64,000 nucleotides of DNA. It comes from Aurantiochytrium sp. KH105. Its lineage: Eukaryota; Sar; Bigyra; Thraustochytrida; Thraustochytriidae. This document shows, in pieces, positions 1-64,000 of this stretch (its first letter is position 1; each line of letters opens with the position of its first letter). The notes below the pieces were generated by a model that was not told the DNA's origin, ran no database searches, and saw nothing but the letters and a program-made list of their open reading frames with translations. The stretch is from assembly GCA_003116975.1 (NCBI GenBank), contig BGKB01000220.1:3337-67336 (forward strand), given 5' to 3'. Position numbers and translations under genes: made by a program.

Positions 1-1374
1 ACCTGTAAGTCAGATGATGTCATCAAATGGTTGACGAGACAGAAAATGAATTCTGACTAACATTGGCCATTCGAAAATCCCCTATTTACAGAGATCTCTC
101 CTTCAACAACCTCGCGGAATTGCCCTCTTCGATTGGGGCTTTGACCAAGCTGATTAAGTTGTACGTGATAGTGGCCGAAGCTTCCCAGGAAACTAGAAAG
201 ATGACCCTCACACTTGAACGCGAGCATGAACAGATCTTCTTACAATAACCAGCTCACGTCCCTCCCCGAGAGCATTTCGGGACTTTCCGAACTTCTTTAC
301 CTGTAAGTCAGATGATGTCACCAAACGCCTGTCGAGACAGGAAATGACTTGTCACTAACATTCGTCATTCGAAAATCACTCAATTGCAGAAATGCTTGCA
401 ACAACAATCTCACGGAATTGCCCTCTTCGATTGGGGCTTTGACCAAGCTGTCTTACTTGTACGTGAAAGTGGCCGTAGCGGATCGTTCTCCGAGGAAATT
501 AGAAAGATGACCCTCACACTTGAACATGAACAACAATAGATCTTCTTACAGGAACCAGCTCACGTCCCTCCCCGAGAGCATTTCGGGACTTTCCAAACTT
601 CTTTACCTGTAAGTCAGATGATGTCATCGAGACGGCGACGAAGTAATCGATAATACGAGCGAACCGCTGAAAAGGAACTAACACTTCGTTTTATGTTATA
701 GAGACATGTCTTACAATCCTCTCACCTCCGTTCCCGAAAGCCTTTCCGAACTCACAAAGCTCAAAAGTCTGTACGTTAAGACATACGTTCGTTTGAATCA
801 GAGATTAATCGTACTCACTGTCACAATCAATCGTACAGGGATATCGCAGACACAGATCTTACGAAGCTTCCCCAAGCGATCACTACCATGAGAAATCTGA
901 ATTACTTGTAAGTTCTTCGCGAGATATCTGCGGTGCAAGAAAGCTCACACGATTCCGATGCGCAGGGACATTGATAACGTTCCTCTCTGCGGGCCACAGC
1001 CAGTTCTTCCTGCCTCCCTCACGGGGACAAATCGACCGTATGAAGGAACAGGGCAATTTAACGCGTGTCCAACGCCGTCCCCTACGCAGTCCCATACTAC
1101 ACCAACTACGCAATTCCCTACAACCGAGCCGACAGCGATGAACGATGACGAGTCTTCGGCTACGTTGGTGGCGCTTATCGTGGGTCCTCTGGCTGGCGCG
1201 TTTGTGGCCGTCTCAGTCTTTGCCGCTGTCGTCATTCGTCGCCGCCGTCGCGCGGCCACGACCGACGCAGTGCCCTACGAAGGCCCCTCCACAGGCCCTT
1301 ACGCACCAGACGCAGTCCCTACTGCGGTCCCCAATGGCCGAGCCGACAGTGATGAACGAGTGCCGCCAAAGTGA
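1..1374 (+). CDS. Leucine-rich-repeat transmembrane protein, 5' partial, one LRR per exon
   Basis: Exons read at 1-4, 92-160, 234-302, 390-458, 540-608, 702-770, 839-907 and 966-1374. Each internal exon is exactly 69 bp and encodes one 23-residue LRR of the form L-S-x-N-x-L-T-x-L-P-x-S-I-x-x-L. All introns are short (58-93 bp), start GTAAGT or GTACGT, end AG and split a Leu codon after its second base (CT|A, TT|A, CT|G, TT|G). The last exon carries a Thr/Pro-rich stalk, a hydrophobic segment (around ALIVGPLAGAFVAVSVFAAV) and an RRRRR stop-transfer sequence, so LRRs are probably outside and a tail of about 40 residues inside the cell. It ends at TGA 1372-1374. No kinase follows, so it would need a partner to signal. 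Ligand unknown. The gene enters from beyond the left edge. Recognition of LRR and TM is firm; exon limits are by eye. Confidence 0.82.
5..608 (+). repeat. Tandem duplication of a two-LRR-exon unit including introns
   Basis: The block intron-exon-intron-exon at 5-302 is repeated at 303-608, with introns conserved as well as exons: both long introns start GTAAGTCAGATGATGTCA, and the exon cores TTGCCCTCTTCGATTGGGGC and AGCTCACGTCCCTCCCCGAG recur. The next intron (609-701) keeps only the first part of that sequence. This shows recent unequal-exchange growth of the repeat domain by pairs of exons. Confidence 0.8.
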
Positions 1375-1617
1375 TGAAGAGTGGTCGGCTACGCCGCTGG
1401 CGCTTATAATTTGTGGTCGTCTCCTTGTTTGCCCCTGTCTTCGTCCGCTGCCGCCCTCGCGGCAAGATCGAGGCCGAAGCGAACGCCAAAGTCGCCGTTT
1501 TTGCCAGCGCCTGAGACATCCATCCGAAGTCCGAGTCATGATTTTATTGCATGCATCACCTGCATGGATGAGCTCAAAAAAATTATCAATGTTCTGACAA
1601 TCAATACCCTGCGTGGC
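1345..1617 (+). pseudogene. Decayed duplicate of the LRR protein's transmembrane tail
   Basis: Just after the LRR gene's stop, the sequence repeats the start of its membrane exon: the block ATGAACGA...GTCGGCTACG...GGCGCTTAT seen at 1138-1182 recurs near 1351-1412, again followed by a run that would encode hydrophobic then Arg-rich residues. No single frame carries it intact. It is best read as a degenerate tandem copy of the last exon, or possibly an alternative 3' end. The coding version at 966-1374 is clearly the better preserved one. Confidence 0.45.
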
Positions 1618-3392
1618 TAAAGCACCCGGGACCTGAAGTGCGGTTTTCCCGATGGAATTGTCTTATTGGTTCTATTCGTAGCCGGCGGAGCCGGTCTTGA
1701 CGAAGGATGACTTGTAGAAGAAGGAGACTTGGGAGCAGGCCAGTGAGTAGGAGCTTCCTCGGCGCGCAGTAGCTGCTTCGCCAAAGTTATCAAGCGAAAA
1801 GTCCTTGTAGAAATCTCGAAGGAGTCGGTCTGCGTTGGCTTTGAGCGCGATCGCCTTGTCCTTGTCGCAGCCTTGTGCAGGTATTGCGCGGCAGCGAGGC
1901 GCGCATGGAAGTATTGTTGAACATCGTGCGCCTGGTTCTCCTTCGCGTTCATGTAGGTCGAAGCAATGTCCGGAAGCTCGCGGCCGAAATTTGGAAAGGA
2001 CCAATCGTCTCCGACCGCATCGAAGTCACCACCAGAAAGATAAGCTATGAGGCCCGTTTGGCAGATGACGGGAAGCTGAGAGAGGACGAAGACGCCGGCA
2101 ATTAGCTGAAGCAGGGCCAGTCTCTGCTCGACAAGGTCGAGGGGTACCCGAAGATGGCTTTCGTAGGCAGAGGCTTCGTTGTCAGGGTCAGGGTAGCCGT
2201 TCTGAGGTTTGTTGTCGCCTCGTTGGAGTTCAGCCTCGTCAATGAGGAATGTGTGCTTGAGCTTGAAGTTGCTAAAAATTTTGACTGCGATCTGCCCTCT
2301 GACGTTTTTGACAAGTTCGAAACGTACGGGCCAGTTTACGGTAGATCTCTTTTTGCCTAAGTGGCTGGTAGATGGAGGCGAGCTTTGTTCTGATCTCTCG
2401 GCAGAGCGTCCTGTAGCTCCTATCGCGAAGCTGGGTGAGCTTCTCGGGTCCTCTGGGGTCTGGGTTGGCAATGCGGACCGCACCATCCATGATCTTTTCG
2501 CGGAGATTCTCCACCGCAAGCATCTTCATGTTGTGGGTGGTTCGGAAACCTGTGTGGATGCCGTCGTCGCGCTCATTCATGACGACAATGTAGCCGATAG
2601 TCTCCTCAAGCATTTTGGCCATGTGATCGCTTTCCATGCCCAGATTGCTCTCAATAATGAGAACAGACACATTGTGTTGCAGAAGCGGGTGTCCGAGCGG
2701 AGTTGATTCACGTGTTCGATGATAAGGCTGTGGTTCTCCTTGGCCGTTTTGCAGGGAAAGGATTCGAGGCCGACGATCAAGTGCATGCCGCCGCGGCGGA
2801 TGACGCTAGTGATTGCAATTTCCGATTGCTTGCCCGCCGCGGCAGGGTCGTTCGAGTGAAGACATGGTCGTAGGTTTCGTTGTAAGGCACCGATAAGCGT
2901 TCCATGTTCGCAAATTGGTTGATGTGCTTTGTCGGGAACGCCCGCTGATGCAGCGCAGACGCGACACCACCAATGCGCAAGCATCTCCTCCTGACCCCTC
3001 ATGATAGCATTGAGAATCTTGCGCTTGCGCTTCGATGACCACGCTGGAAGCAAGTGCGCGTTGTGGTTGCATTTGTGCGCCTCATCTTTGTCGCGACATG
3101 GCTTGCACGCAAGGTGGATGTTTGTGACGGCGAAAAGAAGCTCGCCATGCAGATCCTTCTGCTCGACGTACTTTGTGAAGAAGTTGTCTTCACTGCTGAT
3201 CGTACTGATACCAATGATGCTCGTACGCTCGAGCTGGTGCAAGGACACCACCTCCTCGTAGAGCACCACGTTGGGAATCTTAGCCTGACCTGGGCGTTGA
3301 AAGAAGCTTTCAGCTCGAACACAGAGACTCATTTTCGCGGCTCATCTCTTGCTACATCCATTCACAGTGGCAGCCTACGAGTTGGCGGTTGA
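1617..3392 (-). pseudogene. Viral fossil: herpes/mirus-type terminase large subunit (TerL), broken
   Basis: This minus-strand segment reads in pieces like the large subunit of a Duplodnaviria genome-packaging motor. Visible parts, in gene order, are a C-terminal ATPase-like stretch, a Cys/His cluster (C-x2-C...H-x-C-x-H) such as herpesvirus UL15-type terminases carry, then an RNase-H-like nuclease region with an acidic residue after a hydrophobic strand (LIIES) and the typical 'GIHTGFRTTHNMKML...L-x3-I-x-D-G' type segment around 2270-2790. The remainder (about 1620-2270) is unrecognised and could be a family-specific C-terminus. It is broken, with roughly three or more reading-frame interruptions, and no capsid or other viral gene lies beside it. 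It looks old enough to have decayed but recent enough to keep its motifs. By eye it is less GC-rich than the host genes. Family assignment is from motif pattern only. Confidence 0.55.
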
Positions 3393-6300
3393 GCAAAAGC
3401 AGAGTCTGGAGGCCAGATCATTGGAGTCAAGCTGTTGAACGCGACGATGAAATGTGGTAGAAAAAAACTTTTGATAATTTCGGTTGGGACAACAACCAAC
3501 TCATGAGAGTGTTTCAGGCTGCGGTTCTTGCGTTGTAGTTTGACAAGCTGCTTCAATAAGCATACCTTCAACAGGAAAGAAAGCAAGACAGGCATTTTGT
3601 GCATAGGTGGGGGGGGGGGAAGGGGGGGCTTGGGAAAAGCGACACCACAGCCAGCCGCACCAAGAGTTGCGGTTGCAAGAACCCAATCACTGCCAGTCTC
3701 CAAAACGCGGTCAGGCCGTGCACGGAGCTAATTTGTGACTCGCCCCCGCGCACGACATCTGACAAGCTCTTGCAGCAGCCAGCAGGCAGCACACGCCACC
3801 CACTGCCACGACACCCACGACACCCACCAAGCCAAGCCAAGCCAAGCCAAGCCAAGCCATGCCAAGCCAAGCCAAGTCAAGCCAAGTCAAGTCAAGAAGA
3901 CACGTCCAAGAAGAGTTTGGAAGCAGCCGCAGCGATCACCTGCCGAGTGGCGGCTCGGTCAAGAGCACGGGGCGACTGCGACTACACGTGCCGTAAGATG
4001 AGTAGGTTCGACGCGCGAGTCGACTCGCCAGCCGACCGCAACAAACTAAGCCGGACGGCCACTCGTCCCCGACGGACGGCCCGCCCGCCGCAAGCAATTG
4101 CCTGAAGACCTCGGAAAGAACTCGTCCCAGCAGCAGCGAGGGCAGGAGCGCGTCGTGTCTCGTGGCCGCCTCGCGGACATTGCCAATCGCTTCTTCCCCT
4201 TGGCCGCCGGAGCCGGAGCCGCTGCCGCCCCAGGCCCGCGCGAGCGTCGGAGTCGCGTATTCACGCTCCGCTTCCTGGCAATTCGATTCTTCTCCTCGCC
4301 GCTGCGCCTTACGCTCTGACATTAGAGACGGCGCCGGGGACTCGCGTCCCAGGCAAGGCTCGCAGCCGCACACTCGCTCCCGGCAAGCACAGGTACGTCA
4401 CTCACTGCCAGCGCAGCCCTGCGCCTCCCTCGTCGCGCCTGACATGAAATCGCCGCACGACGGCGTGCAGACGTCCCCGCCGCGTCACCGTCGTCGCCGT
4501 CGCGGTCGCGGTCGCGGTCGCGCGGGGCGTACAGTGTCGCGCGTGCGGCGAGGGCGGCCTTGCGATGCGATGCCTCGCCTTGCTTGCAATGGACGCCGTC
4601 GCGGGAAGCGAAGAAGACGCAGCGGCACGCGCCGCGCCCTGAGAGAGCGCGACTTCCCACGGCCCGCTCCCGCCGGCCGCGGTCCTGCACCAAGGCGGCG
4701 GCCGGAGCACGTCTCGAAGGCCGCGCAGCTGCGGCGCGCGTCCCGTCACGAGCGTCCTCCGGAGAGATCGCGCGCGGGTTTTCTCGTATCGTGACGTCAG
4801 GTCATGGTGCCATGAAAACGGCCTCGCCAGGCCGTGCCTTGCCAAGCCAGGCCGAGCGGCCGTCCAGCGCGGGACCCACGCCGCGCGGGGCGCAGCAGAG
4901 CGGGGGTGGCGGGATGGCGGGGCGTCGCTTGCGCCTGGGCATCGCGGGGGTCGCGCCTGTTCATCATGCTATGCGTCCATCCATCGTCATGAGTCTAGGC
5001 GGCCCTGTTTATTATAGCGCGGCTGCGATCTGGTCATCTGCGCGGGAGGCGGGGCCGGCATGAGAAGTCTCAGGCGCAAGCGGCGTAGGGAAAGCGGTAG
5101 CGCGGCCGTAGCTGCGCGGAATCCGCAGTCTGCTTGCGCCGGCGCGCCTGAGGACGCCGGGTCCAGGCGCAGACCGTCGGCGAGCAAGCGAGACGGAGCA
5201 GACAAACTGGTTTCCTTCCTTCCCGCCGACCCCGCCGCGCGCGCTCGAGACGCCGGAGACACCCGCCCGCCTGCCCGCCCGCCCGCGCCGCGCGCGAGCC
5301 GCATCCCGCGCCGCCGCCGCGTGCCGCGTGCCGCCGCTTCGCGCGCCGGGAGCGAGGGAGCGGCATCTTCTCCTCCTCGATCTCGTCCTCTTCATCTCCA
5401 TCTCCATCTCCATCTCCGCCCGCGACCGCGTCCTCGCCGCCTCGCCTCCGCGCGCGCGCAGACCCCGCCCGCGCGCCGCGGCCCCGCCGCTCGCGCGCCC
5501 CGCCGCGCGCGCCGCCCGAGGGCCGAGGCCGCGCAGCGGAGGGCGCCAACACCGAGCGCCAAGGCGACGTCGACGGCGCCGGCATCGACGGCCTCGGCGA
5601 CGCGGGCTTCGTTCGACCCTCGGCGCGCGCCCTCTTCGCGCCGCCTCCCTCGCCTCGCGAGCTCGAGCAGCAGCAGCAGCAGCTGCACCTCGAGCAGCTC
5701 GAGAGGGAGGACCAGAAGCGGCCCCTGGAAGCGGCAGGGGTCGGTCGGTCGGTCGTGCGGACTCGTCGAGTCGGTGAGAGCGAAGCGAGACGAGACGAGA
5801 GACGGGCTCGAGCTCGAGCAGCAGCAGCAGCAGCAGCGCCGAGAGCGGGAAACTTAGGACGCTTGCCAGGGAGGACGCCAAGAGAAGCTCGTTTGGCTCG
5901 TCGAAGCGAGTTGGGACGAACGAACGAACGAACGAACGAGGGAGGGAGCCGAGCACGGAGCTCGAGGGGTACAGAGGCGGATTTTGCTGCTGCCGCCGCG
6001 AGGCGAGCGCGCCGGGAGCGGTTCGTTCGGCGTGGCCCACCTCGCATCGACTGGTGTCATCATCTTCTCTCTGGTCTCGTCTGCCTCGTCTCATCTCACC
6101 TCCTCGCGTAGATTTACGCTCGCCTCGAAGCCGGGTTGGTGGACGCTTGCTTCCTTGGGTGGTGTACCAGTGAGGAAGTGGAGGAGGCGGCAAAAAGGTC
6201 CGTCTCGAGTTTCGACGCCGGCGCGTCCTCGATTTTGAGAGCGAGACGCGGGAATTTTGCGCCGAGCCTGGAGTGCCGTGCAGAAAAGGGAAGGGCCAGG

Positions 6301-6543
6301 TCGGAGCATTTAGTTGTTGTGGTGGTGGTGGTGCTGTTGCTGGTGCTGGTGCTGGTGCTCCTGACCGCAGCCAACACGGCATCAGGGACCAAACGCTTTT
6401 CTGGACCGCTGTCGTGTAGGTAGGTAGGTGGGCAGCCAGACAGCCCAGGCAAACAAGCAGGCCAAGGGGACAGAAGAGTAAAACGCGAGCCCGGGCCGAC
6501 GGGGCGAGGCGAGGCGAGGCCACGCGCGCCATTCAGAGGCACC
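3393..6543. other. Gene-free, GC-rich intergenic region
   Basis: No convincing gene. Long open frames on both strands here are Arg/Ala/Pro/Ser-rich with no domain and reflect base composition. It holds a G-run near 3607-3626, a pentamer array, a hexamer array at about 5392-5417 (CATCTC units), a GAAC array at about 5917-5940, TGG/TGC triplet runs at about 6316-6360, and the 5' leader of the kinase gene at 6544. Confidence 0.6.
3828..3896. repeat. (CCAAG)n pentanucleotide microsatellite
   Basis: About 13 consecutive 5-bp units, near perfect at the left and drifting to CAAGT variants at the right end. A related array is at 22924-22999. Confidence 0.9.
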
Positions 6544-8565
6544 ATGGGCTGTGTTTCATCGTCGAGTGCACGCCATGACCTCGAGGGCAAGCCCGTGGGG
6601 CTCAAACACTTTGACAAGGGCCGTGTTCTTGGCGAAGGAGGTTTTGGCAAGGTCAAGGCCGTCACCAAACGCGGCGAAGCGCCCTTGCGCTGGCACGCCA
6701 TGAAAATTCTTAACAAGGAGAACGTGGTGGACAAACGCCGCTTTCAGGAAATCTTTCGTGAACGCGACATGCTCACGTCGCTGCGCCATGAGCGCATTTG
6801 TAATCTGTACTATGCCTTTCAGGACCCCAAGCACCTGTACCTGGTTATGGACCTTGCGCTCGGCGGCGACCTGCGGTACCAGCTGAATCACAACGCCCAG
6901 GGCCTCCCTTTTACAGAGACGCGCACTCGGATATACGTGGCGCAAGTAATTGAAGCGCTCGACTATGTACACTCGCAAGGGATAATCCATCGCGACGTCA
7001 AGCCAGAGAATCTGCTCCTGAACGGAAATGGCTGGGTAATGTTGACAGATTTCGGCATTGCCCGCGATGTGGACGAAGCTGGACTCTGCCAGTCCGGCTC
7101 GGGAACCGGGGGCTACATGCCTCCAGAAATCTACACGCGATCGCATGCGCATTCCAAGACGGCAGACTGGTTTGCGCTTGGGGTGACGATGCACGAATTT
7201 TTGACAAAACGGCGACCGTTTCGCGGCGACGACATCCGGCGAGCAGGCCGCATGTTGACGAGCAGCGGTAAGATCAAGCCCTCGTACGAGAAGGAGGGCG
7301 CAACGGAGCCCCTGGCGACGCAGTTTTTGCAAGACTGCCAAACCGAGGATTTTGGGCTCAGCAGTGAATGCGTCGACTTGTTGTCACGTCTGTTTTGTGT
7401 GCGTCGCGGTCTGCGGCTTGGGGCAGGCGGGCTGACAGACTTTACATCGCACGCATGGTTTTCTTCGTCAGATTCTTTTGAATGGTCGAAAATTGTGGAT
7501 GGCACGCACGAAGTTCCGTTTTTGCCCAACACGAATCGCATGAATGCCGAGCCGGACGCTGACATCCACGCCGTCTTTATGGGTGACGAAGAGGAACGTC
7601 GGCTTCGCAGCCTCACGGTGGAGGAACAAAAGCTTTTCGAAGGCTATGAGTACGATTACACGGCCCCACAGCCCTCTGTGCCTCGTGTGCGGGACTTTGG
7701 CGGCATGTCCGGGAGCGACTCTCGCAAGAGCGTGGCGACCGTGGACGGAGCAGGAGACAGCTTTGCGTCACGTGCCGGGGTCGTGCCAACGCAGCCGCGT
7801 ACGCCTCGCGTGCGGACCGCGCAGCGCTACACGACGCGGAGTATGGACGAGGTTGCTTTGTCTCGCCAGCAGGTGGCGACAACAAACAGCACGTCGAGCG
7901 AGACGACGCGTGGCGTCGATGCCGACGACGACGACTCGCACCAGCATCGGCACTCCAAGGAGCACCGTCTGCGGCTGCCCGTTGGAGTGCAAGCCGGAGG
8001 GCAGACGGATGCCGATTCGCCGCAACAAGCCAATCAGCGGGACCAGCAGCCACAGCCCGCGCCACAAGGCGCTGCAGCAAAACAGCAGCCGTCGTCTGGC
8101 AGCGGCGGCGAGTCTCCAGGGGCGGCTGGTGGGGTCAACGTCGACGCGCCTTTGCCATCATCATCAGCATCATCATCATCATCATCATCCTGCGAGGAAT
8201 CGCGGCGTCCAAGCAATGCCAGCGCCGCGCTCCAGCTGGTCAGCGAGACCGGCATGACGCTGACATCAAGTCAGCAAACTGTGTACAGCTCGGGCTCCAC
8301 CGCGGGCAAGAACGAGGACGAAGACGATAATAACGTCGAGATCAAGGACACTGAAACGGCTTGTGCGCCGTCACTCAATTCGGCGGCGGCGGCGGCGGCG
8401 GCGAAGATGAAGAAGACGGAGGAGGAGATGTCTGCATCTCCCAACCAGCAGCAAGCGACTCGAGCCAAGCAAATGAAAGCCTCTTCGGAAAAAAGCGGCG
8501 ATAAGAGTGTGGACAAAAACGGGTCTCCGAGCCGTCCATCGGGGTCCTCCGTCGCAGCGAGCTGA
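6544..8565 (+). CDS. STK32/YANK-like AGC protein kinase with N-myristoylation signal
   Basis: A 673-residue Ser/Thr kinase. The N-terminus MGCVSSSS is a textbook myristoylation (Gly2) plus palmitoylation (Cys3) site, so it should sit on membranes. The kinase domain spans about 24-320: glycine loop GEGGFGKV (30-37), Lys54 in HAMK, HRD at 149-151, DFG at 169-171. 'GGDLRYQL' is the hallmark of the STK32/YANK branch of AGC kinases. The usual APE is PPE (193-195). An AGC hydrophobic-motif-like FEGYEY starts at residue 365. From about 375 on the protein is disordered: Gln/Ser/Asp-rich, with Ser, Ala and acidic runs. Start ATG sits in GGCACCATGG, a strong initiation context. All catalytic residues are present, so it should be active. 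Substrate unknown. Confidence 0.9.
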   Translation: MGCVSSSSARHDLEGKPVGLKHFDKGRVLGEGGFGKVKAVTKRGEAPLRWHAMKILNKENVVDKRRFQEIFRERDMLTSLRHERICNLYYAFQDPKHLYLVMDLALGGDLRYQLNHNAQGLPFTETRTRIYVAQVIEALDYVHSQGIIHRDVKPENLLLNGNGWVMLTDFGIARDVDEAGLCQSGSGTGGYMPPEIYTRSHAHSKTADWFALGVTMHEFLTKRRPFRGDDIRRAGRMLTSSGKIKPSYEKEGATEPLATQFLQDCQTEDFGLSSECVDLLSRLFCVRRGLRLGAGGLTDFTSHAWFSSSDSFEWSKIVDGTHEVPFLPNTNRMNAEPDADIHAVFMGDEEERRLRSLTVEEQKLFEGYEYDYTAPQPSVPRVRDFGGMSGSDSRKSVATVDGAGDSFASRAGVVPTQPRTPRVRTAQRYTTRSMDEVALSRQQVATTNSTSSETTRGVDADDDDSHQHRHSKEHRLRLPVGVQAGGQTDADSPQQANQRDQQPQPAPQGAAAKQQPSSGSGGESPGAAGGVNVDAPLPSSSASSSSSSSCEESRRPSNASAALQLVSETGMTLTSSQQTVYSSGSTAGKNEDEDDNNVEIKDTETACAPSLNSAAAAAAAKMKKTEEEMSASPNQQQATRAKQMKASSEKSGDKSVDKNGSPSRPSGSSVAAS

Positions 8566-10159
8566 GCAATCCCATCGGCAGCGTATCTTTGATTTTAAAC
8601 CTGTGACTAATGTTCTTTTTGTTGACCGACCGTGAAAGGTCACTTTCTCTTTATAGCAGGTATACCGGCGATTGGCGGATCATTTACCCCTCACCTTCTT
8701 ACCGCATCACGAGTCCCTCCGAGACTCTTGCGTGCGCGCACACCTCCAAGTTGGTTCTCCGAGTTGCACTGGCCAGAAGAGCGAAAAGTAATAAAAGTAA
8801 AAATAATAAAAGTAAAAAGTAGGCCTAAAAGTAAAAAGTAAAAGCAAAGAGGAAGCGAGTGGAAGGTAAAAAATAAAAATAAATATAGGGCCTAACAAAC
8901 ATGTAGTAGTAGTACTAGTAGGCCGCCTAAAAGAGAGAAAAATCCACTTTCGAGTAAAAAACACTCACCTTGTTGTTTTGGTTTGCTTGCTTGATCGCCC
9001 GCCTGTTTGCCTTGCCTGCTGCGTGAGCTCGCTCGCACGCGCGCAGCCGTGCGAGACCTTGCCCTGCCTGCTTCTATCTGCCCAGCGCGCTCGCCCACGT
9101 CCAGCCTGCTGCTGCCTGCGCCCGTAAAGTAAAGTAAAGAAAAGTAAAGTAAAGCCTGTAGCAAGCCGTTCTCCTCTCCTCCCTCCTCGGGCATCCATCC
9201 ATCCATCCACTCGAGCCTCATCTATCCATTTCGCGCAGCCAAGCGCGCGCTCCCGCGGCCAAGCACCGCGCAGCGAGAGCTCCTCGGCACCGTGCGGGCC
9301 GAGGTCGGCGCGCCGGCCGGCAGCAGCAGACAGACAGACCGAGAGCAGCCGCCGCCGGCGCTCCGGCGGCTCGAGCTTGGCCGAAGCGAGCCGGCGCAGC
9401 GCGTGCAGCAGCCGTAGCACGCGCTGCACGTGCCGCTCCCCGGCTACGGGTGCCTAGCGCGCCCCTAGGCGGCCCGCCTTCTCCACTTGCGGCGCCGTTC
9501 TCCGCACTTGCGCGCGCCTTTAGCCCACTTGCGCGCGCCTTTGGCCCACTTGGCCCCCCCTCCCTCCCTCCCTCAAACCCAGCCAGCCGGGCCCCGCGAC
9601 GGTACGCCGCGGCCCCGCCCGCCGCGTCCGCCCGCGCGGTCGCCCGCCTCCAGGCCAGCACGCCACGCCGCGCCGCGCGAAGCCGCGCCGCGCAGAGCCA
9701 CGCCACGCCGCGCGAAGCCGCGCCGCGAAGCGGTCTCCGTCGCGGCGGGCGCGGCTGCGCGAGCGGCGCGAGCAAGGCGGGGTGTGCACGCGCCGCCGCT
9801 CGCGGAGAAAGAGGAAAGCAGATCGATCGGAGGCGAAGCGCGCAGAGCAGAGAAAGCAAAGCCGAGTGGCGGCCGAGTCCGCGCGCGGAGAGCAGCGAGG
9901 CCGCGGCCGCAGCGCGCGCGGGGCGCGGACGGGGCGCGGGAGCGCGCGGAGAGGACGCGCGAGGGCGGCTCCTCGCAGCAGCTGCAGAGCGCCGGCGCGG
10001 AAAGCAGGGAGGAGGGAGAGAAGGGACATTGACGAGCGCGCGAGCGAGGGACGGCGTGCACACGAGAAAGAACACCAAGGAGAGCGAGGAGGAGCGCGCC
10101 CGCGCGGAGGAGGGCGACGAGGAGGGCGAGAAGGGCGCCGCGAAAAGGGGAGCGGGAGC
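8566..10159. other. Intergenic region and leader with AT-rich and purine-rich repeats
   Basis: No supported gene. After the kinase stop, 8781-8890 is an island of TAAAAG-type units and 9123-9153 is a (GTAAA)n run, both strikingly AT-rich for this window. From about 9780 to 10159 the plus strand is purine-rich and stop-free in the frame of the following gene, but encodes only Arg/Glu/Gly/Ala-rich sequence and is read here as 5' leader. Confidence 0.55.
8781..8890. repeat. AT-rich (TAAAAG)n-like repeat
   Basis: Imperfect repeats of AAAAGTA/TAAAAG with two copies of TAGGCCTAAAA or a close variant, in the 3' region of the kinase gene. No termination or origin function can be shown. Confidence 0.75.
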
Positions 10160-13100
10160 ATGCCGCGCAAGAAGTTTCACACGATGAACCCGCAGGCCGA
10201 CCTGCTGCGCGATACGGGCTTCGACGACCTGTACCAGAAGCTGCAGCAGCTCGACGAGGCCGCGCTCCTCGTGGAGGAGGGCAAGCTCAAGCGCGAGGTG
10301 TACCAGGCCCTCGTCGAGAACGTAAAGCGCAGCATCATGAAGCAGCAGACAAAGACCGCCAAGCGCGACCGCGGCATGTGGGACGGACTCCTGAGCGGCC
10401 TCCGCACCGATCGCGACGATGACCACGGGGCCGAATCCGCGCCCTCCGCGGCCGCAGCGGCCAAGGAAGCTGACTCGAAACCGATCATCGAGGGCCCCCT
10501 GATGAAGCGCAACGTGACCGACGCGCTCGCCTCGCGCAGGCAGTGGAAGCGCCGCTACTGCGTGCTCTACGAGCGCGCCCTCGTCGTCTACAGGCACAAG
10601 GGCGACGCCAAGCCATTGACAAGCATCATTCTGACGCCCGAATTCTTTGTCACACAAGTCCATGACGGCGCCGAGGAACACGATGACGAGGAACTGCGCA
10701 CCGGCGAAGACGGAGACGACGAGAGCTATGTGGACGAGAGCTCGCAGGGCACGCGGAAGCTGAAAAACGGCGACATGCCCTACGTGTTCATGCTCTCCGA
10801 TCTAAGCATGCGCTACATGTTCGCGTGCAACGACGCCGACGATCTCAAGTACTGGATTCACATCATGACCAGTGTGTTGCGCAAGATCATGGACGAGGAA
10901 GAGTATTTCGACACACCAAGGCTCATGGATGCCCCCGTGCGGGACCCCAAGCAGATTGCAGAGGACTTGGAGAAGCGCAAGGAGGCATACCAGCGGTCGC
11001 AGCGTCAGCTGACAATGGCGCGCACAAAGAGGCGCTCGTTCCTTGGCGGCCGAAAAGCCAAACCGCTGTCTCCCGAGGAGCTCGCCGAGGAAGAGGAACG
11101 CTGGGAGAGCGAGGGCACCGCCTTGGCCCGCGACGAGGTGACGGAAAAACTGCTCGCCGAGGAACGCGAGCGCGTGCGTAGACTGGAGGAGGACCAACGC
11201 AACCGCGAAGAGGAGCTCGAACGCGTACGCAAATTTGCCGAGCAGTGGAAGGCGCAGGCTGAGTCGGCGCAGGCCAAGATGGAAGAGGCCGAGAGCCGCG
11301 CCAACAAGGCTGAGGATGGCGAAAAGCGACTGCAGGAGCAGCTGGAGCTCATGGACCAGATGCGCGAAAAGAATATCGAGCGCGAGGATGCTCTTCGTGC
11401 GCAGCAGGAACACACACAGAACCAGCTCGAAGCGATGGAGTCACGAAAGCGCCAGAGCCAGCACCCCGCTGCCATGGAAGAATACGAGCGGCAAATCAAG
11501 GCCCTTGAGGCCAAGCTTGCCGCTCTGCAGAGCGCCCTGCAGGTCGACCTTGACGATCTCGACTGGGACGGAACCCTCGAAATGGCAGAGGAAAAGCTCA
11601 AAGAGTGCGTGCCGCACATGATGAGCGAAGACCCCAAAGAAGCCGCCGCCGCAGCGGAGGAGTTCGATCAGTGGGATAAAATTGTGCGCAACCACGCGGA
11701 CTACAAGAAGCGCGAGGAACAAAAATGGATTGATTGGGAGGCGAACGAGTCTGCCGCGAATGCTGCTGCGTACCGGACCATGACCCAGATTGTGCCCCCC
11801 GAGGTGGTGACGGGCTGTTCGGAGGCTTTTCTGGAATCGAGGGGCCTCCGGCCAGCGGTGGCCAAACGCGTCATGCAAACCAAGATCTTTCACTTTCTTT
11901 ACATGGACATTGAGGCCATTTCGAAATTGCACATTGCTGATCTCTCGTCACGGTACATCCCTCAAGGTCTCGACATTATCGAGCTTCGCGCTGTGTACAC
12001 GCGTTTGCCGCCGGATTTTCAGAACGATCGCGATGGTCGCAAGAAGCTCTGGCTCGAACAGTATCGCCAGAAATTGTTTTCCCTTACAGAAAAGGAAAAG
12101 GCCCATACATTGACACGGCCCGAGGAACGTCACCCTGTGTATCGGGACAGTGCGCCGGCGGTGGGCGGAGGTGCCTCGGGTAATAAAGTCAAGAAGAAGA
12201 AGAAGGGTAAGAAGCCTAATGTCGCCAAAAAGGTTGACACCAAGGCGCTTGAGGCACTCTTTGGTGGCGGCGGTCCTCCTGGTCCTCCCCGTGGCCTTGG
12301 TGGCGGCGGCGATGATGATGGTGCCCCGGCTCGACCCGCTGGTTTTCCTTTTGGAAACGGACCACCCGCCCGCGTTTTGGAGATGCGCAGGCGAGGCGAG
12401 GAACAGGCTGCAGAGAATGGAGCTGGTGATGGTGCGGACGATGACGCATCTCCAGTAGCGTCTTCGGGAGGCCTGAGTAGACTTGTGCCCTCTCGCAGGC
12501 GCAAGAGCAGCTCGACTACCCCCGCGCCAGCGCCCCTTGGCAGATCGGGCAGCCTGTTTACCAGCGTCAAGAGCATCATTTTTGGTGGGGACAAGTCTAA
12601 TGGCGACGCGACTACTGCTGTTGATAATGATCATGATGAGGAGGAGCACGAAGAAGACGCATTCGACGAGCAGGATGCCGAAGAGGACGTAGAGGATGAC
12701 ATCGTCCCGGAAGAACTCTCGCATGCCCAACCGGTGGCCCCGCCGCCCACCAAGAAGCCCTCTAAGCGGCAATCAATGACCGAGAAGCAGCGTCTTTTGG
12801 CTGCGAGCGTGCGCGGCATGATGGACGAGCACAAGGCGAAGTCATCGTACTCTTCGGACGATTTCGATGAGAGCACCGCGCCGGCCTTTGACTTTGGCGT
12901 CAATTATGGCAACAAACGCGCCGCGGCGCGCTCCACTCTGTCCAAGCAGCGCGCCGGTGAATTCTCCAAGGGCGTGGAGCGTGGCATTGACAAGCTCTGC
13001 GCTTTCATCAAGGAAGAGGGCGCATATGACCCCGCTGAAGGCGGTCTCGCCACCATCACCTTTGGTGATCTCTTTGAAAAGTATGAACTTTCCGACATGC

Positions 13101-13210
13101 TTGTCGGCCTTTTGATGCGCGGAAAAAAGCACAAGCGTCTCAAGTACCACGGCGACATGCTCTTTCAAGGTATCCATGACCAAGTCAAGATTACGCTTCT
13201 TGTTGAGTGA
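10160..13210 (+). CDS. PH domain, coiled coil and C-terminal Costars domain protein
   Basis: A 1016-residue protein starting MPRKKF. A split PH domain lies at about 110-243 ('EGPLMKRN...WKRRYCVLYE' to 'DDLKYWIHIM') with a strongly acidic loop insert at about 168-200. A Glu/Arg-rich coiled coil follows at about 290-470. A conserved-looking globular stretch (about 540-680) has no family I recognise. Then come a Lys-rich, Gly/Pro-rich and acidic disordered region and, at 933-1016, a Costars domain (motifs ITFGDLFEKY, VGLL, 'YHGDMLFQGIHD', ending VKITLLVE). Costars domains occur in STARS/ABRA and small costars proteins that act on actin and Rho/SRF signalling, so this is probably a membrane-lipid to actin adaptor. 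The open frame continues 126 codons upstream without an ATG and with low-complexity content, hence this start. Confidence 0.88.
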   Translation: MPRKKFHTMNPQADLLRDTGFDDLYQKLQQLDEAALLVEEGKLKREVYQALVENVKRSIMKQQTKTAKRDRGMWDGLLSGLRTDRDDDHGAESAPSAAAAAKEADSKPIIEGPLMKRNVTDALASRRQWKRRYCVLYERALVVYRHKGDAKPLTSIILTPEFFVTQVHDGAEEHDDEELRTGEDGDDESYVDESSQGTRKLKNGDMPYVFMLSDLSMRYMFACNDADDLKYWIHIMTSVLRKIMDEEEYFDTPRLMDAPVRDPKQIAEDLEKRKEAYQRSQRQLTMARTKRRSFLGGRKAKPLSPEELAEEEERWESEGTALARDEVTEKLLAEERERVRRLEEDQRNREEELERVRKFAEQWKAQAESAQAKMEEAESRANKAEDGEKRLQEQLELMDQMREKNIEREDALRAQQEHTQNQLEAMESRKRQSQHPAAMEEYERQIKALEAKLAALQSALQVDLDDLDWDGTLEMAEEKLKECVPHMMSEDPKEAAAAAEEFDQWDKIVRNHADYKKREEQKWIDWEANESAANAAAYRTMTQIVPPEVVTGCSEAFLESRGLRPAVAKRVMQTKIFHFLYMDIEAISKLHIADLSSRYIPQGLDIIELRAVYTRLPPDFQNDRDGRKKLWLEQYRQKLFSLTEKEKAHTLTRPEERHPVYRDSAPAVGGGASGNKVKKKKKGKKPNVAKKVDTKALEALFGGGGPPGPPRGLGGGGDDDGAPARPAGFPFGNGPPARVLEMRRRGEEQAAENGAGDGADDDASPVASSGGLSRLVPSRRRKSSSTTPAPAPLGRSGSLFTSVKSIIFGGDKSNGDATTAVDNDHDEEEHEEDAFDEQDAEEDVEDDIVPEELSHAQPVAPPPTKKPSKRQSMTEKQRLLAASVRGMMDEHKAKSSYSSDDFDESTAPAFDFGVNYGNKRAAARSTLSKQRAGEFSKGVERGIDKLCAFIKEEGAYDPAEGGLATITFGDLFEKYELSDMLVGLLMRGKKHKRLKYHGDMLFQGIHDQVKITLLVE

Positions 13211-14363
13211 GCGCGCGCGCTTTGAAAATAGCCTCCCTCATTTTTTTTTTCCTGGGACGGGCCTCTTCTCTAACCTCTTCTTTCCCTCACCCCTTATTTT
13301 TCTTTGAAAACCTTTATAAATGTTGTTCGTTTTTATAAACCTATTCCATCACATGCAGCAACGTCAAGTCATGAAGAGAAAACGAGTCAGGTAGTGAATC
13401 TCGTCAACAAGGCCTTGCACGCTCGGGCCAAGCAGCTCACCTCTGCTATTAGGGAAGCTTGCTCGTATTATGCATCTTTTCGGTGTTCAAGACCATTTGA
13501 GACAAGTCAAGGCTGAGTACCGAGGACCAATAATGCCTCGATCACGGGTGGACGTCATGCACAAGACGACGTCAACCTCGTTCGCCCTTGGTCATCCTTT
13601 TCTAATTCTGTACCAGGAGAGCACAGCAACGGCAGTAGATACTCTCCTAGCCGGCAAGTGCCACAAAGTTCTGTGCCCCTCTCTAGCTTCTCTGCACAGA
13701 AAATAACCGAGGACTCGGTTCCGACGTCGCCGGGGCAAAGGCAATTCCACCTTCATTTGACCCGAAACTTTTGCAGCTGATCAAGGATAACTCAAAATCA
13801 ATTTTACAGTCCCATACTCAAAGACTGAAAAAAAAAGCTTTCCTCCATCTCCCAGAACAGACCTCGTCTTCCTTGGATAAACATTCACAAACATTGTTCA
13901 TTTTGAGTACTTTACAACATCACTGGCAGCAACTGTGAAGTCGAATGTCAAGTAACGAAGAGAAAAGAGAAGTGTAATGCTTCTCGTCAACACGGCCTTG
14001 CACGCGCGAGAGGCAAGCAACTCGCCCTTCAAGTTTGCCGTCAAGAAAATGAGCGAGCATCTCTACAGTCATTTAAAAATGACTGCAGAGACAAATTAGA
14101 ATTGTAACTGCTGCTAATGAAAAGTGTATCAAGCAATGATTGCTTCGTCCGAAATCGCAAAGTATACCATGCACTGTATCATAAACACACACAATTTCAG
14201 AATGAAGTTGCTGTGCTGCATTGCACTTCCTCAGCTCTGCCAGTTTTTTTTTAATAATATCGAAGCTCGTTTTCGAGTTTTGCGTGTGTTACATCTCAGA
14301 TGTAAACCCAAATGAAAATGCGCACAAGACAGACAACAAAGGTCAGATCTAAATTTCCAAGTG
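13211..14363. other. Intergenic region with a diverged direct duplication
   Basis: No gene seen. A block at about 13360-13445 (core AAGTCATGAAGAGAAAA, then CTCGTCAACA and GGCCTTGCACGC) recurs imperfectly at about 13946-14033, roughly 585 bp apart. The region is AT-richer than its flanks and includes the 3' ends of the genes on either side. Confidence 0.5.
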
Positions 14364-15211
14364 TCAAGTGATGTCAATGCGATTAATGGATTCGTTGTAA
14401 AAGCTCTCGGCAAGAAACAGCTGACGCTGAAATGGAATGGACTCCCTGTAAACATCGAAAATATGTTTGGCCGTCTCTAGGACCGTGTCAATGGACTTTT
14501 TGAACACGGCAAATCCCACGCGATTGGGGTCGCTCTCGTGCACAAGCAAAATGGGCTTCTCGGCGCGCAGGGCCGTGTCGAGCTCCATGCAAACCGCCTT
14601 GAAGATGGAGACAGTCTGTGCGAGGAAGAACTGAAGACAGTCTGTGTGAAAAAGGACAAGTAGCACTTGAACGCGAGGATGCCTGCTCGCATCTCATTCG
14701 TCGAGAGATTGCCATCTGCTTGCTGGTCGACCCAAACTTTGAGTCCTCGTCCTGTGAGCTTTTCAGCGATGAGACTGCATGCGTCGCCGGCTTCATCCTG
14801 CTTGTGGCTCGAGAAAGCGTGATACAGCAGATCGGAGGGCAAATCCGCGTCCAATGCTTCCACGACTGTCCCGGTATCCTGTTTGTCTTCCGTAAGGGCG
14901 CCGTCTTGCAGGAAGTGTACAAAGTCCAATCCCCCTAACGATCTTGGTGCCAATCGAGACAACAGAACTCTCCACGCGCGCATCACACTGTCGAACGTGA
15001 CGAGGACGGATGCGTTTTGAGGCGACACAAGAAGAAGTTCCCAGGGCAAGTCTCGAAAGACCGCGTCACGTGCGCGTCGAAACATGGTCACCAGCATTTT
15101 GATGATGCTGACGGTTTTTTCAGGGTCTCCTGTCTGAAGAACCTGAGCTGAGTTGGCGCACGCCGCAAATTGTAAACAACAACAAACATAATTTTGGAAT
15201 ACGACTTGCAA
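14364..15211 (-). pseudogene. Decayed duplicate of the ROCO-TIR gene's 3' end
   Basis: Immediately downstream of the ROCO-TIR gene, the same strand carries a second copy of the COR-end/TIR region: RARDAVFRDLPWELLL, then GDACSLIAEKLTGRGLKVW, then EKPILLVHESDPNRVGF, each nearly identical to the intact gene. The reading frame changes inside the TIR part, where a stretch of about 26 bp around ACAGACTGTC is duplicated in tandem (about 14612-14655). No ROC domain or start is present. It is a host-gene tandem duplicate reduced to a relic; an alternative 3' exon of the neighbour is possible but less likely because the frame is broken. Confidence 0.75.
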
Positions 15212-15219
15212 GTCAATGA

Positions 15220-18200
15220 TCAGATGGCGTCAATCCGTGCAATGAGCTCCCCGTAAAAGGCTTCGGCCAAGTATAAGCGACGTTGAAATGGCATGGACTC
15301 CGACTCGCGGAAGAGGTGCTTGGCAGCATCCGGTGCCGTCTCAATGTATTTGGAAAAGGTGTCAAAGCCGACTCGATTCGGGTCGCTCTCGTGGACAAGC
15401 AAGATAGGCTTCTCCTCCTGAAGTGCCGTCTCGAGCTCCATGCGCACCGCGCCCTCGAACACTGTCTTGGAGAGAAAAAGAAGGTAGCACTTTGACGCGC
15501 GAATCCCACGACGCATGGCGTCTTCTGCCTGGTTGCCCTGACTCTCCTGATCGAACCAGACCTTAAGACCTCGATTTTTAAGTTTCTCAGCCATGAGATT
15601 GCATGCGTCGCCGGCGTCCACTTGTCGGTGGCTCAAAAAGACGTGGTACTCGAGTCCAGCACCCGGCTGTCGAACTGGCGCCCGCTCCACATGGCCCGTA
15701 TCGTGCTCGTCCTCCTTGAGCGAACCGTCTTGGAAGAAGGGCTCGAAGTCCCCTACGTTTACGACTTTGGTGCTTACAGATAAAACAGAATCTACGCCGG
15801 ATGTACGCGCCCGAACCACATCGTCGTAGGAGACCAAGATAAACGCATTTCTCGGCAACTGAAGAAGAAGCTCCCAAGGTAGATCCCGAAATACCGCGTC
15901 GCGTGCGCCTCGGAACATGCTCACCAGCGTCTTAAGCGTACTCGCGGGCTTTTTGGAGTCACGCTCGACACGGATCCAGATCTTGTCCTGGGTCTGCTCA
16001 AGCGCGAACACGGAGAGACCGAAATAGATGATGGCCTTGTTACCCGCAAAGCGAGGCGCACGCGCTAGAGCTCCATGTTCTCCGCTATGCTGAGCGCAAA
16101 GCGAGAGCAGACGTGCAAAGACAACATCCGGAAGGAAAAACTCGGAAAAGTCCAGAACGCATGTCAGACCGGGATCCATATTCCCGATTTCTACGTCAAG
16201 ACGAGTGTCTATCGAGTTCTTGAGCAGACTGCTCACCAAGTAAAGCGGCTCGTTTTGACGGTTTCTCGGCAGCGACTTTTCGGAAAAGTTCCAGTCTGAC
16301 ATCAGCATCGTCTCGTGCATGAACGCCCGCAGATAGTCGACTTCTTCGTCATTCCACAGAAATCTCAGCAGACTGAGCGTGGCAATACCGCGCTTGCGCA
16401 TCACTGCAAAGTCTACTTTGAGACCAGCGTTTTGAAGCTCGCGATTGTATCGCATCTGCTTGACATGGATCTTGTCCGCAATCACGCGCGAAAGCTTGTC
16501 CAGAAGCCATTGCGGATTCAGGATGACCTTGTCATGCAAGGTGTCTGTTGCGCGGAGATGGACGAGCATGCCGAGCTCGTGGAAAAAGCTCAAGAGCTCA
16601 TCGGTCTGATCACCGGCGTGGTACTTGGTCGCGAGTTCTTGCGCCGTATCAAAAGGCACATAATCGCAGTCAAGCTTTAGCAGGTCGTCCAGCACCTTGA
16701 GCCAGCGCAGTGAAATCTTTCGCGAGACGGTCTCGAGCGACGACGCGCTTGCTTCGACAGCAGCTCTCAGCTCTGACGCATGGCCTGGCTTGCGGCTCAT
16801 GTTGTCGATGGGGAAGAAGCTCAGGTTCTCCTCAGAGTTCGTGACAATGTTGACATTCTCATCAACATACAGATGTCCGACGAGGATCTCCTCCACCTCG
16901 TTGACGTCAACTGACGCCTGGTCATAGTGCGTGCCCACGAGAATGATATGTCCAGTTGGTGCATGCAGCTTGACCGAGTTGAGCCAAAAGGAAAGGTACG
17001 CCACGGCTTGGTCTTGCTTGATGAGGAGTTCCTGCATGTCGAAGACGACCATGAAGACGCCGCCCTCGCGCGTGAGGAAAATGTGGTGCAGCGCGTAAAA
17101 GACCTCCTGACCCGCATAGTCCCAGATCGTAAAGAAGATCTTCTCGCCCGACTGCGTCGTGCCGGCCATTTCCTCGATCTCCGCGAATTCGAACCGCTGC
17201 GCCATCTCGGCCTCGGGCACAAGCTCCACTTGCTCCTCTGCGACGAAGGTCTGTGCCGCAGAAGAACGCCGGCGTCCAAAGACGACATTTGAAATGCCTT
17301 GGGAGACGCGCCTGGGCAGCGATTGCCTCTTCTGGCTTCTGGGTTGCTTCGCTTGCGCGGCCATGCGCAGCGCCGCCACGCGATACGCCTGGCGTTCAAA
17401 CCCGCTGTCGAGGTCCTTGATCTCCTCCCAGGACTCTGCATCGGTGCGCTTGAGCTCGACGCCCACCGTCGAGAGGTGCTCCGCCACGGGCGGTATGCCC
17501 AGCAGCGAGCGCACCACGAACGTCTTGCCGGCGGCGCCCTGGCCGACGACCATGAGCTTGCAGCGGCCCAGCTCCGCGGGGTCCCCGTTCGCCAGCGCCG
17601 CCTGGAGCGCCTCCTTCGACGTGCAGCGCGTCTCCGCTGCGCGCGTCCCAGACTCTGACCGTCTTGTCGGCGGACCCGCTCACGATGCGGTCTCCCTCGA
17701 GCGCGACAGAGGACACCCAGTTGATGTGTCCTTCGAGGACGCGGACGAGCTGGAAGGAAGGCACGGCGTAGACCCTCACCTTCTTGTCGCCGGACCCGCT
17801 CACCATGCGCTGCGCGTCGATCGCGACCGCGTTGACATCGCCTGTCGCCTCCGTGAGGACGTGGCGTGGGCCGCTGCTGGCCCGGTCGAAGACGCGCACG
17901 GTGTTGTCTTTCAACCCGGCCACGAGCAGGTTCTCGTGGGCGGCAACGCCGAAGACCGTCGCCCCCGCCTCGATCCTCAAGGTCTCTCGGCCGCTCATCT
18001 TGTCCCAGACACGGACGGTCTGGTCGTTGCTCCCGCCGCTGAGATGATCTCGTCGCCGTCGAAGATGGCGCTCGAGACATAGTCGGTGTGGCCCTGGAGG
18101 GCGTGCAGGACGGAGGCGGTGGCCAGGTCGATCAGGAAGAGGCCGCCTGCGTCAGTTCCCACGGCGGCGAGGTTGCCCTGCATGGCCACTCTGCTGGCCG

Positions 18201-18345
18201 GCTTGTTGTTGGGCGTCTTCATCTCGAAGACGAGGGCGCCGTCCTTCTTGCTCCATGCTCGCAAGGCGCAGTCGTGGTAGCTGGCGGCCAGCACGAGGTC
18301 GGCGGACTGCGCGACGCCGTTCACCCAGCCTTGGATGCGGCCCAT
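15220..18345 (-). CDS. ROCO-family protein: WD40 repeats, ROC GTPase, COR, C-terminal TIR
   Basis: Starts MGRIQGWV at 18345 with several WD40 repeats (…TVRVWD, TVRVFD, VRVYAV), about 230 residues. The ROC GTPase follows: P-loop GQGAAGKT (from 17544), switch DYAGQE, G4 THYD. A COR-type region comes next, and the last 145 residues are a TIR domain (YHVFLSHRQVDAGDACNLM, WFDQES, MELETAL, PILLVHESDPNR). The Glu in MELETAL sits where NAD-cleaving TIRs keep their catalytic Glu. The WD40 part lies in two frames different from the ROC-COR-TIR frame, with switches near 18040 and 17640 in GC-rich sequence lacking introns. These are either assembly indels or real damage. The ROC-COR-TIR frame alone is open from 17553 to the stop at 15220 (777 residues). 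Domain calls are firm; the full-length model depends on those two spots. Confidence 0.85.
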
Positions 18346-19278
18346 GGCGGCAATGGCGGCGAGGGGATCGAGGGCGTGCGTGCGGGCGGGCAAGCGGCGC
18401 GAAGAAGCGGCGCGAGCGAGCGAGCGGGTGCGGCGGAGAGGGGGCGAGAAAGCAGAGAGAGAGAGAGAGAGAGACTCGGGGCGAGGGTAAGGAAGGAAGG
18501 GCGCGAGGGGAGAGGCTGGCTGGGCTGGCTGCTGATGCGATGCGGCCTTGGCGCGTTCTCCGCGGGGGCGCGCGCGAACGGAGCGTGTCGCGGCGGCGCC
18601 CGCGCGGAGAGGGGAAGGGGGGGGGGAGGGTGGGGGTGGCTGGCTTGCTAGCTTGCGCGCCTGCCGCGCCTGCTTGCCGCGCGCGCGAGGGCGAGAGCGA
18701 AGGGGAGAGGTGTTAGGTATTTGGGCGAAGAAGACCAGCGTGTGCACACGCTGGCACGCGCGGACGGTGCACACGCGCTGTGCTGGCTCAGGCTGGCCTT
18801 CAAAAAGTCGGCTTTCAAGTTGGTTGGCAAGCAGCAGCAGTCCACCAGCGCACAGGTTCACGACTGGAAAAAGAGGGGAAAGAGATGTTAAGTCTTTTGC
18901 TCTCACAGTACGTTCTGCCTGCTGCTGCTGTCTGCCAGGCTGCTGCGTGGCAGGAATGGTACATCTTACTCGCCCAGATTGCGAGATGGTTGCGGGATGC
19001 TTTCATAAATTGATCAACTTCGACATCGAACGGTGGGCACGACTTCTCCGGTGTGTCTGTAGCGGAAACGAAGCGAGTTCGAAAGGGGCTACATTTACCG
19101 AGCTCAATACATCGTCATTCTTTTCGTCTTCGAGGTCGGGGTCTCTCCTCATTTTTGCTTTTTCCTTCCTTTTCCCATCGAAGTAAGAACAACCAGCAAA
19201 TGTGCGTTGATTCGACAATGCAAGATCATAGTCCTTTATCATTGTTTTTGGTCATTGCATGGCCAGCCTTCAAGCAGT
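18346..19278. other. Upstream region of the ROCO-TIR gene, no gene
   Basis: GC-rich leader with a (GA)n run at 18454-18474 and a G-run near 18618-18629, then less biased sequence up to the tRNA. No coding signal I would support. Confidence 0.5.
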
Positions 19279-19350
19279 GCTTTTGTAGCACAGTGGCAGT
19301 GCATTTGATTCGTAATCAAAAGGTCCCGGGTTCGATTCCCGGCGAAAGCT
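19279..19350 (+). tRNA. tRNA-Thr (anticodon CGU)
   Basis: A full 72-nt cloverleaf. The acceptor GCTTTTG pairs with CGAAAGC (one G-U), the D arm is GCAC/GTGC, and the anticodon stem TTTGA/TCAAA encloses loop TTCGTAA with anticodon CGT. The T arm is CCGGG-TTCGATT-CCCGG. No intron. The anticodon reads ACG (Thr). A run of 14 T follows directly, as expected for RNA polymerase III termination. Confidence 0.95.
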
Positions 19351-19351
19351 G

Positions 19352-19365
19352 TTTTTTTTTTTTTT
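19352..19365 (+). terminator. Pol III oligo-T terminator of tRNA-Thr
   Basis: Fourteen consecutive T starting two bases after the tRNA 3' end. Confidence 0.9.
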
Positions 19366-20797
19366 AAGTTTTGTTCATAACTGATTAGCCCACGTATTCT
19401 TTTGGAGAAAGTAACGCTGTGGGAATTCCCGATCGCGAACGTAGGATTGACAGTGGCCAAGCAGCCACGCTGAATGTGAATAACCAAACAAGCAATCACA
19501 CAAGCAATGCTAAGCTGACCTACACCCGCCCATCGCTGCCCACCTTCCTTGCACCTGGCCGACCGACCAGCGCCACCAACGGACCTGCGCATCACGCACG
19601 ATCGACCATCTTCCTTTTTACACTGCAAGGCACGAGGCGACGGAGAGCATTTCGCCGCAGATGCCGCGCAGCCGAGAAACTTTGCTCCTCTCCCGTTGCG
19701 CGAGGTGCAAGAATTTTTTCGGAGCTTCGCAGTTGGGCGCGAAAGAGGAGAAGGGGCACGTTGCAGTTAGCTACAGCAAGCAACTGCAAGCAGCAAGTAA
19801 TTACGAGCAGCTGCAGCAGCAGCAGCAGCCAGCCAGCCAGGCGACAACGAGCTGCTGCTTCGAAAAATGATGGCGACTGTCCAAGATTCCGGACCCCATT
19901 AATCCGTATGTAGCCGCCAGCCTCACTCGTGTTTCTGAGCGGCGTTGAAAAACCCAAGCGAGCTCAGGGGCTCCTGGCAAGCAGCAGCCATGGCAAGCAG
20001 CAAAAGTAGCAAGCAGGGCGCGTGATTATAAGTTCTGATCACAGCAAAAGCATCCTGACAGTAAAAACAGCCACGACGGCCACTAGCGGCAACGGCGTAG
20101 AGACCCTTCACGTTTGTTGCGGTTGCACTTGCTCTTATTAGTGATTGATTCTGCTCGAAAGCTGGACCGGCAGCGGCAGGGGCCACCGTAAACGGTTTTT
20201 GCGCCTCCCCCGTCCGTTCGTCCGTCCGTCCGTCCGCAGCCGTCCGCGCATCGAAGCTTCTTTCGCGTACGCATTAGCCAGATGCAGCGGCGCTCGCCTC
20301 TTTCACAGGCGGGGCGTCCTCTTTCCCCTGTTCTTGCTCTTGCTCCTGCTCTTGCTCTTGCTCCTTCGCCGTCGCCGTTGCCCCTGCCTCGTTCGGTCCT
20401 GTGCGGGGCGACCGGGAAGCCGTAGCTGTGGCCCTTTCCCCCCCACCGCGCTGGACGGCAGTTCTTCTGCCCCTTTCATCCCGCAGTTGCGGGGGTTGGG
20501 GATGCGGGGTGCGGGCTGGCTCGCAGCCTAAAGGCAGACGCGTCCGGCGCCACGGCTTGAGCTGCCACTGGCGGTCGTGCTCTGCCGCGTCCCACCTGGC
20601 CGCTGGCTGCCAGCCAGGTGGCGCCGAAGGCGCGTCGCGAGGCGGCAAAGGCCAGTGGAAGCTGCGGCCAGTTCGGGGGAGGAGGCTCGTGCGGACGCGA
20701 TCGAGAGGAGAGTAAGGGGGAGCCAGGAAAGAGGGGGGTGCGCGCTCCTTTGCTACCCACAGTGTGGTCAGCTCACGCCGCTATGCAACGAGAAGGG

Positions 20798-20822
20798 NNN
20801 NNNNNNNNNNNNNNNNNNNNNN
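20798..20822. other. Assembly gap (25 N)
   Basis: Twenty-five unresolved bases inside a GC-rich stretch. True gap length is unknown, and any frame crossing it is meaningless. Confidence 1.
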
Positions 20823-20925
20823 AAGAAGCACCGTGCTTCCCCTGGGTATGTCTGCCTCCGTTCGCGCGGCAGCGGTGGCGGCAGGCAGCCACCGATGGCC
20901 GGCGGTGGGGCTGGCGCAACCGCTT

Positions 20926-21018
20926 CGATCGATCAAGTCGCAGCCGATCGATCGATCGACCGATCGATCGTCGATGGCTTGAAGCTTTTGATCAATTGAT
21001 CACGGTCGATCGAGCCTT
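20926..21018. repeat. Palindromic (ATCG)n cluster
   Basis: Several runs of GATCGATC, then TTGATCAATTGATCA, all self-complementary. Similar clusters are at 21902-21942, 24255-24275 and 39595-39652. Confidence 0.8.
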
Positions 21019-21322
21019 GACAGCAGCCGACTCGAGCGGCCACGGATGGGCATTTCACGCGCGAGTGCCAGCCAGTCGCGGCGTGAAGGCCTCGTTCCGC
21101 GTTGCTTGCTTGTCTACGCACCGCAGCAGCGTAGGAGCCCACGAGGCTTCTGCGCCCCTGTCACGCTCATTCTACATTCCAATCAACGCCTCAGAATCGT
21201 GCAGTACTGTCTATCCACACCCTTGACCAGCGTTGCGACGACCTGGCAGCAGCCTTCCCTCCAGTCAAGCGCAGAAAGCTGCAGGCAGGCTCGCAGAACC
21301 AGGGCTTCTCTCCCTCCGCCAC

Positions 21323-21354
<32 letters not shown>

Positions 21355-21379
21355 CACACGCACGCACACACGCACACGC
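21323..21379. repeat. (CGCA)n/(CACA) microsatellite
   Basis: About 14 tetranucleotide units of CGCA with CACA interruptions at the right end. Confidence 0.9.
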
Positions 21380-21872
21380 TCGGCCTCCTCCCGGTCCTCG
21401 TCCTGCGCTCGTGACGCGATCTGGGCGTCATGGCGGAGAAGCCTCGCATGCGTCAGCTGCAGCGCGTCTGCCTCCCGCTCGCCCGCCCTCCACCCATCCC
21501 ACTGTGTCCCTGCCCCGCTGCTCCCCCGCAGCGCGCTCCCACACAGCGTAGCGAGCGGCGCCGCGCAGAGCCCTTCGCGCTCCCTCCCTCACTCCCTCCC
21601 TCTCTCTCGCGGCGGCGTGCGCGATGTTCACGCGCGTTGCCAGGGACGGAGAAGGCCGCGCCGCCGAGCGCGGAACGCGGCCGCAGCGGGCCGGGCGCAG
21701 CGAGGAGCAGCGACGGGAACAGCCGGTCTCCGCGCCGTGCTGGCGGCCAGCGGCACGGCGTGCGGGTCGCAGGAGCAAGCAAGCTAAAGCAGAGGTGAAA
21801 GACGCCGCTGAGCCAGGCACACAGCCAGCGCCTTTTCGCCGGCGGGAAGCCCTCGGCCACGCGCCGACTGCA

Positions 21873-21942
21873 CATCCATCCATCCATCCATCCATCCATC
21901 CATCGATCAATCCATGCATCGATCGATCGATCGATCGATCAA
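21873..21942. repeat. (CATC)n followed by (ATCG)n
   Basis: Eight or so CATC units run straight into five ATCG units, an array that shifts from asymmetric to palindromic. Confidence 0.9.
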
Positions 21943-22923
21943 TATCAATCGAGGCGACAGCGACTTCGAGCGCGGCTTCAAGCGCGGCTTTTTAGAGAGG
22001 GAGCGAGGAGGGACGTTCGCGTCGCTAGGGTGCGCGAGGGTGCGATGACGTGGAGAGAGAGAGAGAAAGCGCCTGCGCGGTGCGGCGAGCGAGTTTCGCG
22101 TGCGTGAGTGGCGGCGTGGCCGACCTATGATGAGCGGTCGAGCCGAAATCTGGCTGGGGACGGCCCCAGGCTGCCGCGGCATTGATGGACGCGGCGCGAG
22201 ACGACGCGGACGCGGCGGACGCGGACGTTTAAAATTAAATTAGAACTTGAAGGCGGGCAGGCGGGGGCGGGCGAGCGGGCGGGTAGGCGAGCGAGCAAGC
22301 GAAGCGCGAGGAGCCACAGCTGCTCGAGGTGTGGCCTAGCCGGCAAATTGATTCCCTCGACCTGGCTGGCACTGGCCGCGCGGCGGTGCAGACTCCGAGG
22401 AAGCGGCGGCGGCCTGGCACAGGCAGACAGGCAGTCACAGGTGGACCGTCCGTGAAAGATCGATTGCTTACCCGGCACCGCTGCAGCCACCAGCAGCAGT
22501 AGGCAGCCACCACTGTGCAGCCACCACTGTGCAGCCAGCGCGGCGGCCACGGCAGGACAGTACTGTACAGGCCGGTACGGGCCTTCACGGCGCGCAGGCG
22601 ACGCAGACGCGTCTTGGGGAGGGCAAAGGGCGCGACCTTGGGGCGGGGAGGGGTGGCCGGCCGGCGCGGGTGGTGGCCGATCCAGCCCCAACAGTCGCCC
22701 GTGTCCACAGTGTACAGGTGTCACCACTGTGGGGTTGCCGCTGGAAAGGATAGGAGTGGGGGGATGGATGTGGGTTGCCTGGTTTGCGTGGGTCGGCACC
22801 GCATCTGGCCAGCTGTGGAAAGAGTGTGGGTCAGGCTTGCGCGCCGATACGGTCTGTAGCGCCCACTGTGACGGCGCGTCCTTGAGGGGTGGAGGGAGAA
22901 ACGAAAAGAAAGGAAGGCGACGT

Positions 22924-22999
22924 AAGGCAAGGCAAGGCAAGGCAAGGCAAGGCAAGGCAAGGCAAGGCAAGGCAAGGCAAGGCAAGGCAAGGCAAGGAA
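22924..22999. repeat. (AAGGC)n pentanucleotide array
   Basis: About 15 near-perfect 5-bp units. Confidence 0.95.
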
Positions 23000-24098
23000 A
23001 GGAGAACTTGAAAAAGTAAAGGAGGAGGGGCATCGTCACATCCATGGTAAGCAACTTGCGCACCCGGCAGTCTAGCAACCAATTACCAGTGGCCTGGCTG
23101 GTGCAGCTAGCAGCCATGTGTACTGGCCTTGCTGGGGCTGGTAGTCCGTTGCGTTCAGGGGCAGCGGTCAGAGGCGCGGACGTGACGCGCTCACTCCGCG
23201 CGAGGGAAGCACAGCTGTCCTGGTCGCTGTCGCATGCAGCAGCAGCAGAGCCGCGCGCCCGGGGAGGAAGCGGCGGCGGCGGCTCACGTTCCGGCAAGCG
23301 AGTCGGGACTCCAGACAAAGCAAACGAACGACTGGGGAAATCCCCGACCCACATCTCTTCCCGCACCTGAGGAGAATGTACACGGAGGGCTGCTGCGCCC
23401 GTGTGGGGCCCGCCCGCCCGCACCGCCTTCCTTTCGTCGCGCCTCCCTTCGCGCCGTCTGTCTGTCTCTCCGTGCTATTCGACGCCTGCAGCAGCTGCAG
23501 CGGCTGCTGCTGCTGCGCACGACGCGAGCATGATGGCCGACGCGAGGCGTCGGACCCGGGGAGATCCGCCCCCGTCGGGCGTGGCCGGCGACGGGCCGTT
23601 GCGGCGTCCAGGGGAAGCCGAGATCCCGCCGCCGGTGTCCGGCACTCTCCCTCCATTCCTCCCTCCATCCCTTCCTCCGTTCTTGTGTCCACCGCCCGAG
23701 CTGGCCGCGGGTGGCCGGTGTGACAAGCCAGGTCTGCGCTGGCTCGGCTTGGGTTCGCGTCTTTGTCTGTCGGCGGCTGATGGTCGGTCTGCCTGCCTGC
23801 TCGACTATCCGTGTGTGCGCGGCGACGCGGCCAGGCCATATGCCAGGCCGGGTCAGGGCGCGTGCGCTATCGTACGAGTGGGCAGCCCTGAGTGCGAGCC
23901 GTCCCCACAGCGTGGCTGAGGGCGGAGGAAAGGACCGAATGAGGAAGCAGCAGCTGGGGGCTGTGTGGTCGCGGGGCGGGTGGCTGCGGGATACGGTTGA
24001 TCCGCGCGCGCGGACACGAAGCGGAGTCCCCGCAGAGCCCCCGCACTGGCCGGGGCCCATCCCGCCATGGGAAATGGCGAGGCGCAGCAAAAAGCGCG

Positions 24099-24164
24099 GG
24101 AACGAACGAACGAACGAACGAACGAACGAACGAATCAACCAACCAACCAACCAACCAACGAACG
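24099..24164. repeat. (GAAC)n/(CAAC)n array
   Basis: Eight GAAC units, then about six CAAC units, then GAAC again. A similar GAAC run follows ATCG units at about 24275-24284. Confidence 0.9.
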
Positions 24165-24564
24165 CAGGAACAAAATGGCCAGCCAGAGAAGGAAGCAAAC
24201 AGCTTGCACCCAACAAACCGACCAAGCAATCCAGAAACAAAGAAAACAAGCAATCCATCGATCGATCGATCGAACGAACGAACAAAAGTCGGGCAGGCAG
24301 CCAGCCAGGGGAAAGTTGCGGAAAACCGGAACACCGGAAACCCGCGCGGCGGGGACGCGCATCTCTCCCTCCCTCCCAGCCGGACAGCCCTCGATCCCAA
24401 GCCAAGCCAAGCCAAGCCTTCTTCCACCCCAACCCGAGACAAGACCTCCGCCGCCGGTGCCTCCGCCGCCCCTTGCGCGCGCGAGCCTCGAGGCGGCGAC
24501 GGACGGCGTGACGCAGACTGTGAGTGCAGTGAGCGGCCAACACAACAAACAGGCAGCTACTAGC

Positions 24565-24600
24565 GAGCTAGCTAGCTAGCTAGCTAGCTAGCTATAGCTA
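24565..24600. repeat. (AGCT)n palindromic array
   Basis: About nine consecutive GCTA/AGCT units, fully self-complementary, hence able to form a hairpin. Confidence 0.9.
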
Positions 24601-24963
24601 GTTGCCAGCCAGCAGCCAGCCAGGGAGCGAGCGCGAAGCAGAGAAGCAGGGCCGCGAAGCAAGCCAGCACGCAGGCGGGAAGCTGCGCAAGCAAGCGAGC
24701 TTGCAGGTCGCAAGCAGTGCAGCGGCCAGGCAAACCCGCATCAAGCACCGCGCGCGAGCGAGCGGGGCGCGAGCGAGGGTTGGGTGGTTTGGTCGTTTAG
24801 TCGTCGGTCGTTTGGTTGTTGGTCGTTTGGGTGTTAGACGAGGGCTCGTCTGCGACGGCGGCTGCTGCTGCTTGCGCGCCATACCGCCGCGGAGGACGAC
24901 GGTCTGCACACGGCAGGGACGGCGACACGGCCGCGCGGCCGCAGGACGTCGACGGGCTCGCGC

Positions 24964-24965
24964 GG

Positions 24966-25006
<41 letters not shown>

Positions 25007-25014
25007 AGCCAGGC
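24964..25014. repeat. (CAGG)n array
   Basis: About ten GGCA units followed by two diverged AGGAAGCC copies. Confidence 0.9.
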
Positions 25015-25816
25015 AGGAAGCCAGGCGCCTGGGCGGCTTGACGCGGGTGTTGGGCGGCTCGGGCTCCTCATCGTCGCAGCGCACGGCACAGCCCAGCAGA
25101 GCGGAGCAAAGCAGAGCAGAGAGCAGAGCGAGGCGTCGCGCGCAGCTCCGTCTGTTTGTCTGTCTGACTGACTGTCTGTCGGAGTCTGTCTGTGAGCCAG
25201 AGTCTGTCGGCGAGCGAGCGTGTGAGCGCGCGGCGACTTGGCAACGCAAGCTACAGCAGCGCGCGCGAGGTGTGGGGCGCAGAGGGGGGCTGCGGGCAGA
25301 GAGACCCGGGCCGCGGGAGGGGCCGCGCGGTGAGAAGTCGCGGCGAAAGCTCCAGCTTGCGCGGCAGCTTGGCCTGGCTTGGCCTGGGAGGGAGGGCCGA
25401 GCTGAGGGCGAACCGACGGGAAGCAGCCCGGAAGCAAGCGGAAAGCAAGCCGCAGCGCAGGAGGGGCGCGGGGAGAACCTGCAAAGCGCAAGGCGGCAGG
25501 GACAGAGCGGAAACGAAGAATCAGACAGAAGAAACACGCAGGCAAAAGCGGAAAGCCCAAGCGCGACGCACGCCGAGGCGGGGCGGCAGAGCGGCAACGC
25601 GAGGCGGGCAGCGGGGCAGGGCGGATCGAGCAGAGCGGAGCGGAGCCGACGCGGCGAAGAGCGGCAGGAAGGGGGAGGGGCAAGGAAGGAAGGAGGGAAA
25701 CCGGAGAGAGAGTCAGGGACGAGGGGACGCAAAACGAGGCCCCGCGCAAACGACAAACAAACCTCGAGAGCCGAGGCGCGCGCGCGCGGCGCGCAGGCGC
25801 ACGCCGCGGAGCGGAG

Positions 25817-25880
25817 CGGCGAGGCGAGGCGAGGCGAGGCGAGGCGAGGCGAGGCGAGGCGAGGCGAGGCGAGGCGAGGC
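25817..25880. repeat. (GAGGC)n pentanucleotide array
   Basis: About 13 perfect units in the leader of the AP2 gene. A short version (GAGGC x3-4) also precedes the kinase gene near 6505-6520. Confidence 0.92.
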
Positions 25881-26106
25881 GGCGCTCAAGGGCGGTCGCG
25901 CCAGGCACGCAGGCAGGAGGCACGCAGGCCGGGCCAGGCGCGGCGGCGGGCGGGTCAGGAGCGTCCCCGAGCCCCGAGGCGGCGCCCCCTGGTTCTGTGG
26001 GGCAGTGGTGAGCGCGAGGCGCTTCCGCGCGGCGCTCAAGGGCGGCGGCGGCAGCGGCGGCGGCGAAGAAGAAGAAGAAGAAGAAGAAATAGAAGGCGGG
26101 TCGTCC

Positions 26107-28254
26107 ATGCACGCCGCGGCCCGAGGCGCACAGGAGCAGCGCCAGTGGTGGCAGCAGCAGCAGCTGCAGCAGCAGCCTTGGCAGCGAGAGCAGCGAGGGC
26201 AGCAGCGGGGGCCCTGGGCGCAGGCAGACCCGAACGAAAGCGTCTTCGTCGTCGTTGGCGAGGCCGCCCCGCTCGTCGAGGCCAGCGGCGGCGGCGGCGG
26301 AGGAGGAGGAGGAGGGCTCTACTTCGCTGACGGCGCAGCGAGTCGTCTTGCGGAGATTGGCATGGAGGCGCACCAGCAGCCGGGTGGCGCAGCGAGCGCA
26401 GACAACAGCGTGAGCAACCAGAACCTCGAGCTCCTCAGGGCGTACCAACAACTTCAGCAACAGCAGCTTCAGCAACAGCAACAGCAACAGCAGCTTCAGC
26501 ATCCAGCGCAACAACAACAACAACAACAACATCAACAGTCAGGGACGCTCGCGTACCCGTACCAACTGCAGTCGCTAACCAATGCGTACGCGCAAGAACT
26601 AGAGGCCGCGCGAGCCCAAGGCAGACCCGTTGGAGCACCAGATATAGCTTTACGACCCCAGCAACAACAACTTCAACCACAAACACAACTTCAAAACCAG
26701 CTCAAGAACCCACAAGCAAACCAACAGCAGTACGTCCTCGGCACATTTTCACCCTCGTTCAACGGAGACGGAACCTCGACCGGCCTCGCGCCGCAACCCT
26801 ACGAGCTCTCTGCGTTTCAAACGCTCACCCAGCCTCAAGGAGCCACGTTTGCGTCCTTTCCAAACATCAACTCGTCAATCTTCACCAACAACGCCTACAC
26901 CTCGCTCGCCCAAAACGACCTCCGCGCCGAGCAGCGATCCACGCTTCCTTCAGCCATTACGGCAACGCCACAAGGGCAGCTCTTCTCCACAGGCTTTCAA
27001 CACCAACAGCAGCAGCAGCAGCAGCAGCAGCAACAGTCCAAGCCAAGTCCAAACACCGCAAATGCGCTCGAACACAGCCTCGAGCAACTTCGTCGCATCA
27101 ACTCCTCCACATCCGGCGTGTCGTCGTCCTCTGCCTCCGGCAACGCGAATCAGGGGTTATCGAACATCCTAGACCCTCAGCAGCAGAAGCAACTGCGGAA
27201 TCAACTACATTTCCTCGAAAGGAATCGCACCGCGTCGCTCGATTCGAGCTTCGAGCAGCAACGCAAGTCCTCCGAAATTACGTCCGCCTTTCCAACCAAT
27301 ACGGAGCACAACCACCAAAACGTTTCGCGCGAGACAAATACATTCGGCTCGCCCCACCAGCAACCCATGTCCTCGAACACGCAAGCGGCACTTCTCAAAT
27401 ACGTCTTTGCTAACCCAGTCTCGTCCCAGTCACAGTCACAGGCGCAGTCCCAGTCCCAGTCCCAAAACCCAATATCTTCGCTCGGCTCGCAAGCGTCAGC
27501 ATTCACACCCGTCTCAGCCCTCACGCAATTGACCTTACCAAGGGCCCAAGATGGCACGGCATCCAACCAGCATAGCCAACAACATTTTGTCCACCAAAGC
27601 GCTCTCACTGCCAGTGCAGTCCCCGGCCTCGACGCTGCACCGCCACCGCCACCAACGCTCGATAGCTTACCCAAAGATCAAGACCCATCTGGCCCTGGGA
27701 AATCGGGATCAAAGCGGTCCCGAAAGAATCCAGATCAACCTGCGGTCGTTCGCAAGCGGAAAAAATCAACCTCGTGCTCGTCCAGGTTCCGAGGAGTCAC
27801 CTGGCACAAGCGGGATCGGCGGTGGATTGCGCGCGCCTGGCTCAACCGCAAAATGATGAACCTTGGCTCCTTTGCTACGGAAAGGGAAGCTGCTCTCGTC
27901 GTCGAGCGAAAATACATCGAGGCCTATGGAGCATCTGCTGCTGCGATCGACGAGGAGGAGCTTCTCAAGCTCGCAGAGAAAAATGCCAAAGCCCCTGCCG
28001 CAGAAACGGACGGACCCGCCTCTCCTGCAGATGAAGAGGCGAATACAGAGGCCGACGCAAGCGACAACACGAAAAAGACAAAGAAAAAGAAAAAACAAAA
28101 GTCCAACCATGACGATGCGGACAAGACGAACGAGAACGAAGGGAACATTCTCGGCACAACAAAGACCTCCAGCGTCTCACACATGAACAAAGACTCTCGT
28201 ACTACAGTGTTGCCATCGGTTCACGGCAACAATGAAAAAAAATCGAGCACTTGA
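26107..28254 (+). CDS. AP2/ERF-domain transcription factor, Gln-rich
   Basis: A 715-residue protein with a single AP2 DNA-binding domain at about 558-612 (SSRFRGVTWHKRDRRWIARA, then MMNLGSFATEREAALVVERKY). 'RGV' and the W-x-A-R-A strand match the β-sheet that contacts DNA in the family. A basic cluster just before it (KRSRKN...RKRKK) should be the nuclear signal. The N-terminal half has many Gln runs, with Ser/Asn, typical of activation regions. The tail is Lys/Glu-rich with KKTKKKKKQK. It acts as a nuclear sequence-specific regulator; targets unknown. The frame is open for 305 codons upstream but encodes only Arg/Gly/Glu-rich sequence containing the GAGGC array, so ATG 26107 is chosen; ATG 26362 is an alternative. 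Confidence 0.85.
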   Translation: MHAAARGAQEQRQWWQQQQLQQQPWQREQRGQQRGPWAQADPNESVFVVVGEAAPLVEASGGGGGGGGGGLYFADGAASRLAEIGMEAHQQPGGAASADNSVSNQNLELLRAYQQLQQQQLQQQQQQQQLQHPAQQQQQQQHQQSGTLAYPYQLQSLTNAYAQELEAARAQGRPVGAPDIALRPQQQQLQPQTQLQNQLKNPQANQQQYVLGTFSPSFNGDGTSTGLAPQPYELSAFQTLTQPQGATFASFPNINSSIFTNNAYTSLAQNDLRAEQRSTLPSAITATPQGQLFSTGFQHQQQQQQQQQQQSKPSPNTANALEHSLEQLRRINSSTSGVSSSSASGNANQGLSNILDPQQQKQLRNQLHFLERNRTASLDSSFEQQRKSSEITSAFPTNTEHNHQNVSRETNTFGSPHQQPMSSNTQAALLKYVFANPVSSQSQSQAQSQSQSQNPISSLGSQASAFTPVSALTQLTLPRAQDGTASNQHSQQHFVHQSALTASAVPGLDAAPPPPPTLDSLPKDQDPSGPGKSGSKRSRKNPDQPAVVRKRKKSTSCSSRFRGVTWHKRDRRWIARAWLNRKMMNLGSFATEREAALVVERKYIEAYGASAAAIDEEELLKLAEKNAKAPAAETDGPASPADEEANTEADASDNTKKTKKKKKQKSNHDDADKTNENEGNILGTTKTSSVSHMNKDSRTTVLPSVHGNNEKKSST

Positions 28255-28654
28255 CCAAGCAACTTTTACTATGTGTACATCTTTTCAGATTCGGATAAAA
28301 TAAATATGCGATCTCCCACGCTGCCAACCAAAGAGATCTTTTGACACCAAGCAATTCTTGGCTCGCGTCTGCCACTGAACGACCTGGACCACCGCTAGCC
28401 AGACGTTATTACGCCCACACTTGTTTTCCCTTTCGATCAATCTGACAGACGCGACGTTGCTCACCCGCAGGGCTTCACGTGCCATATTGATAAGAGTCCT
28501 CTTTTCCTCGCCAATTGCTCAATTTTGGACTTGGTCGAAACTTGAGTCTTGCACTCGTGCCTTGAGCGGAAATCATCCACCAAAAATGTACCATTGGTCC
28601 TCATCGAATAGGTGAAAATCTTGTCAAGTAATGTGAAAACCTTGTCTCGATTTC
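28255..28654. other. Convergent 3' region
   Basis: AT-richer sequence between the stops of the AP2 gene (+) and the GPATCH1-like gene (-). It contains AAAATAAATA at about 28297-28306, a possible polyadenylation region. No gene seen. Confidence 0.5.
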
Positions 28655-30184
28655 TCAACTTGTACCTTGTCGCGCTGATCGAGGCTTGAATCGCACCGTC
28701 GCGCCTTGAGCGGACGGTGTGGTAAATTCCATATGCTGCGCATCCAATTCGCCAGTATCTTCGTCACCGTGCTCGATCGTCTCATCAAAAATGGCTCGTA
28801 CCTGATCAGGTCCAAAATGAGGACCCTGCAAAGGCTCGGAATCATGCAATTCTGCTCGAGAGTGCAAAGATCCTGGCCGCTCCACTCGCGCGGCATCGAT
28901 GCCCAGCCGCTTCGCAACAAGCGAGGTAGGAAGCCACACCTCTTCCTTGCGCACCACACGGATACCTTCGTTTTCAGACACCACTTTGCCAGCTTCTCCT
29001 TCCTTTGCGCCCTCTCGTGGGCCAACACTATGCCCTTCACGGACAAAACGCGAAGCCAAACTCTGATCAGACAAGCTCGGATCAGATACAGCAGCAGACA
29101 CACTCTGACGAGAGCCCGCCTTGCTGCTCAAACTCATGGACGCCTCCGACGGAGTCTCCGGGACGGGATAAACTTTTAATGGTCTTGCCGCTCCCTTGGC
29201 CGGAGTAAATCCAGCCAGAAAATCGCCCTTGGCTCGCGACTGGGCTCTTGCCTCTTGCGCGCGGACCTGGGCCTCCATTTTTGCAAGCGAGTGGCTGGGG
29301 TTATCGTGCGTACTCGGCGGCTTGCTTGATGCTCCTTTGCGCACAACGTCATCCATGGTCATGTCATATGCTTCAACGTCATCAATGTCCCCCTCGTCGA
29401 AGATACCAACACCAATGCCCTCATTCACACGACGACGCTTCTTCCCAGCTCCTCTTGTTCTTTGATTGGCCAAGCCAGGAAAAGCTCCAGCGCCGAGACC
29501 GGCGACGCCATTGCAAAACAAAAGGCTAGCTTTCGGTGTGTCAGGGGGAGGCCGCGAGCCCTCGGCTGCTCGCATGGTCAGTTCGACGCTACCATCCGCG
29601 AGAACATGTTGACCATGTCTTTTGGGAACCAAACGTGGACCCAAACCCTGTCCAGGCCGCCATCCAAGCGAACGCAACAGCTTGGACCCAAAGGACGCCG
29701 TTGCTGGCGACGGAAAAGGTTCTCCACGACCATCCAAGGCCATCTCGTTCTCATGACCCGCATTCGTTCCCAGACTTGACCTGACGACAAGATCGCCGCC
29801 CGCGTCATAGACCGCGCTGGCGTGCACATTACGACCAAGCAAGGGATCGTCCTCTTCATCCATAAAGTCTTCGGGCCGCTGCTGTCGCTGCTTCGGGGCA
29901 ATGCCGCGCTCCTTATCTGCGCGAGACGAGACGAATTTGCTCGAACCGTGCCATCCCTCCGCTGACCCGACCGTGTTGTAGTACCCTGCCGAGAACCCGC
30001 CCGTAAAGGCGCCGTGCAGACGTCGCCGCCCCTGCGCATCATAGACCTCGCCAACCTTGGGGCGCCGGCGACCGCCCCCGCCACCGCTGCCCTCAGCGCC
30101 GTCGCAGGTTTCGCCCGTGGCCGAACTCAGCACCCGCTGCCGCTCCAAGCCCGACACGAGCGGGGTGCCCAGCAGCACCACCAT
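28655..30184 (-). CDS. GPATCH1/TGH-like G-patch splicing factor
   Basis: A 509-residue protein. Residues about 44-125 match the conserved N-terminal block of GPATCH1 (DUF1604): RRRLHGAFTGGFSAGYYNT, VGSAEGW, FVSSR, PEDFMDEED. The G-patch follows at about 163-205 (LLRSLGWRPGQGLGPR). Near the C-terminus 'VWLPTSLVAKRLGI' resembles the short W-P-x5-KRF/L motif of the family. G-patch proteins of this type bind and stimulate DEAH helicases, and GPATCH1 is found in catalytic spliceosomes. Animal GPATCH1 is about 900 residues, so this version lacks most of the long C-terminal part. Start ATG is 91 bp from the divergent F-box-like gene. Confidence 0.9.
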   Translation of the reverse strand: MVVLLGTPLVSGLERQRVLSSATGETCDGAEGSGGGGGRRRPKVGEVYDAQGRRRLHGAFTGGFSAGYYNTVGSAEGWHGSSKFVSSRADKERGIAPKQRQQRPEDFMDEEDDPLLGRNVHASAVYDAGGDLVVRSSLGTNAGHENEMALDGRGEPFPSPATASFGSKLLRSLGWRPGQGLGPRLVPKRHGQHVLADGSVELTMRAAEGSRPPPDTPKASLLFCNGVAGLGAGAFPGLANQRTRGAGKKRRRVNEGIGVGIFDEGDIDDVEAYDMTMDDVVRKGASSKPPSTHDNPSHSLAKMEAQVRAQEARAQSRAKGDFLAGFTPAKGAARPLKVYPVPETPSEASMSLSSKAGSRQSVSAAVSDPSLSDQSLASRFVREGHSVGPREGAKEGEAGKVVSENEGIRVVRKEEVWLPTSLVAKRLGIDAARVERPGSLHSRAELHDSEPLQGPHFGPDQVRAIFDETIEHGDEDTGELDAQHMEFTTPSAQGATVRFKPRSARQGTS

Positions 30185-30275
30185 CCTCGCGTCCGGTCAC
30201 CGAGCGCCCACGCAGCGCAGCGCAGCGCGAGTAAACCTGTTTTGCAAGACGCTTGGTGGCAACAGCCTCGCAAAC
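30185..30275. promoter_or_regulatory. 91-bp bidirectional promoter
   Basis: This is the whole space between the divergent start codons of the GPATCH1-like gene (minus) and the F-box-like gene (plus). It includes a GCGCAGCGCAGCGCAGCG repeat at about 30212-30229. Both promoters and 5' leaders must share it or reach into the genes. Confidence 0.6.
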
Positions 30276-31919
30276 ATGCTGGACAAGCTCCCCGAGTCCG
30301 CCGTACTCCTCGTGCTGCAGAGCATTCCGGCCCGCCACACCCCCGGGCGCTTCTCCCCCACGTTCGCGATTGACGTAGACGACAAGGACCTGTACGAAAG
30401 CGACGCCGCGTCGGGCGGCGCGCCCTTTCCCGAGGCAGCAAAGGAAGGAGGAGCCAAGGATACTCCGCTCGGACAGTGGGCGACCAGAAACCAAAACCTC
30501 GAGCTCGCCGGCAGAGACTTGATTTGCGTAGCGACAACGTGCAAGCTCGTGCACGACGTTCTTTGCAAGCATGAGGACGACCTCTTTCGGAAAGCGTACG
30601 AGGTCGATTTTTCGTATCGCAGTCCAGCGTACGCACGCTGGAAGCCCATTGCTTTGGCTGCCGATGGCGAAAAAGCTTTGAAAAGCGCGACCTTCTGCGC
30701 ATGGGCAAGGTGCCCTCTCCCCTGGCCACTGCCAGCTGGCCAGAATTCATACAAGGCAGCGTACGTGGCCCAAGTCATGCACAAGAGCTTCTTCAAAATC
30801 ATTGAGCGCGCCAAAGATAAGCAAAAAAGAATCAATGGAAAACCAGGTCTCTCCATGGCCAGCCCCGGCCCGGCGAGTCCCTCCTCGAGCGTGAACTCGG
30901 CCGCTCTAATCAAATCCTTGCGCTCTTCATCCTTTGAATTTCGCAGCGTCTCCGAGGTTAAAGCGGTGTCGATTTATGAGAACCCCTTTTGGTCCAAACC
31001 CGAAGCTAAATTCCGTCTCAAATTCGCCTACATTATCGGACGAGGGGCCGCATACATGGAAAAAATCATACGAGAGTGGGCTGCTGCACTGGCGACGGAA
31101 CGCGGACGCGGCCAGCTTCCGCCGCCCACCTCCCGTTGCTCCGGCAAAGAAAGCGACAAATATCTTCTTCGTACACTCTTCGTCTTTGAGTGCATGCTCC
31201 ACGAAGAGAGGAATGAGGAACGCTCGCCGTACACCATCTTTCCCTGGCTTGAATCATTGATACCAGAGGAGTCCTTTGGTATGCCTCTCGATGTCGACGG
31301 CATCAAACGGATCATGACATCGCTCATGGAAGAAAGGACGCGCAAAAATCAATCCGTACCAATGCGACCGCAATCCCACTTTGCCACCTTCTCGTTTCCC
31401 TCAAGTTACATGGAGCGCGGGGCGGCACTGCCTCTGGTTCAAAATGCTTGCCTCATGTACATGCTCCGCTGTGTCGGCTATCAATGTTCCATGACCAATA
31501 CGCCCGGTTGCGTTTTTGTTCGCATCGAAACCAGGGAGGGCGAGGGCCCGATCTTTGCCGACGCAGATAGCTTTAGCGTGTTGACTCGTGCCGAGCTCGA
31601 AACCCTGCTATTGGGAAGTGATATCATCGCGAGTGTTGCCCCCGGCACCCAGCTTGCGCCCTACATTGAAGGCGTCCCCGACCAAGAAATGATCTTGCGC
31701 ACGGGCAGAAATGTTTTCTCCACCATGGAAAGGGCCAACGTCACCGGCGTTTCGCGCAGTTATGTTGCCCCGCTCATTCTCAAGCTCAGTAGCGTCGTCG
31801 CAGAGACCTCACGAAAGCTTGGTCTCGCCAATATCAGGGCAAATGTCGACACTCCCGGAGTCGATCGCATCATCTGGGACGTCTACATGTATGGTGTGAA
31901 TCGAGTGCTCATGCCCTAA
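30276..31919 (+). CDS. F-box-like protein
   Basis: A 547-residue protein beginning MLDKLPESAVLLVLQSIPAR, which has the L-P-x5-IL pattern of an F-box helix 1. The rest of the box ('GRDLICVATTCKLVHDVL', then 'LFRKAYEVDF') follows after an insert of about 60 residues. The body has W/Y-rich segments but no WD, LRR or Kelch repeats I can see. F-box proteins present substrates to SCF ubiquitin ligases, and that would be its role if the call is right. The frame is open for 73 codons upstream without ATG, in sequence that belongs to the opposing gene. Confidence 0.6.
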   Translation: MLDKLPESAVLLVLQSIPARHTPGRFSPTFAIDVDDKDLYESDAASGGAPFPEAAKEGGAKDTPLGQWATRNQNLELAGRDLICVATTCKLVHDVLCKHEDDLFRKAYEVDFSYRSPAYARWKPIALAADGEKALKSATFCAWARCPLPWPLPAGQNSYKAAYVAQVMHKSFFKIIERAKDKQKRINGKPGLSMASPGPASPSSSVNSAALIKSLRSSSFEFRSVSEVKAVSIYENPFWSKPEAKFRLKFAYIIGRGAAYMEKIIREWAAALATERGRGQLPPPTSRCSGKESDKYLLRTLFVFECMLHEERNEERSPYTIFPWLESLIPEESFGMPLDVDGIKRIMTSLMEERTRKNQSVPMRPQSHFATFSFPSSYMERGAALPLVQNACLMYMLRCVGYQCSMTNTPGCVFVRIETREGEGPIFADADSFSVLTRAELETLLLGSDIIASVAPGTQLAPYIEGVPDQEMILRTGRNVFSTMERANVTGVSRSYVAPLILKLSSVVAETSRKLGLANIRANVDTPGVDRIIWDVYMYGVNRVLMP

Positions 31920-32063
31920 AAAGAAAAGACTGCATTCGTGCTTTTCTCCGTCTCTTCTTCCTCCTCCCTCTCCGTCCTGAGTTCTCATCCTCTCTGCCCC
32001 AGACATAGGACAATCCAAAAAGAGAACATGACCTAGTCGTGCTATTGTCCACATCCGCGCTTG
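31920..32063. other. Short convergent 3' spacer
   Basis: 144 bp of pyrimidine-rich sequence between two stop codons. Confidence 0.6.
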
Positions 32064-34013
32064 CTATCCAAGAGAAGTCTGGAGATTCTTTTGCGCGAGA
32101 ACGCCCGAGGCCATCGAAGTGAGCAGCGTGTGCGCATACGAGGAGTTTTGCAGCCCTTTTGCGCGCAATGCTTCCACGACGCGAAATCGGACATCTCCGC
32201 AGACCTGAGCATCCGAAAATCCCGGATTCTGAAAGAGACCTTCGCGAGCGTAGTTCCGATATGCTGCGTCAGGCACAACTGCAGAGGAAAAGGTGTGCTG
32301 TTCGAGCCTCTCTTTGCTCGGCACAATCTCTTGAAGTTTTCCAAAATAGGGAACCTGGGTTCGCAGATGATCCAGACGTTGCTCCGCGGCAACGCCTTCA
32401 AGACGCGCGCGCTCCAGCTCCGCTGCTTGCTCGCGCTGCTTCCGTTCGAGCTCTTGTGCGCGATACTGAACACGACGTTCGTTCTCGGGCGCTCGGGCAC
32501 GTTGCGCTTCCAAGAGCGTCTCTTCATGTTGAGCTTCTTGCAGAGCTTGCATTGACTTTTCAAACTCGCGCTCGCGCTGAAAAGCAGCGACGAGTCGCCG
32601 TTTATGTTCACGTTCGAGCTCTTCGAGCGCTTCGCGTCTTTCCTCTTCCTCGCGAGCTTCGGCCTCTCGTGCTGCGCGGATTTCAGCCTCTTGTGCTTCA
32701 CGAATGGCTGCTTCACGTCGCTGCATTTCGAGACGACCCTGAATTTCGGCGCGTCGCGCAGCAAGCGCATCCTTTTCTCCCTGCAGCACGACCGACGTCT
32801 GATAGGCTTCCATTTCATTGCCAAGACGTTTTTCGGCATTGTCGGCGAGCGTCCCCATGTCTCGCAAAAACGAACGGGCGGCATCTTTTCGGAGAGCTGC
32901 CAATCGTCGTCGCTCCTCGAGCCACGAGAGCTCCTCCTCGATACGAGCTCGTCCAAGTTGGGGAAATTGCAGTGAAGCACGCTCGAGAAACAATCCCAAT
33001 CCGCGACCACGAAGGACTGTTTCGCGATGCAATTTATCGAGTGCCTCCCAAAGCGCAACTGTCTGAGCACTTGGTGTTGCTTCTACGTCGACGTGGGTCG
33101 GATTCTCAGTGTCCTGGTTTTTGCTCGGTGGGACCTGGTCTTGTGCGGGAATCACTCGCTTGTGGGCCTTTGCACGCGTCTGCAGACCTTCAATTCTGCC
33201 CATTTGCCGCGCACGAAGAGCATCAAGATCTGCATTGGCCTGTTCAAGGACTGCACCGACGCTGGGCACCGTATCGTATCCTGCGGCAATGTGCTCAAGT
33301 CGGAAGCGCACGGCTTGGATTTTGGACTCAATCTGGCTTTCCTTGGGGTCGTCTGCATCTGCTGCCAAAGAGGTTACGTCTGAGCGAAGCGACCGCGTCG
33401 CGACAGCCTTTGCGTTGATCGCTTCCTTCATGCACTCCTGCGCTGTTGCGTGCAGCGTGTCGCCCTCCTGTGCCAGACTGCGGCGAACGATCTCCAAGAT
33501 CTCAGCCATTTCCTGTAACTGCGTACTCCGGTGCAGTCTCCCACGCTCTCCATGCAAGAGCGATCGCATACCTAAAACTTGCGTAAAAAGATCGTTGCGC
33601 CATTGTTGTGTTGCCGCGGCCTCTTCGTCGGCTTGAGTCTGAAGTTCACGCCACTCCTCGCTCATCGCCGACTCGTTGAGGATGGCGGACTCCTGAGTCT
33701 TTGCACTCGACTTTGCTCGTCGCTGCGGCACATGTGCGCCCGCATCGAGGAGACGTCGGGTCGATGAAGAGCCTTGCAAGCGCCGAGTCAACGTAGGTGT
33801 GGACTGCTCATTGTTTTGCATGAAGCCCGCAAGATCGCGTTCCAAATTGCTTGCCTCTGCGGCTAGTGCAACAAACTCCTGCTGCCAGTCGTGCTTGTGC
33901 TTACTGAGCTTGGTCTTGCGTTTCTGCGCGCTGCTCTTCTTCGAAAGCTTGTCGAGCACGGCCGAGGTTCGCTCCGCGCGAGCCACGGCTGCCTCCATCT
34001 GAGCCACCTTCAT
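32064..34013 (-). CDS. CCDC148-like coiled-coil protein
   Basis: A 649-residue, almost wholly helical protein. A central segment (VALWEALDKLHRE, then GRGLGLFLERASLQFPQL) and a C-terminal segment (SDAQVCGDVRFRVVEALRA, then SYAHTLL) resemble CCDC148, a protein conserved mainly in organisms with cilia or flagella. Between them, about 400-560, is a long charged coiled coil rich in EAQ/REA/EER. No enzymatic motif. A ciliary/flagellar or basal-body structural role is the likely one, consistent with a zoospore-forming host. Family match is by eye, so symbol withheld. Confidence 0.6.
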   Translation of the reverse strand: MKVAQMEAAVARAERTSAVLDKLSKKSSAQKRKTKLSKHKHDWQQEFVALAAEASNLERDLAGFMQNNEQSTPTLTRRLQGSSSTRRLLDAGAHVPQRRAKSSAKTQESAILNESAMSEEWRELQTQADEEAAATQQWRNDLFTQVLGMRSLLHGERGRLHRSTQLQEMAEILEIVRRSLAQEGDTLHATAQECMKEAINAKAVATRSLRSDVTSLAADADDPKESQIESKIQAVRFRLEHIAAGYDTVPSVGAVLEQANADLDALRARQMGRIEGLQTRAKAHKRVIPAQDQVPPSKNQDTENPTHVDVEATPSAQTVALWEALDKLHRETVLRGRGLGLFLERASLQFPQLGRARIEEELSWLEERRRLAALRKDAARSFLRDMGTLADNAEKRLGNEMEAYQTSVVLQGEKDALAARRAEIQGRLEMQRREAAIREAQEAEIRAAREAEAREEEERREALEELEREHKRRLVAAFQREREFEKSMQALQEAQHEETLLEAQRARAPENERRVQYRAQELERKQREQAAELERARLEGVAAEQRLDHLRTQVPYFGKLQEIVPSKERLEQHTFSSAVVPDAAYRNYAREGLFQNPGFSDAQVCGDVRFRVVEALRAKGLQNSSYAHTLLTSMASGVLAQKNLQTSLG

Positions 34014-34435
34014 GATGCTTTCTTTGGGTCGTACTCAGTCTGTATCTCTCTTAACGTCACCTCTAGGTCCAGATCGCTCGCAATTGTTCGCGAGAGCACG
34101 CAGACGAACAAGTCAAAATGATGTTGCCCCCGTTCTCTCGAGCAGGGTGTCCGTTGTCTATACTTCTATACAGCAAGTTGGCAATGGGTTGCGCAACTCA
34201 TTCTCTGCTAGTTTAGTTGGCCAGCCTGGGTTGCGCCCAGAGCGAGCCCAGCATCATGCATACCACGTTCTGGATCAGCCCAACAGCCCGCTGCTGGTGT
34301 ATGACAGCCATCCTGCAGTGCAGTATTGTAGATTTTGCGTGAAGATCTCTCGTTTTCTCAGCTGAGGTCGAGAGGCGCGGCGATTTTTGGGGTGTCCCTT
34401 TGGGTGTCCGGGAGCCACCAGACCCGAGTCGAAAG
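34014..34435. promoter_or_regulatory. Divergent promoter region, CCDC148-like and DNA ligase IV
   Basis: 422 bp between divergent start codons, AT-richer than the flanking genes. No recognisable core element. Confidence 0.45.
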
Positions 34436-37400
34436 ATGGCTTCGGCGACGAGCAGCGCCGAGCAGAGCAGCTTCGGGCGTGGCAGCGGGAGCGGAGAGGA
34501 GGACGCCGCAGTCAGCGCGTACAATGTTCCTGGCGGCACCAGCAGCAAGAACAGCAGTGGCAGCGCAGTCTACGTCGAGGGCCCCAGCGACCATGCCGAC
34601 AACGTCAAGTTCTACACGCTTTGCGTGGCGCTGGAGCGCGCGGAAAAGGCCACACTCAAACCAAGACAGCGCGTGAGACTCTTCTTCAATCGCCGGCTCG
34701 TAGACACGAGCACAAAACAGACCATGTATCCTCTGGTGCGACTCATCGTGCCCCAAGTAGATAACGCAAGAAAGCGATACGGGATCAGGGAAACGCTGCT
34801 CAAAGGACTTGTCCGCGAGTCGATTGGACTGAGCAAGACCTCGGCTTTGGGGCTGAAAATTAACCATTACAAGGATGAAAGGTATGCAGGTCCACATTCG
34901 GGCCGGCTTCCCGGCGTCGTCGAGGATATTCTTCGCGAGCGCGGTAATGGCCCCGGGGACGCGGGCAACAAATTGACGGTAAAAGAGGCGAACCAGGAGC
35001 TTGACAAACTGGTCCGAGCCGCGGATAACGACGAGAGGAGACTGATTCTCCGCGGGCTCTTGAACAAGATGAATTCGGTCGAGTTCAAGTGGATTCTCAA
35101 CATTGTCATTGGTGACAAAATGAACATTAAAATCAAGCACGAGTCCTTTCTCAGGGCTCTGCATGACGATGCCCTGGATCAGTACAACTCGCATCTGAAT
35201 TTACGACGCGTGTGTGCGCAGTGCCGCGATCCCAGTGTGCGCTTGCGTGCCGAAGTGACTCTGTTCAAGCCTTTCAAACCAATGCTCGGGTATAAGCCGA
35301 GCTCCAACATGACTTGTCTCGACGGCTTCGGAGGTGAACCCTTTGCTGTAGAACCAAAACTCGACGGCGAGCGCTTGCTCGTGCACTGGGCGCGCCGGGA
35401 TCCTGGGGCGGTCAAGGTGTTCTCTCGCCAAGGCCTCGACATGGGCAAAATGTACAGATACAATGAGGCCTTGCAGGCTCAGCTCGAGCATGCGCTCTTG
35501 GCCGACGAGTGCATTGTAGATGGAGAGCTCGTCCTCTATGACCAAACGACGGGTAAATATGCGGCCTTCGGGGCAAATCGCACCGAGGCTGCAGAAGCCG
35601 CCGAGGCTTTCGCGAATCAGGAAGAAAACGAGAGTGACCGTTGGCTGTGCTTCATGGCCTTTGACCTCATTTACGTAAAGTCACACTTGGTCCCCTCGGA
35701 CCGTCAACAATCGCTCACGGGACTCACGTACAAGGAACGGCGCGACCTCTTGCACAAGGTTATCCGCCCCACACCGCACAAGGTTGAGATTATTGCCAGC
35801 GTTATCGTGGACCGCATTGACAAAAAGGAGCGGTACAATGAAATGTTTGACGCTCTTGATGAAGTCATGGAGGACCGTGGCGAAGGGTTGATGCTGAAGA
35901 GCATCTCTTCGACATACGACCTCGACCAACGACGACGGGAAAGCTGGGTCAAGGTCAAGCCAGAATACTTTGCGGCGCTGAATGATGAACTCGATGTGAT
36001 TGTGCTTGGAGGCTATCTTGCCGATGGCCAGCGACGCACTGGAGGCGCGAGCCATTGGATGCTTGGGTTGGCCAAGGACCCCACGGATGGTGGTTTGCCC
36101 ACTCAGTTTTATAGTTTTGGTAAAGTCGGGACAGGCTACAGCCTCCAAGAGCTGCATCAACTGCGTAGCCAACTCAAGGCTGGCGAGCATCGCTGGGAGG
36201 GGACGCCTGAACATCTTATGGGCTGGAAGCCCGCCAAGGCTAGCGATAGGCCTGACTTTTGGTACGAGCCGAGCAAATCTGTCATTCTAACGGTGATCGG
36301 TGCCGAGATCGTGCCGTCGCCACATTGGAGCTCGGGATACGTGATTCGCTTTCCTCGCGTGAAGCGCATTCGATGGCCTTCTGACAAACCGTGGCATGCC
36401 TGTCTTCGCTTCACAGAACTCCGCGAGGTTCATGCGCGTAATCGCGGGGGTCTTTCACTGTCTCGGATGGAGTCTGGTCAACGGGCGGCCAGCGGGCGCG
36501 AAGGCGCTCGCAAAAAGCCCACCAAGCGCGCTCGCACTGCCGTGGGCATGGTGCCAGCGCAATTTACCGCCGTGGCGCGTGCGATCCGGGAAAAGGCCAA
36601 CAGCGAGTCGAAGCTCTTTGCGGGCCACAATGTTTTGATTATTCCATTCGATGTCTCGCCACCTTTACAATTTCGCCACGCCAATGGCGAAATCAAGATT
36701 GTTCAGACGAACACCGACCTGGCGGTCTTGCTCGAGAACAATGGAGCCACGTACATTGCCACTGCGCCTCGGAATAAGCGTATCGACTATGTGCTCGTGC
36801 ACAGCGAGGTACCTCCGCAGCGATTACAAAACATTATCGAGACAGACAAGGTCGATCTTCTATTTGTGGATTGGGCGCTGGCGAACCTGGCGCGGGGCGA
36901 GCTCGTGGTGCCCAAGTTTCGAGACTACTATCACATGTGCTCGGCGACGCGCGAAACATACGGCAACATTGATCGTTTCGGGGATCACCAAACGGAACCT
37001 ACCTCTGCGCAAGCGCTCAAAGCCCTCCTGTCTCGCGTTCAGCTCGAGACGGATAGGGAGCACGCTTCACAGAGACGTCGTCGAGGCGGTGCGCGATCTC
37101 TGAGCTGCCCGTCGCCGACCTTTTCGGTCCCGTCGCCAAGTCTGCTTTCAAGCGCTCCGTCGCCGACGGCGCACCGCGGCAATCGTGCAGAAAACGTGGC
37201 ATTTGCAATGCGAACGCTGCTTGAGGACGAGGATGATCCATTGCTTACTCATAGTACCCCTCTTCGAGCGTGCGTGCTGTACTTTGACAGGTTTACCTTG
37301 CTCCGCACATCTTCTGGTGACGAAGAGGTTGATCGTCCGGATTTCCTCGTCTCTCGTATGGCCGTTCTTGTATCTTTGGCGCGCATGCACGGGGCCGATG

Positions 37401-37717
37401 TCAGATATGAGTTCACGCAAGAGGTCACGCATGTCATTATGGACCCTGCATCGCCTCTGGCCGCCAAGCACCTTCAGGAAGTTGACGCAGTTCTTGCGTT
37501 TCGACGCCGTATTAGTATCGGCAAGGACCGCTCTGCACATGAGCCGTACGTGGTAATGTACGCATGGTTGGACGAGGCGATTCAGCGGGCCAATGCCTCC
37601 GACTCCGGAGGATCCGTTGGCTGGGAGCACGTGCCTCCTGAAGGCTATGATATGCATCAACTACGACTGCGTTTACCGAGTACTCTTCAACAACAGCAGC
37701 CAGCAACAGCTCGTTGA
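34436..37717 (+). CDS. LIG4: DNA ligase IV (ATP-dependent)
   Basis: A 1093-residue ligase. Order: N-terminal DNA-binding domain (about 50-290), adenylation domain with motif I EPKLDGER (adenylated Lys308), motif III 'FMAFDLIYV', motif IV EGLMLK, motif V SWVKVKPEY, an OB-fold (LGGYLADGQRR onward), then two BRCT domains at about 729-840 (FAGHNVLIIPFD...LLFVDWALA) and about 925-1070 (LRACVLYFDRF...VTHVIM...YVVMYAWLDEAI). Two C-terminal BRCTs with a linker between them are diagnostic of ligase IV, which seals breaks with XRCC4 in nuclear non-homologous end joining. It is longer than animal LIG4 (about 910 residues) because of the N-terminus and BRCT inserts. All catalytic motifs are intact. First ATG in frame is 34436. 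Confidence 0.96.
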   Translation: MASATSSAEQSSFGRGSGSGEEDAAVSAYNVPGGTSSKNSSGSAVYVEGPSDHADNVKFYTLCVALERAEKATLKPRQRVRLFFNRRLVDTSTKQTMYPLVRLIVPQVDNARKRYGIRETLLKGLVRESIGLSKTSALGLKINHYKDERYAGPHSGRLPGVVEDILRERGNGPGDAGNKLTVKEANQELDKLVRAADNDERRLILRGLLNKMNSVEFKWILNIVIGDKMNIKIKHESFLRALHDDALDQYNSHLNLRRVCAQCRDPSVRLRAEVTLFKPFKPMLGYKPSSNMTCLDGFGGEPFAVEPKLDGERLLVHWARRDPGAVKVFSRQGLDMGKMYRYNEALQAQLEHALLADECIVDGELVLYDQTTGKYAAFGANRTEAAEAAEAFANQEENESDRWLCFMAFDLIYVKSHLVPSDRQQSLTGLTYKERRDLLHKVIRPTPHKVEIIASVIVDRIDKKERYNEMFDALDEVMEDRGEGLMLKSISSTYDLDQRRRESWVKVKPEYFAALNDELDVIVLGGYLADGQRRTGGASHWMLGLAKDPTDGGLPTQFYSFGKVGTGYSLQELHQLRSQLKAGEHRWEGTPEHLMGWKPAKASDRPDFWYEPSKSVILTVIGAEIVPSPHWSSGYVIRFPRVKRIRWPSDKPWHACLRFTELREVHARNRGGLSLSRMESGQRAASGREGARKKPTKRARTAVGMVPAQFTAVARAIREKANSESKLFAGHNVLIIPFDVSPPLQFRHANGEIKIVQTNTDLAVLLENNGATYIATAPRNKRIDYVLVHSEVPPQRLQNIIETDKVDLLFVDWALANLARGELVVPKFRDYYHMCSATRETYGNIDRFGDHQTEPTSAQALKALLSRVQLETDREHASQRRRRGGARSLSCPSPTFSVPSPSLLSSAPSPTAHRGNRAENVAFAMRTLLEDEDDPLLTHSTPLRACVLYFDRFTLLRTSSGDEEVDRPDFLVSRMAVLVSLARMHGADVRYEFTQEVTHVIMDPASPLAAKHLQEVDAVLAFRRRISIGKDRSAHEPYVVMYAWLDEAIQRANASDSGGSVGWEHVPPEGYDMHQLRLRLPSTLQQQQPATAR

Positions 37718-40559
37718 TCTTGTTCTTAGCATTTGCGAAATTGTGTGCATGGCTGGACAAGTTCTTGCAATGAGCTGGTCCTCTGGCGGCCTCCGTTGGC
37801 TACGAGCATGGGCCACTTTTCCTCTGGGAACGCTACAACATGTGTACCTCTTGGCTCGTCGTAATCTTCCCATAGATCTTGCTCCGGACCATAATTCTTT
37901 TTATATACAAGTTCCCGAGCGTGCTCTTCTTACTTTTCACTTGCAACGGTGGCGGGTGGTGGAGTTTCAAAATGAAAATTTGCCGCACGCAGAATAGCCT
38001 AACAAAAGACCTACTTGCGCTGGACAAACTTTTTCTTGGTGTCACCCTGTTCGGGAGCCTCATTTGGTGCATTCACACCTTGGGGGAAAAGTGAAACTCT
38101 CGATGCGCTTTGGGGACTACGGGTTTCCCATGGCTCCCAGCCTCATCACCCAAGACTTTTCGGCAAAGCCCTTTCGCGCGGACTTTAGCTAATCTACTCT
38201 GGTCTGCTTTGCTTTGCTCTGGTCACGGCAAGAGGCACGGAATACGCCCCGCTGCCGATAGCGTGCGAGTGGTCTGCATTGCTGCTTGCCACGGACTAGA
38301 GCGTCGCGGCCGAGTCCCAGCCCAATGTAGTAGCAACCTGATCGACACCGACAAAAAAGCAAGTTCTGCGTGCTGCTGCCTGCGTGCATGCATGCATGCA
38401 TCCCCATCGCTGGCGTCACGTCACTGGCCTCGCCGTGCCGCCGCTGCCGCGCTCGACGCCCAGCCCCTCCATCGCGGCGCCGCGTCCACGTCTCCCAGGA
38501 CCCCCCGCAGAGCCCTGCGCATCCGCCAGTCACTCCGTCTCTTTCAAGGCGTCCAAACCAGCGTTTACGCAAGCCCCGCAACGTTGCTTGACCGATGCGA
38601 ACCTCGCGCAATGCGGCGTCGCCGCCAGCGTCGCAGGAGTCGCAGCAGCCGCAGGAGTGCCGCTGTCGCAGGCGCTGGCGCTGTCGAACTTGAAGGTCGT
38701 CCGTCCGAGACAAGATCGGATCTGACCCGGACCGGGGCCGCAATCCGGACCGTGCGTCTGCGGGATTCGTTCCGTCCGCCATTCGAGGAATCCCCGTCGT
38801 CGAGCGAGCGACCGACCGAAGGGGAGACCGTCGGGCCCCGGAGAAGATCAGCCGCCACAGGCCGTGCCGCGGGGGCTGGCGCCGCCAAATGGCGCGGCCG
38901 CCGCGGCCTTCCTGCCAAGTTGGCGGCGGCGAGGAAACCTGACTTGAGACCGATCTTCGTGACGGCGGCGGCTTGTGATGTGACAGTGAGTGATGCAGTA
39001 TAGAGTGGCCTGCGGAGCGTCTGGTGCTTATGCGAAGCCGACTTGGGTGGCGTCGGGTGCACTTTCCGCCCTCGTTGCGTTGTGTTGTGTTGTGTTGTGA
39101 TGAGTTGTGATGAGTTTTTTGGCGGCGTGGCGTGCGCCTTCCGTATCTTCGTTTCGTTTCTCGTTCCATCCCTGCCGCGCGGACCGATGGTGGGGAGCTC
39201 GCTCGCTCGCTCGCTCACCTGGCCGCAACCGCTCGCGATGGAATGGACATCGAACGCAGTGTAGCGCAGCGCAGGCAGCGCGCGCACTGTCTCTGTCGCT
39301 GTCCCTCGTGGAGGGCGTGCGTGCGGTGCGATGCGTCAGTCCGCCGCGGCGCCGGGACGAAGCGCGGGCCCGTCAGTCCGCCTCGGCGGCGCAAGTGGGC
39401 GCGGCGCCGATAGCCGACTTGCGGAGGGGCCATTGTCGACTTGCAGCGGCAGGCAGCGGCCCTCTCGAGGGCGGCAGCGGCACGCTCCGCAGTGCGCGCG
39501 CGGCGGATAGCGCGCTTGCGGGCGCCGCAGCAAGTGCGCGTTTAGGTTATACTTCACTTGGCCGGCCGCGGAAAGGGGGAAGGAATGAAGTGGTGCATCG
39601 ATCGCAATCGATGGATCGATCGATGGATCGATCGATCCCTCGATCCGTCGATGAGATGATCATCGGGCCAGGCCTCGCAGGCGGCAGGCCGGAAGAAGGC
39701 CCTGCAGGAGATCTTGCCGCCGCACAGCCTGCCACGCCGCTGCTGCTCAGCCGCCGTGCCGAGACGAGTCCACGCGCACGCACGCAGGGAGAGGAAGCGG
39801 AAAATGGAATCGCCAGCCGCCAAGCTTAGGTTTATCCCGCGTCATACAGCGACCGACCGACTGCGCCAGCCTCGCAGCAGCACAGTGTTGCCCGGGGCGT
39901 AAAGTACTTGACACCGGGGGCGAGCTGACTGTGGCACGGAAGCGAATGTGCGTGAAATGAAATGCCATAAATGAACGAAATGCGTGAAATGAACGAAAGA
40001 GTGAGATGGAGGCGCCGCGGCGGCCGCGCTGCAGCCGCGGCGCACGGCGACGGTCGCTGACGGCGCCCTGCGCGCGGCGGCAGCGCGAGGCGAGCGAGGC
40101 TCGGCCCGCGCGGCAGCAGCGGCCCGCAGCGCACGGCCGCAGCCGCGAAGGCGAGGCAAACTCGCAAAGGGCGCGACGCAAGGCGACAGCAGCGCAGCAG
40201 AGCAGAGCAGAGCGAGCAGCGAGCGCGGAGAGGGAGGGAGGAGAAGCAGCAAAACGGGAACGCAGCGACGCACCGCGGGCGACGCCAGCTTGCGCGAGCC
40301 CGAGGGAAGCGAGGGAGGGAGGGAGGAGGAGGAGGAGAACGCGACGCAGCGCAGCGGGAGGGAGGGAGGGAGGGCGGACGGACAGACGGACGGACGCGAG
40401 CGCCGGTAGACCCGAAGCGGCAGGCACGCGGAGCCAGGCAGGCGAGGGGACGCGGCGTACGTTCCTTCCTGATCGCGGAGACCGAGCAGACGAGGCACGA
40501 AGTCAGGGGAAGCGAGGCGAAGCAAAGCAAAGAGAAGCAAAGCGTCAAGCCGGGCGACG
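37718..40559. other. Gene-free region with simple repeats
   Basis: No supported gene. Contains a (GCAT)n palindrome at about 38385-38401, a GTTGT run at about 39073-39100, GCTC repeats at about 39198-39214, an ATCG cluster at 39595-39652, and from about 40000 a purine-rich GC-rich leader running into the next gene. Confidence 0.55.
39595..39652. repeat. Palindromic ATCG/GATC cluster
   Basis: Repeated GATCGATC and CGATGGATCG units, self-complementary, similar to the clusters near 20930 and 21920. Confidence 0.8.
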
Positions 40560-41942
40560 ATGGAGCGCGCCGTGAAGCAGGAGATGCCGATGCGGGAACC
40601 GCTGGACGCAGAGATGGACGCCATGCTCAAGGAGTCCTTCCTCTCGGACGACGAGGTGCTCGGCCTCGGTCTCCAGCTCGTCAAGATGGAGGACGACGCA
40701 GACGACTTCCACCATGGACAACTTCAGCATCACCACTTTGGCCAAGACATGAACGACGACGGCTTCAGGCTGCTCGACGACGCCGACGCCAACGCCAACA
40801 TGGACATCGAGCTCGCACCCTTCCTGGACCTCGGACCCTGCGGCAATGAAGAGCGACGCATCGGCCAAAAGAACAAGCGGCAAATCGAGACCCCCGCGCC
40901 GACCATGATGCCGACGCTTGCCGCCGACACCTTTGCGCCTCTTCCGCCCTTGCGCGAGGCGGATGACGCCTTCGACGGGCAGAGCACCAGGAGCAACAGC
41001 AGCAGCGGCGACGAAGTGTCCTCCATGGCCTCCTCGACGGCCTCCGTCAAGAGAATGACCGCGACGTCCACCACGCCGCCTCAGGCGCCTCGCGCCGCCC
41101 TCACGTGCGACCTGAACGCGCTCTCGAGCCCGAGCGCCCGCCAAAACGAGTTCATGCGTGTCGTTTCGCAACCTCCTCTCGAGGTGCGCACGCGCACGAA
41201 AAATGAAAACCGCACCTTTGGTTGCGAGGTTCAAGTCTTGCGTGTACCCGACGTTGCCAACGCCACGGCTAGTGTGGAGCTGTGCTATGCGACCGATACA
41301 AGCGTCGTCATTTCCACAATGGGCGGGACACTCACGCGCCCTGTCACCAACGGCCGCGTCGCTTTTGATGACCTCAGTGTCAGCGTCGCCTCCCCCAAGC
41401 ACGCCGAAAAGGAGTTCGTTCTCAAGGTGACCCTCGCCGGAGCCCCGGACATGCCCGTGTTTTCAACGCCCTTTTACGCCTACTCGCACAAGAGCGTGCT
41501 CAAGCGCCGGCGCGAGGTCTCATTGCGTGCCGCCAGCCACAAGGCCGTCTCGTCGCGCGGTGGCGAGTCCATGCATGTCGTCGGCCTTCCCTTTGTACGT
41601 TCGGACCGTCTCCAGGTCGTCTTTCGTGTGCACAAGTCGTACTGCTGCGAGGGCTGCATTGACGACGTTGCGGCCGCAAGCGGCAGCGCGGAAGTGACCA
41701 GCGCTGGCGACAGTGACGACGCCAACTGGATGTCAGTGCGTGCTACAGATCTCGAGTTCTTTTCAGAGAGCGTCCTGTTTTTCCGCACGCCCACGGTGTT
41801 TCGCAATGCGATGCAGGATGTACCATGTTCTCTTCAGGTCACCAATGACGGCCGCAATTTTTCCGCATCGCTGCCCGTGGTCTTTACCGCAGACGGTGCT
41901 CCCTCTCCCAAGCGGCACTGCGCCATTCGCTCTCGCATGTAA
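40560..41942 (+). CDS. Ig-fold (Rel/NFAT/EBF-like) DNA-binding plus IPT/TIG transcription factor
   Basis: A 460-residue protein. Residues 13-95 are acidic (activation-like); 96-200 are Ser/Thr-rich linker. From 203, QPPLEVRTRTKNENRTF has the spacing of the Rel-homology recognition loop (R210-x-R-x-K-x-E-x-R218; compare RFRYKCEGR in Rel and QPETQHRARYETEG in NFAT). It continues as β-rich sequence to about 315, ending YAYSHKSVLKRRR, where Rel and EBF proteins pass into the second domain. Residues about 318-443 look like an IPT/TIG fold (GGESMHVVGLPF, LQVVFRV, VLFFRTPTVF, CSLQVTNDGRNFSASLPVVF). The protein is probably a nuclear transcription factor. Alternatives are an EBF/COE-like or other p53-like Ig fold. 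Start ATG ends a stop-free purine-rich leader. Confidence 0.62.
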   Translation: MERAVKQEMPMREPLDAEMDAMLKESFLSDDEVLGLGLQLVKMEDDADDFHHGQLQHHHFGQDMNDDGFRLLDDADANANMDIELAPFLDLGPCGNEERRIGQKNKRQIETPAPTMMPTLAADTFAPLPPLREADDAFDGQSTRSNSSSGDEVSSMASSTASVKRMTATSTTPPQAPRAALTCDLNALSSPSARQNEFMRVVSQPPLEVRTRTKNENRTFGCEVQVLRVPDVANATASVELCYATDTSVVISTMGGTLTRPVTNGRVAFDDLSVSVASPKHAEKEFVLKVTLAGAPDMPVFSTPFYAYSHKSVLKRRREVSLRAASHKAVSSRGGESMHVVGLPFVRSDRLQVVFRVHKSYCCEGCIDDVAAASGSAEVTSAGDSDDANWMSVRATDLEFFSESVLFFRTPTVFRNAMQDVPCSLQVTNDGRNFSASLPVVFTADGAPSPKRHCAIRSRM

Positions 41943-42318
41943 AGAAGCACCTTTACTGCTGCAAAAGACAGATGCCCAAACAAAGGTGGGGAGGGGAGGG
42001 CAGGAGAGGTTCGAAGGAAAGGGTAGATCTGGGCTTTGAGGCCTGCAAGCATAACGCGGCATGGCGCTGCGTTACGGCATGCACGGACCCACCTCCGTTG
42101 CCAAACTTTACTCCACTTTACTTTACATCCAATCCCATGGATTCATATATTTATCGAGATGATTCACTTCATCGCGACCAACGCAACGACCACAACAACA
42201 ACCATCAACATAAACTTATCATATATATATATATATATATAATTTTGTCTCATATCCCACCACAAAGGAGGCAAAGACTATTTTCATCTCTCATCAGAGA
42301 GAGAGAGAGAGAGAGAGA
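41943..42318. other. Convergent 3' region with (TA)n and (GA)n
   Basis: AT-rich spacer between two stops. (TA)n at about 42220-42241 and (GA)n at about 42297-42318 run up to the stop of the OTU gene. Confidence 0.7.
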
Positions 42319-44271
42319 TCAAAAGCGCTTCTGTGACATGGAGAGCTCGAGCGCGCGCTGCAACTCGTCATCTTCGTCGTAATCACCAAATCCTCCAGAA
42401 GCGCCATGACCGTGGTCACCACGAGACTCGCGCAATGCTTGCTCCAGTTGCTGACGCTCGTACTCCTCTTCGTTGAGTCTTTCGCTTGCTTGGAGAGCCG
42501 CAGTAATGTCCTCCTGTTCGCTGCTTTGGCGAATTGCTTCCAAAATAGCCTCTTGCTCCGTGGCCTCAACGTCCGAGACGCGCAGCGCAGCCCGCGTTGA
42601 CGATGCAGCTTCCGAGTCCAAAACAGCGCCCTCCACCAAAGCATCCTCGTCTTGGCTAGCCTGCACCAACGAAGCAGCCAACGCCTGCTCCAGATCGCCG
42701 TCCGCAAAGGCGTACTGCTCGCGCGAGGCTACCACGTCAGCATCGACCTGGTCCAGTTCACCTCGCCGTTGCGAAGCCACCAGGCCACCAACTTGAGCTT
42801 CGCTCTGACCCGCTCGTCTTGCGCGTGAGACAGCGACGCGTTCGCGTTCCAGCTCACCAACTTTGTTTTCCGCCCCAGAAAGAAGGTGCGCTTCAAACTC
42901 TGGGCCTTTGATGGAATCGTAGTGGCCACCACCATAAAAGGAAAGAATGATGGGCGGTCGCGAGCGTCCGCGCGTCGTCTCGTGAAAGGTTCGTAGCTGC
43001 TTCGCGCCCAAGTGCGAGTCATACGCCATGACTTGCGCCGGTCGATCATAGATCTCGCACATTGCCTGAATCTCGATGTCGTCTCCCCACACGGCATTGC
43101 GTCTTTTGTTTGCAATGTACGCGCCAAAACGAGCCGCGCCGCCCACCACAAAGGGCTCAAAGTATGCGCGTTCGCTCTCCATGTAATCCATGCACGAAGC
43201 CCGAACCAGACGATGATGCTCTGCCGTCCCGTACACTTGATGGCTCACGGCACGAAAGAGGCAATTCCCGTCGGGGGCCATTGGGACCACCTCCATGCCA
43301 TCCGCGAGCAGGGCGTTCACATACCTTTGATATCGTGGATCTCCGTCTGCTGCAATGTCGCGCTCATGTCGCTTGCGCCCCGCCCGCCCGCTGCGCCGTC
43401 TCTGCTGGCGCTCGCGAGGATTGGAGGGTGGCAGCCCGCCGCGAGACTTGCGCGATGACCACCCGCTCGACCACCGCCTGCTCCGACGATTCTCTTCACG
43501 CAACAGGCGTTGTACAAACCTTCGACGAATCACGTTGTCGCCATGGAACTCGTGCGTGAGCTCACCGAAAGGGGAGATCATGCGCATGTGCACTTTCATT
43601 CCATCCCGAAATTGCCGATTGTTGAGAAAAGCCTCCAGGGGTTTTACAGACACCAAATGGTCTGGAAGAAGCTCTTGCACCTCCACATGCATGCCTTTTA
43701 CGGAAGACTTGAGACCGACGTCTCGACAGTCGACAATTTCTCCGCGGCGGGGCAGACTCCGTAATTCAGGAACAAAACAGTTCGTCCCAAGGGGTGCAAG
43801 AAAGCGATCATCTTCGACGTTGCATTCAAAGGTTTCTTCGGAGAAAAGGACGCGCACCGTGACGGTGCGCGGAGTCTGTCCCGAGGATTCGACGAGGGCC
43901 TCGCGCCAGAATCCATGGAACACCTCGACCACGTCGCCCGGTTTGGGCCGAAAGGGCATGCCGTCCCTCTTTGACTCATCCCGCGATGACGACGGGATGT
44001 CCCGGCTGCCGTAGTCATCGTACAGGCCGCCGTCGTCGGTCGCATCGTCCAGCTCGTCGTACTCGTCGTCGTTCTCCTTTGCGCTCCGCTCGTTTGCCTC
44101 CCTGTACACATCGTCTTCCTCGGAGCTATTGCCGTCGTACTCCGACGAGGAGGAGTCCGAGAGGTCCTCGCGGCGCGCGTCGCCGCGCGTGCTGTTCTGC
44201 GCAAGGTCCAGCCGTCGCGCGCGGGCGCCGGCGCCCGTCTGTGCCGCCGAGGAGTTCTGACGGCACGTCAT
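42319..44271 (-). CDS. OTUD5-like deubiquitinase with tudor-like N-terminus and C-terminal UIMs
   Basis: A 650-residue protein, start MTCRQNSS. After an acidic N-terminus, residues about 105-255 form one or two agenet/tudor-like β-barrels (GDVVEVFHGFWREALV, MHVEVQELLPDHLVSVKP). The OTU cysteine-protease domain spans about 313-455: DGNCLFRAV gives Asp334 and Cys337, GDDIEIQAMCEIYDRP is the OTUD5-type segment, and GGHYDSI gives His450. The C-terminus has about four ubiquitin-interacting motifs (LEQALAASLVQAS, EAILEAIRQSSEQ, LEQALRESRGD, LQRALELSMSQ). It should cleave ubiquitin from substrates that it also grips through the UIMs. Human OTUD5 has one UIM-like helix and no tudor domain, so this is an elaborated version. 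Upstream frame is open but has no nearby ATG. Confidence 0.9.
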   Translation of the reverse strand: MTCRQNSSAAQTGAGARARRLDLAQNSTRGDARREDLSDSSSSEYDGNSSEEDDVYREANERSAKENDDEYDELDDATDDGGLYDDYGSRDIPSSSRDESKRDGMPFRPKPGDVVEVFHGFWREALVESSGQTPRTVTVRVLFSEETFECNVEDDRFLAPLGTNCFVPELRSLPRRGEIVDCRDVGLKSSVKGMHVEVQELLPDHLVSVKPLEAFLNNRQFRDGMKVHMRMISPFGELTHEFHGDNVIRRRFVQRLLREENRRSRRWSSGWSSRKSRGGLPPSNPRERQQRRRSGRAGRKRHERDIAADGDPRYQRYVNALLADGMEVVPMAPDGNCLFRAVSHQVYGTAEHHRLVRASCMDYMESERAYFEPFVVGGAARFGAYIANKRRNAVWGDDIEIQAMCEIYDRPAQVMAYDSHLGAKQLRTFHETTRGRSRPPIILSFYGGGHYDSIKGPEFEAHLLSGAENKVGELERERVAVSRARRAGQSEAQVGGLVASQRRGELDQVDADVVASREQYAFADGDLEQALAASLVQASQDEDALVEGAVLDSEAASSTRAALRVSDVEATEQEAILEAIRQSSEQEDITAALQASERLNEEEYERQQLEQALRESRGDHGHGASGGFGDYDEDDELQRALELSMSQKRF

Positions 44272-44892
44272 GCTCCCATGAACCGCAGTCGCGCGGACCG
44301 AGCGCCGTGCCCGCGCGACGGCCCTGAACACCGGCTTCAGCGGGCCTGCGCGGCCGCCCCCCCGCGCGCGCGCGGGCGCGCGAGCGCGGGCGCGCGCGCG
44401 AGCGTCGTGCGTCGTGCGGCGCGTCGCGCTCGGACCCCCAAGGTCCCGCCAAGATGGATCGATGATGGACAGAGCGACGAATCTGGAATCTGGACGCCAG
44501 CTCGCTCGCTCGCTCGCTCGCAGACGCGAGGCCTCAAGCGAGGGCGCGCGCCCGCCCTCTTCCCGTCTCTCCCAGGCTGCGGCGCGCGACCGGCTGCGGC
44601 GCCTGGTACCTCGCCTGATCCGGGTCTGGTCGGTCTCCTTCCTTGCCTTGGGATACTGTTCGATAATACTGGCGGATTTCATGCCGATTTTATGCCGGCG
44701 TTCTATGCGATTTTATGCGTCGATTTTATGCGCACCAAACACGCAACGCGGCGCAAGCGAGCAAGCGAGCAAGCAAGCCCGCGAGAGCGCCGGACGCAGC
44801 GGGCGCAGACGCAGACGCGTACGCATTGCTCGGCAGAGCAACGCGCGGCGTCGGCGTCGCGCGCGGGAGAGCGGGCTACGGAGAGGAGCAGG
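44272..44892. promoter_or_regulatory. Divergent intergenic region
   Basis: 621 bp between the divergent starts at 44271 (-) and 44893 (+). Contains alternating GCGCGC (about 44363-44400), CTCG repeats (about 44501-44520), and three nearby copies of GATTTTATGC-type sequence at about 44676-44731. Confidence 0.45.
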
Positions 44893-46137
44893 ATGGAGAT
44901 GGCTCGGGAGACGAAGACAGCGACGATGGCTGCCGTGGCGGTGAGCGCCGCCGCGGTGCTGGGCGTGGCGGCGATGCTGGCGCGCCGCAAACGTGGCAGG
45001 GAAGAGGTGAAGCGGTTTGTCAAGTTCAAGGACGTTGCGGGCGACGCCGAGAACCCGTCCAGGAATGTTCTTGCGGTGGACTGCGAAGCGCGCAAAGTCG
45101 AGAATTGTCTCACGCACCACCGCTGCGCCTTCAAGCTCAAGCCGGCGGCCATTCGTGGCGACTCATCCACGGACCTTGTGCTCGAAGCTCTCCGGCAGAA
45201 CCATGAGATTCTTGACCGGGCCGACTTTGTCACTTGCAACCACTTCGATATCGATGCCTTCACTTGCGTCCTCGCGCTCGTGTCCCCACGGGAGCGCGTC
45301 TTGGCAAACGAGGCCGTCTTTCGTGAAACCGCACGGATCGGAGACTTTCGCGAACTGGATATTGAGCGACTCAAGGCGGGCGATGAAAACGTGCGGCGTG
45401 GCTTAGAGCTGTGCTGCTTTCTCAACACACTGGAACGCAGGGAGTTTGCCCGGCCCTTTGAAGACGGCTCGGACCCGCTCAAGTGGGACATGTTTCTTGA
45501 AGATCCCCGCGTTTGGGATATCATCGAAGGCCGAGGCCACTTGCACCGCGACGCGGATTGGGGACAAGAGTTTGATCGCGTGCTCAGCGACTGTGCTTTG
45601 ATTCGGCGGGTGCAGCACTTTCCAGATCTCGGGCTCGTCGTGATTGAAGCTCCCGAACCCGTGCATTACTACGCACTTTTTAGCGGCAATCCCGAAGACG
45701 TCGTTTTGGCGCTCTACGACGGAAATCGCTATGAGCTTGAGCAGCGCTACTCGACCTATGTCGAGCTCTGCTCGCGGCCTGTATTGCCACGTGTCTGTCT
45801 CACGCATCTTGCGAAAATGCTCAGCAAGCTGACGGGCGAGTCATGGCATGCGAACCGTTTCACAGACTCGGGCCCGCTCATGCGCATCGATAAGCCAGAG
45901 AAGAACCTGAACAAGGCGGAGCGCTACGGCCACCCTTATGAGCGACCTATTTACGCTTCCAAGCTCGACGCCGACCAGATGCTGCGTGCTGTGCAGGCCT
46001 ATCTTACCTTTGGACTTGACAATGCGGGTATCACGGGACCTGTTCCTGCGCAAGATCTTTCGTGGTCCAAGCTGCACGAACTCAATGGCAGCATCGACTG
46101 GTCAAACCTTGCTCTCGAGCCTGTTCTTGTCAAGTAG
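44893..46137 (+). CDS. Membrane-anchored protein of unrecognised family (possibly DUF6687-like)
   Basis: A 414-residue protein. Residues 12-29 are a hydrophobic Ala/Val-rich segment followed by ARRKRGR, reading as a signal anchor with the body on the basic side. The body has 'FVTCNHFDIDAFTCVLAL', reminiscent of the N-H-x-D-x-D-x motif of bacterial DUF6687-type proteins and loosely of DHH phosphoesterases, then a charged helical middle and a C-terminal domain ending ALEPVLVK. I cannot assign a reaction. The start ATG follows a 621-bp divergent spacer; the frame upstream is open but Arg-rich and in the neighbour's promoter. Confidence 0.75.
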   Translation: MEMARETKTATMAAVAVSAAAVLGVAAMLARRKRGREEVKRFVKFKDVAGDAENPSRNVLAVDCEARKVENCLTHHRCAFKLKPAAIRGDSSTDLVLEALRQNHEILDRADFVTCNHFDIDAFTCVLALVSPRERVLANEAVFRETARIGDFRELDIERLKAGDENVRRGLELCCFLNTLERREFARPFEDGSDPLKWDMFLEDPRVWDIIEGRGHLHRDADWGQEFDRVLSDCALIRRVQHFPDLGLVVIEAPEPVHYYALFSGNPEDVVLALYDGNRYELEQRYSTYVELCSRPVLPRVCLTHLAKMLSKLTGESWHANRFTDSGPLMRIDKPEKNLNKAERYGHPYERPIYASKLDADQMLRAVQAYLTFGLDNAGITGPVPAQDLSWSKLHELNGSIDWSNLALEPVLVK

Positions 46138-46436
46138 GCTTTTCATTCTTTTTTCTTCGTCCCCCCCCCCCCGCGCGCGCGCTTACTTGCCACATGATTC
46201 TCCTCGTCCATTAGTTGACTCATTGCCTGTCCTTGATCACGAGGAACACGCCCCTCTCTCTGTGCTCAATTCCGTCTGCGCATCATCACAGATCGCAGCA
46301 TGAACTTTTCTTCCCAAGGGATGCTACAAGTTGTCTCTGCCAGGTTGTTTTCCTTGCGGTACTGCTCACAGAAGAAAACAAAAAAATTCCGCGTCAGATC
46401 TTGTTTTCTGATTTTCTAAAACGAAAAGTCGTGCAA
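46138..46436. other. Convergent 3' region
   Basis: 299 bp between two stops, with a C-run then (GC)n at about 46161-46181. No gene seen. Confidence 0.5.
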
Positions 46437-47486
46437 TCAACGAACCTCCGGTCTCATACGGCTACCTAGTCTACGCAAGACGTCCTTGGGGATACGATTA
46501 AATCGTGCCCGAACCTCCATCGCGTTCACGGACCGACATGACATCGTGCCCATGTCCTGACGACCAAATTGAACATTGCCAACGTCCCCAATGGATGACT
46601 GTGCAACCTCTACAAAGCTAGTCTCAATGGCGTCGCTGGCACTCAGACGCACATCTAGACCTGAGATAAAAGGCGCTTCGACCTGAAGCTGATCCGAGCC
46701 ACGACCTCTCCCTGGAATTTCTACAAACGATACGCGTTGCCCAACCTCGGTTCCGGTCGGAGCGCCTTGCCGATCCTCTTCCTCTTCCTCTAGCGCTATA
46801 GCTTTTCCTTTAAAGTCTTCGAGATTATCGACGCGGAGAACCAGAGCAGAGGCAGACGATGGCAGGATACGGAGCGCTGGGATAACATCCTCGTACGCTG
46901 CCGAGGCGCCAAAACTAATGACGCCGGGCTGCACAGATTGAGTGGCCAATCCGCGAAGAAGGTTGCTCGTTGCGTAGAAGCGGTTCTCTTCTTCGCCAAA
47001 GACGATTTCCTTGACGTGTGCCGACGAGGTCCCTGTTCTTGCTCCAACTGCAGCATCCTCGTCCTCATGGCTTGCCGGGTCCCGAAAGATCATCGGATGG
47101 CAGGACGGCTGGCCGATCCACGCGAGCTGCTGCAGCAAGAGCGCGCTCTGCGTAACAGATGGCTGCGCGGTCTCCAAGAGACCGGGATCGACACCCTGTA
47201 GGCAAATAGCCAAGAGCTGCTGCGCCGCGGGGCACCCACCTGCGCGTCTCGCGGCGGAAATCCAGTCCACGGAAGCAAATTCGATGGAGATCCTGCCGTC
47301 TGTGACGGCGGCATGGTACTGGTCGCTCGCGAGCTTGAACCACGTCGCCGAAGACCTCCTTGCAGGCGCCTGCTTGCTCGCGAGGCCCAAGACGTCCGTG
47401 AACGTCTCGTACGCGCGGCGCACCGAGGTCTCGCCGTCGCACCACACCAGGAGGCGCGCGACGCGGGCCCCGCCGCGCAGGGCCAT
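46437..47486 (-). CDS. Conserved-looking hypothetical protein
   Basis: A 349-residue protein, MALRGGARVARLL at the start. Mixed α/β composition with no signal peptide, no membrane segment and no repeats. A Glu run (EEEEED) lies near residue 238. I recognise no family. The gene is normal in codon use and is head-to-head with the small gene at 47667, 180 bp away. The start is the first ATG of the frame, just inside CTCGC-rich leader DNA. Confidence 0.7.
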   Translation of the reverse strand: MALRGGARVARLLVWCDGETSVRRAYETFTDVLGLASKQAPARRSSATWFKLASDQYHAAVTDGRISIEFASVDWISAARRAGGCPAAQQLLAICLQGVDPGLLETAQPSVTQSALLLQQLAWIGQPSCHPMIFRDPASHEDEDAAVGARTGTSSAHVKEIVFGEEENRFYATSNLLRGLATQSVQPGVISFGASAAYEDVIPALRILPSSASALVLRVDNLEDFKGKAIALEEEEEDRQGAPTGTEVGQRVSFVEIPGRGRGSDQLQVEAPFISGLDVRLSASDAIETSFVEVAQSSIGDVGNVQFGRQDMGTMSCRSVNAMEVRARFNRIPKDVLRRLGSRMRPEVR

Positions 47487-47666
47487 GGTCCCGCCGCCGC
47501 GGGTGGGGCGTTCGCCGCCTCGAGCTCGCTCGCTCGCTCGCTCGCGCGGCGACGCGGTGCGGGCGACGAGAGTTCTTGCTTTGTGGCCTCGCCGCGCGCC
47601 GCGAAGAGGCGAGCAGTTCTGCTCCTCTGGGTCGCTCCCTGGTCTTCTATACCACCATTCGCCACC

Positions 47667-48174
47667 ATGGATAGAGATCGTCTTCGTCGTCTTCGCAAAA
47701 CCTCAACGCGCACAAGGACTCGGAGGCGGCGGAGCGCCACGTGCAGGCCGGCCGCGAGGCGCGCCAGGGCCGGAGCCGGAGGGCGAGAGGCAGATGCAGG
47801 CCGCGGGGCCCGGGGACGAGCGGCTGGTCGCGCTGCAGCGCGTGGAGCAGCTGCAGGTCGAGCGCGAGTACGAGGCGCGGCGACTGGTGGTGCTCAAGGC
47901 GCGCGAGCAGGCGAACCGCGACGTGGCGAACGAGCTGCGCTTTGGCAGCGCAGGCGATCGTCTTCGCAAACAGCCGCAAGTTTTCGCGGCGGTGTCCGCG
48001 GACCTCATGCTCGACTTTCCAGCGCACCAGGCGGAGGGGATTGTGCTCAGAGAGCAGACGGATTTGCGCGCCAAAATTGCAGATGCGACGGCGCGTGTCG
48101 AAGCCATCGATGCGGCGCTCCCGGCTGCAAATGCAGCCTTTCGCTCTTATGACCCGCGCAATCAAATTAATTGA
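47667..48174 (+). CDS. Small coiled-coil protein, possibly PDRG1-like prefoldin, frame disturbed
   Basis: The last 126 codons (from ATG 47794) are one open frame: a long helix (VEQLQVEREYEARRLVVLK), a loop with VSADLMLDFPAHQAEGIV, and a second helix ending SYDPRNQIN. This helix-hairpin-helix plan with a 'P-x3-A/E-x-I' turn resembles prefoldin-β-like PDRG1. The likely true start is ATG 47667 in GCCACCATGG, but that frame, a middle segment (NLNAHKDSEAAERHVQAG) and the main frame each differ by one base, as if two bases were missing near 47695 and 47765. Assembly error or a shorter protein from 47794 are both possible. Confidence 0.5.
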
Positions 48175-48299
48175 AATCTGCTTCGCAAAGCGTCAGGGGA
48201 AGAGGGGTCGGCCCCTCCTCTTGCCCGTAAAGGAGATGGAGACAAAGAGAGAGCGAGGTCTCGTTCGAGTCAATCAACGATCCTTTTGATTAGCCCCGC

Positions 48300-48830
48300 T
48301 TCAAAAGCTTGACAGAGCATGTGATTTAGTCAAAGTTGGCTCAAATATGGTCGCCAACTTCTTCAAAGAATTGATTTTGTCAAAGTCAAGGCTGGAGTCT
48401 TGCACGCGCACAGTATCGTTCATTCCATGTGAGATTCCAAGAAGCCAGGCATGCATGCCTTTGCACGTTTTCACTCCCAGCATGCTTGCGCGTGGCTGCG
48501 ACGATCTTCTCCCCAACGTTGAACTCTTGCCCGAGGACCATACGGTTGCGGTCGCTTTTCTTTGTAACCGCAAATACAAACCCACATGCTACTGCTTAAA
48601 GGACTTCATGATCGCGAAACGCTCGCAAGATTACGAGCGCAAGGTTATCAAGGTAACATTCTTGAATGGCCACAACACGAAATGAGGCAACTCGAGTTAC
48701 CAGACAGAGCGAATGGAGTACCCACACAGCTCTTGCTAGAATTTCGGGATCCATGTTGGGCTCGAAGATTCGATTCTTGCTCTCAATGATGCCGCGAGAA
48801 AGAGCCCCTGCACGTAGCCGAACCTTTTGT
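48300..48830 (-). pseudogene. Relic of a helical-bundle/kinase/armadillo gene tail
   Basis: On the minus strand, 48590-48830 encodes GALSRGIIESKNRIFEPNMD and FRVVAIQE...AFRDHE, clearly the segment between kinase and armadillo repeats of the genes to the right. 48300-48590 continues, in another frame, with a degraded armadillo unit (DNA like GGCTGCGACGATCTTCTCCCC...GAGGACC). No kinase domain is present. It is the left-most, oldest-looking member of the array. Confidence 0.75.
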
Positions 48831-49018
48831 GCGCGAACTAAAGCTTCCGTAACTAACTTTATACAAAGAACTAATTGCTTCTGCATTCCCTTTTTTTTCA
48901 AAAGAAACCCACTTGTTTGTCCAATCGGCGGGAAGAAGATGCCGTTCAAAAGTATGGGACTGGAAACAGACCAACAGCCGCGAGACGCGCAACTTCACGG
49001 AGATGGAGACTTCCGCCC

Positions 49019-51619
49019 TTATCCAAAACAGCCGCTACGAAGGTTTGCTTTCGCTCTTTTGGCTTGTGACATAGATGGAAAAGACTCACAAGCTCGCTTG
49101 ACTGCCTTCCGAGCTCCTTGATCTCGGAGGATCTTCTTAACGGTAGAGTTGCAGGCGAGATTTCCCAGAGCTCCGCAGGCTTGCTTCTGGACAGCTTCGC
49201 TCCCGGGATGCTTGCGCATGGCCGCTACGATCCCCTTGCCGACCTTGAGCTCTTGCCCGAGGATCTCTTGATTGCGAGCATTCTTAGCTGCGAGGCTCCA
49301 TAGAGCTCCGCAGGCCTTCTCTTGAACGATCTCACTCCCGGAATGCTTGCGCATGGCTGCGACGATCTCTCTCCCGACCTTGAGCTCTTGCACGAGAATC
49401 ACTTCGTTCCGGTCATTTGCGGCGAGATTCGCGAGAGCAGAGCATGCCTTGCTTTGCACACTTTCACTCTCGAGATGCTTGCGCATGGCCGCGACGATTT
49501 CCTTGACGAGCTTGACGTCTTGCCCGAGAATCTCCTTGTTGCGCGCATTGGCTGCAAGATTCCAAAGAGCTCCGCAGGCATAGTTTTGCACGCTTTCACT
49601 CTCAGGATGCTTGCGCATGGCCGCGGCGATCTCCTTGCCGACCCCGAGCTCTTGCACGAGGATCACCTCATTGCGGTCACTGTCAAATGTAACAGGGATG
49701 ACAAATCCACATGCTGCTGCTTGAAGGTCTTCATGGTCGCGAAACGCTTGAAATACCTCGATTACACTACTGCCGAGGTCATGTTCTTGAATGGCTGCGA
49801 CACGGAACGAGGTGCCCGACTCTCCTGTCAGAGCGAAGCGAAGCGCCCACAAAGCTTTTGCGAGAATGTCAGGATCCGTGCTGTGCTCTACGATCCGTTT
49901 TGTGCTCACAACGATGCCGCAAGAGAGAGCCTGTGCGCGCAATACATCACTACCTTTCGCATCATATTCCTGCTCGAGAATATTCCGAATTGCGTCCAAT
50001 GTGCGTGCGAGATTGCCCGTAATATCGGACAAGTCACGCACAAGACCTTGCACAAGCTCAATGCTGGCCTCTTCGACGCCGTTTCGACCGCCGCGACTTC
50101 GCGGACACGCTGACACCAGGCCGCGGATGAGTCGCGTCGACTGACGCACGTTTTTGCGGTCTTGAAACGTCTGAAGAATCTCGGAAGCGCGTGGACGATC
50201 TTGCGGGTCATGCGCCCAGCACTTTTCCATCAGACGCACAACCCACAGACGAACGTCAACATTTTCAGAGACAAGAGGTCGTTCTCTGTTCAACACTCGA
50301 GTCTCTAGATCTGAAATCGAGCGTACACTGTGCTCAAACGGCGACTTGCCATGGTAGACTTCCCACATCACAATGCCAAAGGCATAGATGTCTGCGCGTG
50401 TCGTCCACCGCGCGGGCGCCTGCAGAACTTCGGGTGCCATATAAGCAGGTGTACCCACCGATGAGACCGTGTCGGCGATGCTGCTGTTGGCCTCGAGCTG
50501 TGTGGCAAGTCCAAAGTCTGCCAGCTTGACGAGTCCAAGATCACGGCTCAGCAGAATGTTAGCTGGCTTGAGGTCTCGGTGGACGACCAACTTTCCGTGA
50601 AGGTACTCGAGGCCGCGAGCGATCTCGCGCAGAACGGCTTCCTTCTCATCAAGGGTCAGTGCTAACGTCGCGTCAGTCTCGCTCTCGTACAAGAGGTCGT
50701 CCAGCGACATGTCGCACTTGTCCATGACAAGATGAAACCGGTTCTGAATGATGCAGGTTCCAAGCAGACAGACAATGTTGTCGTGTTGGAGACCATTCCA
50801 GCTCGCGGCTTCACGCATGAGTGCCTGCTGTTCGCGAAGCTGCATGCGACGTCCGTTTGGCTTGACGCGCTTGACTGCCGTCTCGACTTCTGAACCATCG
50901 CTGCGTCGAAGTGCGCCAAGGACGACCTGGCCAAACTGGCCTTCACCGAGCACCTGCAAAGGAGCCTTGACGTAGGCTTGATCACTGCTCAAGGAAGCGG
51001 CCTCGAATTCTTCAGCCTGCACCAAACTGATGCTGAGGCGCTCCAAAGCTTGACGCTGATGACGTGTGCCAAGCTGGCCGCTGAGAACCGCGCCAAAGTC
51101 TATTTGGGGGTTGTCTTGGAGGAGCAAGATGACTTCTTCTGGGTCCTCTTCGAGTAAACCACGTTCGCGCAGCAGCTCGAGCACACCAAACAGATCATTC
51201 CGCGCATCTTCGTCGTCGTTGGCTTCTTCAGCAAGTATCTCGTCATCTTGGTCTTGTGGCGCTCCCGAGAGCTGGCGCAGTTGCAGGTCGAGCTGACAGA
51301 GTTGAAGACATGTTTGAAGATGCTGCTCGGCCTCGGTCAGCGCCTGACGAATGATTTTGGCCTGAAAGAGGAGTCGAGCCTTCACGGCAAGACCGCGACG
51401 AGCGCTGTCGCCAAAGTATGGCTTCAGGAGGTCGAGAAGGTCGCGTAGCTCCGCTTCGAGTTGAGTCACGTTGATGTCCACCTCTTGCAGCTGCTCGAGG
51501 CGAGAAGCCAAGCGCTCAAGCACGGTCTTGAGATGAGCTGCCTTTCGCTTGCAAGCAACGGCGTCCTCCAGCAGAGATACGCCTTCCCGCGCAAGCTGCA
51601 GCACAAGCGTCACGCTCAT
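49019..51619 (-). CDS. MLKL-like architecture: N-terminal helical bundle, TKL-type kinase, 4 armadillo repeats (copy A)
   Basis: A 866-residue protein, start MSVTLVLQ (the conserved start of all copies; a few extra codons lie upstream). Residues 1-120 are a predicted four-helix bundle (LLEDAVACKRKAAHLKTVLE, TQLEAELRDLLDLLKPYF, AKARLL…ALTEAEQHLQTC) with the plan of HeLo/MLKL N-terminal domains; about 130-215 are linker helices. The kinase spans about 220-500: G-loop LGEGQFGQV, Lys250 (AVK), HRD 347-349, DFG 368-370, APE 395-397, all intact. After a helical connector come four armadillo-like repeats of about 44 residues (core MRKHxxSxxVQ..ACGAL..LA.N.RN..IL). A signalling kinase, perhaps a membrane-acting cell-death executor like MLKL, is inferred; kinase identity is certain. 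Confidence 0.88.
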   Translation of the reverse strand: MSVTLVLQLAREGVSLLEDAVACKRKAAHLKTVLERLASRLEQLQEVDINVTQLEAELRDLLDLLKPYFGDSARRGLAVKARLLFQAKIIRQALTEAEQHLQTCLQLCQLDLQLRQLSGAPQDQDDEILAEEANDDEDARNDLFGVLELLRERGLLEEDPEEVILLLQDNPQIDFGAVLSGQLGTRHQRQALERLSISLVQAEEFEAASLSSDQAYVKAPLQVLGEGQFGQVVLGALRRSDGSEVETAVKRVKPNGRRMQLREQQALMREAASWNGLQHDNIVCLLGTCIIQNRFHLVMDKCDMSLDDLLYESETDATLALTLDEKEAVLREIARGLEYLHGKLVVHRDLKPANILLSRDLGLVKLADFGLATQLEANSSIADTVSSVGTPAYMAPEVLQAPARWTTRADIYAFGIVMWEVYHGKSPFEHSVRSISDLETRVLNRERPLVSENVDVRLWVVRLMEKCWAHDPQDRPRASEILQTFQDRKNVRQSTRLIRGLVSACPRSRGGRNGVEEASIELVQGLVRDLSDITGNLARTLDAIRNILEQEYDAKGSDVLRAQALSCGIVVSTKRIVEHSTDPDILAKALWALRFALTGESGTSFRVAAIQEHDLGSSVIEVFQAFRDHEDLQAAACGFVIPVTFDSDRNEVILVQELGVGKEIAAAMRKHPESESVQNYACGALWNLAANARNKEILGQDVKLVKEIVAAMRKHLESESVQSKACSALANLAANDRNEVILVQELKVGREIVAAMRKHSGSEIVQEKACGALWSLAAKNARNQEILGQELKVGKGIVAAMRKHPGSEAVQKQACGALGNLACNSTVKKILRDQGARKAVKRACESFPSMSQAKRAKANLRSGCFG
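49130..49690 (-). repeat. Armadillo-coding repeat array, 4 units (copy A)
   Basis: Four units of about 132 bp, each with TGCTTGCGCATGG and TTGAGCTCTTG or close variants on the plus strand. Confidence 0.85.
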
Positions 51620-52467
51620 CTTCTCCCGTTTCCTCGGATTCGAATTTGATTGTTGAGTTGGGATGTATTTACGATTCCATCTCAATGATCTCTTTTACGG
51701 AAGACCGGCTCTTTTCCGAACGTTTGCCTTGTTATTTTCCGACTTTATCATGATTGTCCCGGGGCGGTTTCCCAGTCCCGGCGAACGGGAGAACGGGAGA
51801 ACGGGCTGGGTCGGTGCTGCGGCTACTGGCCATGGGTGGGCAATTTCTTTCTTTCTATGATACTGGGGCCTAGGCGAAGTAGTGGGGCAGGTGGCTGGCT
51901 GGCTGTCTGGCTGTCTGCCTGGCTGCCTGTCTGCCTGGCTGCCTGGCTTGACCGCAAATGACTGTGAAGGTTGCTGAATGGTAAAAACTTGAACGAAAAA
52001 GGACTCCTTGTTTCATGAACGCTGGGCCTAGAGCTTGTGTCAAGACCATGTCGTACCAAGCTTCATGCACGAGAGAGATCGAGACTTGAAGTCCTTGCCA
52101 AATCAAGTAGGGTCGAGAACATGCTATATTATCAAATAAAAGATCATGACCGATAATTTGGGGAACGCAAAGTGAAGATTCATTAGGTCGCTTGCGCAGG
52201 TGACGCAAATCAGCACCAGCAAGTGATGGTTGTCGCTTGAAAAATACAATGCAAGAATCCTCGCAACAAACGGAGTGCTTTTGTCCGCAAGATCAAGCTT
52301 CCGCAACAATCTCCAAAGAACTTCTTGCTTTTGCATATTCTTCTTGTCATTCAGAAAGGTCACTTATCTGTCAAATCGGCGGGAGGAAGGTGCCGTTCAA
52401 ATGTATAGAGCTGAAAAGGATAACATTCGCGAGACGTACAGCTCCACGGTATCAGAGAATTTCGTCC
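51620..52467. other. Spacer between array copies A and B
   Basis: No gene. Contains a GGCT/GTCT tetranucleotide run at about 51889-51948. From about 52010 on it is related to the spacer between B and C (AGAGCTTGTGTCAAG, TCGCGAGAC or variants, and AATCGGCGGGAGGAAG at about 52373), marking the edges of the duplicated unit. Confidence 0.65.
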
Positions 52468-55400
52468 TCATCCAAAAAAGCCGCTGCGAAGATTCACCTT
52501 CGCTCGTTTGGCAACTGACATGGATGGGAAACGCTCACAAGCCCGCTGGACTGCCTCCCGAGCGCCCTGGTCTCGAAGAATTCTCGTGACGGTAGCATTG
52601 TATGCGAGATTTTCGAGAGCTCCGCACGCTTGCTTCTGGACAGCTTCACTTCTGGGATGCTTGCGCATGGCTGCAACGATCTCCTTGCCGACCTTGAGCT
52701 CTTGCCCAAGGATCTCTTTGTTGCGGTCATTGGCTGCGAGTCTCCAAAGAGCTCCGCAGCCCATCATTTGAACGCCCTCACTCCCGGAATGCTTGCGCAT
52801 GGCTGCGACAATCTCCTCCCCGACATGAAGCACTTGCCCGAGGATCTCTTGATTTCGAGCATTGTTGCCTGCCAGATTGCGAAGAGCCGAGCATGCAAAT
52901 TTTTGCACGCGATTACTCCCAGTATGCTTGTGCATAGCCGCAACAATGTCCTTGCCGACCTTGAGCTCTTGCCCGAGGATCACACAGTTGCGATCATTGG
53001 TTGCGAGAATCGAAAGAGCTAAGCATGCAATCCCTTGGACGATTTCACTCCCAGAATGCTTGCGCATGGCCGCGACGATATCCTTGCCAACCTTGAGCTC
53101 TTGCCCGAGGATCTCCTTGTTACGAGCATTATTGGCTGCGAGGCTACTAAGAGCTCCGCAGGCATACCTCTGCACGCTTCCACTCCCGGCGTGTTTGCGC
53201 ATGGCCGTGACAATCTCGATACCGACCATAAGCTCTTGCCCGAGAATCTCTTGGTTACGAGCAATATTGCCTGCGATATTTGTAAGAGCTCCGCAAGCCA
53301 TCTCTTGAACGCTTTCACTTCCAAGATGCTTGCGCATGGCCGCGACGATCTCCTTGCCGACCTTGAGCTCTTGCCCGAGGATCTCCTTGTTACGAGTATT
53401 CAAGGCTGCGAGATTATTAAGAGCTCTGCAGGCATACTTTTGCACGCTTGTACTCCCGGCATGTTTGCGCATGGCCGCGACGATCTCCTTGCCGACCTTG
53501 AGATCTTGCCCGAGGATCTCACAGTTGCGAGCATTGGCTGCGAGAATCGAAAGAGCTCCGCAAGCATCTTCCTGGACAGATTCACTCCCGGGATGCTTGC
53601 GCATGGCCGCAACGATCTCCTTGCCGACCTGGAGCTCTTGTACGAGGATCTCCTTGTTGTGCGCATTGGCTGCAAGATTCATAAGAGCTCTGCAGGCCAT
53701 ATCTTGTACGCTTTCACTCCCAAGATGCTTGCGCATGGCCGCGACGATCTCCTTGCCGACCCCAAGCTCTTGCCCGAGAATCACCTTGTTGCGGTCACTG
53801 TTGTATGTAACAGGGATGACAAATCCACATGCTGCTGCTTGAAGGTCTTCATGGTCTCGAAACGCTTGAAATACCTCGACCACATTACTGCCGAGGTTAT
53901 GCTCTTGAATGGCTGCGACACGGAACGAGGTGCCCGTCTCTCCTGTCAGAGCGAAGCGAAGCGCCCACAAAGCTTTTGCTAGAATGTTGGGATCCGTGCT
54001 GTGCTCCAAGATCCGTTTTGTGCTCACAATGATGCCGCGAGATCGAGCCTCTGCGCGCAATACATCACTACCTTTCGCATCATATTCAAATTCCTGCTCG
54101 AGAATATCCCGAAGAGTGTCCAACGTGCGCACGAGATTGCCCGTATACTCGGACAAGTCACGCACAAGACCTTGCACGAGCTCAATGCTGGCATCTTCGA
54201 CGCCGCTTCGACCGCCGCGACTTCGCGAAAACACTGACACCAGACCACGAATGAGTCGCGTCGACCGCCGCACATTCGTGCGGCCTTTAAATGTCTGAAG
54301 AGTCTCGGAAGCGCGTGGACGATCTTGCGGGTCATGCGCCCAGCACTTTTCCATCAAACGCACAACCCACGGACGAACGGCAACCTCGTCGGAAATGATG
54401 GGTCGCTCTCCGCTCAACACCCGAGTCTCTAGATCTGAAATCGAGCGCATACTGTGCTCAAACGGCGGCTTGCCATGGTAGACTTCCCACATCACAATGC
54501 CAAAGGCATAGATGTCTGCGCGTGTCGTCCATCGCGCGGGCGCCTGCAGAACTTCGGGTGCCATATAAGTAGGTGTACCCACGGATGAGACCGTGTCGGC
54601 GATGCTGCTGTTGGCCTCGAGCTGTGTGGTAAGTCCAAAGTCTGCCAGCTTGACGAGTCCAAGATCACGTCTCAGCAGAACGTTGACTGGTTTGAGGTCT
54701 CGGTGGACGACCAACTTGCCGTGAAGGTACTCGAGGCCGCGAGCGATACCGCGCAGAATGGCTTCCTTGTCGTCGAGAGTCAGTGCTAACGTCGCGCCGG
54801 TCTCGCTCTCGTACAAGAGATCGTCCAGCGACATGTCGCACTTGTCCATGACAAGATGAAAACGATTCTGAATGATGCAGGTTCCAAGTAGACAGACAAT
54901 GTTGTCGTGTTTGAGACCATTCCATCCCGCGGCTTCACGCATGAGCGCCTGCTGTTCGCGAAGCTGCATGTGGCGACCGCTTGGCTTGACGCGCTTGATT
55001 GCTGCCTCGACTTCTGAACCATCGCTGCGTCGAAGTGTGCCGAGGACGACCTGGCCAAACTGGCCTTCACCAAGAACTTGCAGAGGGGCCTTGATATAGA
55101 CTTGATCACTGTTCAGGGAAGCGGCCTCGAGCTCTTCAGCCTGCGCCAGACTGATGCTGAGGCGCTCCACAGCTTGACGCTGATGACGTGTGCCGAGCTG
55201 GCCGCCGAGAACCGCGCCAATGTCCATGTCGGGGTTGTTTTGAAGTAGCGAGATGACTTCTTCTGGATCCTCTTCGAGTAAACCACGTTCGCGCAGCAGT
55301 TCGAGCACACGAAACAGATCATTCCGCGCATCTTCGTCGTCGTTGGCTTCTTCAGCAAGTATCTCGTCATCTTGGTCTTGTTGCGTTCCCAAGAGCTGGC

Positions 55401-55758
55401 GCAGTTGCAGGTCGAGCTGACAGAGTTGAAGACATGTTTGAAGATGCTGCTCGGCTTCGGTCAATGCTTCACGAATGGCCTTGGCCTGGAAAAGAAGACG
55501 AGCTTTTGCAGCAAGGCCGCGACGAGCACAGTCGCCACCAAAGTATGGCTTCAGGAGGTCCAGAAGGTCGCGCAGCTCCGCTTCGAGTTGAGTGACGTCG
55601 ATGTCTGCCTCTTGCACCTGCTCGAGGCGAGAGGCGAACTGCGCAAGCACGGTCTGGAGGTGCGCTGCCTTTCGCTTGCAAGCCCTGGCTTCCTCTAGGA
55701 GGGATGCGCCGTACCGCGCGAGCTGTATCACGAGAGCCACGCCGGAGATGGCGTCCAT
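52468..55758 (-). CDS. MLKL-like architecture: helical bundle, kinase, 9 armadillo repeats (copy B)
   Basis: A 1096-residue intact paralogue, start MDAISGVALVIQLARYG. The N-terminal bundle (to about 125), the linker and the kinase (G-loop LGEGQFGQV, AIK, HRDLKPVNVLL, DFGLTT, APE) are nearly the same as copies A and C. It differs by nine armadillo repeats instead of four, very alike at DNA level, so the array grew inside the gene. The end (KQACGALENLAYN...KVNLRSGFFG) is shared with copy C. The N-lobe and connector are closer to C than to A, suggesting a late B/C duplication or gene conversion. No introns. Function as for copy A; more repeats would give a longer binding surface. Confidence 0.88.
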   Translation of the reverse strand: MDAISGVALVIQLARYGASLLEEARACKRKAAHLQTVLAQFASRLEQVQEADIDVTQLEAELRDLLDLLKPYFGGDCARRGLAAKARLLFQAKAIREALTEAEQHLQTCLQLCQLDLQLRQLLGTQQDQDDEILAEEANDDEDARNDLFRVLELLRERGLLEEDPEEVISLLQNNPDMDIGAVLGGQLGTRHQRQAVERLSISLAQAEELEAASLNSDQVYIKAPLQVLGEGQFGQVVLGTLRRSDGSEVEAAIKRVKPSGRHMQLREQQALMREAAGWNGLKHDNIVCLLGTCIIQNRFHLVMDKCDMSLDDLLYESETGATLALTLDDKEAILRGIARGLEYLHGKLVVHRDLKPVNVLLRRDLGLVKLADFGLTTQLEANSSIADTVSSVGTPTYMAPEVLQAPARWTTRADIYAFGIVMWEVYHGKPPFEHSMRSISDLETRVLSGERPIISDEVAVRPWVVRLMEKCWAHDPQDRPRASETLQTFKGRTNVRRSTRLIRGLVSVFSRSRGGRSGVEDASIELVQGLVRDLSEYTGNLVRTLDTLRDILEQEFEYDAKGSDVLRAEARSRGIIVSTKRILEHSTDPNILAKALWALRFALTGETGTSFRVAAIQEHNLGSNVVEVFQAFRDHEDLQAAACGFVIPVTYNSDRNKVILGQELGVGKEIVAAMRKHLGSESVQDMACRALMNLAANAHNKEILVQELQVGKEIVAAMRKHPGSESVQEDACGALSILAANARNCEILGQDLKVGKEIVAAMRKHAGSTSVQKYACRALNNLAALNTRNKEILGQELKVGKEIVAAMRKHLGSESVQEMACGALTNIAGNIARNQEILGQELMVGIEIVTAMRKHAGSGSVQRYACGALSSLAANNARNKEILGQELKVGKDIVAAMRKHSGSEIVQGIACLALSILATNDRNCVILGQELKVGKDIVAAMHKHTGSNRVQKFACSALRNLAGNNARNQEILGQVLHVGEEIVAAMRKHSGSEGVQMMGCGALWRLAANDRNKEILGQELKVGKEIVAAMRKHPRSEAVQKQACGALENLAYNATVTRILRDQGAREAVQRACERFPSMSVAKRAKVNLRSGFFG
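52590..53800 (-). repeat. Armadillo-coding repeat array, 9 units (copy B)
   Basis: Nine units of about 132-135 bp; most carry CTTGCGCATGGCCGCGACGA and CCTTGAGCTCTTGCCCGAGG or near-identical sequence on the plus strand. Confidence 0.9.
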
Positions 55759-55890
55759 TGTTTCCCCCCTTCCTCCGATTCGTGTTTGTTGAGTGGCACG
55801 TGCAACACACCCATTTTGCTTTGTTGGCCGTAGGCTAGTCTTTCCGCTAATAACAATCTAGGGTATACCCTCGGTCATCACAGACTAGGC
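55759..55890 (-). promoter_or_regulatory. Conserved 5' flank of copy B
   Basis: Upstream of the start codon, shared with copy C (58927-59055): TCCTCCGATTCGTGTTTGTTGAG, GGCACGTGC (an E-box-like CACGTG), GGCTAGTCTTTCCGCTAATAACA and TCTAGGGTA. Conservation outside the coding region marks either a promoter or simply recent duplication. Confidence 0.5.
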
Positions 55891-56307
55891 GGAAAAACTT
55901 CAAATTTCCATTTGAGCCAAAAGAGCTTGTGTCAAGTCAAGGTAGTACCAAGGTTTATACACATGCCAGGACTTGAAGCGCTCTTGAAAAGTACAAGTAG
56001 ATTCGAAAACATGTTGCCATCAAATACAAGATCACGAACAAAGAACACAAAGTAAAGTTTCACAGGTGGCCCAAATCAGCACTAGAAAGTGACGATTTAT
56101 CGCTTGGATGAATCGAAGCAAGGAATTTTCGCAAGCGGAGTGATTATGTCTGTTTTTGCAATTATCTCCAAGAATTACTTGCTTTTGCACTCCTGTTATA
56201 CTTATTTGTCAAATCGGCGGGAGGAAGACGCTGACCAAAATTACGGAGCTGAAAATAGTACAACATTCGCGAGACGTGCAGCTCCACGGTATCAGAGAAT
56301 TTCGTCC
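55891..56307. other. Spacer between array copies B and C
   Basis: No gene. AT-richer than the coding copies and related to the A-B spacer (TCAAATTTCCATTTGAG, GACTTGAAG, AATCGGCGGGAGGAAG). Confidence 0.6.
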
Positions 56308-58926
56308 TCATCCAAAAAAGCCGCTGCGAAGATTCACCTTCGCTCGTTTGGCAACTGACATGGATGGGAAACGCTCACAAGCCCGCTGAACTGCCTCCCG
56401 AGCGCCCTGGTCTCGAAGAATTCTCGTGACGGTAGCATTGTATGCGAGATTTTCGAGAGCTCCGCACGCTTGCTTCTGGACAGCTTCGCTCCCAGGATGC
56501 TTGCGCATGGCCGTGACGATCTCCTTTCCGACCTTGAGCTCTTGCCCGAGGATCTCTTTGTTGCGGTCATTGGCTGCGAGACTGCGAAGAGCTCCGCAAG
56601 CACTTTTCTGGACAGATTGACTCCCGTGATGCTTGCGCATGGCCACAACAATGACCTTGCCGACCTTGAGCTCTTGCCCGAGGATCTCGTTGTTGCGAGC
56701 ATTGCTTGCGAGATTCCAAAGAGCTCCGCAAGCATCTTCCTGGACAGATTCACTCCCGGGATGCTTGCGCATGGCCGCAACGATCTCTTTGCCAATCTTG
56801 AGCTCTTGTACGAGGATATCTTCATTGCGAGGGTTTGATGAAAGATTCAAAAGAGCTCTGCAGGCATACCTTTGCACGCTTTCACTCCCAGGATGCTTGC
56901 GCATGGCCGCGGCGATCTCCTTGCCGACCCCGAGCTCTTGCCCGAGAATCACCTTGTTGCGGTCACTGTCGTATGTAACAGGGATGACAAATCCACATGC
57001 TGCTGCTTGAAGGTCTTCATGGTCTCGAAACGCTTGAAATACCTCGACCACATTACTGCCGAGGTTATGCTTTTGAATGGCTGCGACACGGAACGAGGTG
57101 CCTGACTCTCCTGTCAGAGCGAAGCGAAGCGCCCACAAAGCTTTTGCTAGAATGTCGGGATCCGTGCTGTGCTCCAAGATCCGTTTTGTGCTCACAATGA
57201 TACCGCGAGATCGAGCCTCTGCGCGCAATACATCACTACCTTTCGCATCATATTCAAATTCCTGCTCGAGAATATCCCGAAGAGTGTCCAACGTGCGCAC
57301 GAGATTGCCCGTAATATCGGACAAGTCACGCACAAGACCTTGCACGAGCTCAATGCTGGCATCTTCGACGCCGCTTCGACCGCCCCGACTTCGCGAAAAC
57401 ACTGACACCAGACCACGAATGACTCGCGTCGACCGCCGCACATTCGTGCGGCCTTTAAATGTCTGAAGAATCTCGGAAGCGCGTGAACGATCTTGCGGGT
57501 CATGCGCCCAGCACTTTTCCATCAAACGCACAACCCACGGACGAACGGCAACCTCGTCGGAAATGATGGGTCGCTCTCCGCTCAACACCCGAGTCTCTAG
57601 ATCTGAAATCGAGCGCATACTGTGCTCAAACGGCGGCTTGCCATGGTAGACTTCCCACATCACAATGCCAAAGGCATAGATGTCTGCGCGTGTCGTTCAT
57701 CGCGCGGGCGCCTGCAGAACTTCGGGTGCCATATAAGCAGGTGTACCCACCGATGAGACCGTGTCGGCGATGCTGCTGTTGGCCTCGAGCTGTGTTGCAA
57801 GTCCAAAGTCTGCCAGCTTGACGAGTCCAAGATCACGGCTCAGCAGAACGTTGGCTGGCTTGAGGTCTCGGTGGACGACCAACTTGCCGTGAAGGTACTC
57901 GAGGCCGCGAGCGATACCGCGCAGAATGGCTTCCTTGTCGTCGAGAGTCAGTGCTAACGTCGCGCCGGTCTCGCTCTCGTACAAGAGATCGTCCAGCGAC
58001 ATGTCGCACTTGTCCATGACAAGATGAAAACGATTCTGAATGATGCAGGTTCCAAGCAGACAGACAATGTTATCGTGTTGGAGACCATTCCATCCCGCGG
58101 CTTCACGCATGAGCGCCTGCTGTTCGCGAAATTGCATGTGGCGACCGCTTGGCTTGACGCGCTTGATTGCTGCCTCGACTTCTGAACCATCGCCGCGTCG
58201 AAGTGCGCCGAGGACGACCTGGCCGAACTGGCCTTCACCGAGCACCTGCAAAGGAGCCTTGACATAGGCTTGATCACTGCTCAAGGAAGCGGCCTCGAGC
58301 TCTTCAGCCTGCGCCAGACTGATGCTGAGGCGCTCCACAGCTTGACGCTGATGACGTGTGCCGAGCTGGCCGCCGAGAACCGCGCCAATGTCCATGTCGG
58401 GGTTGTTTTGAAGTAGCGAGATGACTTCTTCTGGATCCTCTTCGAGTAAACCACGTTCGCGCAGCAGTTCGAGCACACGAAACAGATCATTCCGCGCATC
58501 TTCGTCGTCGTTAGCTTCTTCAGCAAGTATCTCGTCATCTTGGTCTTGTTGCGTTCCCGAGAGCTGGCGCAGTTGCAGGTCGAGCTGACAGAGTTGAAGA
58601 CATGTTTGAAGATGCTGCTTGGCTTCGGTCAATGCTTCACGAATGGCCTTGGCCTGGAAAAGAAGACGAGCTTTTGCAGCAAGGCCGCGACGAGCACAGT
58701 CGCCACCAAAGTATGGCTTCAGGAGGTCCAGAAGGTCGCGCAGCTCCGCTTCGAGTTGAGTGACGTCGATGTCTGCCTCTTGCACCTGCTCGAGGCGAGA
58801 GGCGAACTGCGCAAGCACGGTCTGGAGGTGCGCTGCCTTTCGCTTGCAAGCCCTGGCTTCCTCTAGGAGGGATGCGCCGTACCGCGCGAGCTGTATCACG
58901 AGAGCCACGCCGGAGATGGCGTCCAT
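56308..58926 (-). pseudogene. MLKL-like architecture gene with one nonsense codon (copy C)
   Basis: This would be an 872-residue paralogue: start MDAISGVALV, N-terminal bundle, kinase with AIK, HRDLKPAN, DFG and APE, connector, four armadillo repeats, same end as copy B. The codon for the Trp in PARWTTRAD, just past APE (residue 410), is TGA (plus-strand TCA at 57697-57699) where copies A and B have TGG. Everything else stays in one frame. As it stands translation would stop inside the kinase C-lobe, leaving a bundle plus truncated kinase, so it is either a very young pseudogene, a polymorphic null or a base-call error. Confidence 0.8.
56430..56965 (-). repeat. Armadillo-coding repeat array, 4 units (copy C)
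   Basis: Four units of about 132 bp in the same order as copy A. Confidence 0.85.
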
Positions 58927-59055
58927 TGCCTCCCCCCTTCCTCCGATTCGTGTTTGTTGAGTTGGCACGTGCTACACCCCTATTTTTCTCTGTTGGCCAT
59001 AGGCTAGTCTTTCCGCTAATAACACTCTAGGGTAGACCTCCTCGGTCATCGCAGA
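58927..59055 (-). promoter_or_regulatory. Conserved 5' flank of copy C
   Basis: Matches 55759-55870 almost base for base, including GGCACGTGC and GGCTAGTCTTTCCGCTAATAACA. Confidence 0.5.
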
Positions 59056-59799
59056 CTATAGGCCTATACTAGGCCTATCCATTCCTTTTTTACTTTTGAT
59101 CGAAAGATGACTAATTGGTTCATGAAGACTCGGCTTCAAATTTCCATTTGAGCTGAGACTTGCGTGAAGTTCATGTAGTATCGAGATCCATATACATGCT
59201 AAGATTTGAAGCGCTCTTGATAAGAGCGCAAACAGGTTCGAGAAAGAGCTGGCATCGAGTAGAAGATGATGATCGATGTATTTTGAGAAAGGAAACTTGA
59301 GTTTCATGAAGTAGTTTGCTGTGTTATTCATCACAAGGGATCTGCTAGGTGGTTCCTTGATTGAAGGAAACCGAGCAAGACTTTCTCGCAAATGATGGAG
59401 TCCTGGTTCCCGTGTCTTCAATTGTGGCAGATACGTTTACTTGCTTCAAATATTGTTTTGCATTTCTTGTTCTTGCAGCGAGTTATGTGAAATACTTGCC
59501 AACGAAAAAGGTCTCTTGAAAGATGATTTTGTTCTTCAAGGAGCCAGCCGGCGCAAATGAGGCTTCGTGCTGATCACGACAGTCACTCACATCAAAGCAA
59601 CTCGAAGCGCTAATAAAACACGAGAACAACTTTCTCCGCAGCGATCCTCTCCCGCACGCGCGATTGTCTTGAACTCACAGAGAAGATCGGCAGTAGGCCC
59701 GTATACTCACGAGCGATCCCCTGCGCTGCGTTGTAATGAATAAGTGCTGCTTTTGTTTCGTCCGTTTTCCTGCATGTGCCTTCTTTTTCCGTCTGTGCT
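59056..59799. other. Remnant of another array spacer, then unassigned sequence
   Basis: 59130-59230 keeps the spacer motifs TCAAATTTCCATTTGAGC and TTGAAGCGCTCTTGA found at 55903-55985, so the duplicated unit once extended, or still partly extends, to the right of copy C. Beyond about 59440 nothing is recognised. Confidence 0.5.
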
Positions 59800-61200
59800 T
59801 TACGTCCTGTCTGTGGTCTCGTGCCCGCCTTGCTGTCCTTGCTCTTCTTTGTCTGAGACTGCGCCATCTTCAGCTTCTCCTTCCTCTTCATCTTTGCCAC
59901 TCTGGCGACGGGATGCGTGCAGAACAAATGTAAAGAGAGGTTCTTCGGGCGACGAAACAAGCTCTGTCGACTCAAATCCTGCCTCGAGCGAAAGACTTTG
60001 CCACTTTTCAAGACTTAAACCCGCAACAGCAAGTGGACTTGGATCTTTAGGACCAGGACTTGGGACCCCCAGACGTTGCGCCGCCCAGATGACGACGGGA
60101 TCGTCACCGGATCCTTTATATCTGTCGCTTCCTGAACGGCAGCGAAGCACGACCTCGGCTGCGTCGACAGTTTGGCAAAGAGAAAGTGCTGCTGTGTCCG
60201 CAGAGGCCGGAGCTTGGGGAGCGCAAATGTCGACGAAGATCACATGGTCTGCCAGCGCGCAGCAGCGCTCCAAATCGTGCAAGGCAGCGTGCTCGAGACT
60301 TTCAGAGACCCCGTCACCGCCAATCTTTCCCGCTGTGACAAGCGTCACGTCGTAAACGTCCGTAATACGCGTCGACGCCAAGTAATCTGCGAGACTCAAC
60401 GTCTCAAGAAACAAGGGCTTGCGTAGCGACCCGGCCTGGGGACCTTGCGCCTGAAGCTCCAGCACACGACTCACAAGTGCTTGCGTCGCCGCGGCATGAT
60501 GGGGCACGCCAACGAGAAGCATGCCATCGCACGCATGCATGAGATCTGCGGTGAGTACATTTTCGAGCATATCCGACCCCCAAAGCGCGAGCAGACGCGA
60601 CCGTGCTTTTCGAACCTCGTGATCATCCGTTTTGCGGAGCGCGTCGAGAATGGCTTGGTGGACAACCGTTGCCACGGATGGACGATGCAGCCAGGCCTGG
60701 ACGGACTCTACACACCGCGCCAGCGTCCGAGGTTTGCCGCTCGAAGACTGCGAGCCGTCCGCTTTCTTCGACGTGACTGCTTGCCAGAGCTGTGGTGCGA
60801 CCTCCGGCAAGTTCGCGAACCGGCGAAAGACTCTACTGCTCAAGTCGAGCGTGCGGGCCTCTTCAAGCGCCTCGAGAGCACATTTGGCCTCGTCTTCGTC
60901 AAGACGCGATTTGCGCAACAATTGCAAGCCTTGGTAGAACCGCAAAAGGCCGCAGATTTCCTCTGGCGTCTCGAAGGCCTCGTCGCTTGGGGTCTGCTTT
61001 GGATCCTGGGATGATTCTTTCGTGGTTGCAATCCCGTTGCCGCCTCGTTCACCGCTGAGCACGTGCAAAAGCGAAACTGCGGATCTTCCTCGCACCTGGA
61101 AGCTCGTGTCTCCGAGGCGTCGTCGAAACGAGAGCACTCTGCACGAGGCTTCCTTGGCCGCTCTCGCTTGTTCTTGCGTCAAGCCGAGCGAGTCCGCCAT
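59800..61200 (-). CDS. Hypothetical protein
   Basis: A 466-residue protein from MADSLGLTQEQ (an upstream in-frame ATG adds 19 Arg-rich codons). The N-terminal half is helical and charged. The second half alternates hydrophobic strands and helices (MHACDGMLLVGVPHHAAAT, VYDVTLVTAGKIGGDGVSES, ADHVIFVDICAPQAP), suggesting a Rossmann-like α/β fold. The C-terminus is Glu/Asp/Lys/Gln-rich. No family recognised. Head-to-head with the nucleotidyltransferase gene, 354 bp away. Confidence 0.75.
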   Translation of the reverse strand: MADSLGLTQEQARAAKEASCRVLSFRRRLGDTSFQVRGRSAVSLLHVLSGERGGNGIATTKESSQDPKQTPSDEAFETPEEICGLLRFYQGLQLLRKSRLDEDEAKCALEALEEARTLDLSSRVFRRFANLPEVAPQLWQAVTSKKADGSQSSSGKPRTLARCVESVQAWLHRPSVATVVHQAILDALRKTDDHEVRKARSRLLALWGSDMLENVLTADLMHACDGMLLVGVPHHAAATQALVSRVLELQAQGPQAGSLRKPLFLETLSLADYLASTRITDVYDVTLVTAGKIGGDGVSESLEHAALHDLERCCALADHVIFVDICAPQAPASADTAALSLCQTVDAAEVVLRCRSGSDRYKGSGDDPVVIWAAQRLGVPSPGPKDPSPLAVAGLSLEKWQSLSLEAGFESTELVSSPEEPLFTFVLHASRRQSGKDEEEGEAEDGAVSDKEEQGQQGGHETTDRT

Positions 61201-61554
61201 TTCCTCTCCTCTTCGTTTCCGCTTCTCCCGTCTTCTCCTTTCCCCTGCCCAAAACAAGAAACGCCTCCTCTGCCGCGGACTCGGCCCAGGCTGGCCACGG
61301 TCGCAGCCCGAGCTCGGTCGCGGCCTCGAGCCCTCCGCGTTTGCTTATCGCGACTCGGGTTTGGGGCGCCGGTCTCGGCGCGCGAGATCTGGAACTGAGG
61401 ATTAGTCGGCAAAAGCGGCAAAGGGGGGTTAACCGGCACTTGCATGCGCGCCACTCCGGCGACGGAGACTCTCTCATGGTATAATACCTCTTGAAGGAGC
61501 GGCGCAGAGCGAGATCGCGCGCGAGGACGCCCTGCGCGGCGCGGGGAGGCGGCG
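61201..61554. promoter_or_regulatory. Divergent promoter region
   Basis: 354 bp between divergent starts. A TATAATA stretch lies at about 61480-61486, about 70 bp before ATG 61555, in otherwise GC-rich DNA. Confidence 0.4.
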
Positions 61555-64000
61555 ATGCGGCGCGCGCGCGTGCAGGAGATCCGGCAGAAGCGCAAGGCCG
61601 AAGCCCCGTTCTACGTGGCGCTCCACAGATGGGTGCTCTCCGCGAAACACCGCCATGCCTGCAGCGAGCACGAGCAGGAACTCCTGCGCGTGCAGGCGCT
61701 GCTCATGCAGGGAGAGATTACCAAGCAGGAGATGCAGGAGCGCGTGCGTGAGCTCGTCGGAGCCAATGTGCAATCTCAAGCCGCAAAGCAGACGCCCTCT
61801 TTGCCCAACGAGGCGACAACGAAGAAAACACGATCGACGTCCCCGGACGCACCAAAAATCGCGGCGTCAACGGCGATAAGGACGCCGTCCGATTCACCAG
61901 AGCTCAACGAAACGCGCGGGATTTCGCAACGTATTCAATTCTGGCACTACTGTACCTCTTTTGCTGGAGAATGGGAAGCCTTTGCTGGTTTGCAAGAGTC
62001 CAAAGCAGAGCTCTTGCTGCGACGGCAGGCCCGGTCCGGTGGCGGCGTCCGCGCCACGTACCGGTACCAGCTCGGCTGCCGAAGCAAGCACGCAATGGCC
62101 TCATGTCTTTTCTCCCTCTTGCGCCGTTTCTCTGGCGAGCCCAAGGGACTCGAAGAGTTGGACCCTGTTCCCGGAAGTCACGAGCTTAGTTTTGTCTCTC
62201 TTTCGTACTCTCCTGCCGAAATTGCTCCGCAAACACGATGGGAGGAAATCTCACGTCAGGTGACTCAAGAAGCTAGCAAGGAATATGAAGACCTCGTGAC
62301 CGCGATTCGGCGCTTACAAAGTCGTTTTCGCTGTGGTCACGATCCAGAACCGTGGATGGATAGTGCGATCTCATCGCCTGCTGGCGCTTCTGGCAGCAAA
62401 TCCAAAAAGAAAAAGAAAAAGAAAAAGAAACCAAAGAAGAAACAAGAGCAACACGAATCACAAGAACCTCTGCAAAGCCAAAGCGTACCTACGCCAGAAG
62501 TAGGAGCAATAGGTGCCTCGCCCACGGATGGTGCATCTCCAAACAATGTTGCAGCGAAAGAGACCAAGGGCTCTGCAGAAAAGACGAACGAGCGCTCTCT
62601 CACGCGTGCTTCACTCAAGGGTAGTGAGGATGCGGCGCAAAGCTCGACCACTCCGACATCGAATCGGCTTGCGCCACCTCCGGCTCCGAGTCCTTCGCCG
62701 GCGCCGTCACCAACGCAGACCCAGTCTTCGGTGTCGTCTCCGCAGCATCAGCGACAGCATCCATCGCGTGGTGCTCTGAAAAGACTTGGGTGCGAGATTC
62801 AACAGCTGGTACACCAGCTTCAGCGCACGCTTGCTCGCAAAAGCAAGTGGCGAATGGAGTTGCAGTGGCGAATTCAGACCGTTATTCAGAGCGTGTTTCC
62901 TTGCGCACAGGTTCACCTTTTTGGCTCTCACGCCTGTGGGCTTGCGCTGCCAACGAGCGACGTGGATTTGTATTACATGCATCGGCAAAACGTGTGTTTC
63001 GCCTCTGCTTCGTACACGGGACATATGGCAGGATACCACCAATCAGGAACGTGCTCACTCATTCGCATGGCCGTGGCAGACCAGCTGGAGATGCTGCAAA
63101 ACGCCTTTTTGGTCGAGGCATGGGTCAAGCGGGCACGCATCATCAAGAGCTCTCAAATGTACATTGTCAGATTATCCACGTGCCTGTTGGCGCTGAATGG
63201 CGAGGCGGAAGATACGCACAAGACGAGCGCAGATCATTTGTGTCCCATGTGCTGCGAGGTCGACGTGAGCAGTGCCCATTTAAATGGACATTCGTTTGCG
63301 CTGTCATCGGACCTTCTCGCTCAGGAGCGGAGCCGACACCAGCACCTTTTGCCACTCACGCTCGTGCTCAAACAACTGTTGCAGGAGCGAGGCCTTTTGG
63401 ATCCGTACAGCGGTGGCTTGAGCTCAATATCACTCTCGCTCATGGTGCTTCGGTACCTGCAATACCAGGAAGACAAGAGCCGCTCCGCTGCGCGTCCGAC
63501 CAAGCCTCCGCGCTTTTCTCGACGGCCTGGCACCGGCGTTGTGCTGGCGCCACCGCACGCAGCGCAATTTGCGTACTCGCGGCAACTTGCGGACTGGCCT
63601 GATGCTCGCGCGCCTCCTCCGGCCTATGTGTCACACCAGGCTACGCGGGAGGTCCTGAGTGAGAGTTCGGCGGCCGAGAATGTGACAGAAACGAGTACGA
63701 GTACCGCTCAGGATAACGCGGCAAAGGACAACGGCTCGATTCCCAGCCCCAGCCCCAGCCCAAGTCCTTACAAGGATATCGTTTCTGGACGTTTTGCCAA
63801 GGCGCAACCTGATTCTCTCGCTTATCGTCGACAGCTCGCAGACTGGCCCACGTCCGAGGCCGCGCACCACATGGAGTGGATGCGGGTCATCAAGAAGACG
63901 CGGGGCTCTGCACCCTTGGCCTCGTCGAAGCAAGCTTTGTCAAAGGATGCGAATGGGGGAGTCGAAGCTGATGATGAAACGAACGAGTCCGCTTTTGAAA
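61555..64000 (+). CDS. TRF4/PAPD5-type non-canonical poly(A) polymerase, 3' partial
   Basis: Open from ATG 61555 to the window edge (815 codons, no stop). The catalytic core begins near residue 400: GS motif and metal-binding Asp pair in LFGSHACGLALPTSDVDLYY (Gly460, Ser461, Asp469, Asp471), third Asp in CEVDVSS (Asp570), then the central/PAP-associated part LPLTLVLKQLLQERGLLDPY and GGLSSISLSLMVLRYL. This matches the TRF4/PAPD5/PAPD7 branch, which adds short A tails to RNAs for nuclear exosome decay or maturation. The N-terminus is an unusual 400-residue extension: a conserved-looking helical part, then a Lys run and Ser/Pro/Gln-rich linker. After the core come two copies of 'YSRQLADWP/YRRQLADWP', about 85 residues apart, of unknown role. 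Active-site residues are intact. Confidence 0.88.
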   Translation, partial: MRRARVQEIRQKRKAEAPFYVALHRWVLSAKHRHACSEHEQELLRVQALLMQGEITKQEMQERVRELVGANVQSQAAKQTPSLPNEATTKKTRSTSPDAPKIAASTAIRTPSDSPELNETRGISQRIQFWHYCTSFAGEWEAFAGLQESKAELLLRRQARSGGGVRATYRYQLGCRSKHAMASCLFSLLRRFSGEPKGLEELDPVPGSHELSFVSLSYSPAEIAPQTRWEEISRQVTQEASKEYEDLVTAIRRLQSRFRCGHDPEPWMDSAISSPAGASGSKSKKKKKKKKKPKKKQEQHESQEPLQSQSVPTPEVGAIGASPTDGASPNNVAAKETKGSAEKTNERSLTRASLKGSEDAAQSSTTPTSNRLAPPPAPSPSPAPSPTQTQSSVSSPQHQRQHPSRGALKRLGCEIQQLVHQLQRTLARKSKWRMELQWRIQTVIQSVFPCAQVHLFGSHACGLALPTSDVDLYYMHRQNVCFASASYTGHMAGYHQSGTCSLIRMAVADQLEMLQNAFLVEAWVKRARIIKSSQMYIVRLSTCLLALNGEAEDTHKTSADHLCPMCCEVDVSSAHLNGHSFALSSDLLAQERSRHQHLLPLTLVLKQLLQERGLLDPYSGGLSSISLSLMVLRYLQYQEDKSRSAARPTKPPRFSRRPGTGVVLAPPHAAQFAYSRQLADWPDARAPPPAYVSHQATREVLSESSAAENVTETSTSTAQDNAAKDNGSIPSPSPSPSPYKDIVSGRFAKAQPDSLAYRRQLADWPTSEAAHHMEWMRVIKKTRGSAPLASSKQALSKDANGGVEADDETNESAFE

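Follow-up and report, generated by a model that had tools for sequence, protein, structure and literature searches.

Tandem kinase genes with hypervariable armadillo repeats in the thraustochytrid Aurantiochytrium sp. KH105: a candidate family of variable-ligand receptors

The window, which is the whole stretch of 64,000 nucleotides that was analysed, carries on its minus strand (49019-58926) two intact genes, p1 and p2, and a further copy, p3, that is interrupted by an in-frame TGA. The encoded plan is a helical N-terminal domain (NTD) of ~215 residues, followed by a catalytically complete kinase and then by armadillo (ARM) repeats, and one face of helix 3 of these repeats is hypervariable. 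The chances are about even that the genes belong to a multigene family of kinases recognizing variable ligands, and such a recognition role would plausibly be immune. The features of the locus are as follows.

48422..48817, minus strand: relic (C220:51758-52153), a fragment covering part of the segment that separates kinase and ARM repeats and part of the first ARM units, with one TAA
49019..51619, minus strand: gene p1, 866 aa, with NTD, kinase and ARM repeats (ORF, Pfam)
49155..49676, minus strand: p1 ARM array, 132-base tandem units (TRF, HMM units)
50171..50956, minus strand: p1 kinase domain, residues 222-483, catalytic positions complete (Pfam)
50984..51619, minus strand: p1 NTD, residues 1-212
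52468..55758, minus strand: gene p2, 1096 aa, with NTD, kinase and ARM repeats (ORF, Pfam)
52616..53797, minus strand: p2 ARM array, hypervariable helix-3 face (HMM units, tandem repeats)
54295..55080, minus strand: p2 kinase domain, residues 227-488 (Pfam)
55114..55758, minus strand: p2 NTD, residues 1-215
58926-56308, minus strand: p3 as a whole, 409 and 450 aa on either side of a single in-frame TGA
57697..58926, minus strand: first piece of p3, NTD and most of the kinase, stopping at the TGA
56308..57696, minus strand: second piece of p3, C-terminal part of the kinase and ARM repeats, tandem units at 56434-56961

An earlier note on this DNA had described two intact genes, one gene with a nonsense codon and a relic, and the open reading frames, the TGA in p3 and the relic at 48422-48817 bear this out. 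The relic aligns with p2 residues 567-698 and is also found in the second haplotype (C9:524439-524840), again with a TAA, while the nonsense codon of p3 is restricted to one haplotype, C9:533464-535809 being stop-free. The domain plan that the note had proposed was likewise recovered by Pfam, with Pkinase (E 1.5e-52 in p1 and 1.9e-49 in p2), ARM_LRRK2 (5.7e-17 and 4.4e-34) and Arm (4.7e-15 and 1.3e-20), and the two pieces of p3, searched separately, gave the same domains. For p1 and p2, neither NACHT nor NB-ARC is among the Pfam families listed. Inspection of p1-p3 by eye showed no signal peptide or transmembrane segment, and the proteins are probably intracellular.

p1, p2 and the first piece of p3 all bear out the catalytically complete kinase of the note, keeping each of the 11 positions that were aligned to p2 (two G-loop glycines, the VAIK Lys, HRD, the catalytic-loop Asn, DFG and the APE Glu). 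Across the genome, the DFG Asp is missing from both alleles at four of 11 kinase loci. When the p2 kinase alone was searched against PDB sequences, RIPK1 was nearest (1.6e-31), with tyrosine kinases, among them an EGFR entry, close behind; the label 'TKL-type' stands on this proximity together with general kinase classification, and the p1-p3 kinase is a putative member of the TKL group. LRRK2, which a whole-protein search had put forward as the nearest kinase, was dropped in favor of RIPK1.

A relationship to LRRK2 and other ROCO proteins, in which the kinase and ARM repeats come from an LRRK2-like ancestor and the NTD is an unrelated coiled coil, is very improbable. In the PDB, both the ARM part (1.4e-12) and the whole of p2 (1.2e-36 summed over three stretches) match LRRK2 best, and ARM_LRRK2 is the best ARM family in Pfam, but the kinase-only search, headed by RIPK1, did not have LRRK2 among its best 60 sequences, neither ROC-COR nor LRR is listed by Pfam for p1 or p2, and the kinase in p1-p3 stands before the ARM repeats.

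The reading as variable-ligand kinases depends most on the ARM tail, of which 301 units (294 of them distinct as DNA) were analysed. Entropy over these units is 2.7-3.5 bits at columns 15, 18, 19, 22, 25, 26 and 29 and 0.2-1.3 bits at the interleaved columns 16, 17, 20, 21, 23, 24, 27 and 28, a spacing that puts the seven variable columns on the same side of helix 3 (permutation p 0.0003 for the moment at 100 degrees). Columns outside helix 3 also vary, namely 12 (2.9 bits), 9 (2.7), 32 (2.6) and 35 (2.5), and when all columns are ranked by variability, the top seven take in 11 and 12 among the kinase genes and 12 among the other genes; the four most variable of all lie on helix 3. The pattern also holds within the p2 arrays. 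There the helix-3 face is 22% identical and the rest of the unit 82% in the window allele (8 units), and the corresponding values in the other allele (15 units) are 32 and 90%. Unit pairs that are at least 85% identical number 27/105 in the C9 allele of p2, 62/300 in C184, 38/666 in C48 and 0/28 in the window allele of p2, and any pair of 85% identity occurs in only 10 of the 29 arrays that have at least three units. Judging from the ARM fold, the variable face would line the concave groove, and each array would thus offer a different binding surface. The reverse is true of importin-alpha and beta-catenin, whose conserved face is the helix-3 groove.

Selection on these columns was assessed by a holdout, in which helix-3 columns (within 14-29) were chosen in one gene group and tested in the other (kinase-bearing genes, 142 units; other genes, 159 units), and both groups picked the identical seven columns. 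Three distance cut-offs gave pN/pS values on these columns of 14:0 (p 0.030), 5.6 (p 0.010) and 2.1 (p 0.005) in the kinase-bearing genes, compared with 0.5-0.8 off the columns, and the ARM-only genes showed no excess (1.72, 0.84 and 1.16). With the haplotypes analysed apart, two of six tests reached p 0.05 (0.018 and 0.050). The holdout supersedes the first pair tests (2.85, p 0.018; 1.36, p 0.158; 1.57, p 0.014 at three cut-offs), because their columns had been chosen on the same data. Tree-based counting on 230 core units gave an omega of ~1.07 on the helix-3 face, with no single column clearly above 1 (column 29 had p 0.03, uncorrected and on short branches only), so that the face may be under relaxed constraint. 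Off the face omega was 0.37, hence the arrays are still under selection.

Array length also differs between some alleles, with 10 ARM HMM hits in the window allele of p2 and 17 in the other, and 12 and 5 at C16/C41. Other pairs speak against a general trend, the counts being the same at p1, C6/C15, C25/C71 (plus strand), C34/C258 and C85/C83, and 3 and 4 at C16:298k/C41:363k. Across the p2 array the haplotypes are 78-89% identical (79-92% in an overlapping first alignment), compared with 92-99.6% in other 500-base windows, except for one at 88% (44431-44931). Repeat slippage alone can account for such a change in length. The earlier description of the ARM tail as sensor-like is supported in three respects, the hypervariable helix-3 face, the allelic change in array length and a pN/pS above 1 in kinase-bearing genes.

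These same data can also be read as those of ordinary TKL-ARM signaling kinases that have expanded in tandem and whose variation in array length and groove reflects slippage and relaxed constraint, with no recognition involved. Such kinases have a precedent in Phytophthora infestans, where the TKL kinase PITG_10645 ends in ten ARM repeats (PMC3019232), and protein repeats in general are reported to show both positive and strongly relaxed purifying selection (PMC5120217). The overall omega of about 1 on the helix-3 face and the lack of a pN/pS excess in ARM-only genes are what this explanation expects. It does not sit easily with the off-face omega, with a pN/pS above 1 on columns that had been picked in the other gene group, or with a groove that has the four most variable columns here and is conserved in importin-alpha and beta-catenin, and on balance it is rather unlikely.

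The family is not confined to the window. Own-genome searches found 12 NTD-bearing loci, some of them not intact, and the matches of the p2 NTD were confined to members of the p1-p3 kinase-ARM family. The local amplification that had been noted is therefore real and extends genome-wide. One of these loci, a 1116-codon frame on C290, joins the NTD to ARM repeats without a kinase, which suggests, at the level of sequence, that the NTD is a separable module. ARM-only frames are also present, and together with the relics and the 12 NTD loci they suggest that the family turns over by birth and death. A scan of viral contigs for the NTD yielded 15 pattern matches, none of them a relative. As a separate observation, the genome contains frames resembling PUFA synthases, none above the family cut-off, and that same family matches 11 of 14 control prokaryotes; these frames agree with a thraustochytrid host without being specific to one.

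The earlier note had likened the NTD to the MLKL/HeLo fold. In its full form this reading would be a death executor in which a four-helix bundle and brace are inhibited by the kinase and freed to the membrane when the ARM repeats bind a ligand. The order of parts is that of wheat Pm13, which has a four-helix bundle, a helical brace and a kinase with all key residues (PMC10951266), RIPK1 is the nearest solved kinase, though tyrosine kinases are close behind, and the four loci without a DFG Asp on either allele are pseudokinase-like. The NTD itself shows amphipathic segments, and hmmscan matched MLKL_N in three of 18 NTDs, non-significantly (best E 0.34, with a score of 10.8 bits where the cut-off is 27). 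In the two of these that were inspected, the allelic NTDs L023 (residues 10-146 to profile positions 4-139 of 142, E 0.34) and L018 (residues 10-143, E 1.2), the register runs end to end. Unrelated helical families outscore MLKL_N in the same scans, however, including EXOC6_Sec15_N in both L018 and L023 (0.094 and 0.072), and 20 shuffles of the L023 NTD that preserve its hydrophobic pattern reach E 0.0011 against unrelated models, MLKL_N not being among the 25 of 35 families listed for them. Three consensus NTD queries had no MLKL_N match, and the 25 of 32 families listed for the 18 NTDs did not include HeLo, HeLo-like, RPW8 or MCAfunc. A PDB profile search with the NTD found no relatives, and searching the genome itself with PF22215 and PF19584 turned up no candidates, the latter result saying little, as none of its controls gave a match.

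Structure prediction led no further. AlphaFold models of NTD residues 1-215 and 1-120, built from the three window copies only, are all-helical and of low confidence (pLDDT 48 and 66), probably because the alignment was not deep. Further helices (137-157, 165-174 and 180-214) precede the kinase in the low-confidence model of residues 1-215, in which pLDDT reaches 64-74 only over 141-180, and Foldseek found no match for either model (best E 2.7 and 1.3). The comparison of residues 1-215 with MLKL and the profile searches thus did not sustain an MLKL/HeLo fold; nor was a confident unrelated fold obtained, which had been set beforehand as the refuting outcome. The helical character of the domain is consistent with its amphipathic segments and with the models, while the four-helix bundle and brace remain a prediction. 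With the p1-p3 kinases also appearing active by sequence, unlike animal MLKL, a death executor of the MLKL/HeLo type is unlikely.

For the variable-ligand kinases, the following scheme is proposed. A variable ligand, which may be a pathogen product, an altered host protein or conspecific non-self, would bind the ARM groove and cluster or unlock the protein. The catalytically complete kinases would then be activated, or a pseudokinase switch thrown in some paralogues, and the signal would leave through the helical NTD, the module for oligomerization and output in this scheme. Cell death and an ordinary signaling response are both conceivable as outcomes, between which sequence does not decide. 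The boldest version is an all-in-one death receptor from beyond the animals, plants and fungi, whose single polypeptide would combine an MLKL/HeLo bundle of four helices, a switch made of a kinase or pseudokinase, and a hypervariable ARM sensor, with repeat shuffling diversifying a multigene family that is polymorphic; it must be considered doubtful. If true, it would be a kinase-based counterpart of the NLRs with ARM repeats as the variable binding surface, and if the NTD is MLKL-like, necroptosis-type executors would reach another eukaryotic lineage, the stramenopiles. Natural ARM grooves on a constant framework would be of use to designers of peptide binders.

Several known systems resemble parts of this family. 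In subfamily 1 of the oomycete TKL kinases (PITG_10645), a stramenopile TKL kinase is likewise followed by C-terminal ARM repeats; of the kinases in P. infestans, those of the TKL group most often lie in clusters, and some are predicted to be inactive (PMC3019232). Only one ARM-bearing kinase is listed there, however, and an NTD, a hypervariable groove and allelic change in array length are not described in the available portion of that paper. Wheat Pm13 and the plant MLKLs (PMC10951266), and animal MLKL (PMC9950082, PMC12881547), have a helical N-terminal domain, linker helices and a kinase, complete in its residues in Pm13 as in p1-p3, but they lack an ARM tail, and their likeness to the NTD is one of architecture. 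LRRK2 has the nearest solved ARM repeats by sequence, but it also has ROC-COR, LRR and WD40 domains in another order and is not the nearest kinase.

The mode of variation resembles that of the fungal NLRs with WD, ANK or TPR repeats of high internal conservation (HIC), which are candidate non-self receptors with conserved repeats, length polymorphism and variable positions on the concave face (PMC4986451). The HIC definition calls for an internal repeat identity of over 85% across 100 aa, the 85% counts given above being for pairs of single units. Repeat-number polymorphism of the HIC type is present in the p2 and C16/C41 alleles, but the families listed for these genes, p1 and p2, which are built of kinase and ARM repeats, include no NOD core of the fungal type, and 'armadillo' does not occur in the main text of PMC4986451. 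In the brown algae, which are also stramenopiles, ROCO-LRR candidate immune receptors show repeat shuffling and positively selected concave-face sites, but with the LRR on a ROC-COR GTPase and not in a kinase-ARM protein (PMC11378527). A text search of the literature, with most subscription papers outside its scope, gave no paper combining thraustochytrid, armadillo and kinase, and among the titles listed none dealt with immune receptors of thraustochytrids or with MLKL in protists. The published hypervariable repeat receptors compared here are thus either NLRs with WD, ANK or TPR repeats (PMC4986451) or ROCO proteins with LRR (PMC11378527), to which a groove-diversified ARM array coupled to a kinase would add one sensor scaffold and one output.

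The gene cluster that the earlier note had placed at 48300-58926 is borne out, with two uninterrupted kinase genes, a third in two pieces and a relic. The genes share a plan of a helical N-terminal domain (NTD) of about 215 residues, a kinase and armadillo (ARM) repeats.

49019-51619 (-): p1, kinase gene, 866 aa
52468-55758 (-): p2, kinase gene, 1096 aa
58926-56308 (-): p3, kinase gene in two pieces with a single in-frame TGA between them
48422-48817: relic, with a TAA in both haplotypes

The window from 44431 to 60445 (contig C220) aligns in the same order with C9:520500-537309 of the same genome (76 Mb, 367 contigs), and we read the latter as the other haplotype of the cluster. The C9 copy of the third gene lacks the stop, and so the interrupted p3 appears to be a null allele, the gene being intact on the other haplotype. 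Of the 132 kinase matches in the genome, many are likewise paired at equal or near-equal score on different contigs, as is expected if both haplotypes were assembled. In 500-base windows, the p2 array is 78-89% identical between haplotypes (79-92% in another, overlapping alignment) and the remaining windows are 92-99.6% identical, but 88% at 44431-44931. PUFA-synthase-like frames in this genome reach 930 bits at best, none exceeding the cut-off of 1010, and that family also matches 11 of 14 control prokaryotes; such frames fit a thraustochytrid without being diagnostic. At its low-coordinate side the cluster adjoins a DUF6687 protein gene (44278-46137 (+), E 2.8e-74), which is flanked by an OTU-type protease gene (42319-44682 (-)). 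The window also contains a 298-base tandem repeat (1-626, 2.1 copies), an AAGGC array (22924-23002, 15.8 copies) and a strong AT skew of 0.469 over 2 kb (24001-26000).

The family extends well beyond the cluster, as p2 has at least 74 matches in the genome and the NTD alone at least 34 (E ≤0.1), both being lower bounds, and all NTD matches except one (E 0.087) fall within this family. Twelve NTD-bearing loci, not all intact, were counted.

NTD-bearing loci (contig:approximate position), with allele pairs inferred from similarity and contig pairing, and altered kinase motifs where the DFG aspartate is missing from both copies
p1, C220/C9
p2, C220/C9
p3, C220/C9
C16:117k/C41:543k
C25:49k/C71:41k, split between frames in both copies
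C25:52k/C71:42k, NYG
C164/C231, C231 copy split between frames
C85:86k/C83:88k
C290/C61
C34/C258, NFG and HHD
C16:298k/C41:363k, GFG, VAIK lysine to glutamine, HGA, no aligned G-loop
C6/C15, NFE and CGD

At C290:27510-30857 the NTD is joined straight to ARM repeats, without a kinase, in one frame of 1116 codons, while ARM-only frames reach 2053 codons (C48, 47 HMM hits). Another ARM-only frame (C85:441588-443621, 678 codons) ends in a hydrophobic stretch that, judged by eye, resembles a C-terminal membrane anchor. Broken NTD relics lie at C164:79293-79858 and C231:77944-78567, on the opposite strand to the nearby paralogue, and alongside both C16:298k and C41:363k.

Catalytic residues were read at 11 positions in 22 kinase sequences, representing 11 loci on two haplotypes. 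The DFG aspartate is kept in both copies at seven loci and missing from both at four; since the alleles agree, retention of four pseudokinases is more likely than random decay. Elsewhere, one copy of C25:49k has an altered G-loop glycine, and the frameshifted C231 copy has HRH in place of HRD, its frame also lacking a G-loop. When the p2 kinase is compared by itself with PDB sequences, RIPK1 comes first (1.6e-31), followed by an EGFR entry (3.3e-30) and other tyrosine kinases; the lead of LRRK2 in the whole-protein search is due merely to the summing of its three stretches, and it was rejected as the nearest kinase.

The ARM repeats, of 44-45 residues, combine conserved and highly variable positions. 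Of 383 aligned HMM hits, 301 units (≥40 columns) were kept. They comprise 273 different protein sequences and 294 different DNA sequences, the latter being used for per-column figures. Columns 15, 18, 19, 22, 25, 26 and 29 have 2.7-3.5 bits and include the top four (19, 25, 15, 29), while the interleaved columns have 0.2-1.3; outside this set, columns 12 (2.9), 9 (2.7), 32 (2.6) and 35 (2.5) are also variable. In p2 the top Arm match covers residues 814-829 (25-40 of the 41 profile positions) and places unit columns 13-28 in helix 3, the last helix of the repeat. In importin-alpha and beta-catenin, helix 3 lines the concave groove and its face is conserved. The entropy moment over columns 14-29 peaks at 100 degrees (permutation p 0.0003) and is weaker over columns 2-12 (p 0.08) and 32-44 (p 0.04). 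Such periodicity is expected of any amphipathic helix with an exposed face, and it is the level of variability that is unusual. Within the p2 array of the window the helix-3 face is 22% identical and the rest of the unit 82% (32 and 90% in the other allele), and a unit pair at least 85% identical occurs in only 10 of 29 arrays that have at least three units. Array length also changes between alleles, ARM hits being 10 vs 17 in p2, 12 vs 5 in C16:117k/C41:543k, 11 vs 7 in C164/C231 (C231 frameshifted) and 3 vs 4 in C16:298k/C41:363k, and equal in p1, the plus-strand C25/C71 pair, C85/C83, C34/C258 and C6/C15. The putative alleles C29 and C48, 62% identical, have 31 and 47.

By tree-based counting on 230 core units (omitting those of C34, C258, C6, C15, C55 and C4), omega was 1.07 on the helix-3 face and 0.37 elsewhere, with no single column convincingly above 1. 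Kinase-bearing genes (142 units) and other genes (159) independently yield the same seven top columns within 14-29; over the whole unit their lists differ, that of the kinase genes taking in columns 11 and 12 and that of the others column 12. Close unit pairs with no unit used twice were then scored for nonsynonymous to synonymous changes (N:S) at columns chosen in the other gene group. On the helix-3 face of kinase genes N:S was 14:0 at 6% distance (8 pairs, p 0.030), 32:2 at 10% (12 pairs, p 0.010) and 90:12 at 15% (22 pairs, p 0.005), the last two being ratios of 5.6 and 2.1, with off-face ratios of 0.76, 0.79 and 0.51; face ratios in the other genes were 1.72, 0.84 and 1.16, none significant. 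Within the kinase genes, each haplotype separately gave 2.1 at 15% (p 0.018, 0.050), and the four smaller sets all had p >0.05 (0.078, 0.051, 0.393, 0.123). These data moderately support diversifying selection in the kinase genes, subject to recombination, small counts and correlated tests.

The 18 aligned NTDs, including allelic pairs, are 32-93% identical to p2 with 11 invariant columns. Their averaged hydrophobic moment peaks near 6-25, 26-50, 56-75, 91-110, 141-160 and 186-210, the best angle being near 100 degrees in part of the windows only, and net charge over 126-215 is -17; we take this to indicate an acidic linker surrounded by amphipathic helices. The earlier note had likened this domain to MLKL and HeLo domains, and the NTD may be of the MLKL type. 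MLKL_N matches three of the 18, non-significantly (best E 0.34), and residues 10-146 of one member (L023) align with profile 4-139 of 142, a full-length register that has the look of a true remote match; its allele L018 matches over 10-143 (E 1.2). However, no Pfam family was significant in the scan of the 18 NTDs, and others outscore MLKL_N there, namely WXG100 (0.0019, two members), EXOC6_Sec15_N (0.0024, eight) and PqqD (0.013, nine). EXOC6_Sec15_N outscores MLKL_N in L018 and L023 themselves. Moreover, MLKL_N is lost with three consensus queries, and shuffled sequences obtain E 0.0011 against unrelated models. A PDB profile search with the NTD gave six sequences (E ≥0.17) and no MLKL, HeLo or RPW8, and AlphaFold with the three window copies as input gave pLDDT of 48 and 66. 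Together, the profile and structure checks neither establish nor refute the MLKL/HeLo assignment.

We infer a receptor-like mechanism, possibly in immunity, in which the groove of the ARM array would bind a variable ligand, the signal would be transduced by the kinase or, in some paralogues, by a pseudokinase switch, and the helical NTD would serve as an oligomerising output module. The genome has further receptor-like genes, given its NACHT-like frames (E 2.8e-12 for the best of 29 matches, in a family that matches all 14 controls) and a ROCO-TIR gene in the window, some 31 kb away from the kinase cluster (15220-17553 (-), 777 aa; Roc, E 3.8e-16; COR-A, 1.1e-12; C-terminal TIR, 9.9e-14).

The kinase-ARM pairing itself is not new, since a TKL kinase with C-terminal ARM repeats is described in Phytophthora infestans (PMC3019232). 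Among the matches listed from the open-licence literature, at most 20 per search, none concerned a kinase whose ARM array is diversified along the groove. Relations between fungal HeLo domains and MLKL are treated in PMC9815663 and PMC12881547, and wheat Pm13 (PMC10951266) has a similar plan, in which a complete kinase follows an N-terminal domain and linker helices. A variable concave face on conserved repeats is described for fungal NLRs with WD, ANK and TPR repeats (PMC4986451) and for brown-algal ROCO-LRRs (PMC11378527).
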